From Gautieria morchelliformis (taxonomy: Eukaryota > Basidiomycota > Agaricomycetes > Gomphales > Gomphaceae): a stretch of 64,000 nucleotides of DNA. Both the position numbers and the translations under genes were made by a program. The notes beneath the pieces were generated by a model that was given only the letters and a program-made list of their open reading frames with translations, did no database searches and had not been told where the DNA came from. Shown one piece after another: positions 1 to 64,000 of this stretch (positions are counted from its first letter, which is position 1; the number at the start of each line of letters is the position of its first letter). The DNA lies in assembly GCA_015179125.1 (NCBI GenBank), contig WHVA01000017.1, positions 124,001 to 188,000 of the forward strand, given 5' to 3'.

Positions 1-20
1 ATCTAATCATCTGGTGCTAG

Positions 21-1090
21 TGCCAAGCACCTACACTCGCCGGAGGAGCAACTTCATTCCCTAGCTGGTAGCTTCGGCTATGTGGCTCCCGGTTCGTAAG
101 GCTCACACAATGAGTTTAAATCAATTTGAAACGTCTTACAGAGGTCCTGAACAAGATCGGTCATGGAAAGCCAGTCGACATATGGTCCACGGGGTACACT
201 CACTGTCCTTTGCAATGTCTGATATTGACGTTAATATGTTGGCAGTATCATCACATATGTCCTTCTTTGTGGCTACTCGCCTTTCCGTTCATCCGATGCC
301 AAGGAACTCATTCGTGAGACGACAGCAGCCAGGATAGAGTTTCACGACCGTTATTGGTCAAACGTCAGCATACAAGGTAGTTTTAAACAGTGTCAATAAT
401 TGTCAATTTCTCACCTTGCAGAAGCCAAGGAATTTATCAAGTCATTGCTCAACCCTGATCCGGCTCAACGCCCCACAGCAGAGATGGCTCTCAAAGACGA
501 CGTAGGCTGTTTATCTTGTTTCCTACCTAGGCTACTGATGTCTAATCCTCTACTAACAGTGGCTCACAACTCACGAGCCGTCAACCGAGCACGATCTATC
601 GGAAGGCTTACGTGAGAATTTCAACCCAGCGGCACGTTGGCGCACGGCCATCAATACCGCACGGGCTATGCATCGCCTTGGCTCATTCAAGAAGCCTCAG
701 GAGCAACAAGTACAAGGAGCACCACATCAAGAGCACACTGGGAGTCAAGACAGCAAGGACAGTGGTAACTGGATTGGTCGGCCGATCGACGACGAGGACA
801 GTGATCTTGAAGCCAGAGAAGATGAAGAGGATATTAATGACGTTAAGGGCGAGCCGGAGAGCCAGGAGCTTACAGTGGATGCTGCCCAGACAGGACCAAA
901 GGAGCGTGTATCAAGCGTCGATTCAAGTCACCACGACAATGAACAACAGCATATACAAACTCTCTTGTCGCAAGAAGAAGAGGAGGCCGTGAACATGCCC
1001 GGGTCGTTCCACATAAGCCACGTATACCAAAATGACGAAGCACACGAAGGTTTGATTTCTAGGATAAGAATGTTCGGTTTCGGCACATGA
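21..1090 (+). CDS. CaMK-type Ser/Thr protein kinase, 3' portion (5' end outside window)
   Basis: The C-terminal half of a kinase domain can be read through five exons: about 21-91, 142-193, 246-376, 422-501 and 560-1090, each joined in frame across GT-AG introns of 45-58 bp. Visible motifs are the activation-segment GSFGYVAPEV (APE box), DIWSTGIITYVLLCGYSPF (subdomain IX with invariant D) and NPDPAQRPTAEMALKD (subdomain XI Arg). The order and the wording of these blocks match fungal calmodulin-dependent kinases (CMK1-like); that assignment is by family resemblance. A WLTTHEPS segment follows, then a roughly 150-residue acidic, Gln-rich, probably disordered tail ending GLISRIRMFGFGT at the TGA. 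The N-lobe, ATP-binding residues and the start lie upstream of the window, so the full length is unknown. The exon at 21 is inferred from a TAG acceptor and is the least certain boundary. Confidence 0.85.
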
Positions 1091-1338
1091 GGTTCAAAGA
1101 AGAGTATTATATTATATTAAGTATCATTCACTTCCATGATGTAAGTATACTAGTGTCTGTAAGACTACGTTTGGTGGACGCGCCTTTTATCATGCATGAT
1201 TGATACAATGTAGACTGTAAAAAAAAATTGATTTTCTAGTATTTTTCAGAGCTCAGAATTACTGATTGTCACAGCAGGTGTGAGTGTGAGCGTGACATAG
1301 TCCGTGGGAAAGTTTCGTGAAAACATTCTCTTGCACTT

Positions 1339-1642
1339 ATGGCTCGACGTTCAGCCCCACCGCACTCAGGCCCATCCTATCTTCCCCCATCATCTCATTC
1401 AGTCGCCGCACGTCATACTGTGGACCCGAATGAGCCACGGTTCCAGCGATTCCTAAAAGAGCAGGCATGTACAGGCTGTATATTAAGAGAATCCTATGGA
1501 GATTGACTATCCGAAATTTCGCCAGATTTTCGCTCCTGAGAAGATGGTGGGAAACATCAGCATTGTAATTGGGGTGGGGATGTTTCTGGGAGGTATTACG
1601 GCCGTCCGATTATGGGGGGAAGCCCTAGTGGGTGACATTTGA
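1339..1642 (+). CDS. small single-pass membrane protein (88 aa), function unknown
   Basis: Two exons (1339-1464 and 1502-1642) give an 88-residue protein. The ATG at 1339 opens a Ser/Pro/His-rich head, followed by a charged stretch (DPNEPRFQRFLKEQ). Exon 2 contains DYPKFRQIFAPEKM and one hydrophobic helix (about residues 61-82) with Gly-rich packing, then a short polar end. This layout resembles small organellar inner- or outer-membrane subunits, but I do not recognise the family. The intron would be only 37 nt and would use a GC donor (CAG|GCATGT); no GT donor keeps the frame. Alternatively exon 2 alone is a relic. The call rests on the clean junction and the well-formed helix. Confidence 0.5.
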
Positions 1643-2925
1643 GTGATGGGACGATTGAGTGAGTTCCCCCGTTGTCTTTGTGAGACTTTTGTTTTGATGG
1701 ATATGCGCACTGTTTATAAAAGTGATAACTCTGTTTCAAATTTGGTGTGAATAATAGATTCTGTCCTCAGCCTCACGAACTCCGATGTTGGTGGCTGCTC
1801 TTGTGCTGTCAGCCATTGTCACCATGCAATGCGTTATGGGGAACAACGTACACTTTGAAGTTGCTTTCGCGAATCATCTTATTCGTCCAGCTACTGCGTG
1901 CGTCTTCTTTTCCCCGAATTCGTTGCTCAAGCCGTAAGTCTTGTCCTCCTTACTGTTTCTCCGTGGTCCCGACAACCGACATGGTGCCCCAAGTATAAGT
2001 AGTGCTTCCAGGGTGTTCTTACCAACCCCAGCAGCGATGGAGTGTAGCCTGTGCTAAACCAGTCAGTGAACCGTATAACGGGATTCGAAGTACATATGAA
2101 TGAGCACAAAAACTGTACGTTTGAGGCTCATAGCTTGGACACGAACATGGTATGTCTTGTACCACCAAGGTCGCTGAAGTTCATGTAAATATAGGATCGC
2201 CCAGGTGTATGGAAGTGCCGTTATAACTTCTTTAGATTCGACAAGCGATCGCTACTGCCAGTAATATATTATAGGCCACGCATGGAATCACTATGCCCGT
2301 ATATACATCATGATTGGATAATTGTCCGCACTTATGCATCTCGTAGCCTACCGCTGTGGAACTCGGATCTTTTCCTAGGTATTCCCTCCAGGTACAGGAA
2401 GTACATGGCTTCTGCGCTTGTAGCGATCAGTGGATACAAGTGAGATGATCACAGTACTGTCGAACATGTACATCAGAACATTGAATCTCCGCAGATTCTG
2501 ACCAGTAAGCTTAAAGGTCCAGATTTGCTTTTTTTTTCTTTTCTCTGCTGATACTTGGTTTCGATGGTAAGAGGATATCAATGTAAATGTCAAGCTCATT
2601 CCTGCTCAGCGACTCTGTGGTTGTTTGGTTGAACGCCCAATAGTATGATCCGAGTCGATTGAGGTCACGTCGGGTCTACTTAAATAATTCTGTGATATGG
2701 ATCACAGTTGTACAGGTATCACGAATCCCTGATGCATGCATAGGATGACTTCGCTGCGCCAGTGCCAGGGGCTATTGTTGCCTGAGACCGCGGTCGATAT
2801 CTTGTGGGTAACCTTGTCCTCTGAAGTGAATACGTCTCTCCAGCGGCCCCAACTTCGTGTTAAACTTGTTGGTGACTCAGGAATATTCCTGATAACCTGA
2901 TTTTCATCCTCAGCCGAGTGCGACC
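1643..2925. other. intergenic stretch; one possible short exon at 1785-1933
   Basis: No gene can be built here. An ATG at 1785 opens 49 codons with a hydrophobic, signal-like start (LVAALVLSAIV) that ends exactly at a good donor (GCC|GTAAGT, 1934), so a small unrecognised gene is conceivable, but I found no following exon that stays open. The last 300 bases are presumably the promoter of the arrestin gene; no clear TATA box is seen. Confidence 0.3.
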
Positions 2926-5564
2926 ATGGTCGTTTCTCACCGTACACTAGCTCATGAACCAAGCTTCAAGTATGAGCACTCCGAGATATCCAGTGCTGTA
3001 TCAAATGCTACGACACCTTCCTCGCTTTCGGCAGCGTCTACGTCAACCACGGCTATAGCGTCATTGTCCACGTCCAGCCTACCATCTACTCAATTACCCA
3101 TGACTTGCTTGCAGACTTTACATGTTACCACGCTCCCTGGAGAGCCCTCTCTTACGCTACACGTGCGCTCTCGTGCACCTTCTTCCCATAATATTCCAAC
3201 GTTTCATGGAGGAGACGTTATCATGGGGAATGTTGTACTGAGCCTGACACCAAAAGAAGCACAATATGTCACATCGGTTGAAATCGAGGCAAGTGTGTTT
3301 CGACAAGAGATTTATATTCTTTTGCCGGCTATCTGTTACTAAATTCCCGCCTTATCTTTCTCATCCTGCCGAGAACATCATTGACATATGACTTTTGTTT
3401 AGCTTCAGGGTGAAATATCTGCACCGGGTAGACCACCTCATCGTTTCCTTACAAAGCGATCAACGCTCTGGACATCGACTGTTTCTATAAAGCATAACAG
3501 TACGAGTTCCGTTTCCTCTCGCGAAGTAGAAGCGCCATCCCATACGGTGAAATCTACGCAGTTAAACAGGCCACGGATCCGACTAGAACCGTCACGTTCA
3601 CACGTCTGGCCCGTTGAAGTTTCGCTTCCGACATATATATTTTCCTCCGAGACACCAGCTTCGAGTCAGAGTCCTCACCTATTTCACCCTGGCATGGTAG
3701 AGGGGGATCGGACGGAATCTACCCAAGAAAGTGGAGGAAAGGGTGGGGTACGAGCCGAGACGGTTGGTTATGGGTTCGATTGGGTTAAAAGTGACGAGAG
3801 CCTATGCTTTCGACATGACAGAGATGCGATGGAGCTCGGGCAAAAGGAGCAGGTCCTGGAATGGATTAATTCAACGACACCCAGAAGAGTTCTTTTGGAA
3901 GATGGAACAGGTGGGTCATCTACTTCTGCACCATCGCTTCTCTTTTATCCATTTATCCTCAGACTTGTCACCGGTGACGGTTGAGGGGACGGTTCGAACG
4001 TCGAGGGATAAGGAGCACGCATTTAAGCTCCCCCCTTCCTTCTCTGAGGGCGCAAGCGTTGCTTGTCTTGAATATAAACTCGTTGTCACGGTGCATAGGC
4101 GAGGTTTGCTAAGAGATGACAAGAGGTGAGTCGGTACCACGCTTGTTCCACTACTTCGTCACGATCTGCTGGTGCATGTGATCGGCATCCCTTACTCTCG
4201 GCGGTGATTGACCATACGCACGTTCAGCAAACAAATCCCGCATTAGTGACAAAATCGGCCCCTTTGACAAACGCTCTGTGTGGCACCATTAGCTGACAGT
4301 ACTCCCTTTTTGTTGCTACCTTCTAGCCTTCATGCAAAGCTCCATGTACTACCTCACTCCTATCTGGCCAGTGAGCCAAGCACGGGGGATCCTCTTCGTA
4401 CGAGCCATCCCCCCGTGGTAGCCTCACAACTCCCGGGTCCATCTGAAAACCCAGACGGGTGGAATCTCACCCCCGAGGTCGTGATGCAGCTGCAGCCTAA
4501 ATTACGTCGGTCGGGAGGCGTCGTAGATGGTGATATTGCGAAGGAAATCGTGCTCAAGGCAAGCATAAAAACTCGCTCGTTCACGTTGGCAGACGTTTGA
4601 CTGCCTAGCTCGGATTAGTTGGCACTCTCGAGGCCGGTACGTTGTCTGCTTTTTCAGAAGGTGCCGAAAAACACCTGATCTGTGATTGGGTTATTATGCG
4701 TTCTCTTTTCATGGTCATCTGTGCGCGTGATGGATAGCTTTGTTACGCCCGTGGTACCACGATCCCATTTAGACTCACCATTTCCATCCCACACCCTTAC
4801 ATATCAGCCTCCAAGGAATTAGAACGGTCAACAGGCAGAAAGTCCAAAGTTTCTCTGGCCTCACCGAGCACCGCTATTTCGATGCCGTTTCTGGTACCTA
4901 GTGTCCCTCCGTTATTCCGCAAGGTATCTATCGCGTGCTCCATGTCGTGTAGCACCCATGTTGAAACTCGTGCACCATCGAACACGCCTCCTCGGTCACC
5001 ACTGCCGAAATTGTCGCTCGCACCCTCTTCAGCGGCCATTGCCGCCTCTATCAGGCTTGTACGGGCGACTCACGCTGGCCCTGATGCAAATTATGACGGT
5101 AACACTCGTCGCCGATGTGCTAGCTTTTTGCACACCGCCTCTACTGCAGTCATACATGACGAACCTATGGGGAACACCGCCGCAGATGATGTTGAAGAAA
5201 CTCACCCTGAGTTGAAAGGCTGGGCGACTGAACAAGGACGATTAGTTCGAACTTTTGCGGGCGAAATACCCCTAAAGGAGGATATAAAGCCGACATTTGC
5301 TTTCTCACATTTCGTACTACAGGTGTGTATCTATCTTTGCGAGTATTCTTGCATTCCCTTCGATATGGCTTCGTCACTCAGCATCTAAGCATCTATTAAT
5401 GCGTTCGTGTGTAGTATGCTGTTGTCCTCTTCCCCTTCGAAGTTTCTGGGTTCACGCCTTCCTCCAACGAGCCATTGTGGAGTGAACCTGTCAACATAAC
5501 GGCTCATCCGCCCAGAAAACCCCGACCCGTGCCTACGTTGATTTCAGCAAACCAGCCACTATAG
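2926..5564 (+). CDS. arrestin-domain protein (ART-like trafficking adaptor)
   Basis: Six exons keep one frame: 2926-3288, 3403-3910, 3963-4125, 4327-4594, 4738-5322 and 5415-5564 (678 aa). The start ATG has a good context (ACCATGG). An 80-residue Ser/Thr-rich head precedes arrestin-N strands such as FHGGDVIMGNVVLSL and VTSVEIELQGEIS, then SEGASVACLEYKLVVTV. Arrestin-C begins in exon 5 with YARGTTIPFRLTISIP, the usual (Y)xRGxxIPxxLxI signature. The final exon (YAVVLFPFEVSGF) is a typical closing strand. Fungal proteins of this type recruit Rsp5-class ubiquitin ligases to plasma-membrane transporters (family knowledge); no PPxY was sought exhaustively. Intron 1 uses a GC donor (GAG|GCAAGT). The end of exon 4 is uncertain: a second GC donor (AAG|GCAAGC at 4559) is a phase-equivalent alternative, while the chosen donor (GTTTGA) is weak but keeps one more strand. 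Confidence 0.8.
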
Positions 5565-6752
5565 ACACACCGATAGGGAATTCCACATAATCCCTTCACC
5601 AAATCCCCAGAAGCAGACAAAGTAGGTGGCACCTGGATCGGAACCTACTGTATTGGATTTGACCAATACATTTATGCTCACGCCTGAGTGCTGGAGACCC
5701 TCAGGCTTTTTCTCGTCTTTTCTAAACTTCGGACGTTCTTTCTGGGATTACTTATGAGCGTGTAGTAACACGGCGGTATGTTCGATAAGTATAGTGGTTT
5801 TAGTGTAGCTCTGTAAATTATAATGTATGGTACGATCGATATATCTGCGGTGATTGTTTCCCAGTACTGTCCGAGTCGGGCGCCGGTAGCTCGAACGACG
5901 TTGTCTATAGATACTATCCACCTTTAAACTGGAACAGGCACGAGAGATAGGGGAAAGAAGTCGACAAGGACGTACCTGATAAACTAGTACTGATTTGTGG
6001 CTTGACCGGCGATCATTGGTACCGTCCTAAGTATGCCGGGCATATAATTTTCATCGGGATTATCAATCGACGAGCGAGCGCGGGGATATACGGTACATAT
6101 ATACTTGGTTACATACCGTTGAGGCGAGTTGGCAAAGATTGGATACCGGAGCCGTCGATGATCATGGTGGTATCTATGTAGTGCCAGTGATCCTGCGGCG
6201 GGGCGATCAAAACGTGGGACCACCTGCGCCAAGCCGCTAGTCGGGCTAGCGCTCTCATACCAGGCCTGGGCTCACTCTCAGAACGCTGCTGATGATATCT
6301 TCAAGTAGTACTCACGGCGATTATGATGGCGCGACATCTCACCGCGCGGGCGCCAAGGAATGATAATTCACTCTATTCTCTTTTTGAAATGCTTCAGTTT
6401 GATGGTGAAATTTGGCTTAGTTCATGCAATACAGAGTTACTGTATATCCAACGAGTTTTACAAAGATGCAATAGATTAGGTGGCCTGCCGCCGGCCTGAG
6501 GCCTGACCGTCAGCGCATCGGGCAGGTCGGAGTTGGTTATGTAACGCGCACCAAGGGCCTCGATTGCCTCGTCGTTGCCACCTTCAAGTCGCTCATTTAT
6601 CTCATACCCTCTCAAAGTGTCTACTCATCATACCCTAAGGTTTATACACGTAATTCACGGCAGTGGTCCTTCAACTTTCCGGAGGACGAAACACGAGCTC
6701 GTACGGCACAAGACAGGTCTTCGAAACCAATTCTGCAACCCACGGGCCCACC
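5565..6752. other. intergenic region between arrestin and RabGAP genes
   Basis: About 1.2 kb with no supported gene. Short open frames on both strands lack recognisable sequence. The segment must hold the arrestin terminator and the RabGAP promoter; no element repeat or TATA box stands out. Confidence 0.5.
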
Positions 6753-9700
6753 ATGGAAGCCTCTGACCTCGCTCGCTGGACCAGGTTCGCGGCGAAGGGT
6801 GGTATCGGCAAATGCATCGCTCTCCAAGACTGCGTCGCTCAAGGCGTCGAAGATCTTATGTTCTTGAAGGTGCGTTTACGCAATCTGACTCGACAACAGG
6901 ATAATGAACGCGATATTATTCCTTAGGATGATGAAGTAGTAGTGCTGTTACAACTTCCCCAGGAGGACCAGTACTTGGTGAGTCTTCTTTTCCGCACTCT
7001 TTCGTGGCTCGATCAGGCAGCGGGCCACAACAGGGCGTCCATATAGCCCTTTCTATGTCGGCTTCCTTTGTTTTGGCTCTACGTGTGTCTTTTAGCTGAT
7101 TCCACGTTCCCTCCATGTGCTTTGATAGGGATATTGTGAAGGTGTTGTCGGTCGCTTCCGTGGTTCTGCAGTCCATTTCCATGGCAGACTAAAGAAACCT
7201 GTGTTCGCAAAGCGTCAGTCTACTCCGGGAACCTCGCCTACCAGGCCTATCTCCCTCTCCACGCAGTCGCCCCCATCTACTTCCTCCAGTCCCGCGAGTG
7301 GGCACGGCCCGAAACTTGCCACACGCTCGGCCACGTCCCCCTTGGGCCATTCATTACCCGTTCCTTCGCCATTTGAGGGACAGACCGCTGCGAATCATAC
7401 CCAATCCATGCGGCAATCTGTGTCGATTTCTGCTCCGATCACTCAAGCCCGAGCGGCGCAGACTCACAGCCGAGCACCCTCGAACGCATCGTCCATTTCC
7501 CATTATAGCACGCACTCGAGGTCTCTCTCCCAGTCGCATGAACGCGTCTCCATGCCCGCCCAATTGCATCCACAGACGCATGCGCGGAAGGCTAGCAATG
7601 CATCATCTCGTTCAGCATACTCCTTCGGCTCCCGCCCTCCAAGCCGGGCCCCTTCACGATCGGATTCTGTAACTGGATCAGTTTCGGAGGACACGCATAC
7701 GCAGCATGTGTCGATACCTCCGCCTGTACCAGGTGTACCGGCGCCTGCCCTCACGGATGGTTCATCTGCACATTCATCTGTCGTACTCTCCCCTGCACCT
7801 GCCTTTCCGTTTTCTTTCCCTCATCCCCCCCAGTCGGCGGGGAAGGCTCCTGCATCGTTGTTTCAAGGGCGACACCGGTCAGGTTCTGAGAAGCTTTTAC
7901 CGCGCACAAACACTCCTGAGGGTCGGCGGCGAAGTGGCAGCGAGAATGTTTTCCTACACTTAGATCGACCGCGTGGTGGTAACTGGAACGGGGACCGCGA
8001 ACGTGTCCAGGGAAAAGATCAGGTTCTTATCGTGCAAGAGCATGCGCCGCAGGAGTTGTCCGTAACGGGTTTGAGCGAGACCAGTTTGAAGACTGCATCT
8101 GTGTATTCAGATGTGAGTGGCGAAGAGGCTGAGGATGAGAGAGAGGATGAGGATGAAAGACGAAGTGAGGCGGATAACGTGGAAGACACAAACACGCGAG
8201 CATCCACGGGTGTCTTGAATGAGGATGAAAGCGACGAGAATGGACGTCGCACAGCCTCGTCAAGTCCAGATGATCTGTCGGATGGAGGGTTTGGCATCGG
8301 CATGACTCTGTTGAGGGAGGACGATGACGATGAGAGTGAAGACAGTGAGCTACTCCGAGACTCGGGGAACGACGACACAGCTATAGGGCATGCGGACCCG
8401 ACCCAGCCCACCCTGGGGAAGGTACAGTCACTACGGAAACCTATAACGCTTCCGATGAGGGTTGTCAATCGTGGCAGTGTCAGTCCAAGTGTGAGCGAGA
8501 GCGAGATGGGTGAGGACGATACAGCAACGCAGGCGCACGTTCAGAAGCGTCACGGGCCAGCTTTTCGGAATTCTTCGTCTGTGGACACGGTGCTCGATGC
8601 TATCGTCCCACCACGACCGCCGTTCGCCGCCGGGCGTGCCTCCGTAGGCAGCCGTACTTCTTCCCTTGCACCAACAGACGACGAACACTGGGAGTCGGAT
8701 GCGGATATCTACGACGACTACCGTTACTCACGCTATTCAACGCATTATTCCGGGTCGCCTGCACAGCATAGTTCCAGACGCGCCAGCAAGGGGAGCACGA
8801 AGAGCGGGCTATCGAGGGCAAGTGAGCGACCACCACTTCCAGACGAGGAGTCGTGGAAAAAGAATCTGCTTGGCGCGGACGGCACTGAAGAAAGCGTGAC
8901 ACTACAGCGGAAAAGCCCCAACAGTCAGTCGTCGTCGGTGAAGATCAGCATCGCTACCGACCGCAATTCGGCATCTACAGCCTCGACGACTCTCGACCAC
9001 TCATTCACTCGAGGTGGCGAAGAAGCGACGTCAACGATGAAAACTCAGTCAGAAACGCCAGCCTGGACAAAGTCAAGAAGTCCGTCACCCGTGCAGGATA
9101 CGGCAGAGGTCTCAACGACCACTACGCCTGGCGCATTCGGCATGATGAGTTTGACATCGCCCTTGACGAGGGCTTTCCGCGAGAGTGACGACTCCAAGTA
9201 TTCCGAGGCCAGTGGCGAAATTGGCGATGAGGCAGACGAGGGTCAAGAGCAACATACAGGTACACCCGTATTACCTGCGCGACGTTCGCTTTCATCTAGA
9301 TCACCTGACCGAGTCAATAATCGCTCGATGTCAAAGTCACCAGCGCTAGTATCCTCCACACGGGGAAAATATGAAAATGAGCGGCGTACTGGGAGTCCTA
9401 ATGTAGACGTGGACCCAGGAGCTGCACACGCCACCCACCTTAGTGTCGTTACCTCTTCGGCAGGCATTGATCACGATGTGATCATTCTGAATGAGAGCCC
9501 TGTTAGCGATAAATCCCCCGACTCACGTCCCTGGTCTCCCGCTGATGACACGCACCTGCGAGTTGCCTCGCCTCAAAGCCACCAAGGCTCCGCTCCTCCT
9601 TCTCCTCTCAACCCCGGTTTTCCCCCTTCACCCTCTAGTATGGCGTCCTTCACATCTACAGCACCCCTCACCATCACCAAGACCAGCCCCATCTCATCGC

Positions 9701-12612
9701 CCTCTACCCCGCGACATCCTGTTTCGCCGCCTGCCATTCCCTTCACAGGAGTTCCTCCTCCAGGACGTCCCCCGGCGCATATGCAATATGCGCAGCATCC
9801 GTACCAGTATCCGCAACCACAGCAGCAGCGACAACGATCCGACCCTACGTCGGAGTCCCTTTACACACTGCGTATGGCGGGTCAACAACGAGCGAGTACT
9901 ATCCATGGGCGTACGCAAACCGACCTTCTCACTGCTACAGGCCCCGTCCCCATTTCTTTCCTATTGCCCGGAATGCTACCCACGCCACCTCCCGCTTCAA
10001 GGCCTCAACCTGCGCCTCAGCAGGCTCCGTATGGGCAGATTATACCCCCAGGACATGGCTCAGTTAAAAGTCGAATACCCGATCCACAGTCGGCTTCTAT
10101 ACCCCAGGGTCAGGATCAACTTCTGAGTGATGGTTCGCTTACCTCCACACCAACTCAACCGACGATGCGTCGGGCGATAACTGTCCCTGCGCCTCCAGCA
10201 GGAATGACAGCTATGCAGGGTGGTGTCAACTCCTCTTCCGTTCCGAACCATGTGCCGCCTGTGACAACTCGGACAACTTCTGTTCAGGGAGTCCAACCAG
10301 GCAGTGATAAGATCATAGCGGCCTCGACACCATCATCACCACTACCACGCGCCAACTTTTTCCCTAAAATTAGTGTGGCCAGACCACGGTCGAGGTCATT
10401 CTCCGGCTTCCATTCTGACATCACAGAAATGGTATCTCAAACACTTCGTAAACGCAGGTGAGCTGCTACCTCAATGTGGAATCGATCCGTTCTTACGTTA
10501 TTGTAGCCAGGATGAAGATAGCCGACCCTCTCACGCCTCTGGTGGTAGCCTTAGGGCGATTTCACCCTCTCCGAAAATATCAACTCATCGGCAGGCTGCC
10601 GGTTCGATACAGACCCCGCAGGGCAAGGCAGGTCTGGGTTCCCGACCATCGCATGTACCATCGCCGCTGTCGCTTCCACCGACTAGTAGGTCCGAGACTG
10701 CCCTTAGATCGCCGCTTCCTTCGCCCGCACCACCTACTGCTCCCCCAACCGCTCGTGCCGTGCCTGTCCCCGTGAAGCCTCCGGAACCGGAGGTCCAGGT
10801 TAAAAGAGGCGCCCTCCGTAAAGCGTCATCCCACCTCTCGTTGCGACCCACCCAACAGACACCAAGTGCATTGGCGTCTTCGTCGTTAGGGTTCCTACCA
10901 CAAAGGCGCAATTCAGGACAATCTGCGAAAACTGGGCATGTGCTTGATGAGGAAACACAGGCTCTCAGATCGCCATCCCCGCTCAAGGCGTCCTCAATTT
11001 TGCCGCAGGCACATGAAGTTGATCGTGCTCACGATAACGGCTCCCCTTCTTCCTCATCCTTAGCTCGAAGTGGTTCTCTCCGATCCAAAATGTCTATATC
11101 AGCTCTCAAGCCGAAAGGTACTCGGAGCACTCGTGATGGTGTTCCTGAGACGCCAATGACCGTTACTAGCACCTCAACGCCAGCAGATGAGGACACGGTG
11201 CAGATCAAGGATTTGGAATTTGAGCTTATTCGACCTGTCATCCCACTTTTATCTCTTGACAACCGAGGTGAAGAGAGCACAGACCACAAAGATGTAATGT
11301 CGGTTCGGAGTGCAGATTTGCGCCGAGACTCTTCAAGTGTGCGCTCTGAAACACTTAGCCCGGGAGGGCTGTCGCCCTCTACAGATCAACGTTTCTTTGG
11401 TTCTATGAACTCTTCCCCCGACTCGTTCTCGAGAAAGAGCAAAGGTCCCGAGGCAAACACCTCTGTACAGGCTCATAGGGACCGGGAGTTGAGGTGGATT
11501 TCTACCATGAACTCTAGCGATCCAGCACAAGCAAAAAAGAGTAAGAAGATAAAAAGGCTGCTCATAGAAGGGGTGCCGTCGAGCGTGCGCTACCTTGTCT
11601 GGGCCCACATATCCAACAGCGGGTCAAAGAAAATGTCGAACGTGTACACCCAATTAAGCAAACGTCGACCAGCGATGGCCCAGGATATCGAACAGGATGT
11701 GGCACAGTAAGTTTTACCATCTTAAACCGCGGCCGTTCCTGACCCGTCGCGACATAGGTCCTTCCCTGATCACCCTCATCTCCGTGAACCAAAGGGGCCG
11801 CTTGTCTCCGTCCTGTTTGCGTACATAGCGATGGTTCCAGACTTGCGCTATCATCGAGGTATTGTATGATGTTTTTATTGCAGCCTTTTGACATATTATG
11901 CCTTAAAGGACTTGCCATCATTGCTGGCCATCTTCTCCTACAATCTCCGGAGGAGGATGCATTTTGGACCTTCCTGGCAATGATGGATAGTTATCTCCGG
12001 CCTTACTTTATGCCCGCTTCGCCTCAGATGGGGATTGATACAAACCTTTTCGTTAAGGCTGTGGAGGTCATGGATTCACAACTTGCCACTCGAATATTTA
12101 CCCAGCTGAATGTACGGCCTAACGAACTTTGTGGCGTGTGGTGCGTAAGAGTGACCGCTAATACACAGTAGCACTGATCCATATTACCAATAGGTTCTCT
12201 TCAGTATTTGCTGGTGCTCTCCCGCTTGAGCATTTACACCGTGTGTGGGACCTGTTCCTCTATGAAGGTAGGCTACAGCTCTCAGACTTGTCCCCGGCCT
12301 TGGTATGACCAATTGACAGGTTTCCCACTGTTGCTGCGAGTTGGACTCGCAATTCTTTCCATTTGTCGACGATACCTCCTTGAGACCCCAACGAGCCAAG
12401 GTCCCTCCCACATGGCTTACCTACTACGACCACCATCTGAAGCCCTTCCGGGAGATCCAGAACAATTCATTGCGCAGGTTCTCGCTGTCAAACTCAAGGA
12501 CGATGATATCCGCAAGTCGCGTGTTAAAATGGAAGCAGCGGTGAAGCAGCAGCGTCTCCCCAGAGGCCCAACCTCGCAACCTAGCCATCCCCGCGGGCGA
12601 GCACGAGTCTAA
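6753..12612 (+). CDS. SH3- and TBC-domain Rab GTPase-activating protein
   Basis: Eight exons (6753-6869, 6927-6977, 7129-10457, 10507-11706, 11758-11858, 11909-12140, 12194-12267, 12320-12612) sum to 5397 nt, about 1798 aa, all junctions in frame. The N-terminus (residues about 18-75) folds as an SH3 domain: CIALQDCVAQGVEDLMF, then KDDEVVVLLQL, then YCEGVVGRFRGSAVHF. A Ser/Pro-rich disordered middle of about 1350 residues carries an acidic patch near 8130-8370. The C-terminal TBC domain starts at RELRWISTM and shows IEGVPSSVRYLVW (the IxxGIPxxxRxxxW box, with Val-Pro-Ser-Ser-Val-Arg), a PDLRYHRGLAIIAGHLLL segment (YxQG motif B region, where the catalytic Gln is replaced by Arg) and VFAGALPLEHLHRVWD. 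TBC proteins accelerate Rab GTP hydrolysis by a dual Arg/Gln finger; the Gln substitution seen here may reduce or alter activity. Confidence 0.88.
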
Positions 12613-13410
12613 TAACTCAAAACTATGTTCTGACCTCTTGCCTTACGTCTCACCATTCATGTCCAAACTAACCTCACGTACCATCATTCATCATTTTGGA
12701 TTACCTTACTTATTACTAGTATCATCCGGAAAATGCTCCTAGGCGGACGCCTTCCGCTTCGTCTACAGTTTTCTTGCTACACGTGTATCTGATTACAAGT
12801 CTGCTATGCTAAGCCCATGTGTTCATTGTAGGATAGGTATTATTTTTTGAAAACCTTTTATACAGTGTTCTCTGCGGTCATGAAACGTGGCAATGGAGCG
12901 AGGACCTGCTGCACCCCCACGATATACGGAAATTTCCGCCGCAACCACCTAATGTGTGACCCTACACACAACCCTGGCACCACTCCAGAATGGTCACCGA
13001 AGCCAAAGGCTTGGGAACATGGCTCTGAGCATGGGATGGGCTGGGGTCAGAACTGGGGCTCAGGCTGGGACTGAAGCTAAGCTTGGAAATAGCTTCTGAA
13101 GGGGGTTCCCCTGACAAACAGCTACTCATGTACATGTGGCTTGCATTCCTTGACTTGACTTGTTGTATGTGCGTGGCTTGGGTCAGGCAGAAGGCTCAGT
13201 GACTCTGATAGGTGAATGTATGCATCTCAGGATGCTTGGATGGACTTGAATATAGCAAACAAGTTAGAAATTGTTAATATGAATGTGGAGTCATCAGATA
13301 AAATGTTGTGAGCCATGTTTGCAAGTTCAAATACAATTTAAAGTCACTAGGCACATGTTATAAGCTCATGAAGAAGCTGTAGTATTGTCAGTAATCGATG
13401 AAATTGTCCT
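12613..13410. other. intergenic region 3' of the RabGAP gene
   Basis: About 800 bases without a supported gene. A short open frame at 12847-13074 ends in a Trp/Gly-rich low-complexity stretch (imperfect CTGGG/TGGGC repeats) and is not convincing as protein. The remainder is AT-rich and would contain both converging 3' ends (RabGAP on +, F-box on -). Confidence 0.5.
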
Positions 13411-14614
13411 TTATGACAGATAAATTGAACTAGATGTCTTGTAGAACACGAGTAGTCTCATTTCATCCAGTTGGTCCATTTGCACCCTAATTGCTTGGCT
13501 GCCCTCCACAGGGTCCACATCGCCACACCATCGAAAAATAACTCTCTTCAGTCCACTGAAAACAGGCTTGGTGATAATATCCTGTACCAAGTTTAGATCC
13601 ACTCTCTCGATTAGGTGGACCTGGTTCCAGATCAAAAAGAATGATATTTCCTCAATGTAGTGGGATGTGACCTGGGAGAGCAAGACAGGAAGCCATCCAA
13701 AAGTCTGTGAATTTTCTAGCCTCAGTAAAAGGTTGTTGAAGGTTAGAGAGTGTAATCCTGTGTTATATGATAAGAGCTCCGTCTTTGTTTCCTCTAAAAT
13801 GGCATCAATGGGAGATAAAAGCTTCCACAAAGGGAAGTTTCATACCAGGATACTCCCAACTCCAATGACAAATGCCAAGGGTGAGGTGTTTGAGGGAAGA
13901 TCCGATGAGTTGGAGAAGCCTTGCCATCTGGGGGAGCTTACAGATGGAAATGAAGGTTGTTTGAGTGACGGTATGAACGGGTAGGACGTGATAGTAAGAT
14001 GACAGCCAATCGATCACGTGGAGAGCTGCGGGGTAAATTTGTATGCACCGTAACCGTGAGTGCAAGTCAGGATACTCCTGAAACACGTTTTCCCAGTGAC
14101 TTTCCGTGGCCACCGACTTCCAGGAGACGAAACCGACTTCCAGGCATTCTAGGAAGGGATGCGCAACTATGAGTGCTGCAAAGTCTCTGAAGCTGTTGAA
14201 GGTGGCTGATGGAATGTGTAATTCTTGGAGAGTAGAGAAGTTGTGAATTAATGCAGACAGGACCTTTGGGTCCTGCTTAGTTAAGGTCACGCATCGGAGT
14301 CGAAGGGTCTTCAGTCTTGTCAATTTGGGAGCAATTGCGGGAATGACCGCATCCAGATAGTTGTACTTCGCATCCGGCCATGGGTTAATAATAGCTAGTG
14401 ACCTGACCAAGGGGGCAATATGCGGGCTAGTTTCCAGAATCAGTGCGAGTGCGTCGGCACGCTTAGCGGGGAGCACAATGTCATGGAATATATGAAACCG
14501 TGAACTGGGGACCCATGCGCGGCAAGTGATACAACATGCTCGTAGAGAGGGTGAGTCATCGTGCAAGTGGTCGATGACTTGGTCGATCAATTCGCCTGGA
14601 AGTATGTATTTCAT
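13411..14614 (-). CDS. F-box / LRR-like protein, reading frame broken by a frameshift
   Basis: The frame opening at 14614 starts YILPGELIDQVIDHLHDD, a classical fungal F-box, followed by SLRACCITCRAWVPSSRFHIF; basidiomycete F-box proteins of this form bind Skp1 in SCF ubiquitin ligases and recognise substrates through irregular leucine-rich repeats, here seen as LTRLKTLRLRC, LQELHIPSA and SLKHLTLGI. The first frame ends at TGA 13805-13807, but a second frame beginning at about 13830 continues the same style of repeat (GLHSLTFNNLLLRLENSQTF) to 13411. No intron of usable size joins them, so there is a one-base frameshift (mutation or sequence error). An in-frame upstream ATG at 14695 exists, but the domain begins immediately after 14614, which is preferred. 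Confidence 0.65.
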
Positions 14615-14759
14615 GGATCTAAAGGAGGTATCGTATTGTGTGTTTACTTTTTTAGACTGGACATTGTTACAACTTACGATGATGACATTAGGCAAGAGTT
14701 GCGATGTTGTGGCGATAGCTAGGATGTTGGACCAGATCAGGGGATATTAGCATCCAAAT

Positions 14760-15662
14760 TCAGGGGCGCTACTCCGATTGAGCTGCGGCTCAACAAATGT
14801 TGCACCGAATAGGTATGTGCGGGCGCACCGGACAGCCCCTGATCAGTACTCAGTGAGAAAATAGCGGCAGTCCACGTCATGGGATTGAATCCTGCTATGC
14901 CTCGACCTCAGACCTGGCGCTCAGGCTACCAACATGGTACATTGGTAGCCCAGAGCGGCTAGGATGAGAACACGAGGAAGCAAGATGGTATGAGAGATCT
15001 AGCTCAATCCCCAGAGGATGCAAATGGCTGTAATTTTATAGCGGGGTTGGAGCGGTATCAGCTCCTGTCAACGTTGCGGGATATGGTGACACGAGCTCAT
15101 TTTTTTCTCCTTTTGGCGACATGTCCTGTCCTGTACGGCGTGGGAAGAGGCCGTATGAAGAGACCATCGTATTTCATTCAACATGAGCACAACGACCTGA
15201 TAACCGCAATATTGTGCACTCGGCGTATCGGCTGTGACGGCGACTTAGATCTTGTTACCGGTGGCCCGGGAAAGCCCAGGCAGTTATTGAGGTGATCTGC
15301 GATGCGTTTGCAGCTTTGTTTGGTATGATATTATTAGAATGGCGACAGGGAACCCTAGCGAGAATAAACGGTATTGGACGTCTGGCGTGTTTTTGCAGTC
15401 ATTTGATAATTCACGTTGGAAAATCTTTTAGCACCGGCATCAGCAAAACCGCCTAGATCTGGTGTTTAATTGCAAGCGGTTTTGACTTCACACAAACCTT
15501 ACTGCAGCCAGTGGCCACACGATCGCCAGTCCGGGCCACCACGGCTGATTACAATGAGTCCCTGAATCATGGGAGGTGGAGTGGGGCCAAACACTTGAAC
15601 CAACCTGGAGGTTAATTCTTTCCGCAGAGTTTGGGGACAGAGGGATTTGTCAGCCAGAGACA
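14760..15662. other. gene-free stretch at the border of the transposon cluster
   Basis: No convincing coding sequence or repeat boundary is visible. A 101-codon open frame at 14990-15295 has no recognisable motif and no homologue among other parts of the window. Confidence 0.4.
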
Positions 15663-16049
15663 CACTAAGTGCAAGTCACTGTTTGTTTACCATAACCTAT
15701 GGCAACAAATAGTGAAAAAAGTGGAAATCTTGTAATAATTTGAAACTATGGCAAATGGTGAAGAATACTTTCTTTGTGTCTACAATTTAAAACATCAAGA
15801 AAATCTGGATAAGGGCGAATAATAATTTCTTGCATCTTACGCAGTGAATAGGATTTATTTTGTCACAATTTATTTCTTATAAATGTTCATCTGTGTTTAT
15901 TCAGATTTTGTTGATGTTTTAAATTGTAAACAAAAAGAAATTATTCTTCACCATTTGACATAGTTTCAACTTATTACAAGATTTCTTCTTTTTTTTTCAC
16001 TATTTGTTGCCATAGGTTATGGTAAACAAACAGTGACTTGCACCTAGTG
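15663..16049. mobile_element. MITE 1: 387-bp near-palindrome with CACTA ends
   Basis: The left arm begins CACTAAGTGCAAGTCACTG and the right arm ends with its inverted copy (one mismatch, G for A at position 6). The arms stay complementary with small indels for about 100 bp (TTTACCATAACCTATGGCAA on the left, its complement on the right), then a loop. It encodes nothing, so it is a non-autonomous DNA element. CACTA ends suggest the CMC/EnSpm superfamily, but the flanks (ACA / ATG) give no 3-bp duplication. A Tc1/mariner-type reading with TA duplications at 15666-15667 and 16045-16046 is the alternative. Confidence 0.75.
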
Positions 16050-16370
16050 ATGGGAACTCCCTGTTGCAGGTCCCTGAGGGTGTGCAACCCACAACACGTC
16101 CACACCATGATGTCATTGTGTTGGAACGCATCAGAGGCTGAAAAGCCTTGAGCACGAGGACGTGGCAGGTGTTGCGGTTATGTGTGCAGTAGCTAAATAC
16201 ATGAAGGCTCAGTGAACGGACGGTTCACTAAGCATATACAATTACTATACCTAAATACACGAAAGCTGGGACATAATGAGTATCTGTACATTCAGGTGAA
16301 CAAGAAGATATGCACCTCAGTGAAAAGACAGTTCACTAAGGGGTTACTAACAATAGATATAAGGTCTCGG
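16050..16370 (-). repeat. left part of the 3' LTR of Copia element G
   Basis: This stretch abuts element C at its CTCGG duplication and continues at 31078-31191 on the other side of C. There the sequence reaches TGTTGATATAAG (minus strand), preceded by a purine tract (AAGGGGGAG), the expected start of a 3' LTR behind the Copia RNase H. It contains two imperfect copies of a roughly 50-bp unit (CTAAATACA..GAA..CT...CAGTGAA..GACAGTTCACTAAG at about 16193 and 16253). The outer end of the LTR was not defined. Confidence 0.45.
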
Positions 16371-16918
16371 TGTTACGTATCGAGATTTCCACTAAGTCGG
16401 AACTGGAAAGGACAGCGGCTTCAACTTATAGGTTGCGCCCCCAATGAACTATTGTCCTAGGTATTTCGGAACTGAGTCGGAAGTTGGAAAGTATTGAGCC
16501 AAAGGTTTGGTTGGAACTTGAGCCGGAACTGAGGCGGAAGGCGGAAGGCGGAGAGACTGAGATCTTGCTAGACTCACTGTGCTAAGAACAGGAGATGGAG
16601 AGAAGGAAATCAAGTATCGAAGGCGATTATCTGATTGCAGAATAACAGACATACATGAGGGGGTTTTTATACAAATCGCAGAACAACAAGTAATGGTTTT
16701 GTACTAAGCAAATTCCGGGGGAAGCGGAAGTCGAGTAGACAATGTGTGGGAACTAACTATTGGGAACAATGGGACTACAAGGGGGGTTCAGGGTAAGGTA
16801 GAACAATGGCAAAGAACAAGGGGTCGAGAAAACATATCTGACAACGAACTACAAGGATGACCGGATATATGTTTTTGATGAACGAAGAAGCGGGTCCGGT
16901 GGGTCCGAGTAATAGAGT
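16371..16918 (-). repeat. 3' LTR of element C, distal part (548 bp)
   Basis: Matches 30390-30942 nearly base for base, including TATAAA (minus strand) and the AATCAGATAAT predicted transcript start. It is cut at 16918 by element A and resumes at 23210. Confidence 0.93.
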
Positions 16919-17420
16919 TGTCAGGGGACACCCTGTTTTCCATTTCCAGTTCCGACACCACACCCAGTTCCGACTCCATTTCCGACTTGATTTCCGACTC
17001 CGCTTCCGGTTCCGATTCCATCTCCGCCTCCGCTTTCGGAAATGATTCCGCTTCTGGGAGAACTTCCACCAGTTCTGTTCGCCTTGCCAGTTCCACTCCA
17101 ATTTCCAACTTCCACTCTCGGAACAGTGTCGGAAATCAAGCGACTCGCGTAATAGGTGGCATCAAGGGTCGATCAAGGGTCAGGGTGGTCAGGGAGATGC
17201 AGGGTTGATGGCGGGTGCCGAGTGTTGTCCCTGACTGCGCAGCATAGTATAATACGGGATCGCTGACATTGGGGGTCCTTAGACTTTTCTCTTTGGATTT
17301 CCCCTTGTCAGGTGAGAATCCCCTCTCTTGTATACTCTGTTCATTTATACATACTTTGGATTTCCCCTTGTCAGTTGTGTGGTAGTGTTATCTCCACAAC
17401 CAGCCAGGGTTGCCCTTACA
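16919..17420 (+). repeat. 5' LTR of element A
   Basis: 502 bp, TG...CA. The U3 part is built of TTCCGA/CTCCG hexamer-like repeats. TATAATA lies at 17248 and the predicted RNA start at 17281. A 20-bp direct repeat (TTTGGATTTCCCCTTGTCAG) occurs at 17292-17311 and 17355-17374. Confidence 0.95.
17248..17290 (+). promoter_or_regulatory. LTR core promoter and predicted RNA 5' end, element A
   Basis: TATAATA at 17248-17254. 33 bp downstream lies AGACTTTTCT (17281-17290), which is the exact reverse complement of the primer-binding site just outside the LTR. The spacing fits a transcription start at about 17281. Confidence 0.6.
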
Positions 17421-17422
17421 GC

Positions 17423-17432
17423 AGAAAAGTCT
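17423..17432 (+). other. putative self-priming primer-binding site, element A
   Basis: AGAAAAGTCT starts 2 nt after the LTR end. It pairs 10/10 with the predicted first bases of the transcript (17281-17290). No tRNA 3' end was recognised at this position. Confidence 0.6.
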
Positions 17433-17607
17433 CTCCCCTAGAGGACCGTCGGTCGTACCGCGCGTTGCATTCGCCATAGGTGCGTTCGGAATCGGAGACA
17501 GCGACTCTGAAATCGCAACCTCCTCCGCACACACAGCGTACGACAGCCCCTCTTCTTACGTCGAGCTCCCAATCTCGGAAATCCCGTCCCATATTTCTCC
17601 TTCCGAC

Positions 17608-18783
17608 ATGGGTCCGGACGATCGTCTTCGGAATATGGAGGAGGAATTGACGCGGAACCGGATGAAGACCGACGCGATTGAAACAGCCTTACAAGCGATT
17701 TTGGCTAAGTTAGATATTCCACAAAGTGGTGGAAATGAAATGCTGGATGATCCGGATTTCGGAAAAGCGGAACTAGCGGAAGAGAGAAAGTCCGCGAAGT
17801 TAGCAAAGGTCAAACCCGCAACTCCGGCGGACTTCGACGGAGATCGGGAGAAGGGACGCGCATTCTTCAACACATGCAGCATCTACTTCGCAATTGTCGG
17901 AGACCTCTTTCCGAACGACCAGGCTCGGATTCACTGGGCATTGTCCTTTTTCAAATCGGACCGCGCAGCCCGTTTTGCAAACAAGGTGATCCGACATGAA
18001 GCAAAGGGCAAGGGGAACTACTTCCGGGACTGGGACGCCTTCGAGAAAACATTTTCTGACCAGTTCTGCCCGAAAAATGAGCAGCTCACAGCCCTCACAA
18101 AGCTCGAGGGGACCAGCTGGTACCAGGCCAAGGATCCGGTCGATGACTACATCGATCGCTTCCAGGAGCTCATCGACCTTGCGGAATATGACGACGACAA
18201 GACGATCGTCATCAAATTCCGACGAGGACTCGATCCGACACTCCAGAACCAAGTTGCGCTGCTTGGGGATGGAGCTCCGGATTTTGATGACCCGGAAGGG
18301 TGGTACCAAGCTGCGCAGAGGGTGTCCCAGAACAGGGAGGCAAACGAGGCCTTCGTGGAGACGAGCCGGAACATGACACGCAGTTCCACTCGTCCTACTC
18401 CACCCGTGCCAAAACCCGGAGGCGCATTCATTCCCACACGGAAAATATTTCCGATGCTCGCTCCGCCCGCTCCTATTAGGAACCATAGCCCTCCTCCCTC
18501 GAAGAGTGGCCCTGCCCCGATGGATGTTGACCACATGCGCGGAAAAGGCCACGGAACTATCACCTGCTTCCGATGTCGACAACCAGGCCACTATGCTTGC
18601 GAGTGCCCCCAAGCCTTTGATGTCCGGCTTATGACCACAGAGGAGAAACTCGAGCTCCTTCCAGAGTTCCTCACACTTGCGGACATAAGCGGAGTGCCCA
18701 CTGCGGAAGAAATTTCCGAAAATGCGGAACATGGTCCACCGGAGGTGGAAGATGCGTCGGATTTTGTGACGCGCAGCGGGTGA
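17608..18783 (+). CDS. gag: gag of element A
   Basis: The capsid-type region (PATPADFDGDREKGRAFFNT onwards, then WALSFFKSDRAARFANKV) and the zinc knuckle CFRCRQPGHYACEC (C-X2-C-X4-H-X4-C, about 18568-18609) identify Gag, the structural particle protein that packages element RNA. From the first in-frame ATG (17608) it is 391 codons. The frame is also open for 66 codons upstream to 17410, and that stretch is similar in element B, so a non-AUG or leader-joined start is possible. It ends DFVTRSG at TGA 18781-18783, overlapping the pol frame (-1) by 4 nt. No stop or frameshift is seen. Confidence 0.85.
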   Translation: MGPDDRLRNMEEELTRNRMKTDAIETALQAILAKLDIPQSGGNEMLDDPDFGKAELAEERKSAKLAKVKPATPADFDGDREKGRAFFNTCSIYFAIVGDLFPNDQARIHWALSFFKSDRAARFANKVIRHEAKGKGNYFRDWDAFEKTFSDQFCPKNEQLTALTKLEGTSWYQAKDPVDDYIDRFQELIDLAEYDDDKTIVIKFRRGLDPTLQNQVALLGDGAPDFDDPEGWYQAAQRVSQNREANEAFVETSRNMTRSSTRPTPPVPKPGGAFIPTRKIFPMLAPPAPIRNHSPPPSKSGPAPMDVDHMRGKGHGTITCFRCRQPGHYACECPQAFDVRLMTTEEKLELLPEFLTLADISGVPTAEEISENAEHGPPEVEDASDFVTRSG

Positions 18784-21700
18784 GATGTGTGCCCCTGCTG
18801 CCTGTACATAACCGGTTTGCCTGTCTTGAAGTAGAGAATGAAAAGCCCCCACTCCCCTCACTTCGTGCAGACCCACCGGATAAAGTCACACAAAAACCAA
18901 ATCCGACACCCCATCCATCCTGCATCCACCCTTGGGAGAGACGCCTTCCGAAGCGCTATGTTGTTGCTGCCACCCCTGGCCCCAAGTCACTAGTCATTAA
19001 GGTGGAGGTCCAGACGACAGATACGGCGGAAGTCAAATCCGGACCCGCCCTTGTCGATTGCGGGGCCACTGGTCAGTTTATGGACCGGGACTACGTAGAA
19101 CGGAACCGACTGACCACGCGGAAGTTGCAACGTGCAATCCTGGTGTTCAATGTGGATGGAAGCCCCAATGAGGCAGGGTCCATCACGGAGATAGTAGACA
19201 CAATTCTCCGCTACGATGGACACTCAGAACGCACTTCCTTTGCAGTCACCAGCCTGGGGAAGCAGGACATCATCCTCGGGTTTACCTGGCTTCAGGAGCA
19301 CAACCCGGAGATCAATTGGCAGACTCGGAAGGTACTGATGAGTCGATGTCCAGCCAAGTGTCACATGTGCAGGTTGGAAGTGCGGAAGGAGCTCCAGGAG
19401 CAGCGGAAGACCGAACGGCTCATACAGACATGTCGTTCTGGCCCCCATCCACTGCTTGCAGAAGAAGACTCGGAAGCGGAATTTGAACCGGATCCCACTT
19501 CCGATTCCGATTCCGATTCCGATTCCGACTCCGACGTCATCCGACTCGGCCCGGAAGACACTCTGGCGGAAGGGGAGCGCTTGCTGTACGTAAACCTTCC
19601 ACCGGAAGCGGAACACATCCGCGCCACCGGAAATATTTCGCAACGCCTTGCTGAAGCCTCCAAGAGGCATGATAGAGTGGAGGCGGAACTTCCGGAGTAC
19701 CTGCGGGAGTTCGAGGACGTCTTTTCCAAGGAGTCATTTGATGCCCTGCCTCCACGGAAGCTTGGGACCATGCCATCGAGTTGGAGCCTGGGTCAAAGCC
19801 CACCAACTGCAAAGTCTACCCGCTGTCACCCAAAGAGCAGGTAGAGCTCGATGCATTCCTTGCGGAAAACCTCCGTACAGGGAGGATCCGCCCCTCCAAG
19901 TCACCCATGGCATCTCGGTGTTCTTCATCAAGAAGAAGGACGGCTCACTCAGACTTGTGCAGGATTACTGGGCCTTGAATGTGATCATGATCAAGAACCG
20001 GTACCCCATCCACTCATTTCCGAACTGATCACACAACTCCGCGGGGCGAGGTACTTCACTAAGCTGGATGTCTGCTGGGGCTTCAATAATGTCTGGATCC
20101 GGGAGGGAGACGAGTGGAAGGCCGCATTCCGCACCAACCGAGGACTCTTTGAGCCACAGGTCATGTTCTTTGGCCTCACCAACAGTCCTGCCACGTTCCA
20201 GACGATGATGAATGATATTTTCCGTGACATGATAGCAGAAGGGGTTGTCTGCGTCTACCTTGACGACATCCTCATCTTCACAAAAACAATGTCCGAGCAT
20301 CGGGAAGTCGTGCGGAGAGTGCTGGAACGGCTCCGGGAATACAACCTGTGTCTCAAGCCGGAAAAGTGCGAATTTGAGTGGACGCGGATAGAGTATCTTG
20401 GGGTGATTGTGTCGGAAGGAAAGGTGGAAATGGACCCAGTCAAAGTTTCCGGTGTATTGGAGTGGCCCGTGCCGCGGAACAAGAAGGAGGTCCAGTCCTT
20501 CATTGGGTTTGTCAATTTCTACTGGCGGTTCATCAAGGACTTCTCCTGCCACGCCTGTGCCCTCTTCGACCTCACCAAGAAGGAGGTTGGATGGCGGTGG
20601 GGAGAGCCGGAACAGGCCTCCTTTGACAAACTCAAAGAGCGGATCACTTCTGCCCCGGTCCTGATCTTTCCCGACGACTCTCGCCCTTATCGAGTCGGGC
20701 GGATTCTTCCAACACAGCTACCGGAGCGGTCTTGTCACAACAGTCATCGGAAGATGGTGGAGGGTGGCATACGATTGCCTTCTTCTCTAAGAGCCTTAGT
20801 CCGGTCGAGCGGAACTATGAGATCCATGACAAGGAGATGCTGGCAACCATCCGAGTGCTGGAGGAGTGGCGGCACTTCCTCGAGGGTGCTCTCTGCCCAT
20901 TTGAGATCTGGACGGACCACAAGAACCTCGAGTATTTCCGCACGTCTAAGAAGTTGAACCGACGACAAGCACGGTGGTCCCTACACCTGTCCCAGTTTGA
21001 CTTCATGCTCCACCACTGCCCCGGCCGCACCATGGGCAAGCCCGATGCCCTATCCCGTCGCGCGGATCATGGAAGTGGAAGTGGAGACAACGCGGATATG
21101 ACACTGCTCCGCCCAAGTCTCTTTGCAATCCGTGCCCTAGAAGGAGTGACTGCAGTTGGGGCGGAAGCGGAAATGCTCCGGGATATCCGGAGGCAGTACC
21201 GGAATGGAGAGAAGGAGGAGTCAGTGGTGAAGGCAGTGGGGAACTTCGGAAAGGGCACTCACGGTCTGTACGGGCAGCAGAATGGTCGGAACGTGATGGA
21301 CTGCTCCACTTCAGAGGCAAGGACTATGTTCCAGGTGGGGCGGACCTCCGCCGCCGCATTGTGTCCCAGCACCATGACACATGGGTCGCTGGGCATGCTG
21401 GCAGGTGGAAGACGCTGGAGTTGGTGGCTCAGAACTACTGGTGGCCTCAGATGTCCCGCTACATTGGACAGTACGTGAAGACATGTGACCTTTGTCTCCG
21501 AACCAAAGCACAACGACATTCGCCTGTCAGAGAACTTGTTCCGCTCCCAATTCCCGAATCCCGCTGGGACACCATCAGTGTCGACTTCATCGTTGAACTC
21601 CCAGAGTCTCATGGCTACGACGCAATCATGAACGTCGTGGATTCGGTAAGCAAGGTGTCCCACTTCATTCTGACGCACACGACAATCACAGCCCTCGGAG

Positions 21701-22702
21701 CGGCCCGCCTGTTCCTTGCACATGTCTGGAAGTTGCATGGGCTCCCGAAGCAAGTTGTTTCCGACCGAGGTCCGCAGTTTGTCGCGGAACTGACTCGGGA
21801 GCTCTACCGCCTGCTCGGAATAAAGCTGGCTACCACCACAGCGTACCATCCACAGGGTGACGGGCAGACGGAACGGGTCAATCAGGAGTTGGAGCAATAT
21901 CTCCGCCTCTTTGTCAATGAGAGGCAGGATGACTGGGATGAGTTACTTCCACTGGCGGAATTCCAATACAACAACCATGTCCATTCCGCCACACAACAGA
22001 CTCCCTTCATGCTTGACTCCGGACGACACCCGTGGATGGGCTTCGAGCCACGCCAGGCTGACTCCCGACTCGAGATGGTCAACAAGTTCCGAGACCGCAT
22101 GGACTCCACCCTTTCGGAAGCCAAGTCGGCCCTTGCGAAGGCCAAGGATGACATGGCAAGGTACTACAACCAACGTCGGGTTCCTGCCCCGGAGTACCAA
22201 GTTGGAGATAAGGTGTATCTAGATGCAAGTGACATCCGCACCACACGCCCTTCGCAGAAGCTTGCCCACCGGTACCTCGGGCCCTTCACAGTGACGCGGA
22301 GGGTTGGACGGAATGCATACCGCCTCTGACTTCCGATGTCCATGTCCCGCCTCCACCCCGTCTTCAACGTGGTGAAGTTACTCCCTATGCTTGAGGACCC
22401 AATTCCAGGTCGGAAGGCTCGTCCGCCACCTCCGCCAGAAATTGTAGATGGGGAAGAGCACTATGTGGTGGAACGGATCCTGGACAGCCGGTTTGTGCGA
22501 GGACGACTCCAATTCCTCGTGAAATGGGAAGGGTATGGATACGAGGAGAATTCGTGGATCCTGGAGCAAGATGTTTCCGCTCCAGACAAACTCCGTGACT
22601 TCTATAGGACACACCCCGGTGCCCCTCGCCGAATCCGCTCGCTGGCATTTCAATCCCTCGTGTCCCGTGCTTCAAGGACGCAGCACGCTAGAGGGGGGGT
22701 GA
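18780..22702 (+). pseudogene. pol: pol of element A (protease-RT-RNaseH-integrase-chromodomain), frameshifted
   Basis: The order of domains can be followed in shifting frames. The protease has LVDCGATGQF (about 19055), followed by RT with VYLDDILIF near 20255. RNase H shows DHKNLEYF near 20920. Integrase has a zinc-binding region near 21370 and the core SVDFIVEL / SDRGPQF / DGQTERVNQELE (D,D,X35,E). A TGA at 22327-22329 then precedes the chromodomain (VERILDSRFVRGRLQFLVKW). At least five one-base deletions relative to B break the frame. YRALN has become YWALN, and DVRWGF has become DVCWGF, both CpG-type transitions. The element cannot make a full Pol itself. Confidence 0.93.
22690..22699 (+). 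other. polypurine tract of element A
   Basis: AGAGGGGGGG lies 3 nt before the 3' LTR, where plus-strand DNA synthesis would be primed. Confidence 0.7.
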
Positions 22703-23204
22703 TGTCAGGGGACACCCTGTTTTCCATTTCCAGTTCCGACACCACACCCAGTTCCGACTCCATTTCCGACTTGATTTCCGACTCCGCTTCCGGTTCCGAT
22801 TCCATCTCCGCCTCCGCTTTCGGAAATGATTCCGCTTCTGGGAGAACTTCCACCAGTTCTGTTCGCCTTGCCAGTTCCACTCCAATTTCCGACTTCCACT
22901 CTCGGAACAGTGTCGGAAATCAAGCGACTCGCGTAATAGGTGGCATCAAGGGTCGATCAAGGGTCAGGGTGGTCAGGGAGATGCAGGGTTGATGGCGGGT
23001 GCCGAGTGTTGTCCCTGACTGCGCAGCGTAGTATAATATGGGCTCGCTGACATTGGGGGTCCTTAGACTTTTCTCTTTGGATTTCCCCTTGTCAGGTGAG
23101 AATCCCCTCTCTTGTATACTCTGTTCATTTATACATACTTTGGATTTCCCCTTGTCAGTTGTGTGGTAGTGTTACCTCCACAACCAGCCAGGGTTGCCCT
23201 TACA
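22703..23204 (+). repeat. 3' LTR of element A
   Basis: 502 bp, the same length as the 5' LTR. It differs at a handful of sites (for example AGCGTAG for AGCATAG and ATATGGGC for ATACGGGA around the TATA box). Confidence 0.95.
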
Positions 23205-23209
23205 AGAGT

Positions 23210-23344
23210 CGAAAGAACAAGGAAAATGTACAAGGGGCGGAATGTCGGAAATATCGGATGGGCGGAATGTGTTGCGGAAATGTCGGAGGTGCGGAAGGTG
23301 TGGCGGAACTGAGGGTCGGAAGTCGGAAATGAACGGTCGTAACA
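23210..23344 (-). repeat. 3' LTR of element C, proximal part (135 bp)
   Basis: Continues the split LTR; 548 + 135 = 683 bp equals the right LTR. The inner edge is TGTTACGACC on the minus strand, preceded by a purine tract (AGAAGGGAGATAC). Confidence 0.92.
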
Positions 23345-23466
23345 GTATCTCCCTTCTAAGGTCGAGCCCCACGAGACCACAAGTCGGAATCACGTGACCT
23401 GTGAACAAACACGTCGGAGTTTGAAAGATAGGCGGGAAACAGGACGCGTCTTCTGTTTCATCCACC

Positions 23467-24670
23467 ATGAGCACTCCAGTCGATTTCTCCAAAATGACCA
23501 GTGCTGAGATGAAACAGCACTTTGCCGATATGCTTGCACAGAAGGAATTGGCCGAAAAGCGCGAGGCCGAGGAAGCCGCGCGGAAAGAGGAGGAGCGCAA
23601 GGAGAAAGAGCGCATGGAACAGGAGCGTCGGGAACGGGAGCGGAAAGAGAAGGAGGAGCGTGACCGTAAACGTCGCGAGGAGGAGTCGTGCGTCTGCGAA
23701 GAACAGCGGAAACGGGACGCGGCCAAAAAGGCTGCGGAAGACAAGGCCGCGGCGGAGAAGGCGGGAAAATCCCGGGTGAGTCCGAAAGGTTTCTGAGTAT
23801 CGTCCCGAGACTGACAGAGAAAACTTGGCAGAAAATAATCGTCGAATCCGATTCCGAACCGGAAACACGCCGTCCCCTGAGGGGAAGGGGAAACACAAGG
23901 AAGTAATTCCTGTGTTGAACCTTGTGGCGGATCGGAAAAGGAGGGCGGACGACTTCCAACAGGCCAGGAAGAACAAAATGGCCCGCATTATCGATCTCCG
24001 GGAGTTGGGACCAGAGAATCCCGCGACCTGGAAGTGGAAAACAAGGGGCGAGGAAGAAGAAAAGGCACCTTGCGACACATGCGAGGTGAGGGGACTAGAA
24101 TGCATCTGGTCGGAAAATCCGTGGGAAACCACCTGTGATCGGTGCCGCGACAAGAAGAGGCGGTGTGTAGTGGACGGCTGTTCCGCGAGGGTGGAGCGGA
24201 AAAGGCGGAAAGTCGAGACCAAGGGGCCAGAAACCCCAAAGTCAAAACCAAAGTCGAGCGGGAAAAAGGGCGCGGAAGGCTTTCCGGTGACCAGGCAGTC
24301 GGAAACAGCGGTGTTAAACCGCTTCACCATGGGGTCGCCCCTACTCGATATCGCCGAGTCCTTGAGGGGGATCCGGAAAACGCAGCGCGGGATCCGGAAC
24401 ATTCTGCTGGAAATTGCGGAGGTCCAACGACACCAAGTGTTGTCGTTCCAAAATCAGATGACTGTAATGTCAACAGTTTTGGAGCAGCTGAAGCGGGAGT
24501 TCCGGTGGCGGAATGATTTGTTCCGGGACCAACTGGGGTTGCGAGAGGAGCAGGAGAATGGGGCGGGAACGAGGGTGGAGACAGAGTTGGTCAACGTGGA
24601 AATAGGTCAGGCGGAAGAAGGTGCGGAAGCGGAGAACGGAGGTGAAGCGGAGACGATGAGGGAGGAGTAG
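23467..24670 (+). CDS. element C accessory gene: coiled-coil / Zn2Cys6-like protein, antisense to gag-pol
   Basis: It starts STPVDFSKMTSAEMKQHFAD at ATG 23467 (CACCATG) and runs into a strongly charged Glu/Arg/Lys coiled coil. Exon 1 ends CGG|GTGAGT at 23775; the acceptor is TTGGCAG at 23831. Exon 2 has an acidic stretch, a basic stretch, then the cluster at 24071-24166: C-X2-C-X6-C-W(+2)-X-C-X2-C-X6-C with X10 between halves and RCRDKKRRC in the second half. Zn(II)2Cys6 proteins of fungi use this spacing to bind CGG triplets (family knowledge). A helical C-terminus ends at TAG 24670. The frame changes by one base near 23875, so this copy may be frameshifted or have a second small intron. Homologues occupy the same place in elements D and E. 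Its function is not known. Confidence 0.7.
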
Positions 24671-24802
24671 GGTGTCAGGGTGACTTGTAATAGTTTTCTT
24701 GAAGTGTCGGAAAATAGCATATTGGAATAATAATCGGATTTTTAACAACGACTTGAGAATCTGTAAGAAAGCAATGGGAATCGGAAAAGAGGTCGGATTT
24801 GA

Positions 24803-27800
24803 CTAGGGCGCGGAAATGGGGCCAGGCTTATCAGGATAAGACTTGTGGAAATCAGAGACGAGGTCAGAGGCGTGGTCGAGTTCCGTGGCGGAAATCCAGG
24901 AAGTCTCTTCGTCGGTGTTTTCATAGCCTGCCCACTTGACTAGGTACTGGAGTTGGCAGCGGTATCTTCTGTCGAGCTTGGAGTTGAGAATTTCCGAAAT
25001 CTCATATTCCGGTTCTCTGTCGATGACGACTGGCAGAGGCGGAGGTTGTGTTGGGTGCATTGATGCTCCTGCACCAAAATCAAGCATAATATATCCAATT
25101 TGTTGTGTGCTTTCTCAATTTCTTTTCATTTTGTTCTTGTATCATGCATCCATTTCTCTGGTTATTTTCGAAATTTTCCACTCACTCCCTATCTCTCCAT
25201 TTCATCTTGTTATTCCTACTTTCACAAGCTGCACCCAGCGGAGTCTGAAATGACTTCGACGCGCGAGCTCTTGGGCGCTAAAGGGCCGGGTAGTAGTACA
25301 TGCGCAGTCAAACAGTTTCCCCCTCTCTCAGTGACAACTAAATTCACTGAGAGAGGCAAGTAAATTAGTCTAGCATTCTTTCGATTTATTAACCTAGAAA
25401 TCCTCTGTAGTGAATTGTTTTCTAGTGAATTGTTTTCTAGTCTATTCTTTTGCGCAAGAAGTCCATTCCTACTGCCTATAATTCCTGTCCTCCACAGGTT
25501 GTTCTCGATTTGGAATTGTATTCGGAACTGCTGGCTCAAGCATAGAGACATGGAATACCGGATGTACTGCACGCATATTGTCAGGAAGTCTGAGGGTGAA
25601 AGAACGACTGCCGGCCTTAGCGATGATCTCGTAAGGACCGAGGTATTTCTCAGAGAGCTTCTTGGAGGGGCGAGTGGTGCGGAGGTTTTCCGCTTTGACA
25701 AAGGCTTTGTCGCCAATCTCGAATGCCGGTTGCGGAAGTCGTTTCCGATCGGCGGAAGTTTGGTATCTCTTCTGGGCAGCGGTAATGTTCTCTCGGAGGT
25801 GCTGGTGAAGGTCGTCGAGTTCCACAACGAAATCTTGGGCTCTTGCAGAGGCGAGGTCGCGTTCAGGGTGGATGGCGAGATTCGGGTGGTAGCCCTTGTT
25901 GGCGTAAAAGGGTGAAATTCCGGTGGTAGCGGAAGGCGCGTTGTTGTAGGCAAATTCCGCAAGCGGAAGAAGGTCGGACCAATTGCTATGTTGGTAGTTG
26001 CAATAGACGCGGAGATACTGCTCAAGGGTCTGATTAGTACGTTCCGTTTGTCCGTCTCCTTCGGGATGATAACCGGAAGTGAAGTGGAGTTTCATGTCGA
26101 GAGCCTTGCCGAGTGTGCGGAAAAAGGAGGACACAAATTCGGAACCACGGTCGGAAGTGACATGGGAAGGGATTCCGTGCTTGGAAAAGACGTGGAGCAC
26201 AAAGAGCTGTGCGAGCTGGGCGGAAGTTATGGTGTCATAGGTCGGAATAAAGATGGACTGCTTTGTGAGGCGGTCAACGATCACTAGAATGGTATCATAG
26301 CTGGATGACTTAGGAAGTTTCTCAATGAAATCCATAGATATCGAATTCCACGGTTGTTCCGGGATCGGAAGTTGCTTCAGGAGGCCGTAGGGTTTGTGAC
26401 GTTGAGGCTTGGCTCGCATACAGGTGGTGCATGAGTTGCAGTAGTCTTGGACCATCGTGCGGAGAAGAGGCCAAGTGTAGGTTCGTCGGATTATGTCAAG
26501 GGTTTTGTTCTGGCCTTGGTGTCCTGAGAGCGGATGCTTTGCTGGAGTACGCGAAGTCGTAGATCATTGGTGTCCGGAACGTAAATCCGGGACTTGTACC
26601 GGAGGAATCCGTCGGAATTGAGGGACCATCCAGGACTGGTGGGGTCATTGAGGTGGGTTGCGGAGGTGGGGTCGGAACGGAGTGCGGAACGGATGTCGGA
26701 ATGGAGAGACTCGGTGTCCATGACAATTGAGGCGCGGAGTAGCGGAAACCGCAATGCTGTGGCACGCAGGGACGATGCCAGTTGCTCAGTGGAAAATACT
26801 GGGCGGAAGTTGTGCGGATTAACGCTGGCATAGTCGCTACTTCCCTCTTTTGGGTAGACGTCCCAACGTCTAGTGAGCGCGTCGGGTTTTGCTCCGAGCT
26901 TTCCGGGGCGGAAGCGGATCACCATGTTGAACTGTGAGAGATATTCAGACCAGCGGACTTGATGGCGAGTCAAAATCTTAGTGGTTGCAAAATACTCAAG
27001 GTTCTTATGATCCGTTACAATGTCGATCGGATAAGTTGGACCTTCGAGGTAGTGTCTCCAAATTTTGAAGGCTTCGAAAATCGCAAGTAGTTCCTTATCG
27101 TGGACGTCATAGTTGAGTTCCGGGGCGGAAAAGGTGCGGGAATGAAAGGCGATCGGATCAATTTCTCCGTTGTCGGGTGAAATGATGGAAAGAATGGCGG
27201 CTAGCGCGTAATCGGAAGCGTCGGTTTCGAGTACAAGTTGGGCATCAGGAATCCAGAAACCGAGTATGGGAGCCGTGGTGAAGGCCGATTTGAGAGCTTC
27301 AAATGCGGAACGGCATTCCGGAGTGAAATTCCATGGGGCACCCTTCCTGGTGAGACGCGTGAGCGGAACAGTAATGTCGGAAAAATTATAAATGAAACTC
27401 CGGTAAAAGTTGGCGAAGCCAAGGAAAGACTGCACATCCTTAACACGTCGGGGTTCCGGCCATTCTTGAATTGCCTTGACCTTGTCCTCTGCCATGGTAA
27501 GACCTGTTGGAGAGAGGATGTAGCCGAGGTATTCGACCGTGTCGTGATGCCATTCGCATTTCTCTGCTTTTGCGTAGAGATGATGTTTGCGTAGACGGCG
27601 GAGTACTTCGCGGACATGTTCCCGATGTTTTTCCGGTGTGTCAGAATAGATGAGGATGTCGTCAATGTAGACTAGGACGCATACGTCGAGGAGGTCGGAA
27701 AATACGTCGTTCATGAATCGCTGAAAAGCGGCGGGAGCGTTGGTTAGACCAAAAGGCATGACAGTCCACTCAAAAGCACCGTAGCGGGTGCGGAAGGTGG

Positions 27801-28950
27801 TTTTCCACTCGTCACCTTCCTGGATGCGGACAAGGTGATAAGCGTGCCGGAGGTCAATTTTGGTGTAGATCTTCGCCCTGCGGGGAGTGTCGAGTAAGTC
27901 GGAAATGCGCAGAAGCGGATATTTGTCCTTTTTGGTGAGGGCATTGAGTCCGCAGAAATCGACGCAGAGGCGGAGAGATCCATCCTTCTTTTTGACGAAA
28001 AGGACCGGAGCGCCATGCGGAGACAGCGAAGGGCGGATAAAGCCCATGTTGAGATGTTCATTGATGAACTCGCGGAGAGTTAGGAGTTCACTTTGTGAAA
28101 GAGAGTAGATCGGTCCAAGGGGCGGAGATGCTCCTTCTTCCAGATCTATCTTCAGATCGTAAGGTGGATGTTCAGCAGGTTTGTCAGCTTTGGCCTTATT
28201 GAACACGTCCGGGAAGTCACGATATTCTTCCGGAACTGAGCTCATATTGACCGGAGCGGAAGTTGAGGCAGAACGAGCCTCGACTGAAGCCGAATCAGAG
28301 AGGTGAAGCTGGAAAACGGTCGTATCATCTTGCCGTTGCAATACGCGGAAAGCGGTGGCGGAAACGAGCGCAATCCGAGGAGCTTCGAGGGGCGGAGGGG
28401 CTAAAGCGGGACCGGAGTGCGGAACTGAATCCACGAGCGGAGTTGCAGAAGAGGCCTGGGCCATCTTTGCGGACGACGTCGGAATAGACGGAAGTTGATC
28501 CGGGGTACGGAACTGTATTTGACCCAATGCCCAGTTAATCGACGGATTATATCGGGTGAGCCAATTGTGTCCTAGTACAACGGAGCAGCTAGCATCTAGT
28601 GGAGTAACGTAAAACGTAACTTCATGGTTGTCCCCAGTAGCGAAGCGGATAGACAGATCCACAACTTGGGAAATTCCCGTGTTGGAAGACCCGTCGAAAA
28701 GGTGGAGCGGAATAGTCGGAATGTTGCGGGTCGGAAGTTTGTGTTTCAAAACAAAGTCGGAATCGAGGAAACAGTGAGTCGAACCGGAGTCGATCAATGC
28801 TGTAAACGGGGGTGCGGAAATGGTGTCGGAAGTGAGGGGAACAGATAGGGAGTCGGAGGACGAAAGAGCGGATGCGTTGAGTTTAACCTTGTTTGTCGCA
28901 CGAATGGGGTCAACACAGCCCTCAGCTCGTGCGGAGGCCGGAGGACTGCT
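24803..28950 (-). pseudogene. pol: pol of element C, interrupted
   Basis: The -1 frame entered at the slippery run (28956-28962) leads to protease IDSGSTHCFL (about 28795), RT with VYIDDILIYSD (about 27675) and RNase H ending in DHKNLEYF (about 27010). The integrase follows, with core SMDFIEKL / SDRGSEF / DGQTERTNQTLE. The GPY/F-type segment is KYLGPYEII and the chromodomain is YEISEILNSKLD...YLVKWAGYENTDEETSW. A 7-bp deletion near 26535, relative to element E, removes part of the integrase zinc finger and shifts the frame. The solo LTR at 25050-25496 splits the linker before the chromodomain. The last codon lies at 24803. Confidence 0.93.
25050..25496 (+). repeat. solo Copia-type LTR inserted in pol of element C
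   Basis: 447 bp, TGTTGGGTGCAT...CTCCACA, flanked by GGTTG on both sides (25045-25049, 25497-25501). Removing it and one GGTTG rejoins the pol linker. The same LTR family is at 31608-38350. It contains a 15-bp duplication TAGTGAATTGTTTTC and an inverted pair CTCTCTCAGTG / CACTGAGAGAG. Confidence 0.9.
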
Positions 28951-28952
28951 GA

Positions 28953-28962
28953 CTATTTTTTT
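28953..28962 (-). promoter_or_regulatory. -1 ribosomal frameshift site, gag-pol of element C
   Basis: On the minus strand the heptamer A AAA AAA is followed directly by the gag stop TAG. Slipping back one base gives an uninterrupted frame into protease. The same heptamer and stop occur in element E (40738-40747), and a six-A version in D. Confidence 0.75.
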
Positions 28963-30356
28963 GCATCCGCAGCGGGAGCCGCTTCGGATTTCTCTTCCGT
29001 CTTTGCTGCGCGGCCCTTGGCCTTAGCAGCGGAGGCGGAAGCGCGAGTGCAGTCACGAGCGACGTGACCTCCTTTGCCGCAGAAGAGGCAAAGGTTGTTG
29101 TCCATGCGACGCTGGCGTTCTATGGGGGTTAGTTTTCCGTCCTTCCCAAGTTTGTCGGAAAGGTCCGGAGTGCTCTTCCGGGCGTTGGTGTTTGAACCAG
29201 AGGCCTGGTTATTGCGAGGGGTGTTGTTGTTGTTGTTCCGGTTGCCGGAGTTGGATCCGGAACTTGTGTTGTTGTTGTTTCCGGAGTTGTTGGTTCCGGA
29301 ATTAGTCTTCTTCTTGTCTTTATCAGACTTCTTGTCGGAAGACTTGTCGTTCTTGTTCTGGGCGGAAGTTTCGCGAGCAATCTCGGAGTGTCTTTCCCAG
29401 TAGCGCGAATTGATAGATTGGGCGAGGTTGCGGAGGTCGGTAAGGGTGGCGGGTTTTCTGACGCGGGCAATTTCATCCTTGATGCGGGATGGCAAGCCCA
29501 TGTAAAACTGGCATCGGAGTGCGGCTTCTCCCCATTGGACTCGAGGAGCAAGCTGCTGAAACGTGACGATATATTTAGCTATCTTATGAGTGTCTTTCAT
29601 GTGAAGCTTATCGAGTTCATTTTCCGCATCGGCTTCCATATCAAATGGTCCGAAGTTGCTGCGGAGTTCGGAAATGAAATTGGGGTAATCGTCGGCCCAG
29701 TCGATGAGAGCGAACGGATCCATGAGGGCGGGTTCGAAGTAGTCGAGAGCCGTGCCTCGGAGATAGGAAAGGGCGTAATTGACCTTTCGTTCGTCCTCGG
29801 GAAAGGCGTCGGGATGATCACGGAAATTGAGTTGAAGCTGGACCAGGAATGGCTGGAGCTTCTTGGGGTCGGAACTGTCGAACTGATCTGGTTCGCGGAC
29901 CTTTGTCTTGGGGCGTGGTGGTGCTTGGGCCAGGCGCTGGAGTTGTCCGGCTAGCATGGCGATGGCTTGTGCAAGATCCGGAACTGGCGCGGGCGGAACT
30001 GGGTTGGCGGGAATCTGAGGTGGAATTGGAGGTGGAGGACTGCCTGGGGGACCGCCGGGTGGGCCGCCTGGAGGTGGTCCTGGTGGAGGTGGAGGTGGAG
30101 CTGGGTGTCGGAATGACGCTGTTGTTTGTTTGCCGCTGCTACTCGTCGAATTCCCGTCATAGTCGGGATTGTCGTCGGGATTAGCGTCGGGAACTTCTTT
30201 GAATCGTTGCGGAAAAGCATCGGAAAGCTCATCGTCGGCACGAGAGCTGCTGGAGGGTTCCGCGTGCCTTGGTGCTGCGGATCTAAGACTGCCAAAATAA
30301 GAGAGAGCTTCGACAGCTCCTGCTCGAGCTGAAGTAGCTGTGGTACGAGGAGGCAT
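28953..30356 (-). CDS. gag: gag of element C
   Basis: 467 codons from ATG 30356 (ACCATGCCTCC). A low-complexity Pro/Gly head (PPPGPPPGGPPGGPPG) precedes the capsid-like region (DQFDSSDPKKLQPFLVQLQL ... YLRGTALDYFEPAL) and WGEAALRCQFYMGLP. An Asn/Ser-rich linker and the zinc knuckle CLFCGKGGHVARDC follow. The frame ends in GCA AAA AAA TAG, so readthrough into pol can occur by -1 slippage. The reading frame is intact. Confidence 0.93.
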   Translation of the reverse strand: MPPRTTATSARAGAVEALSYFGSLRSAAPRHAEPSSSSRADDELSDAFPQRFKEVPDANPDDNPDYDGNSTSSSGKQTTASFRHPAPPPPPPGPPPGGPPGGPPGSPPPPIPPQIPANPVPPAPVPDLAQAIAMLAGQLQRLAQAPPRPKTKVREPDQFDSSDPKKLQPFLVQLQLNFRDHPDAFPEDERKVNYALSYLRGTALDYFEPALMDPFALIDWADDYPNFISELRSNFGPFDMEADAENELDKLHMKDTHKIAKYIVTFQQLAPRVQWGEAALRCQFYMGLPSRIKDEIARVRKPATLTDLRNLAQSINSRYWERHSEIARETSAQNKNDKSSDKKSDKDKKKTNSGTNNSGNNNNTSSGSNSGNRNNNNNTPRNNQASGSNTNARKSTPDLSDKLGKDGKLTPIERQRRMDNNLCLFCGKGGHVARDCTRASASAAKAKGRAAKTEEKSEAAPAADAKK

Positions 30357-30376
30357 GGTGATAGTTATCGGGTGGG

Positions 30377-30387
30377 AATCAGATAAT
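30377..30387 (-). other. putative self-priming primer-binding site, element C
   Basis: On the minus strand ATTATCTGATT lies 2 nt downstream of the 5' LTR end. It is an 11/11 match to the complement of AATCAGATAAT in the LTR at 30655-30645. Confidence 0.65.
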
Positions 30388-30389
30388 AC

Positions 30390-31072
30390 TGTTACGTATC
30401 GAGATTTCCACTAAGTTGGAACTGGAAAGGACAGCGGCTTCAACTTATAGGTTGCGCCCCCAATGAACTATCGTCCTAGGTATTTCGGAACTGAGTCGGA
30501 AGTTGGAAAGTATTGAGCCAAAGGTTTGGTCGGAACTTGAGCCGGAACTGAGGCGGAAGGCGGAAGGCGGAGAGACTGAGATCTTGCTAGACTCACTGTG
30601 CTAAGAACAGGAGATGGAGCGAAGGAAATCAAGTATTGAAGGCGATTATCTGATTGCAGAATAACAGACATACATGAGGGGGTTTTTATACAAAGCGCAG
30701 AACAACAAGTAATGGTTTTGTACTAAGCAAATTCCGGGGGAAGCGGAAGTCGAGTAGACAATGTGTGGGAACTAACTATTGGGAACAATGGGACTACAAG
30801 GGGGGTTCAGGGTAAGGTAGAACAATGGCAAAGAACAAGGGGTCGAGAAAACATATCTGACAACGAACTACAAGGATGACCAGATATATGTTTTTGATGA
30901 ACGAAGAAGCGGGTCCGGTGGGTCCGAGTAATAGAGTCGAAAGAACAAGGAAAATGTACAAGGGGTGGAATGTCGGAAATATCGGATGGGCGGAATGTGT
31001 TGCGGAAATGTCGGAGGGGCGGAAGGTGTGGCGGAACTGAGGGTCGGAAGTCGGAAATGAACGGTCGTAACA
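30390..31072 (-). repeat. 5' LTR of element C
   Basis: 683 bp; on the minus strand TGTTACGACC...CGTAACA. It is followed by the CTCGG duplication (31073-31077). Confidence 0.94.
30645..30690 (-). promoter_or_regulatory. LTR core promoter and predicted RNA 5' end, element C
   Basis: On the minus strand TATAAA (30690-30685) is followed 35 bp later by AATCAGATAAT (30655-30645), the sequence complementary to the primer-binding site. Confidence 0.6.
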
Positions 31073-31077
31073 CTCGG

Positions 31078-31191
31078 TCATACTTGACTGAGACCAGTGA
31101 TCAAGTGTCACCATGTTTCTGATGTTTCTTACCATCCCAAGCCGACCCTGCATTCACAGCTTACACCCCTATATGGATGCTTATATCAACA
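31078..31191 (-). repeat. right part of the Copia G 3' LTR
   Basis: Starts TGTTGATATAAG on the minus strand at 31191, immediately after a purine tract (31192-31200, complement of CTCCCCCTT). It continues beyond element C at 16370. The LTR sequence itself is AT-rich and non-coding. Confidence 0.6.
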
Positions 31192-31250
31192 CTCCCCCTT
31201 AAGCTGAATGCAGGCCAAGGAGTGCGCGTGTTCAGGTGTAGAACTCCGTG

Positions 31251-31607
31251 TCAAGGGACAGCTTTCGTGAATATGTCGGCTGCCATGTCATCTGTTGGTA
31301 CATAGTCTATGTGAAGTAGCTTCCTCTGTACTGCATGGTGAATAAAATGATAGAGTATATCAATGTGTTTGGTCTTCAGGTGATATTCACTGTTCTTTGT
31401 GATGGAGATTGCCAAGATGTTGTCAAGGTGAATGGTGAAAGGTTTCCTAAGTGGTTGGGCAATTTCAGCTATGAATGTGTGTATCCATAATGCCTCCTTT
31501 GCAGCATGCATTGCTGCTATATACTCTGCACCCGTTCTTGATGACGCAACAATTGGCTGTTTCTTTGATCTCCAAGAGACACCCCCTCCATCAATGGTGA
31601 ATACATA
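31251..31607 (-). pseudogene. Copia G RNase H, C-terminal piece
   Basis: Minus-strand frame YVFTIDGGGVSWRSKKQPIV, then ASSRTGAEYIAAM, EALWIHTF, HIDILYHFI and DMAADIFTKAVP: the standard end of a Copia polyprotein (RNase H with DxxxA and the TKALP-like tail). It is cut at 31607 by the solo LTR (duplication ACATA); the preceding codons (ending RSISG) are found at 38356-38372. Confidence 0.9.
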
Positions 31608-31948
31608 TGTTGGGTGCATATGTGCTCCAGCACCAGAATCAAGCCAAATAAATTCCATTATTTGTGTTTCACCCAAATTTCATTTCAGATTGTTCCTCTA
31701 TGATCACTTTATTTTTCAGAATTTTTCTATCAAACATGTGTACTTCTATTTCAGTTTGTTTTTCTTCTTGTTTTTTTTTTTCAGCTGGCTCTCTTATGTA
31801 ATAATTTGGCCGCCCGCTCTACCATGGGCGCTAAAACGCCAGGTGGTAGTATATGCAAAGTAAGACATGATTTCAACCTCTCTCAGTGACAATTAAATTC
31901 ACTGAGAGAGTAAATTGATTTCTAGTCTTTTCTTTTGAACTCAAAGTT

Positions 31949-32214
31949 GGATTGGACAAAGCTCGCCGGTGTCCAGGGTCTATGACACGAGTCATGTGAC
32001 TCTAGCCACTCATGCCCACTGTCCACGCTTCGTCCACAGTCCACGCTTCATCCACAGTCCACTCGCATCAAAGCTCGCATTGTCCCCTATGTCCTATTGT
32101 CCACACTCCCTCCTAGTATAAATGCTCCAGCTCCTCTTCCCCTTTCCCTTGCGTCCTTCTCACATACATCGCGCTCGATAGCCATCAAGGCTTCGAGCTC
32201 AATCCCTTTTTACA
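31949..32214 (+). repeat. Ngaro-like split repeat A1
   Basis: 266 bp beginning GGATTGGACAAAGCT; matches A2 at 37910-38156, apart from a roughly 20-bp extra copy of a CCACGCTTC(A/G)TCCACAGT unit. It contains a TATAAATGCTCCAG box near 32118, so it probably holds the promoter. Confidence 0.88.
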
Positions 32215-32402
32215 GGTCCCAAGCGGAACTGTGGCACTCCGTATTGGCACCACTTACCGCCGCGCCGTTCCATCCTTCCACTTTTAGATTAAGGTGTCAA
32301 TTAGTGCCTTTTAACAAGTAAAATCTATTGCTCAGTGATTGAAACCACTGTGTTCGCCTCTCTTCTATGTGCTGACTAAGCCCTTCGAGGCGCATGCAGC
32401 AC

Positions 32403-32974
32403 TGATGAATGAGGGTCACGTGACCATGTCGACAGAAGAATGGTGTCGATCCAAGGGATAGTCAAATCAAAAGCGTTCGCTTTTAAGGTAGTATAGAGTA
32501 AACAGTGATAGTAGACTCTCAACAAAGATTTGGAATAAACTATCAAGATCTGAGCTCTGTAGCTATCAAACAAGACTACAGTAATTTCAGGAGGCAGAAT
32601 AATCGATTCTGGATGATTTCGTTCATACATTTGTACTAGCTATTTATACTATATTGATAGTAACTACTAGTGTTCAAGATACTGGATGGATGGGTCGAAA
32701 AACTACTTTGTAACTAAGGGGTGACTAATTTATAGTCATAAAGTCATGGGGTGATGGGATGGTGTTAGGATTGTCTGGGCCTTGGAATAGAGATCTGTAC
32801 CTAGTATACAAAGCCCCTGTCCACATGATGTTAAGATAGTAATCAGTCAGATGTGTCATGGGATTCAAATAGAAAATGGATCTGAGTTTACCCTGCCCAG
32901 CATATATGCTGGGCTTGGAGATGGGGCCGCTGATTGAGTATGTATACTGCAGGTGACTTTCTCAGGTCGCTCCA
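32403..32974. mobile_element. putative insertion (about 570 bp) in the Ngaro-like element
   Basis: Flanked by CAGCAC on both sides (32397-32402, 32975-32980). The insert begins TGATGAATGAGGGTCACGTG and ends GGTCGCTCCA, so it could be another solo LTR. It is AT-rich and encodes nothing. The exact 5-bp duplication is ambiguous within the 6-bp identity. Confidence 0.4.
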
Positions 32975-33350
32975 CAGCACCCTGTACCCCTGCGCAGTCT
33001 ATTATTCTCTGCGGCGTTTGGTGCCCGCACCCCTCGGTGCCTATGGCCTGGCGCCTGTCGACGTCATGGCTGATGCCATCACCCGATAGGCGCGCTGTCC
33101 CTGATCGACCACACGTGGTCGACGCTCGAACTCCTGTATATTACCCATCTATGAGTAATATAGCATGTATAAATTCGTGTGATCGTTGTCTGCGCCGACG
33201 TCTAATATAATTTCTGTTTCTTTTTGATTTTTCTTTTGTTTTTCTTTTCTTTCTTTATTAGTTTCTTTTTATATATAAACAATTTGAAGTGAAATAATTG
33301 CGTTTATCACAACATCCACCTGCGTACATCACCGATGGTGGCTCCTACCG

Positions 33351-34391
33351 ATGGGACACAGCCTTCCAGCTCGCGTACCAGGGACAAACAACCCGCATGT
33401 ACCCTCTGGATACCACACCCGACCCTGGGGCCACACCTATCCCTCCTTTCCTGATGCCATCTTCCACCGCATCGCATCACTCGAGGCGCAACTCTCCTCA
33501 CTCCTCGCCATGATGCAGCAAACCCAGCAAGCGGTCCTCCCAGTGACTCAGCAGCAGCCGCAGCTGCCACAACAACCACTGCCGCCGCAACCATTGCTGC
33601 CACAGCCACCACTGCCGCCGCCGCAGCCACTGCAGCCATCCTCCCAACAAGTGCTGCCACCGGACACCCCTCAGCCTAATGTGTTCATCCCGCCAATCTC
33701 CCTTAACCCAGCTTCAGGTATGTCCCTCGACCTCTCTTTCCCTCACGTCGACCCTGCGCTGCGGCTGGCTATTGCGAAACACGAGTTTCGCCCTGGGCAT
33801 CTGTACAAACTCGATTCCACAATCAAAGAGAAGCCTACCGCAAAGTCCTTCAAAATCTCGGACGATGGCGCATTCACACAACGAGAAAGAGATGGCTCTC
33901 CCAAAGACTACCCATCCTTCCGCGCACTCCTCGACCCCCTCGTCATTTAGTTTGAGATCTTGTAATATTTCATCATCTTGTCCGGCAATGTCCCTGCGTC
34001 CCTACAGGTCAATATCGGCTGCTCGGAATATCTCCGTATCCTCTATCAGGTTTACTCACGTTATGAATGGTCAGTGGTACTTCAATACCATTTTATGTTT
34101 CACAGCCGCTGTCTGGCCAAAATGTGAGATGGAGACTACTCTGGCTGGAGAATTATGGACTCAGAACTAGCTTCTCTCTATCTCTACGGTAGTCTGAAGT
34201 CTAATTCGAACAAATCCACCTCCTATTTGAACTCGTCTGCCTCCTCTAACGCAAAACAGACTTGCTTTGCTTTCCAAACCGGGAAATGCACGTCACCCTG
34301 CGCCCATGGCCGCATCCACAAATGCAAGGTTTGTAACAGCCCTGACCACGGACGCTCAGCCTGCACCGAGAAATCGAAGCCTGCCACTTAG
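33351..34391 (+). pseudogene. Ngaro-like ORF1 (Gag-like, zinc finger), broken
   Basis: ATG 33351 opens a frame with a short coiled coil (IASLEAQLSSLLAMM), a Gln/Pro repeat (QQPQLPQQPLPPQP) and a conserved-looking block, stopping at TAG 33948-33950. The C-terminal part resumes in another frame at 34155-34391 with CFAFQTGKCTSPCAHGRIHKC and CKVCNSPDHGRSAC, the Cys/His fingers found in ORF1 of DIRS/Ngaro elements. Between the two frames about 200 bp are disturbed, so no continuous protein is made. Confidence 0.7.
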
Positions 34392-34394
34392 GAC

Positions 34395-36530
34395 ATGGGC
34401 AGGGTGAGCGGGCTCCTGCCAATTGCGTCCACCCCTCGTCCTTGCCCGCAGGACCTCCCTGACTGGTCTCGTCCCCGTCCTGACACTATGCTGTCCTATT
34501 GCCATGCTTCCCTCGACTTCTCCGTCCTCCCAGACTTGTTGCCATTTTCTGAGCTCTTCCCGCCTGGCCCTCCGCCACCCCCTTGCCCTAACACTGACCC
34601 ATGCTGCAACTCGGTTGCCACATCCTCGGTGGACCTTCCTCGCGTGCAGTCCCGTTTAGTGAGGGAGGCCTGGCTACGGTACCTTAGAGATTATCCTGAC
34701 CAACACTTTGTGAATTCCCTATTGCACATAATAGATTTCGGTGCAGACCTTGGTTTTGCTGGACCACATCTAGCGCAGTCTTGCCGCAATCTCAAAAGTG
34801 CTAATGATTTCCCTGAATTCATTTCAAACGCCGTGTCAGATCTTCTCTCCAACCACCACACCCTTGGCCCGTTCGCTGCTCCCCCTACTCAAACTTCCGT
34901 AGTCCCCCCTTGGGGGATGGTTGTAACTGTCATACAGATGTATATATACCTTAGCTCATCTATATTTCATAAAATATATCACAATTGAGGCAGTTGCCAG
35001 CATCTGTAAGACATGCTTAATCCTAGCCCTAAAGTTCTTTCTCACAGTCTGCTGCTCCCCCAGGAAAAGGTGTATACCCCATTGTCTAAACATCAATAGT
35101 TACATATCTTTGTACTAATACATGCATATTATTTTAAACATACCTTCTAATCAGATCTCTCAACCATATATAATAATATAGTACAGGTATTGTCCATACT
35201 TGCTTCTATATTCTGTGATTGTACATCTAACATGTTTCATGTATACTTTTAATATCTAGTCATCCACATCCTCTCTGAAATTGCTCTGTTATATCAATAC
35301 ACACCATGCTTTAGCACATACAACCATATTTTTAAAATATCAGAACATTCAAAAAAATTTAGGATATCCACAATATACAAGTTGCTCAAAATGATGGACT
35401 ATGAACTCAGTTATGGTTGATTTTTTAAAAGATATCTAATATATCCTAGAAGAATGTACATTGTTGTCAATGTGAACATCCTCCCTTGGCTCCGTTATGC
35501 GTCCCCGTAAACCTCTGAAGCGCAGGCTGATTACTCACCTCTCCTGGCCCCATGGATCATCCGTGAATGATGGTATCCCTGATAGTGAGGGACACATCCG
35601 CTATGAAGCATTCGACCAGGCAGTCGCCGCCGTTGCCTCCTCGGGCCACGGCACGTTGTCACCCAAGCTTGACCTTAAAGAAGCATTTAATCACATCCCT
35701 GTGCATCCTGCTGACTGGCCCCTGCTCGGTTTTACCTGGCAAGGATCATTTTACCACGCCATTGTCCTAATTTCGGCATAAAGTCTGCTCCCTACATTTT
35801 TAACTTGTTCGCAGAGGCGCTACACTGGATCATCCAGAGACATATTCCTGCTCAACTCAAGCATTACCTAGACGATTTCTTCCCAATCTTCCAACCCTCT
35901 ATACCCTTGTCTCTTGCAAACAAAGCGATAGACTGGATCGAAGCTCTAGGTACGAAACTCGGTCTCTCCTTTCAGCATGAGAAAACCCTTCGACCCTCTA
36001 CCCAAACCGAATACCTCGGTCTTGAGCTGGATACCGTAGCCATGGAAGCCCGTCTCCCATCTGACAAACTGCTATACCTGTGCGATCTGCTCCAACTGTG
36101 GGCCGATCGGCGCCGCTGCTCTCTTCGTGACCTGCAGCAACTAGTCGGCTTGCTCCAATTCTGTTCCCAAGTAATTCCCCACTCACGGCCTTCCTCCGTC
36201 GCCTGGTCAGCTTCTCTACAACCTTTCGGTCCCAGTATGCAGTCCGGTATCTCCCCACCTATGCCTCAGCGGAGATACATTGGTGGCGGACTTACACTTC
36301 AGCCTGGAACGGCATATGCCTCATTACACCATCCTATCCAGTCCTTCACGTTTTCACAGACGCCAGTGGCCGCAAAGGGATCGGCGGGATTTTCAAGGAC
36401 GAGTGGTTCTCGAGCAGGGTTCCCAGACGGTTTAGGAGCCGCGATATTCAATTCAAGGAGATATACGCTGTCCTGCAAGCCACCCTGAGGTGGGGACACC
36501 GCTGGAAGCACCAGCACATAATGTTTCATG
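34395..36530 (+). pseudogene. Ngaro-like reverse transcriptase / RNase H, broken
   Basis: The N-terminal RT segment (YPDQHFVNSLLHIIDFGADL, then GPFAAPPTQT) at 34395-34920 is separated by an AT-rich insertion from RRLITHLSWPHGSSVNDGI and KLDLKEAFNHIPV (35497-35781). After one more frame change, LKHYLDDFFPIF carries the YxDD catalytic site (about 35865). RDLQQLVGLLQFCSQV (connection) and an RNase H-like DASGRKGIGGIF segment (about 36362) follow, in a third frame. The sequence style is DIRS/Ngaro rather than Gypsy. Confidence 0.8.
34914..35482. mobile_element. putative AT-rich insertion in the Ngaro-like RT
   Basis: About 569 bp, non-coding and much more AT-rich than its surroundings. It is flanked by CCCTTGG on both sides (34907-34913, 35483-35489) and splits the RT between a PPWG-like and a SLGSV-like version of the same motif. 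The ends (GGGATGGTT / AACATCCT) share only about 5 bp in inverted orientation, so the class is uncertain. Confidence 0.4.
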
Positions 36531-36732
36531 TTGATAACCAAGTTGACGTGCGTGCACTTGAAAACGACACAAATTGTTCCCCCCGCATCATGGCAATCCC
36601 GTTTGATAGTTATGCTAGCAGCGCAGCTAGAAATTGTCCTTCTTCTTGGCTCTCCTCATCCGAGAAAGTGCTTGCTGACTGTGCCTCTCGTTACATGTAC
36701 GCGAACCTATTCAAACTTGCGCCGTTCCTCCA

Positions 36733-37820
36733 ATGACAGCGCACCTTGCCCCACCCCCTGGCCACTGGTATCAAACGCACAATCACATGTCTCGACTCAC
36801 CGCCTTCTGGCTCTGGCATGGGCTCACCTCAAGTACCAGGACATCCTACCGCATGGGCTACAAGTCCTTCTTTGAGTTCATCCTCTGCAACCCACTCCTT
36901 TGCCACCCCTCAGGCTCCATTTTGCCCGCCACCAGTCCTGCGCTACTCGAATGGGTCACCCTCCTCGGATCCTGCTCTCTCCAGCCGAAGACCATTAAAT
37001 CCTACATCACCCATCTTCATTCCGTGCACATCGACAACGATCTCCCCTTTGAGGCCTGCGAGTCACCACTGCTCCAGCGTATGGTCCGCGGAATTAAAAG
37101 GCACATGGGTGAGAAGGACAGGAAGCCCAAACTTCCAATCACCTTCGAGATCCTCCGCTCACTCCTATCTCTCTACCCAGCCCCTACCAGCACTGGGACC
37201 CTTAACTACACCACCGCCATTTGCCTCGCAGCCCCTGCCTTCTTGCGGTGCAGAGAGTTCACTGTTCGCACCTCGAAGTCTTTCAACCCAGCCGCGCACC
37301 TCACTTGCAGCTCAGTCCGCTTCGAGCCCTCGTTTGCAACACCCAACCACGTCATCCTCTCCATTCCCTCTCAAAGACGGACCCCTTCCGCAAGGGCGTA
37401 TCCCTCTTCATTTCTGCAGCGCCAGGGGCCTCGACGTGCCCAGTTGCGCACCTCCAATGACTCTTTACACTCGACCCCCGGCCTCCAGAATCACCCCTCT
37501 TCATCGGTGACGACTGCCTTCCCCTCCTCCGCGGCGACCTTATCAGGAGGGTGCGCCATGACCTGTCTTCCTTGGGGCTCAATCCATAAGAATTTGTGGG
37601 TCACAGCTTCAGGCGTGGTGGCACCTCCTCCGCCGCTGCGGCCGGATTCCATGACTTCGAGCTTCAGCAGCTTGGTCGATGTTGTAGCAATGCATTCAAG
37701 CTTTACATAGAGCCGAATTGCCTCCGTCTCCTTTCCCTCTCAGCGGGCCTCCATTGGGCCGTTCCCAACGCTCAGCCTCATGAGCCTCCGCCTCTCCACT
37801 TCACTCCTCAGTTGGATTGA
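36733..37820 (+). pseudogene. Ngaro-like tyrosine recombinase, frameshifted
   Basis: The frame from 36733 carries an SAM-like core-binding region (SYRMGYKSFFEFIL, then LQPKTIKSYITHLHSV) and AFLRCREFTVR, which holds the first catalytic Arg. Near 37380 the frame shifts. The catalytic end lies in the frame 37596-37820: GHSFRRGGTSSAAAAG provides the His-X2-Arg pair and SNAFKLYIE the Tyr nucleophile. Recombinases of this family insert the circular cDNA. B1 starts at the end of this gene (37817). Confidence 0.85.
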
Positions 37821-37907
37821 GCACGGCCCGGTTCCCGGTCATGCAGAGAGCGCTGGCATCGCAATCTACCCTGTTGCTTGCCCAGTGTCACACTCGAGTG
37901 AGCATAG
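37817..37907 (+). repeat. Ngaro-like split repeat B1
   Basis: 91 bp TTGAGCACGGCCC...GAGTGAGCATAG; the second copy, B2, is at 38225-38315 with three or four differences. Confidence 0.88.
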
Positions 37908-37909
37908 AT

Positions 37910-38156
37910 GGATTGGACAAAGCTTGCCGGTGTCCAGGGTCTATGACACGAGTCATGTGACTCTAGCCACTTGTGCCCACAGTCCACGCTTCGTCCACAG
38001 TCCACTTGCATCAAGCTCGCATTGTCCCCTATGTCCTATTGTCCACACTCCCTCCTAGTATAAATGCTCCAGCTCCTCTTCCCCTTTCCCTTGCGTCCTT
38101 CTCACACACATCGCGCTCGATAGCCATCAAGGCTTCGAGCTCAATCTCTTTTTACA
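37910..38156 (+). repeat. Ngaro-like split repeat A2
   Basis: Second copy of A1, ending ...CTTTTTACA. It follows B1 directly and is followed, after 68 bp, by B2. Confidence 0.88.
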
Positions 38157-38224
38157 CGCACCCTGACCACTTCCCACTTTCTTGTCTTGTTGACTCACAA
38201 TTTTGTATCTATGCTTGCGCCGGC

Positions 38225-38315
38225 TTGAGCATGGCCCAGTTCCCGGTCGCACAGAGAGCGCTGGCATCGCAATCTACCCTGTTGCTTGCCCAGTGTCACA
38301 CTCGAGTGAGCATAG
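38225..38315 (+). repeat. Ngaro-like split repeat B2
   Basis: 91-bp copy of B1; its last base is the right end of the element. Confidence 0.88.
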
Positions 38316-38377
38316 ACCAGTCCTACTGCCTGTAATTCCTGTCTCCTACAACATACCCAGATATGGAGCGCTGGTGC

Positions 38378-38623
38378 TCTTAGGATAAGAGAGACGCACG
38401 AATAAGAATGCGAGAGAATGTATTTGTATCATTTGTCCTGCAAGCTCGTTGGGGCAAATGGATGGATACATACATGGAATGTAAAGATATATATATGTTC
38501 TGGGAACAATAGGAATGTGGAAACAAGGAGAAAAAGGAGAACAAAAGGCTTGACAATGGTACACGCAAGCCTTTGATTTCATAAGCAGAATGATCGCATA
38601 ATCAGCTTGTTAGAATTCCAACA
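38378..38623 (-). repeat. small solo Copia LTR (246 bp)
   Basis: On the minus strand it starts TGTTGGAATTCTAACA, a typical Copia LTR beginning, and ends CCTAAGA. The flanks share GGTGC (38373-38377 and, after removal of element E, 38624-38626 joined to 50679-50680). Taking out this insert rejoins the Copia G frame ...ASQEH to QRSISG. Confidence 0.7.
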
Positions 38624-38626
38624 GGT

Positions 38627-39324
38627 TGTTACGACCATTCCGCCCAACCTCCTCTGCCACCTCCGCAACACCTCCACACCACCTCCGACTCTATTCCACA
38701 TTTCCGCAACCTCCAACCCCAGCCCCTTTTTCTTCAGTACCCCTGGCCACCTCCAGTCACTGGCCCCCATACTCGACCCTGAACACAGCAAGATACCATT
38801 TCCGTGCTTCCGTTTGTTCTGATGCCTATTGTACTTATGCACCTTGTTCTTTGCCATTGTACTTACTCTACCCTGCACCCCCCTTGTCATCCCCTTGTTC
38901 CACATTAGATACTTGCCCGGTATGTGTATCCAATTCCTGCCCTCACCGGAATTTGCTTAGTACCATACTATTACCTGTTGCTTCAGCTCTTTGTATAAAA
39001 GCCCCTCCTGTATGCCTTTGTTTCTGCAATCAGATAATTGACTTCGATACGTGAATCCCTTCGCACTATCTCCTGTTCTTAGCACAGTGAGTCTTGCTAG
39101 TCTTGTCTCTCTCTGCTCTTGATCCTCTGTCTTCCGCCTCTTCCTCCTCTTCTGACCTTGTCCTCTGCCCCTCGACCCTCAGCGCTCTGCTCTCGACTTC
39201 CGCCTTCTCTGACATCTGAAAGTCAAATCCGAAATACCTAGGACGATAGTTCATCAGGGGCGCAACACATAAGTTGAATCTGTTGTCCTTTACAGTTCCG
39301 ACCTGGATTTCCGATACGTAACAG
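38627..39324 (+). repeat. 5' LTR of element E
   Basis: 698 bp, TGTTACGACC...CGTAACA. It shares ends and the transcript-start region with the LTR of element C but has a different, C-rich U3. Confidence 0.92.
38994..39038 (+). promoter_or_regulatory. LTR core promoter and predicted RNA 5' end, element E
   Basis: TATAAA at 38994 and AATCAGATAAT at 39028-39038, 34 bp downstream; the same arrangement as in element C. Confidence 0.6.
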
Positions 39325-39326
39325 TA

Positions 39327-39337
39327 TTATCTGATTC
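39327..39337 (+). other. putative self-priming primer-binding site, element E
   Basis: ATTATCTGATT, 2 nt after the LTR. It is complementary over 11/11 bases to 39028-39038. Confidence 0.65.
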
Positions 39338-39356
39338 CCACCTGATAACTATCACT

Positions 39357-40747
39357 ATGCCTCCTCGTACCACAGCTACTTCAGCTTGCGCAGGAGCTGT
39401 CGAAGCTCTCTCTTATTTTGGCAACCGTAGATCTGCAGCACCAAGATGCGTGGAACCCTCTAGCAGCTCTCAAGCCGATGATGAGCTCTCCGACCTTCTT
39501 CCGCAACAACGCTTTGAAGACATTCCCGATGCCAATCCTGACAACAATCCCAACTACGATGGGAACTCATCGAGCAGCAGCGGCGAACAGACAGCAGCGT
39601 CATTCCGACACCCAGCACCACCCCCACCACCCCCACCAGGACCTCCTCCCGGCGGCACTCATGGCGGCACCCAGCGGTCCTCCACCTCCAATTCCCGCCA
39701 AAACCCAGTTCCACCCACTCCAGTCCCGGATCTTGCACAAGCCATCGCCATGCTGGCTGGCCAACTCCAGCGTCCAGCCCAGGCTCCACACCACAAGGCA
39801 AAAGTTCGCGAACCGGATCAGTTCGACAGTTCTGACCCCAAGAAGCTTCAGCCATTTTTGGTCCAGCTTCAACTCAACTTCTGTGATCGTCCTGACGCCT
39901 TTCCCGACAACAAACGAAAGGTCAATTATGCCCTTTCCTATCTCCGAGGCATGGCTCTCGACTATTTCGAACCTGCCCTCATGGATCCATATGCCGTTGT
40001 TGACTGGGCAGACGATTATCACAATTTCGTTTCCGAACTCCGCAGCAACTTCGGACCATTCGATATGGAAGCCAATGTGGTAAATGAACCCGATAAGCTT
40101 CGTATGAAAGAGACTCATAAGATAGCTAAATACATCGTCACTTTCCAGCAGCTCGCTCCTCGACTCCAATGGGGAGAAACCGCACTCTGACACCAGTTCT
40201 ACATGGGCCTACCATCCCAGATCAAGGATGAAATTGCCCGCATCGGAAAACCCGCCACTTTAACCGACCTCTGCAACCTAGCCCAATCCATTGATTCGCG
40301 TTACTGGGAAAGACATTCCAAAATCGCTTGTGAAACTTCCACCCAGAACAAGCATGACAAGTCTTCCGACAAGAAGTCTGATAAAGACAAGAAGAAGACC
40401 AATTCCGGAAACAACAACTCCGGAAACAACAACAACAACAGTTCCGGCTCCAACTCCGGCAACCGGAACAACACTTCCGCACCCTGCAACAACCAGGCCT
40501 CTGGTTCAACACCAACGCCCCGAAAAGCACTCCTGACCTTTTGGACAAACTTGGGAAGGATGGAAAGCTAACCCCTGCAGAACGCCAGCGTTGCATGGAC
40601 AACAACCTTTGCCTCTTCTCTGGCAAAGGAGGTTACGTCGCTCGTGAATGCACCCGAACTACCACTTCTGCTGCTAAGGCCAAGGGCCGCGCAGCAAAGA
40701 CGGAAGAGAAATCCGAAGCGACTCCCGCTACGGATGCAAAAAAATAG
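39357..40747 (+). pseudogene. gag: gag of element E, disrupted
   Basis: Homologous to gag of C along its length. It starts with ATG at 39357 and a first block PPRTTATSACAGAVEALSYF. A TGA at 40188-40190 replaces the CGA of C. A further frameshift lies in the Ser/Asn-rich linker near 40545. The zinc knuckle has become CLFSGKGGYVAREC, losing one Cys and the His, so it could not bind zinc. It ends in A AAA AAA TAG (40738-40747), the slippery site shared with C. Confidence 0.9.
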
Positions 40748-43031
40748 TCAGCAGTCCTCCGGCCTCCACACGAGCTAAGGGCTGTGTTGACCCCATTTGT
40801 GTGACAAACGAGGTTAAACTCAATGCATCTGCTCTTTCGTCCTCCGACTCCCTGTCAGTTCTGCTCACCTCCGACACAATTTCCACACCTCTGTTTACAA
40901 CATTGATGAACTCTGGTTCGACTCATTGTTTCCTCAATTCCGACTTTGTTTTGAAGCACATGCTTCTGACTCGCAACATTCCAACAATTCCGCTCTGCCT
41001 TTTCGATGGGTCATCCAACACGGCAATCTCCCAGGTCATGGACCTGTCTATCCGTTTCGCTACTGGGGACAACCATGAGGTTATGGTTTATGTTACTCCG
41101 CTACATGCTAGCTGTTCCGTTGTACTAGGACACAATTGGCTCACCCGCTATAATCGGTCGATTAATTGGGCATTGGGTCAGATACAGTTCCGTACCCCGG
41201 ATCAACTTCCATCTATTCCGATGTCGTCTGCAAAGATGGCTCAGGCCTCTTCTGCAACTCTGCTTGTGGTTTCAGGTCCGCACTCCGGTCCCGCTTTAGC
41301 ACCTCCGTCCCTTGAAGCTCCTCGAATTGCTCTTGTTTCCACCACTGCTTTCCGCGTATTGCAACAGCAAGAAGATTTGGCTGTTTTCCAGCTTCACCTC
41401 TCAGATTCAGCTTCAGTCAAGGCTCGTTCCACCTCAACTTCCGCTCCGGTCGATATGAGCTCAGTTCCAGAAGAATATCATGATTTCCTGGACGTGTTCA
41501 ACAAGGCCAGAGCCGATAGACCTGCTGAACATCAACCTTACGATTTGAAGATAGATTTGGAAGAAGGAGCATCTCCACCCCTTGGACCGATCTACTCCCT
41601 TTCGCAAAGTGAACTCCAGACTCTCCACGTGTTCGTCGATGAACATCTCAACATGGGCTTCATCTGCCCTTCGCTGTCTCCGCATGGCGCTCCAGTCCTT
41701 TTCATCAAGAAGAAAGATGGATCTCTCCGCCTCTGCGTCGATTTCCGCAGACTTAACACCCTCACTAGGAAGGACAAATATCTGCTTCCACGCATTTCCA
41801 ACCTCCTTGACACTCCCTGCAGAGCGAAGATCTACACCAAAATAGACCTCCAGCACGCTTATCACCTTGTCCACATCCGCGAAGGTGACGAGTGGAAAAC
41901 CACCTTCCGCACTCGCTACGGTGCTTTTGAGTGGGTTGTCATGCCTTTTGGTCTAACCAATGCTCCCGCCGCTTTTCAGCGATTTATGAACGACATATTT
42001 TCCGACCTCCTTGATGTATGCGTTCTAGTCTCCGTTGACGACATCCTCATCTATTCCGACTCACCGGAAGAACATCGGGAACATGTCCGCGAAGTACTCC
42101 GCCATCTCTGCAAACACCATCTCTACGCAAAAGCAGAGAAATGCGAATGGCATCGCGACACAGTCGAATACCTGAGCTACATCCTCTCTCCAACAGGTCT
42201 TACCATGGCAGAGGATAAAGTCAAGGCAATTCAAGAATGGCCAGAACCCCGACGTGTTAAGGATGTGCGGTCTTTCCTTGGCTTCGCCAACTTCTACTGA
42301 CGTTTCATTTATAATTTTTCCGACATTACTGTTCCGCTCACACACCTCACCAGGAAGGGTGCCCCATGGAATTTTACTCCGGAATGCCGCTTGGCATTTG
42401 AAACCCTCAAGGCGGCCTTCACTACGGCTCCTATACTCGGTTTCTGGATTCCAGATGCCCAACTTGTACTTGAAACCAACGCTTCCAACTATGCGCTAGC
42501 CACCATTCTTTCGATCATTTCCCCCGACGACGGAGAAATTCATCTGATCGCTTTTCATTCCCGCACCTTTTCCGCCGCGGAACTCAACTACGATGTCCAC
42601 GATAAGGAACTACTTGTGATCTTCGAAGCCTTCAAAAGTTGGTGACACTACCTTGAAGGTCCAACTTATCCGATCGACGTTGTAACGGATCATAAAAACC
42701 TTGAGTATTTTGCAACTACTAAGATTTTGACTCGCCGTCAAGTCCGCTGGTCTGAATATCTCTCACAGTTCAACATGGTGATCTGCTTCCACCCCGGAAA
42801 GCTCAGAGCAAAACCCGACGCACTCACTAGACATTGGGACGTCTACCCAAAAGAGGGAAGTAGCGACTATGCCAGCATTAATCCGCACAACTTCCGCCCA
42901 GTATTCTTGACTGAGCAGCTGGCATCGTCCCTGCGTGCCACAGCATTGCAATTCCTGCTACTCTGCGCCTCTATCATTATGGACACTGAGTCTCTCCATT
43001 CCGACATCTGTTCCGCACTCCGTTCCGACCC

Positions 43032-43511
43032 TGTAAGGGCAACCCTGGCTAGTCGTGGAGATCACACTACCACACAACTGACAAGGGGAAATCCAAAGTA
43101 TGTATAAATGAACAGAGCATACAAGAGAAGGGGTTCTCACCTGACAAGGGGAAATCCAAAGAGAAAAGTCTAAGGACCCCCAATGTCAGCGAGCCCGTAT
43201 TATACTACGCTGCGCAGCCAGGGACAACACTTGGCACCCGCCATCAACCCTGCATCCCCCTGACCCTTGATCGACCCTTGATGCTACCTATTATGCGAGT
43301 CGCTTGATTTCCGACACTGTTCCGGGGCGGAAGTCGGAAATTGGAGTGGAACTGGCAAGGCGAACGGAACTGGTGGAAGTTCTCCCAGAAGCGGAATCGT
43401 TCCCGAAAGCGGATGCGGAGATGGAATCGGAACCGGAAGCGGAGTCGGAAATGGAGTCGGAACTGGGTGTGGTGTCGGAACTGGAAATGGAAAACAGGGT
43501 GTCCCCTGACA
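43032..43511 (-). repeat. solo LTR of the A/B family
   Basis: 480 bp on the minus strand (TGTCAGGGG...CTTACA), flanked by GACCC (43027-43031, 43512-43516). It retains the TATAATA box and AGACTTTTCT. Its length lies between those of the A (502) and B (462) LTRs because of differences in the TTCCGAC repeat. Confidence 0.93.
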
Positions 43512-43839
43512 GACCCCATCTCCGCAACCCACCTTGATAACCCAACCAGTCCTGGATGGTCCCTCGATTCCGACAGATTCCTCCGCTACAAGTCCCGAAT
43601 CTATGTTCCGGATACCAATGATCTATGACTCCGTGTACTCCAGCAAAGCCACGATCATCTGCTCTCAGGACACCAAGGCCAAAACAAGACCCTCGACATC
43701 ATCCGACACACGTACACTTGGCCACTCCTCTGCACGATGGTCCAAAACTCCTGCAAGTCATGCACCACTTGTATGCACGCCAAGCCTTAACATCACAAAC
43801 CCTACGGCCTCCTGAAGCAACTCCCGATCCTGGAACAAC

Positions 43840-45405
43840 TGTATGGGATCCTGCTTTGCCAGTCAAATAGGAGAACTTCCGTGTATTTTCGATATAGTGA
43901 CCTTAAAATATAGCATACAGGTATTGCTATCATTGGGGATGAACTATTTAAACTTCCTCTAGTTTCCTACCATTTATTCGCCATTTTTAACAAAGTCTTT
44001 GGCTCAAAACACTTCTATTCTGTTGCAGCAGAGTTATGAATCCACATGTATCCACAACTCTGCTTATTCAAACTCCGACGCGCGTGAGCCCGAACTCGAG
44101 CCTGTGGACACTTACGCACCCACAAACTCTGGCCAACCTACCGGTTCGGACTCAGCACTCTGGAAATAGCAATTTATTCCCAAGCCTCCACAACACAGTG
44201 TGTGCAATACAAACTCAGCCCAACCTATGCTACGATAGCAACAAGGCTATGCTAGGCTGTGCTGTGCCATGACTACACTCCTAAATAGAATTAGGGTCAT
44301 GACTCACTGCCAAGCTGGAGTATTATTGGTCCAAAGTCTTGTGACTAGGGAAATGACTCCTGCATGACTCAGAGCCTGGCTCGGCACATGACTCATGCTT
44401 GGACTCTGGCGTATCATTGGCTGAGGGGCCTCTTAGCAATTAAAGGCTGTGTTGAGCTAATCCTCTTTAAGAATAAGGGTGTATCTTATTCTTAGACGTG
44501 ACTCATGCCTGACTCACTACCCCATTTCTGCATGACTCACCCCCTAATCGTGGGCTGCGATTGGTCAACACGAGTTCTGACTCATTACCCTTTTCAACTC
44601 TGACTCACTACCCCATTTCTGCATGACTCAGTGCATGACTCATTCCCTAATCGTGAACCGCGATTGGCCAACACATGCTCTGACTCACTAGCCTTTTTCT
44701 CTCTGACTCACTACCCCATTTCTGTGTGACTCAGTGCATGACTCACACCCTATTCATGGACTGCGATTGGCCAACACATGCTCTGACTCACTACCCTATT
44801 TCTTCGTGACTCATTCTAGTCTATTAATAGATAGTAGATACAATATAAAAGGAGGCCTTACTGCCCACCTTTCATCAGCCAATACATCATCATCTACTAT
44901 CCACGTACCTCGTGTGACTTTCCAAGCTTGCACAGCTTACTAAGCTGCTAACCCCAGCTAGGGTTATTACACTTACTTAGTGTATTAATTCTCAGTTAAG
45001 TAGTTGCATTTCTACTTAGCCACCTGGACTAACACTCCAGGTGAAATTCTGCAGAGTGAGTCTGACAATCGATTTCCTTGTCAATTAGCTCTCCAATACC
45101 TGAGATGAACTGATCAGTGACTTTCCTGTTCAGTGGCTTTCACAAGTCACTTCTTAAACCCTAGTCGCTCGTTTATTGCAGTGCATTGACGTTAATTGGG
45201 TCAGTCCACTTACAAACTCTCCTGTGAAGCCATTCCTATGTTTTTGGAATACTTGGACCCCGATAGTCGTCCTCGAACCTACAGACTAATAGTTTGTTAT
45301 TCATTATGGCAGTAGTGTTTAATATTCTTGCAGTTTCGTATACGACACGTTCTGATAGACCAAAGTGTTAGCTCTGACACCAAAGTCTTGAAGGGTTCCA
45401 AAACA
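43840..45405 (+). mobile_element. 1566-bp LTR-like insertion with a TGACTCA array
   Basis: TGTATGGGATCC...TTCCAAAACA, flanked by ACAAC (43835-43839, 45406-45410). Removing it restores the integrase frame (EQ|PWNSIS). It has LTR ends but no coding sequence, so it is either a long solo LTR or a small non-autonomous element. Sixteen TGACTCA heptamers lie between 44300 and 44813, followed by TATAAAA at 44844. Confidence 0.85.
44300..44850 (+). promoter_or_regulatory. bZIP-type TGACTCA cluster with CCAAT boxes and TATA
   Basis: Sixteen exact TGACTCA sites, the consensus of Gcn4/AP-1 bZIP factors, occur in about 510 bp, partly in a tandem unit of roughly 110 bp that also carries GCGATTGG(C/T)CAACAC (an inverted CCAAT box). 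TATAAAA follows 30 bp after the last site. Confidence 0.7.
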
Positions 45406-46488
45406 ACAACCCTGGAATTCGATATCCATGGATGTCATCGAGAAACTTCCTAAGTCATCTGGCTATGATACCATTCTAGTTGTCGTTGACTGCCTCACAA
45501 AGCAGTCTATCTTTATTCCAACTTACAACACTATCACGTCTGCCCAGCTTGCACAGCTCTTCGTGCTCCATGTCTTTTCCAAGCACAGAATCCCTTCCCA
45601 TGTCACTTCTGATCGTGGATCAGAATTCGTGTCCTCCTTTTTCCGCACACTTGGCAAGGCTCTCGACATGAAGCTCCACTTCACTTCCGGTTATCATCCA
45701 GAAGGTGACGGCCAAACGGAACATACTAATCAGACCCTTGAGCAGTACCTCCACGTCTATTGCAACTACCAACACAGCAATTGGTCCGACCTTCTTCCGC
45801 TTGCGGAATTCACTTACAACAATGCGCCTTCTGCCACCACTGGAATTTCACCCTTCTACGCCAACAGGGGCTACCACCCGAATCTCGCCATCCACCCTGA
45901 ATGCGACCTCGCTTCTGCCAGAGCCCAAGATTTGGTTGTGGAACTCGACGACCTTCACCAGCACCTCTGAGAGAACATTTCTGCTGCACAAAAGAGATAC
46001 CAAACTTCCACCGACTGGAAACACCTTCCGCAACTGGCATTCGAGATAGGCGATAAACTCTTCATCAAAGCTGAAAACTTCCGCACCACTCGTCCCTTGA
46101 AGAAGCTCTCTGAAAAATACCTTGGTCCTTATGAGATCATCACTAAGGCCGGCAGTCATTCTTTCACCCTCAGACTTCTTGACAATATGCATGCTGTACA
46201 TCCGGTATTCCATGTGTCTATGCTTGAACCCACAGTTCCAAATACAATTCCGAATTGAGAACAACCTCCGCCTCCGCCAGTCATCATCGACGGAGAATTG
46301 GAATACGAGATTTCGCAAATCCTCAATTCCAAGCTTGACAAGCGATACCGTTGTCAGCTCCAGTACCTAGTCAAGTGGGCAGGCTATGAGAACACAGACC
46401 AAGAGACTTCCTGGATTTCTGCCACAGAACTCGACCATGCCTCCGAACTCGTCTCAGATTTCCACAAGGCATACCCTGCCAAGCCTGG

Positions 46489-48152
46489 TGTCAAGATTGG
46501 TTTTTAGGCGTTAATATCGTGTATTAGTGAACACAGTGAATGCCCGAATGACTTGTGCGAATAAGTATGCTGTTCGGCGAATAGGTGAACCAATAAATGT
46601 TCACAAGATAAGAGGGCTGCCCGAGCAGAGCTCGCCCTATCTACAGTCGTAGCAAAATAGCCCGTGACACTTGACGATGTAACGTGCAAGGTGCCATGGA
46701 AGGGTTGTCTACGTAGCGACAATCCCTTCGCCGGCGAAGGTGCTCCTTCGGAGCCCTTCGCGGTCAGCACAGAAAATAGTTCGAAGGCTAAGGTAACGAA
46801 GATGAAGTATGAGAACTCACCAGTGATGCATAAGTCCTCTTCTGGTCAAAGATAGAAATCTCCAGGAGAAGGCTCACAAACGATGAGCACAGTGAGGTCA
46901 AGTTTGCACAAGATGGACAACGTATGATAATTGAACTGGAGAATATACATGCGAATGTAAACTACTTATATCGAATGCTTGTAAGGTATCAGCGAATAGG
47001 AAAGCACTGCAGGCATATAAAAGTTTTCTTGTCTGAAAAACTGTTGAAAAAACTGTAAAAATTTTCCAAAATTTTTAGTGTTTTTTATGTAAAAAAAAAC
47101 TATAATAAACTTTTGTGTTTTTATTAGAATTTGTTGAGCAAAAAAATTGTAAAAAAATTCAAAGTTTTTTTCAGGGCTTTTTATGGGTTTCTTTGTGTTT
47201 TCACAAAGAAACTTATAAAAAGACATAAAAAACCCTGCAAAAAACTTTAAACTTTTTTACAATTTTCTTGCTCAACAAATTCTTACAAAAACACAAAATT
47301 TTGTCAAAGTTTTTTTTACATTAAAAACACTAAAAATATTTGGAATATCTTTACAGTTTTTTGAATAGTTTTTCAGGCCAGAAAATCTTTATATGCCTCC
47401 AGTGAAGAGGCCGTCGTGAGTCAGGGTTGGATAGGGGTGCGCAGTCATGATACTAAGTAGATGGAATAAACATACAATAGAGTGAGGGAAGAGTGCGAAC
47501 ATGAAACAACGGAGAGTAAAGGTGGCGAAGGCACCTATGTATGAAATCATGTCTTGGGGCCCGCATATACACCGCCCTGCACGGGTTGTTCATCTGCTGG
47601 GTTGATCCCACACGACCTACGGGTAGGACGTCCCGCGAACGCACCCTGCTCATATGAACACCAAAAGGGGGTTGGACCGAGAAGCTGATGGAGCTACTGA
47701 CGAGCCATCATGCTGGGTAGGGATATCGATTGTGATTTGATGGTGTGCCTGCTGGCGAATGATGCGAGCAGCGAGTGGTTGTTTGGTGAAATGCGAGGAA
47801 GGGCCAATGGAGATGACATAGGGCAGGAGTGGTCGAGGTGGAGGGCGAAGCCGAGCGAACACGGGGGAGGAGTGGCGAAAGGGGAAATGGGGATAACAAG
47901 GTGTAGGAAATACACAAATCATGACAATCCGATCATAGGAACATCATCGAAAGAGGGTTGATCAGAGGAGGTGATAGGCTCAGTGATGACTGCCAAGTCA
48001 GTCCAAAGAAGTCGAACGTGCTGCTATGGTAATGGCGCGAACAGCGAAGATCGGTTGCCGAACACGGCAAGGGCGATCGGAACAAACACGGAGGTGAAGT
48101 GAGAAATGGGAGAACAGGGCATCTGAGTATGGGAAATAAACGTGTCATGACA
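46489..48152. mobile_element. LTR-like insertion (about 1.26 kb plus a MITE) at the end of element E pol
   Basis: TGTCAAGATTGG...GTGTCATGACA, flanked by CCTGG (46484-46488, 48153-48157). It is non-coding; short open frames show no motif. A MITE sits at 47005-47404. I could not match it to another LTR in the window. Confidence 0.75.
47005..47404. mobile_element. MITE 2: 400-bp palindrome with CACTG ends and AAG duplication
   Basis: CACTGCAGGCATATAAA at the left and its inverted copy (CACTGGAGGCATATAAA) at the right; the two halves are complementary almost to the centre (TTTCTTTGTG...CACAAAGAAA). AAG occurs on both sides (47002-47004, 47405-47407). A 3-bp duplication with CACTG ends fits the CMC (CACTA) superfamily. 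Extremely AT-rich, no coding. Confidence 0.8.
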
Positions 48153-48301
48153 CCTGGACCCCTTCTCGCGCACTAAGTCACTCCAACACCTCCAACATCC
48201 TATTCCGCTTTCACCCCTAAGTCACAAGTTAAATCCAATTAATAATTCTGCTAATCTATTTCCGACGTTCCAAGAAATTATGATACAAGTTCGTCCGACC
48301 C

Positions 48302-49862
48302 CTAGTCCTCCTCCATGGTATTTTCTCTGGCCCCTGCACCATCCTCTGCCTCCGGACCCCCTGCATCTCTGTCCCACCCATACGTCTCCTCGAACCTCAT
48401 CATGTCTTGGACTTTGCCCTCTGACACCTCCACACCCACTTCCATGTCCGCCATCTCCTGCATCCACCTCAATTCCATCACCACCTGATTGAGGTGCTCG
48501 TCATATGCGCAGAATCGATCTGAGACCGCACTGTAAAGCTGGTGCTGCATGCACAGCCCCTGTTCCCCTTGTCGGAGCAGTCCCTGGAGCGACCTAGTGA
48601 TATCCACGAGTGGATCCGCTGTCCACTCCTCTCCTGTCACCCCACTTCCGCTCACCTCCGGCACCCCTTGGACCCCCTTCACCTTGGCAGCCCTGGACAA
48701 GGGTTTCCACCCTCCTTGTGAGGGCTTTTCCGAATCCACCTCCAAAGCTCCGGTCTTCCTGGGCTTAGCCATCACTCGAGCCTTGAGCCCGTCAACCACG
48801 CAGGCTCATTTTCCATCCTTGCACCAGTTGCAAGCTGTGGCCTTTCTGGCCAGGTCCCAGACACAAGGGAGCTCCTTCTCCAAGCAGCCTTCGCAGCTTG
48901 GCTGGCTACAATGGGCCCTCGTCTTCCAGAGTCGCTCTTTTGCCTCCCGCATGGTGTGCCTCCTTCCGGCGCTGCTTTTCCTCCTGCGCCGCCCACCATT
49001 CCACCGTCGCTTTCCCCTTGCCTTTGTTTTTTGGCTTCGGAGTTTCTTCCGGTGCGTCTTTTGACGGAGTCTCGCTCTGCATGGAAATCTCGTCCACGTC
49101 GGAAAGCTTTATCTGTTCCGATAGTCAGCCTACTCTATCAAGAACAAGGAAGAACTTACCTTTGACGCGGCTTGACTCTTCTCCGCCGCAGCTGCCTTTT
49201 CCACAGCAGCTTGCTCTTCCGCAAGTTTTTCTGCCGCTTCCTCGGCCTCCCATTCTTCCTGTTCGCACTCGATGCATTCGAGCTCCAGACGGTCGTGCTC
49301 CTCCTGGTCCTTGTGCTCCTTTTCCTTGCGCTCCTGGTCCTTGCGCTCCTGGTCCTTGCGCTCCTGGTCCTTGCGCTCCTGGTCCTTGCGCTCCTGTTTT
49401 CCTCTGTCCTTGCGCTCCTGGTCCTTGCGCTCCTGGTCCTTGCGCTCCTGGTCCTTGCGCTCCTGGTCCTTGCGCTCCTGGTCCTTGCGCTCCTGGTCCT
49501 TGCGCTCCTGTCCTTGCGCTCCTGGTCCTTGCGCTCCTGGTCCTTGCGCTCCTGGTCCTTGCGCTCCTGGTCCTTGCGCTCCTGGTCCTTGCGCTCCTGG
49601 TCCTTGCGCTCCTGGTCCTTGCGCTCCTGGTCCTTGCGCTCCTGGTCCTTGCGCTCCTGGTCCTTGCGCTCCTGGTCCTTGCGCTCCTTCCTTTTTCTTT
49701 GCACTCCTGCTCCTTGCGCTCTTCCTCCAGCCGCTCCTTCTCCCTTTTAGCGGCCTCCTCGGCCTCGCGCTTTTCCGCCGATTCCTTCTCCGCGAGCATG
49801 TTGGCGAAATGTTCTTTCATTTGTGTGCTGGTTATTTTTGAGAAGTCGAGTGGGGAGCTCAT
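48302..49862 (-). pseudogene. element E accessory gene: coiled-coil / Zn2Cys6-like protein, antisense to gag-pol
   Basis: Minus-strand start SPLDFSKITSTQMKEHFANM is clearly homologous to the accessory protein of C. A coiled coil follows, expanded by the 15-bp minisatellite at 49311-49690, in which the frame slips. Further on, SDVDEISMQSETPSKDAPEE precedes the cysteine cluster at 48895-48800 (CEGCLEKELPC, then W, then CNWC). A TGA at 48808-48806 lies inside the second half of the cluster, where the C copy encodes a basic residue. The C-terminal helical part ends at 48302. Its place, between pol and 3' LTR and opposite to both, is the same as in C and D. Confidence 0.8.
49311..49690. repeat. 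15-bp minisatellite, about 25 units
   Basis: Tandem copies of TCCTTGCGCTCCTGG; the minus-strand frame reads repeats of Gln-Glu-Arg-Lys-Asp. Two irregular units, near 49395 and 49511, break the 3-nt phase, so downstream copies are read as Ser-Ala-Arg-Thr-Arg or Ala-Gln-Gly-Pro-Gly. Confidence 0.93.
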
Positions 49863-49973
49863 TATAGATCAGGATTAGATGTGTTTGCTTTCTTTTGAAC
49901 TCCGACGCGTTTGTTCACAGGTCACGTGATCTGACTTGTGGTCTCACGGGGCTCGACCTTGAAGGGGAGATAC

Positions 49974-50673
49974 TATTACGACTGTTCTGCCCAACCTCCT
50001 CCGCCACCTCCGCAACACCTCTGCACCACCTCCGACTCTATTCCACATTTCTGCAACCCCCAACCCCAGCCCCTTGTTCTTCAGTACCCCTGGCCACCTC
50101 CAGTCACCGGCCCCCATACTCGACCCTGAACACAGCAAGATACCATTTCCGTACTTCTGTTTGTTCCGATGCCTATTGTACTTATGCACCTTGTTCTTTG
50201 CCATTGTACTTACTCTACCCTACACCCCCTTTGTCATCCCCTTGTTCTGCATTAGATACTTGCCCCATATGTGTATCCAATTCCCACCCTCACCGGAATT
50301 TGCTTAGTACCATACTATTACCTTTTGCTTCAGCTCTTTGTATAAAAGCCCCTCCTGTATGCCTTTGTTTCTGCAATCAGATAATCGACTTCGATATGTG
50401 AATCCCTTCGCACTATCTCCTGTTCTTAGCACAGCAAGTCTTGCTAGTCTTCTCTCTCTCTGCTCTTGATCCTCTGTCCTCCGCCTCTTCTGCCTCCTCT
50501 GACCTTGTCCTCCGCCCCTCGACCCTCAGCACTCTGCTCTCAACTTCCGCCTTCTCTGACATCCGGAAGTCAAATCCGAAATACCTAGGACGATAGTTCA
50601 TCAGGGGTGCAACACATAAGTTGAAGCTGTTGTCCTTTACAGTTCTGACCTCTGGGATTTCCAATATGTAACA
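49974..50673 (+). repeat. 3' LTR of element E
   Basis: 700 bp, close to the 5' LTR. It begins TATTACGACTG (first TG mutated to TA), ends ATGTAACA, and is preceded by the purine tract AAGGGGAGATAC. Confidence 0.9.
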
Positions 50674-50680
50674 CAGGTGC

Positions 50681-51225
50681 TCCTGTGAGGCCCAGTCTGC
50701 ATCTGAGAAGGTGTCCAGACCTGTTTGTGATCCACCGATGACGAGTACCATATCCTTCATCCCTTTCAGGTAATGAAAAACCCTCTTGACTGCCTCCCAG
50801 TGCAGCACATTGCGCCTGTCCTTGAATTGGTGGGGTGTGGAAGGGGATTGGGTTATTGAGAGTTTGTGATGGGGGTCAAGCGGTGTGCTCAGAGGGTTTG
50901 CATCCTGTAAGTTAAACCTCTGAAGAATCCTCTCGATATGGACACTGTGAGATAGAGATAGTGCATGCTTCACACACACACTTCACCTCTATCCCTAGTA
51001 GCCACTGTAAGTCTCCCATGTCCTTGATTTTGAGGACAGTATGTAGTTCATCCTTGAACCTGCAAATGGTACCCTTCGAGTTGCCAGCCATAGTAAGGTC
51101 ATCTACATCCACAGCGATGATCAATGCATCTTGGCTGGTGTACCTATGGAACACCGTGTGCTCAGCCTCGCATCGCATGAATGCGAATTGGTCCATTCTG
51201 CATCTTGTACCATTCCCTGCTGGAC
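50681..51225 (-). pseudogene. Copia G reverse transcriptase / RNase H, central piece
   Basis: Minus-strand frames REWYKM-like, RCEAEHTVFHRYTSQDALI, then VDVDDLTMAGNS (the Copia YVDDL site) and LQWLLGIEV. After one frameshift near 50975, HIERILQRFNLQDANPLSTPLDP and SDADWASQEH follow. This is the standard Copia order. The right end is cut by the solo LTR at 51226. Confidence 0.9.
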
Positions 51226-51670
51226 TGTTACGACCTGTTCCCAAATCTGGACCCAAGCTCGGCTTCGGCTCTCGTTTGGGAACCTCGGGTATATCTCGGC
51301 TTCCTTCGGGTTTCCCTTCGCACTTCCCATCACCCCTTATTTCCTTATTAGTTAGTTCCCCATTTGCCTGACCCTTGTTTCCCCTGACCGTTGATCTGAT
51401 TTCTCTTCGTGACCCTGCATGCTACTTTACTATATAGACCCCCAGTCCATGTACAGTAGCTCCTCAGTTCACATATCAAATTAGCTTATTGTACTCGAGA
51501 CCCTTTGCTTGATATCAAAACCCATATCTCGGCTTATAGCCGAGACCGCTCCCGAAATTAGGGCGGAACACAGAGTGGGCGCAACCCAAGAGGTTGAAGC
51601 CAAGCCCTCCGACCCGAGACCTGAGTTCGGCCTGGTATAGCCGAACTGCAGTATGAACACAACCTTAACA
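51226..51670 (+). repeat. solo LTR (445 bp) in Copia G
   Basis: TGTTACGACCTG...CCTTAACA, flanked by TGGAC (51221-51225, 51671-51675). It contains CTATATAGACC near 51433 and many CTCGG words, the word also preferred by element D; removing it rejoins the Copia sequence LYGL(N)Q..REWY. Confidence 0.85.
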
Positions 51671-51794
51671 TGGACTGATTTAGTCCATAGATAGCACAGT
51701 TGAGGCAGCAGACATAATGTTCCTTTCCAGGAACTTCATATCCTCTTGCTTGGCACATGTAGACTGTCTCAGTGATTGGGGCATTGAGCGCCAT
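51671..51794 (-). pseudogene. Copia G reverse transcriptase, N-terminal piece
   Basis: Minus-strand LNAPITETVYMCQARGYEV and LNCAIYGLNQS: the block of Copia RT before the YVDD site. Upstream sequence is missing; it joins abruptly to a Gypsy RNase H fragment at 51795. Confidence 0.8.
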
Positions 51795-51918
51795 TGCTTG
51801 AAGGCACAGAATAGTGCCAGCAACTCTTTCTTGTATATTTTGTAGTTCATCTCAGCCAGAGCCATGCCTTGCAAATAGAAGGCAATGGGGTGGATGTCAC
51901 CGTCTGAGGGAGTGATCT
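51795..51918 (-). pseudogene. Gypsy RNase H fragment
   Basis: The minus-strand frame has TPSDGDIHPIAFYLQGMALA and NYKIYKKELLALFCAFKQW, the middle of a Gypsy RNase H domain. It ends exactly where Copia sequence begins and is cut on the other side by the LTR of element D (51919), so it belongs to a third, otherwise lost element. Confidence 0.75.
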
Positions 51919-52400
51919 TGTTATGATACGATCCGTCGTAAGGTTGACCGAGGTCGGGAACGAAACCCGAGGCAGGGTCCGAGGCTACGGGGCGAGGTTT
52001 GGATGGGGAAGTCGGAGAGGGACTTGGCTTCAGCTTATGTGCTGTGCTGACCCTACACACGAGTCCCAACTTCAGAGGCAAACGAATAAGAGGCGAGGTT
52101 TGGCTTAAGAGGCGAGGCTTAGAAACTAGCTAGGGATTGCAGGGATACGATAGTTGATTTTCAGACTGAGGAGTAGGAATGCATACAAGGGGTTATATAC
52201 GAGCGAGGGTATGAGTCAGGGGTGAACATATTAGTGGAGGTCAGGGCGAGGTCAGGAGACCGAGGTCAGGCGAGGTAATATACGAATGATGCGTGATGGA
52301 GCGGAATCAGTAACTAAGGGGATACGGGCATGGGATCAAGGTCGGATATGAGTTCAAGCTCGGGCTCGGGCTCGGGCGCAGATGAGGATCATATGTACTC
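51919..52400 (-). repeat. 3' LTR of element D, distal part
   Basis: 482 bp beginning TGTTATGATACGATCC on the plus strand. Element B is inserted at 52400 with the duplication TACTC. Confidence 0.8.
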
Positions 52401-52862
52401 TGTCAGGGGACACCCTGTTTTCCATTTCCAATTCCGACTCCATTTCCGACTCCGCTTCCGGTTCCGATTCCATCTCCGCATCCGCTTTCGGGAACGATTC
52501 CGCTTCTGGGAGAACTTCCACCAGTTCCGTTCGCCTTGCCAGTTCCACTCCAATTTCCGACTTCCGCCCCGGAACAGTGTCGGAAATCAAGCGACTCGCA
52601 TAATAGGTGGCATCAAGGGTCGATCAAGGGTCAGGGGGATGCAGGGTTGATGGCGGGTGCCAAGTGTTGTCCCTGGCTGCGCAGCGTAGTATAATACGGA
52701 CTCGCTGACATTGGGGGTCCTTAGACTTTTCTCTTTGGATTTCCCCTTGTCAGGTGAGAACCCCCTCTCTTGTATGCTCTGTTCATTTATACATACTTTG
52801 GATTTCCCCTTGTCAGTTGTGTGGTAGTGTGATCTCCACAACTAGCCAGGGTTGCCCTTACA
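52401..52862 (+). repeat. 5' LTR of element B
   Basis: 462 bp TGTCAGGGG...CTTACA; identical by eye to 58132-58593. Confidence 0.96.
52690..52732 (+). promoter_or_regulatory. LTR core promoter and predicted RNA 5' end, element B
   Basis: TATAATA at 52690, AGACTTTTCT at 52723-52732, 33 bp apart, as in element A. Confidence 0.6.
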
Positions 52863-52864
52863 GC

Positions 52865-52874
52865 AGAAAAGTCT
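52865..52874 (+). other. putative self-priming primer-binding site, element B
   Basis: AGAAAAGTCT, 2 nt after the LTR; 10/10 complementary to 52723-52732. Confidence 0.62.
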
Positions 52875-53049
52875 CTCCCATAGAGGACCGGCGGTCGTAC
52901 TGCGTGTCGCAGCCGCCATAGGTGCGTTCGGAATCGGAGACAGCGACTCGGAGATCGCAACCTCTTCCGCACACACAGCGTACGACAGCCCTTCTTCTTA
53001 CGTCGAGCTCCCAACCCCGGAAATCCCGTCCCACATTTCTCCTTCCGAC

Positions 53050-54225
53050 ATGGATCCGGACGATCGTCTTCGGAATATGGAGGAGGAATTGACGCGGAAC
53101 CGGATGAAGACCGACGCGATTGAAACAGCCTTACAAGCGATTTTGGCTAAGTTAGATATTCCACAAGGTGGTGGAAATGAAATGTTGGACGACCCGGATT
53201 TCGGAAAAGCGGAACTAGCGGAGGAGAGAAAGTCCGCGAAGTTAGCAAAGGTCAAACCCGCAACTCCGGCGGACTTTGACGGAGATCGGGAGAAGGGACG
53301 CGCATTCTTCAACACATGCAGCATCTACTTCGCAATTGTCGGAGACCTCTTTCCGAACGACCAGGCTCGGATTCACTGGGCATTGTCCTTTTTCAAGTCG
53401 GACCGCGCATCCCGTTTTGCAAACAAGGTGATCCGACATGAAGCAAAGGGCAAGGGGAACTACTTCCGAGACTGGGACGCCTTCGAGAAAACATTTTCCG
53501 ACCAGTTCTGCCCAAAAAATGAGCAGCTCACAGCCCTTACGAAGCTCGAGGGGACGAGCTGGTACCAGGCCAAGGATCCGGTCGATGACTATATCGATCG
53601 CTTCCAGGAGCTCATCGACCTTGCGGAGTATGATGACGACAAGACGATCGTCATCAAATTCCGACGAGGACTCGATCCGACACTCCAGAACCAAGTTGCG
53701 CTGCTTGGGGATGGAGCTCCGGACTTTGATGACCCGGAAGGGTGGTACCAAGCTGCACAGAGGGTGTCCCGGAACAGGGAAGCAAATGAGGCCTTCGTGG
53801 AGACGAGCCGGAATATGACGCGCAGTTCCACTCGTCCTACTCCACCTGTGCCAAAATCCGGAAGCGCATTCATTCCCATGCGGAAAGTATTTCCGACGCT
53901 TTCTCCGCCCGCTCCTATTAGGAACCATAGCCCTCCTCCCTCGAAGAGTGGCCCTGCCCCGATGGATGTTGACCGCATGCGCGGAGAAGGCCGCGGAACT
54001 ATCACCTGCTTCCGATGTCAACAACCAGGCCACTATGCCCGCGAGTGCCCCCAAGCATTTGACATCCGGCTTATGACCACAGAGGAGAAACTCGAGCTCC
54101 TTCCAGAGTTCCTCGCACTTGCGGACATAAGCAGAGTGCCTACTGCGGAAGGAGTTTCCGAAAATGCGGAACATGGCGCATCGGAAGCGGAAGATGCGTC
54201 GGATTTTGTGACGCGCAGCGGGTGA
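53050..54225 (+). CDS. gag: gag of element B
   Basis: 391 codons from ATG 53050; the frame is open back to 52852 (66 further codons, similar in element A), so a longer non-AUG-initiated product cannot be excluded. A coiled coil (RNMEEELTRNRMKTDAIETA) precedes the retrotransposon capsid region (DFDGDREKGRAFFNTCSIYF, WYQAKDPVDDYIDRFQELI). The zinc knuckle CFRCQQPGHYAREC has all four ligands, unlike decayed copies. The stop TGA overlaps the pol frame by 4 nt (-1 frame); no classical slippery heptamer is visible, so the way pol is expressed is unclear. Confidence 0.93.
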   Translation: MDPDDRLRNMEEELTRNRMKTDAIETALQAILAKLDIPQGGGNEMLDDPDFGKAELAEERKSAKLAKVKPATPADFDGDREKGRAFFNTCSIYFAIVGDLFPNDQARIHWALSFFKSDRASRFANKVIRHEAKGKGNYFRDWDAFEKTFSDQFCPKNEQLTALTKLEGTSWYQAKDPVDDYIDRFQELIDLAEYDDDKTIVIKFRRGLDPTLQNQVALLGDGAPDFDDPEGWYQAAQRVSRNREANEAFVETSRNMTRSSTRPTPPVPKSGSAFIPMRKVFPTLSPPAPIRNHSPPPSKSGPAPMDVDRMRGEGRGTITCFRCQQPGHYARECPQAFDIRLMTTEEKLELLPEFLALADISRVPTAEGVSENAEHGASEAEDASDFVTRSG

Positions 54226-57200
54226 GATGTGTGCCCCTGCTGCCTGTACATAACCGGTTTGCCTGTCTTGAAGTAGAGAATGAAAAGCCCCGACTCCCCT
54301 CACTTCATACAGACCCACCGGATAAAGTCACACAAAAGCCAAATCCGACACCCCGTCTATCCCGCATCCGCCCTTGGGAGAGACGCCTTCCGAAGCGCTA
54401 TGTCGTTGCTGCCACCCCTGGCCCCAAGTCACTAGTCATTAAGGTAGAGATCCAGACGACCGATACGGCGGAAGTCAAATCCGGACCCGCCCTTGTTGAT
54501 TGTGGGGCCACTGGTCAGTTTATGGACCGGGACTATGTGGAACGGAACCGACTGACCACGCGGAAGTTGCAACGTGCAATCCCGGTGTTCAATGTGGATG
54601 GAAGCCACAATGAGGCAGGGTCCATCACGGAGATAGTGGACACAATTCTCCGCTACGATGGACACTCGGAACGCACTTCCTTCGCTGTCACCAGCCTGGG
54701 GAAGCAAGACATCATCCTTGGGTTTACCTGGCTTCAAGAGCACAACCCGGAGATCAATTGGCAGACTCGGAAGGTACTGATGAGTCGATGTCCAGCCAAG
54801 TGTCACATGTGCCGGTCGGAAGCGCGGAAGGAGCACCAGGAGCAGCGGAAGACCGAACGGCTCATACAGACATGTCGTTCCGGCCCCCATCCACTGCTTG
54901 CAGAAGAAGACTCGGAAGCGGAATTTGACCCGGATCCCCCTTCCAAGTCCGATTCCGACGTCATCCGACTCGGCCTGGAAGACGCTCTGACGGAAGGGGA
55001 GCGCTTGCTGTACGTAAACCTTCCGCCGGAGGCGGAACACATCCGCGCCACCGGAAATATTTCGCAACGCCTTGCTGAAGCCTCTAAGAGGTATGATAGA
55101 GTGGAGGCGGAAATTCCGGAGTACCTGCGGGAGTTTGAGGACGTCTTCTCCAAGGAGTCGTTTGATGCCCTGCCTCCGCGGAAACTGTGGGACCATGCCA
55201 TCGAGTTGGAGCCTGGGTCGAAGCCCACCAACTGCAAGGTCTACCCGCTGTCACCCAAGGAGCAGGTAGAGCTCGATGCATTCCTTGCGGAAAATCTCCG
55301 TACAGGGAGGATCCGCCCCTCCAAGTCACCCATGGCATCTCCGGTGTTCTTCATCAAGAAGAAGGACGGCTCGCTCAGACTTGTGCAGGATTACCGGGCC
55401 TTGAATGCGATCACGATCAAGAACCGGTACCCCATTCCGCTCATTTCCGAATTGATCACACAACTCCGTGGGGCGAAGTACTTCACCAAGCTGGATGTCC
55501 GCTGGGGCTTCAATAATGTCCGGATCCGGGAGGGAGATGAGTGGAAGGCCGCATTCCGCACCAACCGAGGACTCTTTGAGCCACAGGTCATGTTCTTTGG
55601 CCTCACCAACAGTCCTGCCACGTTCCAGACAATGATGAATGACATTTTCCGTGACATGATAGCAGAAGGGGTTGTCTGCGTCTACCTCGATGACATCCTC
55701 ATCTTCACAAAAACAATGTCCGAACATCGGGAAGTCGTGCGGAGAGTGCTGGAACGACTCCGGGAGTACAACCTGTGTCTCAAGCCGGAAAAGTGCGAAT
55801 TTGAGCGGACGCGGATAGAGTATCTTGGGGTGATCGTGTCGGAAGGAAAGGTGGAAATGGACCCCGTCAAGGTTTCCGGTGTGTCGGATTGGCCGGTGCC
55901 GCGGAACAAGAAGGAAGTCCAGTCCTTCATTGGGTTTGTCAATTTCTACCGGCGGTTCATCAAGGACTTCTCCTGCCACGCCCGTGCCCGTTTCGACCTC
56001 ACCAAGAAGGAGGTTGGATGGCGGTGGGGAGAGCCGGAACGGGCCTCCTTTGACAAACTCAAAGAGCTGATCACTTCCGCCCCGGTCCTGATCTTTCCCG
56101 ACGACTCTCGCCCTTACCGAGTGGAGGCGGATTCTTCCGACGCAGCTACCGGAGCGGTCTTGTCGCAACAGTCATCGGAAGAAGGTGGGGGGTGGCATCC
56201 GATTGCCTTCTTCTCTAAGAGTCTCAGTCCGGTCGAGCGGAACTACGAGATCCATGACAAGGAGATGCTGGCAATCATCCGAGCGCTGGAGGAGTGGCGA
56301 CACTTCCTTGAGGGTGCTCTATGCCCATTTGAGATCTGGACAGACCACAAGAACCTTGAGTATTTCCGCACGTCTAAGAAGTTGAACCGACGACAAGCAC
56401 GGTGGTCCCTACACCTGTCCCGGTTTGACTTCATGCTCCACCACCGCCCCGGCCGCACCATGGGCAAGCCCGATGCCCTATCCCGCCGTGCGGATCATGG
56501 AAGCGGAAGCGGAGACAATGCGGATATGACACTGCTCCGCCCAAGTCTCTTTGCAATCCGCGCCCTAGAAGGAGTGACTGCAGTTGGAGCGGAAGCGGAA
56601 ATGCTCCGGGACATCCGGAGACAGTATCGGAATGGAGAGAAGGAGGAGTCGGTGGTGAAGGCAGTGGAGGAACTTCGGAAAGGGCACTCACGGTCTGTAC
56701 GGGCAGCGGAATGGTCGGAACGGGATGGGCTGCTCCACTTCAGAGGCAAGGTCTACGTTCCAGATGGGGCGGACCTCCGCCGCCGCATCGTGTCCCAGCA
56801 CCATGACACACGGGTCGCTGGGCATGCTGGCAGGTGGAAGACGCTGGAGTTAGTGGCTCGGAATTACTGGTGGCCTCAGATGTCCCGCTACATCGGACAG
56901 TACGTGAAGACGTGTGACCTTTGTCTCCGAACCAAAGCGCAACGACATCCGCCCGTCGGAGAACTTGTTCCGCTCCCGATTCCCGAATCCCGCTGGGACA
57001 CCATCAGTGTCGACTTCATCGTTGAACTCCCAGAGTCTCATGGCTACGACGCGATCATGAACGTCGTGGATTCGGTGAGCAAGGTGTCCCACTTCATTCC
57101 GACGCACACGACGATCACAGCCCTCGGAGCGGCCCGCCTGTTCCTTGCACATGTCTGGAAGTTGCATGGGCTCCCGAAGCAAGTCGTTTCCGACCGAGGT

Positions 57201-57758
57201 CCGCAGTTTGTCGCGGAACTGACTCGGGAGCTCTACCGCCTGCTCGGCATAAAGCTGGCTACCACCACAGCGTACCATCCGCAGGGTGACGGACAGACGG
57301 AACGGGTCAATCAGGAGTTGGAGCAATATCTCCGCCTCTTTGTCAACGAGAGGCAGGATGACTGGGATGAGTTACTTCCGCTGGCGGAATTCCAATACAA
57401 CAACCATGTCCATTCCGCCACGCAACAGACTCCCTTCATGCTTGACTCCGGACGACACCCGCGGATGGGCTTCGAACCACGCCAGGCTAACTCCCAACTC
57501 GAGACGGTCAATGAGTTCCGAGACCGCATGGACTCCACCCTTTTGGAAGCCAAGTCGGCCCTTGCGAAGGCCAAGGATGACATGGCAAGGTACTACAACC
57601 GACGCCGGGTTCCTGCCCCAGAGTACCAAGTTGGAGACAAGGTGTACCTAGATGCAAGTGACATCCGCACCACACGCCCTTCGCAGAAGCTTGCCCACCG
57701 CTACCTTGGGCCCTTCACAGTGACGCGGAGGGTTGGACGGAATGCATACCGCCTCTGA
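54222..57758 (+). CDS. pol: pol of element B: protease, reverse transcriptase, RNase H, integrase
   Basis: 1178 codons in the -1 frame relative to gag; no ATG at the frame start, so it is probably made as a Gag-Pol fusion. Aspartic protease has Asp93 in LVDCGATGQF. RT carries VYLDDILIF with YLDD at residues 488-491. RNase H includes EADSSDAATGAVL and DHKNLEYF. The integrase zinc finger is HHDTRVAGHAG...CDLC, followed by catalytic Asp931, Asp991 and Glu1027 (35 residues between the last two) in SVDFIVEL, SDRGPQF and DGQTERVNQ. The GPY/F module YLGPFTVTRRVGRNAYRL ends at TGA 57756-57758. All catalytic residues are present, so the enzyme could be active. Confidence 0.95.
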   Translation: MRCVPLLPVHNRFACLEVENEKPRLPSLHTDPPDKVTQKPNPTPRLSRIRPWERRLPKRYVVAATPGPKSLVIKVEIQTTDTAEVKSGPALVDCGATGQFMDRDYVERNRLTTRKLQRAIPVFNVDGSHNEAGSITEIVDTILRYDGHSERTSFAVTSLGKQDIILGFTWLQEHNPEINWQTRKVLMSRCPAKCHMCRSEARKEHQEQRKTERLIQTCRSGPHPLLAEEDSEAEFDPDPPSKSDSDVIRLGLEDALTEGERLLYVNLPPEAEHIRATGNISQRLAEASKRYDRVEAEIPEYLREFEDVFSKESFDALPPRKLWDHAIELEPGSKPTNCKVYPLSPKEQVELDAFLAENLRTGRIRPSKSPMASPVFFIKKKDGSLRLVQDYRALNAITIKNRYPIPLISELITQLRGAKYFTKLDVRWGFNNVRIREGDEWKAAFRTNRGLFEPQVMFFGLTNSPATFQTMMNDIFRDMIAEGVVCVYLDDILIFTKTMSEHREVVRRVLERLREYNLCLKPEKCEFERTRIEYLGVIVSEGKVEMDPVKVSGVSDWPVPRNKKEVQSFIGFVNFYRRFIKDFSCHARARFDLTKKEVGWRWGEPERASFDKLKELITSAPVLIFPDDSRPYRVEADSSDAATGAVLSQQSSEEGGGWHPIAFFSKSLSPVERNYEIHDKEMLAIIRALEEWRHFLEGALCPFEIWTDHKNLEYFRTSKKLNRRQARWSLHLSRFDFMLHHRPGRTMGKPDALSRRADHGSGSGDNADMTLLRPSLFAIRALEGVTAVGAEAEMLRDIRRQYRNGEKEESVVKAVEELRKGHSRSVRAAEWSERDGLLHFRGKVYVPDGADLRRRIVSQHHDTRVAGHAGRWKTLELVARNYWWPQMSRYIGQYVKTCDLCLRTKAQRHPPVGELVPLPIPESRWDTISVDFIVELPESHGYDAIMNVVDSVSKVSHFIPTHTTITALGAARLFLAHVWKLHGLPKQVVSDRGPQFVAELTRELYRLLGIKLATTTAYHPQGDGQTERVNQELEQYLRLFVNERQDDWDELLPLAEFQYNNHVHSATQQTPFMLDSGRHPRMGFEPRQANSQLETVNEFRDRMDSTLLEAKSALAKAKDDMARYYNRRRVPAPEYQVGDKVYLDASDIRTTRPSQKLAHRYLGPFTVTRRVGRNAYRL

Positions 57759-57764
57759 CTTCCG

Positions 57765-58334
57765 ATGTCCATGTCCCGCCTCCACCCCGTCTTCAACGTG
57801 GTGAAGTTACTCCCTATGCTTGAGGACCCAATTCCAGGTCGGAAGGCTCATCCGCCACCTCCGCCAGAAATTGTAGATGGGGAAGAGCACTACGTGGTGG
57901 AACGGATCCTGGACAGCCGGTTTGTGCGAGGACGACTCCAATTCCTCGTGAAATGGGAAGGGTATGGGTACGAGGAGAATTCGTGGGTCCCGGAGCAAGA
58001 TGTTTCCGCTCCTGACAAACTCCGGGAGTTTTATAGGACACATCCAGGTGCCCCTCGCCGAATCCGCTCGCTGGCATTTCAATCCCTTGTGTCCCGTGCT
58101 TCGAGGACGCAGCACGCTAGAGGGGGGGTGATGTCAGGGGACACCCTGTTTTCCATTTCCAATTCCGACTCCATTTCCGACTCCGCTTCCGGTTCCGATT
58201 CCATCTCCGCATCCGCTTTCGGGAACGATTCCGCTTCTGGGAGAACTTCCACCAGTTCCGTTCGCCTTGCCAGTTCCACTCCAATTTCCGACTTCCGCCC
58301 CGGAACAGTGTCGGAAATCAAGCGACTCGCATAA
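57765..58334 (+). CDS. chromodomain extension of element B pol, behind an in-frame TGA
   Basis: In the same frame as pol, after CTC TGA CTT CCG: SMSRLHPVFNVVKLLPMLED, then the chromodomain YVVERILDSRFVRGRLQFLV KWEGYGYEENSW split by me for length, with the aromatic cage positions Tyr, Trp and Tyr. In chromoviruses this module directs integrase to methylated-histone chromatin (family knowledge). The frame then crosses the purine tract into the 3' LTR and ends at 58334 with a Ser/Asp-rich tail. It could be translated by UGA readthrough or by re-initiation at the ATG codons at 57765/57771. Confidence 0.8.
   Translation: MSMSRLHPVFNVVKLLPMLEDPIPGRKAHPPPPPEIVDGEEHYVVERILDSRFVRGRLQFLVKWEGYGYEENSWVPEQDVSAPDKLREFYRTHPGAPRRIRSLAFQSLVSRASRTQHARGGVMSGDTLFSISNSDSISDSASGSDSISASAFGNDSASGRTSTSSVRLASSTPISDFRPGTVSEIKRLA
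58119..58128 (+). other. polypurine tract of element B
   Basis: AGAGGGGGGG, 3 nt upstream of the 3' LTR; identical in element A. Confidence 0.7.
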
Positions 58335-58593
58335 TAGGTGGCATCAAGGGTCGATCAAGGGTCAGGGGGATGCAGGGTTGATGGCGGGTGCCAAGTGTTG
58401 TCCCTGGCTGCGCAGCGTAGTATAATACGGACTCGCTGACATTGGGGGTCCTTAGACTTTTCTCTTTGGATTTCCCCTTGTCAGGTGAGAACCCCCTCTC
58501 TTGTATGCTCTGTTCATTTATACATACTTTGGATTTCCCCTTGTCAGTTGTGTGGTAGTGTGATCTCCACAACTAGCCAGGGTTGCCCTTACA
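58132..58593 (+). repeat. 3' LTR of element B
   Basis: 462 bp, identical by eye to the 5' LTR. Confidence 0.96.
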
Positions 58594-58598
58594 TACTC

Positions 58599-58675
58599 GG
58601 GCACGAATATCACAAGGCTCGGGCTTGGAAGAAAGTTTTACCGGTAAGTAACCGGCCAAAGGCCGGGTCCTTACA
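58599..58675 (-). repeat. 3' LTR of element D, proximal part
   Basis: 77 bp that continue 52400 after element B and the second TACTC; ends GGGTCCTTACA, followed by a pyrimidine run (CCCCCCCTT), the complement of a polypurine tract. Confidence 0.78.
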
Positions 58676-58847
58676 GTATCCCCCCCTTATGGCCGAGACC
58701 CTCGAGGCTGTAATGTGAACAAGGTTCGCCTATCCTCGAATCTAGATCCTGGCCCGATGTTAAGTAGCCGGAAAGGCGAAGCTTAAATTGTAGCCGAGGT
58801 TGGATAAAAGGGTGGGTAGGAGGCAGCGAACCCCATTGCCAACTAAT

Positions 58848-59973
58848 ATGGTGCGCCCTCAAGCCCTCTTCAGCTCAGCCGTCGACGAGAACAGCGCGAA
58901 CAACGCGTTCGACCAGACACTACTGTCTGAGGAGAACGGAGCCTCGGGCGAGGTTATTCCCGAGGATCGACCCGAAGTTGGCGCATTGCCAATCGATGAG
59001 ACGGGGGCCATCGACATGCGGCAGCCGTGGCAGGAAGGGCCGAATGGCAAAAAGGTGAGTACCGTAGTTGTCTAGTCATGGGCGTTGCTGATTTGTCTAG
59101 TACAAATGCATGTTGTTCTCCTATCACCCGACCGACTTGTCCCTATACAGGTACAAGCTCGCCGACGGGGGGCCTCGCAAGTGGCAGCTCGAGACCAAGG
59201 CTGAGGTGAGGTGCGCGCGCTGCGAAGAGCGCGACTATACGTGCCTTCAGGCCGTTAGTCTCGACTTCGGCCTCGCCGACCAGGGTGCCTGCGTGTGGTG
59301 CAGGACCCGTTCCTTTGGCTGTAGCATCGCCCAAGGTCGCCGCAGCAATGCGACCTCAGGGAAAGGTCAGGCGGGTGCAGCGAGTAAGAAGCGAGCGAGG
59401 AGCGGGGAGGCCGAGGGTGAACCGAGGCCGAGGAAAGGGGCCAAGGTTCGAGCCGAGGTGGATGACGATGACAACGACTCGAGCGATTGGGTCGAGCGTA
59501 ACCTCGAGACGAGGGTGGAGAGGATGGAAGCGAGGCTGAGCCAAGGGAAGGAAAAGGGAACAGAAGGGGTGAGGCAGAGTGAGGGGAAGGAAACCGAGGT
59601 GGAGGAAACCGAGGTGGAAGGTCGGAGGGAGAAGAAGAACAAGAAGACGAAAAGGTCGGAGCGGAGTGCGGAGATGAGGGAGTTGATAGCGGCGGTGAGG
59701 GATGTGGGACAGAAGGTTGGCGAGGTTGGAGAAAGGGTGTGCGAGTTGTTGGGGGAGTTTAGGGCGGCAAATGATAGGATGAACCGGGCGGATCAGGAGT
59801 TCATGAGGATAAGGAGGAGGCGGAACTACTTGAAGTGGATGCAGGGGGCAAAGGACTTGGCAAATTATGGGGGACATGGGGGTCTAGTGGAGCGAAGTAG
59901 TAGTAGTAATGAGGAGGAGTCAGGTGAGGGTAGCGAGGAGAGTGAGGGAGAGGATATGAGGATGGTGGAGTAA
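58848..59973 (+). CDS. element D accessory gene: coiled-coil / Zn2Cys6-like protein, antisense to gag-pol
   Basis: Two exons (58848-59054, 59101-59973; intron 46 bp, AAG|GTGAGT...GTCTAG|TAC) give 359 aa with no internal stop, the best preserved of the three copies. The head is acidic. The cysteine cluster at 59212-59322 reads C-X2-C-X6-C-X15-C-X2-C-X6-C (CARCEERDYTC, then CVWCRTRSFGC). A basic stretch (KKRARSGEAEG, PRPRKGAKVR) follows. A long heptad-type region (MRELIAAVRDVGQKVGEVGE) precedes an RIRRRRNYLKWMQ motif and an acidic tail. The order is cluster then coiled coil, as in C and E. The Cys spacing matches fungal Zn2Cys6 DNA-binding domains apart from a longer loop. Intactness inside an element whose pol is dead suggests recent or continuing constraint. 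The role is unknown. Confidence 0.78.
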
Positions 59974-60090
59974 ACTAGGAAATGGCATAATAGACTTTTC
60001 TTGGATTTTATCGATTTTTGTTTTTGTGCGATTGCGAGGGGTTTTTGTCATCTAACTACTGGGGTCATGGGGATTAACAAAGGAGAACGA

Positions 60091-63000
60091 TCATAGAGCA
60101 GTCAAGGGGCCCGGCTTGACCGGGTAAGAATTGTGGAAGTCAGTGACCAGTTCCGAGGCATGATCAAACTCGGAAGCGAGGATCCACGAGGTTTCTTCGT
60201 CAGTACCTTCGTATCCAGTCCACCTAACAAGATAGAGTAGCTTGCAGCTCTTGCGTCTATTATCGATCTTCGAGTCGAGGATTTCGGAAACCTCGAACTC
60301 GGGTTCGCCGTCGATAACGACTGGGGGCGGAGGCGGCTGAACTCGGTTTGGAATGGTGTTGGGCGAAGCTGGTTCGAGCATAGATACGTGGAATACTGGA
60401 TGGACTGAATGCATGTGTTCTGGAAGTCGAAGGGTGAAGGAGTGAGTACCTGCTCGGGAAATGATCTCAAAAGGACCCAAGAACTTCTCAGCGAGCTTCT
60501 TGGTAGGCCGAGTTGTTCGGAAGTACTGTGCCTTCACAAAGGCGAGGGATCCTATCTGGAAATCAGGAGCGGGCTTGCGGCGCACATCGGCCGAGGCTTG
60601 ATAGGTTTTCTGAGCCTCGAGGATGGCGCAGCGAAGTTCTTGGTGAAGCTCGTCCAGGTCAACCACGAAGTCTCGGGCTCATGCCGAGGCAAGGTCGCGC
60701 TCGGGGTGAACTGCGAGGTTCGGATGGTAACCTTTATTAGCAAAGAATGGGGAGATGCCGGTGGTTGCGCTAGGCGCGTTGTTGTAGGCGAACTCGGCTA
60801 GGGGAAGGAGCGAAGCCCAATTGGACTGCTGATAGTTGCAATATATCCTGAGGTACTGTTCCAAGGTTTGGTTAGCATGCTCGGTTTGACCGTCACCCTC
60901 GGGATGGTATCCCGAAGTGAAATGCAACTGCATGTCCAAGGCTTTTCCTAGGGAACACCAGAAATGTGAGACGAACTTGGAGCCCCTGTCCGAGGTGACG
61001 TGCGAGGGGACTCCATGCTTGGAAAAGACATGAAGGACGAAGAGATGAGCGAGCTCTTGCGAGGTTATCTTGTCTGTGGTTGGAATGAAGATAACCTGCT
61101 TAGTGAAGCGGTCAACAATCACTAGGATGGAGGTGAACTCGGATGAAGGGGGAAGTTGCTCAATGAAATCCATAGAGATGGAATTCCAAGGCTTCTCGGG
61201 AACGGGAAGTTGTTTGAGGAAACCATAGGGTTTGTGACGTTGCGGCTTGCTTCGCATACAAGTGGTACACGTTTTGCAATACTCCTTGACAAAGGATCTA
61301 ATCCCTGGCCAAGTATAGTCGCGTCGGATCAGCTCCAAGGTCTTGTTGACCCCGAAGTGTCCCGAGAGAATGTGATCGTGCTTGTATTGCAGGATGTGAA
61401 GTCGAAGGTCTTGGGCCGCTGGAACATAGGTTCAGTTGTCAAGCTTGAGAAAGCCCTCGGGGTCTGTGGTCCACCTCGGGTCATTAACCAAGCCGAGGTG
61501 TGACTTGGCTATGGGGTCCGAGGGGAGGTTTGCTAGTATGTCAGCTCGGATCTGCTCGGTATCAAGCAGTGAAGCGGCTCGGAGAACGATGGGAGCGAGG
61601 TTAGTAGCTCTAAGGGACGATGCCAGCTGGTGTTGGGTAAACACTGGCCTTAGGTTCTGTGGGTTTATGGTGGCATAGTCGCTATTCCCCTCTTTAAGGT
61701 AGACGTCCCAACGTCTAGTGAGAGAGTCGGGCTTCGTTCCGAGGTGACCAGGTCGGAAGCGTATGGCAAGGTTGAACTGGGAAAGGTATTCTGACCATCG
61801 AGCTTGTCGACGGGTCAAGAGCTTCGTTGTTGCAAAGTATTCGAGGTTCTTGTGATCGGTGATAACGTCGACAGGGTCGCCAGAGCCCTCTAGGTAGTGT
61901 TGCCAGCGTTGAAAGGCTTCAAAAATGGCGAGGAGCTCCTTGTCGTGAACATCGTAGTTGAGCTCGGTAGAATACAGGTGTATACCTGGAAATATCTCGT
62001 ATGGATAGGCATCGCTTGCAGACAAATTGCCATCGGGAGTGGAAAGCGACGGGATGAAGTTCGCCTTCCGAGGTTCGCAGTGATAAGATTGCCGCTAAGG
62101 CATAATCTGAAGCATCAGTTTCTACGATTAACGGAAGGTCAGGAATCCAGTGGGTAAGGATAGGGGCGGTAGTGAACGCCTTTTTCAACAGGTGGAAGGC
62201 CTGTCGACAATCCTCGGAAAAGTTCCAAGGGGTACCCTTGCAGGTGAGTCGGGTGAGGGGGATGGTGATGTCGGAGTAGTTGTGAATGAAACGTCGGTAG
62301 AAGTTGGCGAAGCCAAGGAAGGATTGGATGTCGCGAACTTTGCGAGGTTCAGGCCAGTCTTGAATGACCTTTACCTTGTCATCCGCCATAGTGAGGCCCT
62401 CGGGAGAGAGTATGTAGCCGAGGAATTCGACCGAGTCGCGATGAAACTCGCATTTGTCTTCTTTGGCGAAGAGGTTGTTGAGTCGCAGTCGTCGCAAGAC
62501 TTCCTTGACATGTTCAACATGTTTGGAGGGGTCACTGGAGTAGATTAGAATGTCATCCAAGTATACCACCACACAAACGTCCAAAAGGTCGGCGAAAATC
62601 TCGTTCATGAATCTCTGGAAAGCAGCAGGGCCGTTAGTGAGACCAAATGGCATAACCAACCATTCAAAAGACCCATAGCGAGTCCTGAAGGCGGTTTTCC
62701 ATTCGTCACCCTCGGCCACCCGTACGAGGTGGTAAGCGTGACAAAGGTCAATCTTCGTATAGATGCGAGCATTCTTTGGAGCATCAAGTAAGTCAGCAAT
62801 CAATGGCAATGGATACCGATCTTTTTTCGAGATCTTGTTCATACCTCGGAAGTCGACACACAACCGAAGTGAGCCATCTTTTTTGCGAACAAACAATACC
62901 GGTGCACCATGAGGCGAGCGTGAAGGTCGGATGAAACCGATGTTCAAGTGCTCGTCGATGAACTCGCGAAGTGCTTTGAGTTCGGAAGCTGAGAGAGAGT

Positions 63001-63831
63001 AGATGGGACCGATAGGCGGCGAGGTCCCTTCTTCGAGGTTGATTTTGATATCGTGCGGTCGATGGGGAGCTAGAGTGTCAGCGCGTGCTTTGCTGAACAC
63101 ATCTGCAAATTCGTGATATACTTCGGGAACATGTTTCTTGATGTTCTCAGAAAGCTCGGAAGAGCTTCCTCCCGATGTTACCCCTCTGGCGAGGAGCTCA
63201 GGCGAAGCCAGATTGAGATGAAACACTTCGGACCCTTCCAATCTAGATGCGCGCATGAAAGCGGGTGCATTGATTAGGGAAACGAGGGGTGCTTGCAACT
63301 TCGGAGGTGGGTTCTGAGGCGAGGTCGAAGTCGTAGCCGAAGCTGAGCGGGCTGACGTCACCGTGGTCGCTGGAGTTGTAGTTAGGTCGATGGTCTTGAA
63401 AGTAATACTGCCCAATACCCAGTCAATCGACGGATTGTAGCGGGTGAGCCAGTTGTGGCCAAGTACCACCGAGCAACTCGAGTCGAGCGAGGTTACATAG
63501 AAGGTAACCCATTGTTGTTCGCCGGTCGGAAAGCAAATGCAGAGGTCTAGAGCTTGGGTAATGGTAGTGTTAGTACTACCGTCAAATAGTTTCAAGGGTA
63601 TAGGAGAGACAGGATAAGCAGGCATAGAGTACTTCTGGACAAATCTGGATTCAATAAAACAATCTCAGGACCCACAGTCAACTAATGCAACAAAAGCGAC
63701 GTTGGGAAGCGAAGGCGAGGTTAGATCTACATTAAGGGAATCTTTGGACAATGAATGAGAAGCGGCACTGATTCTGAGCACACGGGTGAGGTTACCGCAA
63801 TCCTCGGATCGTGTGGTTCCGAGGTTGCTAC
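60091..63831 (-). pseudogene. pol: pol of element D, stopped by TGA codons
   Basis: Following the -1 frame from the gag end: protease LVDCGS, then TGA (63668-63666) in the active-site loop. RT carries VYLDDILIYSS (about 62560). RNase H is disturbed by roughly 60 extra bases at 61980-62050, then [19 protein letters not shown] and [12 protein letters not shown] at 61434-61432 precedes the integrase zinc finger (TCTTCMRSKPQ), and the core reads SMDFIEQL, SDRGSKF, DGQTEHANQTLE. After the TGA at 60681-60679 come the GPY/F segment (KFLGPFEII) and the chromodomain FEVSEILDSKID...YLVRWTGYEGTDEETSW, ending 60091. Confidence 0.92.
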
Positions 63832-63843
63832 CTATTTTTTCAC
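63832..63843 (-). promoter_or_regulatory. -1 frameshift site, gag-pol of element D
   Basis: Minus strand GTG AAA AAA TAG: six A directly before the gag stop. The -1 frame is open into protease. It corresponds to the seven-A site of C and E. Confidence 0.6.
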
Positions 63844-64000
63844 CTCCATAATGGAGGCCGAAATCCCCTCGTTAGGGGTCTTCGCTGCCCGACCTTTAGA
63901 ACCGCTACCGCTGGTAGACTTGTTCTTGGGCATTCCTTGACGATGTGGCCTTTGGTGCCGCAAAGCAGACAAAGGCCTTGGTCGACCCGACGTTGGCGCT
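63832..64000 (-). pseudogene. gag: gag of element D, C-terminal end (partial)
   Basis: The zinc knuckle CLLCGTKGHIVKEC is read in one frame. The tail KGRAAKTPNEG, similar to KGRAAKTEEKS in C gag, lies in another, so a one-base frameshift separates them near 63935. The rest of gag is outside the window. Confidence 0.8.

Follow-up and report, generated by a model that had tools for sequence, protein, structure and literature searches.

The window, by which we mean the whole stretch of 64,000 nucleotides that was analyzed, holds elements C, D, E and A, in which a pol with Ty3-type reverse transcriptase (RT) and integrase, a C-terminal chromodomain and LTRs (the second LTR of D lying beyond the window) identify Ty3/gypsy chromoviruses. 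Element C extends over 16371-31072 between copies of a 5-bp flanking repeat (CTCGG), with gag and pol on the minus strand and the chromodomain at the end of pol, and its 3' LTR is split by a nested element, A1 (flanking repeat AGAGT). The 3' LTR of element D is likewise interrupted, by a second A element, A2. An accessory gene, antisense to pol and convergent with it, lies between the end of pol and the 3' LTR in C, D and E alike. An earlier note on this DNA had placed such genes there, and their coordinates, strand and cysteine spacing, as well as the antisense position, were borne out. The features of the window are as follows.

16371..16918, minus strand: 3' LTR of element C, larger piece, split by A1
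16919..23204, plus strand: nested chromodomain element A1; CGGAA-saturated, no six-cysteine accessory frame found
23205..23344, minus strand: 3' LTR of element C, remaining piece
23345..31072: CGGAA-saturated region, body and 5' LTR of element C
23345..23466, plus strand: leader between the LTR/PPT side and the accessory ATG; similar across copies
23467..23775, plus strand: accessory exon 1 of element C (309 nt, 103 codons, charged and coiled-coil-like), followed by a GTGAGT donor; homologous in other C-type copies
23776..23831, plus strand: intron of element C predicted from the sequence (56 nt, GTGAGT..GGCAG, CTGAC-like branch sequence)
23832..24670, plus strand: accessory exon 2 of element C; six-cysteine cluster from 24071, frame disrupted upstream of the cluster
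24830..25069, minus strand: chromodomain at the pol end of element C (Pfam PF00385, E 5.4e-9)
25472..26455, minus strand: integrase of element C (rve, SH3_Tf2-1)
26491..28797, minus strand: protease, RT and RNase H of element C
28953..30356, minus strand: gag of element C (Ty3 capsid, weak CCHC)
30390..31072, minus strand: 5' LTR of element C; CGGAA 14+1 in 683 nt
48302..49862, minus strand: accessory gene of element E, broken; coiled-coil part expanded (about 30 units of 15 bp)
52401..58593, plus strand: nested chromodomain element A2, within the D LTR; 5-bp flanking repeat TACTC, CGGAA-saturated, no six-cysteine accessory frame found
58665..64000: CGAGG-saturated region, element D
58848..59054, plus strand: accessory exon 1 of element D (207 nt, 69 codons), open frame
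59101..59973, plus strand: accessory exon 2 of element D (873 nt); C-X2-C-X6-C-X15-C-X2-C-X6-C
60100..60399, minus strand: chromodomain at the pol end of element D

Three A insertions are present in the window, two of them full copies (16919-23204 and 52401-58593) and one a solo LTR (43031-43511), inside C, D and E, respectively. In the element C copy, extra sequence at 25070-25471 separates the integrase from the chromodomain; it partly resembles locus L095 by eye, and is perhaps another insertion. A further repeat-bounded element (31942-38316) shows a mild excess of CGAGG (18 vs 10.9 expected) and no six-cysteine frame, and three 103-bp tandem units, 100, 84 and 67% identical to the first, occupy 44529-44837.

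The accessory proteins and their cysteine cluster

Of the three accessory genes in the window, that of element D has the only open two-exon frame, with a predicted intron of 46 nt, in agreement with the earlier note. The same note attributed a charged coiled coil followed by a cysteine cluster to all three genes, which holds for C to the extent that exon 1 is coiled-coil-like, but not for D, where exon 1 does not appear to be of this kind and the charged stretch is C-terminal to the cluster; moreover, the C and E frames are broken. The continuing frame of the C copy stops 24 residues into exon 2, ahead of the cluster, and the E copy contains 6, 7 and 12 stops in the three frames. The common N-terminus claimed for C and E was recovered, the start of E exon 1 being 59-74% identical to C-type loci, vs 27-38% for exon 2 (aligned stretches). 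The 15-bp repeat expansion of the E gene spans 49193-49779 and recalls the tandem peptide repeats of the variable regions of the VANC proteins discussed below, as given in the accessible part of their description.

The C cluster has the form C-X2-C-X6-C-X10-C-X2-C-X6-C, with a seventh cysteine, five residues past the sixth, that is invariant in an alignment of 11 C-type sequences. The E cluster has the same six-cysteine spacing with a stop codon within it, and the D cluster has a linker of X15 and no basic run. Both C-type (X10) and D-type (X15) clusters follow the spacing of the fungal Zn2Cys6 profile PF00172 (C-X2-C-X6-C-linker-C-X2-C-X6-C), but the Zn2Cys6 label given by the earlier note is only partly supported, with weak profile matches for the C type. 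All 11 C-type members matched PF00172 at E<=1, but 10 of the 11 fell under the curated cut-off of 21 bits, the exception being L041 (22.1 bits), and there was no match for the D-type copy of the window (E<=0.1) or for the D-type locus L029 (E<=1). Basic residues are shared with the profile, and each half of the cluster matches a profile half in single copies. However, the halves of the C type are swapped, such that the first half corresponds to profile positions 15-35 and the second half, in L048, to positions 1-13; the canonical order, with basic residues in the first half, was not found, and the second half of the C copy in the window gave no PF00172 match by itself.

A protein-database search with C exon 2 returned no match at E<=0.001, and a C-type profile returned none at E<=1. 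The D-type profile had a single match, the Gautieria morchelliformis protein P0001, in which only the C-terminal 88 residues are common to the D type; parts of P0001 recur in this genome with up to 98% identity. In P0001 and in G000:C170:55238-56349, these 88 residues are fused to an unrelated N-terminal module, which would fit a D-type tail that is mobile in its own right. A PDB sequence search gave no match for C and one chance-level match for D (E 4.4). Comparison of the D-type and C-type profiles yielded a probability of 0.3%, and the sequences therefore give no proof of homology between the two types.

Copy number, selection and cassette exchange

The accessory gene is not limited to the three copies noted earlier. 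A search of the genome (122 Mb, 1113 contigs) revealed at least 138 C-type matches, at least 151 D-type matches (from 136 scored candidates) and at least 42 E-type matches. Of the C-type matches listed, 138 with that of the window, 113 had no stop in the matched stretch (stops were counted, not frameshifts), and such numbers of copies with stop-free stretches exclude chance. The earlier note had proposed linkage to pol and LTR, and dN/dS over many copies, as checks, and both came out in favor of a retained gene. An integrase on the opposite strand was found within 1.31 kb at 19 of the 20 C-type loci fetched with their flanks, and within 0.5 kb at 17 of these; at L027 and L024 it lay 0.7 and 1.3 kb from the accessory match, respectively, and at the exception, L017, the contig ends 1.8 kb into the pol side, a stretch that contained no integrase. 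The integrase also adjoined the gene at seven of eight further accessory loci, including L050, where it was 45% identical. The eighth, L055 (G000:C489:10560-12100), has a C-like RT on the accessory gene's own strand instead of an integrase, a rearranged or nested place. In the reverse direction, ten integrase loci were chosen that had no listed accessory match, and exon 2 was found at the expected place in nine of them (62-71% identity), while the tenth, L064, had the start of exon 1 only.

Pairwise dN/dS values (NG86) were calculated over exon 2 for 24 C-type copies (276 pairs) and 13 D-type copies (78 pairs). The C-type set comprised 29 copies minus L018, which has no cluster pattern, and four with open frames of less than 230 residues. 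Median dN/dS was 0.24, 0.20 and 0.17 for C-type pairs in the dS bins 0.2-0.4, 0.4-0.7 and 0.7-1.2, and 0.20 and 0.19 for D-type pairs in the bins 0.2-0.4 and 0.4-0.7, with dS possibly inflated by CpG decay. At dS of 0.1 and less the medians were higher (0.38 and 0.41), as expected from the decay of copies after insertion. The accessory gene is under purifying selection in both families, with a median dN/dS of about 0.2. Strong positive selection on the whole protein is ruled out by these values, and capture by chance, or a decaying host gene, by copy number, linkage and dN/dS together. These results support the earlier claim that the gene is a functional part of the element lineage.

Among 39 C-type elements, the accessory frame was usable in 31 and the LTR stretch in 34, and 23 had both of these and an integrase. 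In the latter, integrase and LTR distances were correlated (Mantel rho 0.79, a value reached in 0 of 500 permutations), whereas accessory distances correlated with neither (rho -0.04 and 0.00). Of 103 pairs with integrase dS <0.1, 67 had an accessory dS >0.5, and the median accessory dS of all 103 was 1.25. L014 and L058, for example, share about 470 nt of LTR at 99.8% identity and have an integrase dS of 0.053, vs an accessory dS of 1.60. When the four most discordant of seven scanned pairs were compared from end to end, identity dropped just 5' of the accessory ATG and returned near the end of pol. Young elements thus exchange old C-type accessory alleles as whole units, and template switching is the presumed route. 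Fast mutation of the accessory gene as the sole cause of its divergence is ruled out, since both flanks are nearly identical, and the recurrence of related alleles at several loci makes chimeric assembly an unlikely cause. No such exchange was detected in six D-type pairs (accessory dS 1.2 to 2.5 times RT dS). The leader at 23345-23466, whose seed was found in 34 of the 39 loci, is alike even where the accessory alleles differ strongly, and is a possible promoter.

Family-specific five-base words

Beyond the content of the earlier note, two properties of these elements were observed: the exchange of the C-type cassette, and short words specific to each family. CGGAA was the most enriched 5-mer in 20 of 20 C-type loci, which are related copies rather than independent trials, and in both A copies, while CGAGG took this place in 5 of 5 D-type stretches, in which CGGAA was at expectation. 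Each family had an excess of its own word (z 6.7 to 20.9 for C-type, 9.1 to 11.8 for D-type) and not of the other (z -0.4 to 2.6 and -1.1 to 0.8, respectively); CGGAA was also in excess in E (z 8.8). In element C the excess over dinucleotide expectation on the accessory strand extended through LTR (z 9.5), gag (z 8.2) and pol (z 14.0). Word density changed in steps at element borders (1-kb bins), reaching 15.7-22.0 words per kb in C (gag 15.7, pol 15.9, LTR 22.0), 15.0-21.3 in A2 and 10.5-15.1 in D, vs a background of 1.9-2.0 in window positions 1-16000.

Both words contain a CpG, and they could in principle be products of mutation bias or codon usage. However, the excess survived the dinucleotide control and permutation of synonymous codons, which preserves the protein and its codon usage: for CGGAA on the accessory strand of C, z was 5.3 in gag, 7.2 in RT, 4.9 in integrase and 2.8 in accessory exon 2, and in A2 it was 5.8 in gag and 8.3 in pol. 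The permutation result was weak for CGAGG in D (RT z 3.0, other frames 1.4-1.7) and for E (z 2.5). An open frame outside these elements (7201-10461, 1086 codons, no Pfam match at E<=0.1), used as a control for word counts, gave z 0.8. Mutation bias also predicts the same excess in unrelated non-coding host DNA with an equal composition, and none was present in window positions 1-16000; families of one genome differ in their word, and pieces of five other elements are unenriched. We regard this explanation as barely credible.

The five pieces were 2-kb pol stretches from the same genome, four of them gypsy and one copia, and neither word was in excess in any of them. Word-free L089 has a pol 52-56% identical to those of C and D, word-free L093 is 57% identical to the pol of A, and no six-cysteine frame was found in the 1.6 or 1.2 kb beyond their pol. 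The RTs of C and D are 64% identical and their words differ, whereas those of C and A are 39% identical and the word is the same. Together, the RT identities and the word-free relatives indicate that the words, in this sample, do not follow the descent of pol, and occur only in the gene-bearing families and in A. C and A mostly have CGGAA at different places. They have it in common at 4 of 33 aligned sites in RT, where 1.07 were expected, and at 5 of 18 in integrase, where 0.90 were; in view of this small excess, shared ancestry of some of these words is possible.

Within families the words show a strand bias (77 vs 29 in C, in favor of the accessory strand; 46 vs 17 in D), as might be expected if they acted in RNA, in packaging or capsid binding. 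However, A and C do not agree in which strand, relative to gag-pol, carries most of the words, and A2 is enriched on both strands; the difference between A and C speaks for DNA over RNA, and leaves a role in RNA with a very slight probability. In the spacing of the words in C, only a direct gap of 7 stood out (8 vs 1.07 expected); it was not a peak in A1, and no spacing was common to C and A1. We also considered whether the CpGs within each family's own word are better conserved than others. The proportion changed was lower in 299 and higher in 121 ordered C pairs, and lower in 20 and higher in none of the ordered D pairs. In nine disjoint C pairs, however, 120 of 675 own-word CpGs had changed vs 392 of 2134 others (p 0.77), and the apparent conservation did not hold in these pairs; in three D pairs, two of which had a copy in common, the numbers were 16 of 128 vs 148 of 699 (p 0.02). 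Better conservation of own-word CpGs was therefore not robust.

A possible reader of the words and its counterparts

A dispersed word that is specific to a family favors a sequence-specific DNA binder, and the accessory protein is a candidate for this role. We propose, at about an even chance of being correct, that it attaches to the word of its family over the full length of the element and antagonizes silencing, in the manner of the VANC proteins of Arabidopsis. In such a mechanism the protein, with its Zn2Cys6-like cluster, would recognize the word as double-stranded DNA (CGGAA for the C and E types, CGAGG for the D type), and the charged coiled-coil-like part would serve perhaps for self-association. 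Because the element would have accumulated its own word in LTR, coding and non-coding DNA alike, at about 10-22 copies per kb, the protein could cover members of its family and hardly any other DNA, and keeping element chromatin open against host silencing would be the likeliest purpose. That the words occupy both strands and the entire body suggests coating of the element rather than a single promoter site. In exon 2 of 31 C-type copies the best conserved parts are the cluster (81%) and the preceding 40 residues (83%), a pattern in keeping with alleles that all read the same word. The pairing of protein and word has been seen twice, with two protein types and two words in one genome, E being a relative of C.

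The main rival is that the words are sites for DNA-binding proteins of the host, for example host Zn2Cys6 factors, which the elements exploit for transcription or open chromatin while the accessory protein acts otherwise. Words of the CGG type are usual for fungal Zn2Cys6 factors and suit them generally, and element A, which carries CGGAA without the gene, also fits a host reader. On the other hand, the words fill coding DNA beyond the LTRs, and in this sample they were found in the gene-bearing families and A and were absent from the pieces of five other elements. We consider a host reader unlikely. It is less probable again that the accessory protein controls copy number by acting on its own LTR promoter, as a trans-activator or a repressor, with the other words as by-products. 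The CGGAA excess in the C LTR would be in line with such a role, as would the conserved leader before the gene, in which 31 of 34 loci have CACGTG and 28 have ACGCGT; against it, word density in gag and pol is not far under that of the LTR and withstands codon-preserving shuffles. Finally, the protein could tether cDNA or integrase to word-dense DNA, thereby steering further insertions into copies that are already in place. The two full A copies of the window and its A-type solo LTR sit in C, D and E, but these are three insertions only, the host of A2 is element D, which is not enriched in CGGAA, and chromodomains already offer targeting to heterochromatin. We find tethering highly improbable.

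Returning to the anti-silencing proposal, we infer DNA binding by the accessory protein, an anti-silencing effect, and use of the C-type protein in trans by element A, which is read as having acquired the C word without the gene. The broadest form of this idea, which we hold tentatively and at slightly less than even confidence, is that fungal chromoviruses write a self-identifying five-base word throughout their genomes, coding DNA included; that the antisense gene encodes its zinc-cluster reader; that the reader is a readily swapped, highly polymorphic cassette of old alleles; and that unrelated elements copy the word and use the reader for free. If true, it would amount to a molecular self-recognition code among transposons, and both self-recognition and freeloading could be put to a direct test. 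Words as simple as these lend themselves to binding assays at once, and could yield sequence-specific chromatin tools.

Among the open-licence papers listed in our literature searches, none described fungal LTR elements with an antisense zinc-cluster gene or a dispersed word. Transposon-borne, likely anti-silencing genes are known in Basidiomycota, where DNA transposons carry TET/JBP dioxygenases; these are enzymes, and the accessible part of that account describes no sequence word (PMC12730594). Plant Gypsy elements of the Grande, RIRE2 and Retand type resemble C, D and E in that an accessory ORF with predicted DNA binding lies antisense at the same place, from pol to the 3' LTR. However, they are not chromoviruses, their proteins have a TRP28 domain (PF04195) and no cysteine cluster, and neither a family-wide word nor cassette exchange is described in the accessible part of the report (PMC11963269). 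PF04195 had no match in the accessory proteins that we scanned.

The molecular details of self-specific resistance to silencing are known from plant DNA transposons, the VANDAL elements of Arabidopsis, whose VANC proteins are anti-silencing factors with demonstrated binding and loss of methylation, according to the accessible parts of the reports (PMC5735166; PMC10398659). VANC21 recognizes YAGTATTAY, which is dense only in its own family, and VANC6 recognizes other motifs, found also in the unrelated AT9TSD1 (PMC5735166, in part). As far as these accounts extend, both systems combine a transposon-encoded protein with dense, family-specific short motifs, the accessory protein is less conserved than the mobility protein in both, and element A would correspond to AT9TSD1 as an unrelated element sharing a motif. 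The differences are that VANDALs are DNA transposons with a different protein, that their motifs lie mainly in non-coding tandem repeats where our words occur also in coding DNA, and that binding was demonstrated there and is predicted here. The VANC domains are named DUF1985/DUF287 (PMC5735166, in part), and 11 C-type members and one D-type copy had no Pfam match to these at E<=1. The accessory gene and its words would represent a fungal LTR-element counterpart to the plant VANC system, with a different protein, words in protein-coding DNA, a word carrier that lacks the gene, and a reader exchanged as a cassette.
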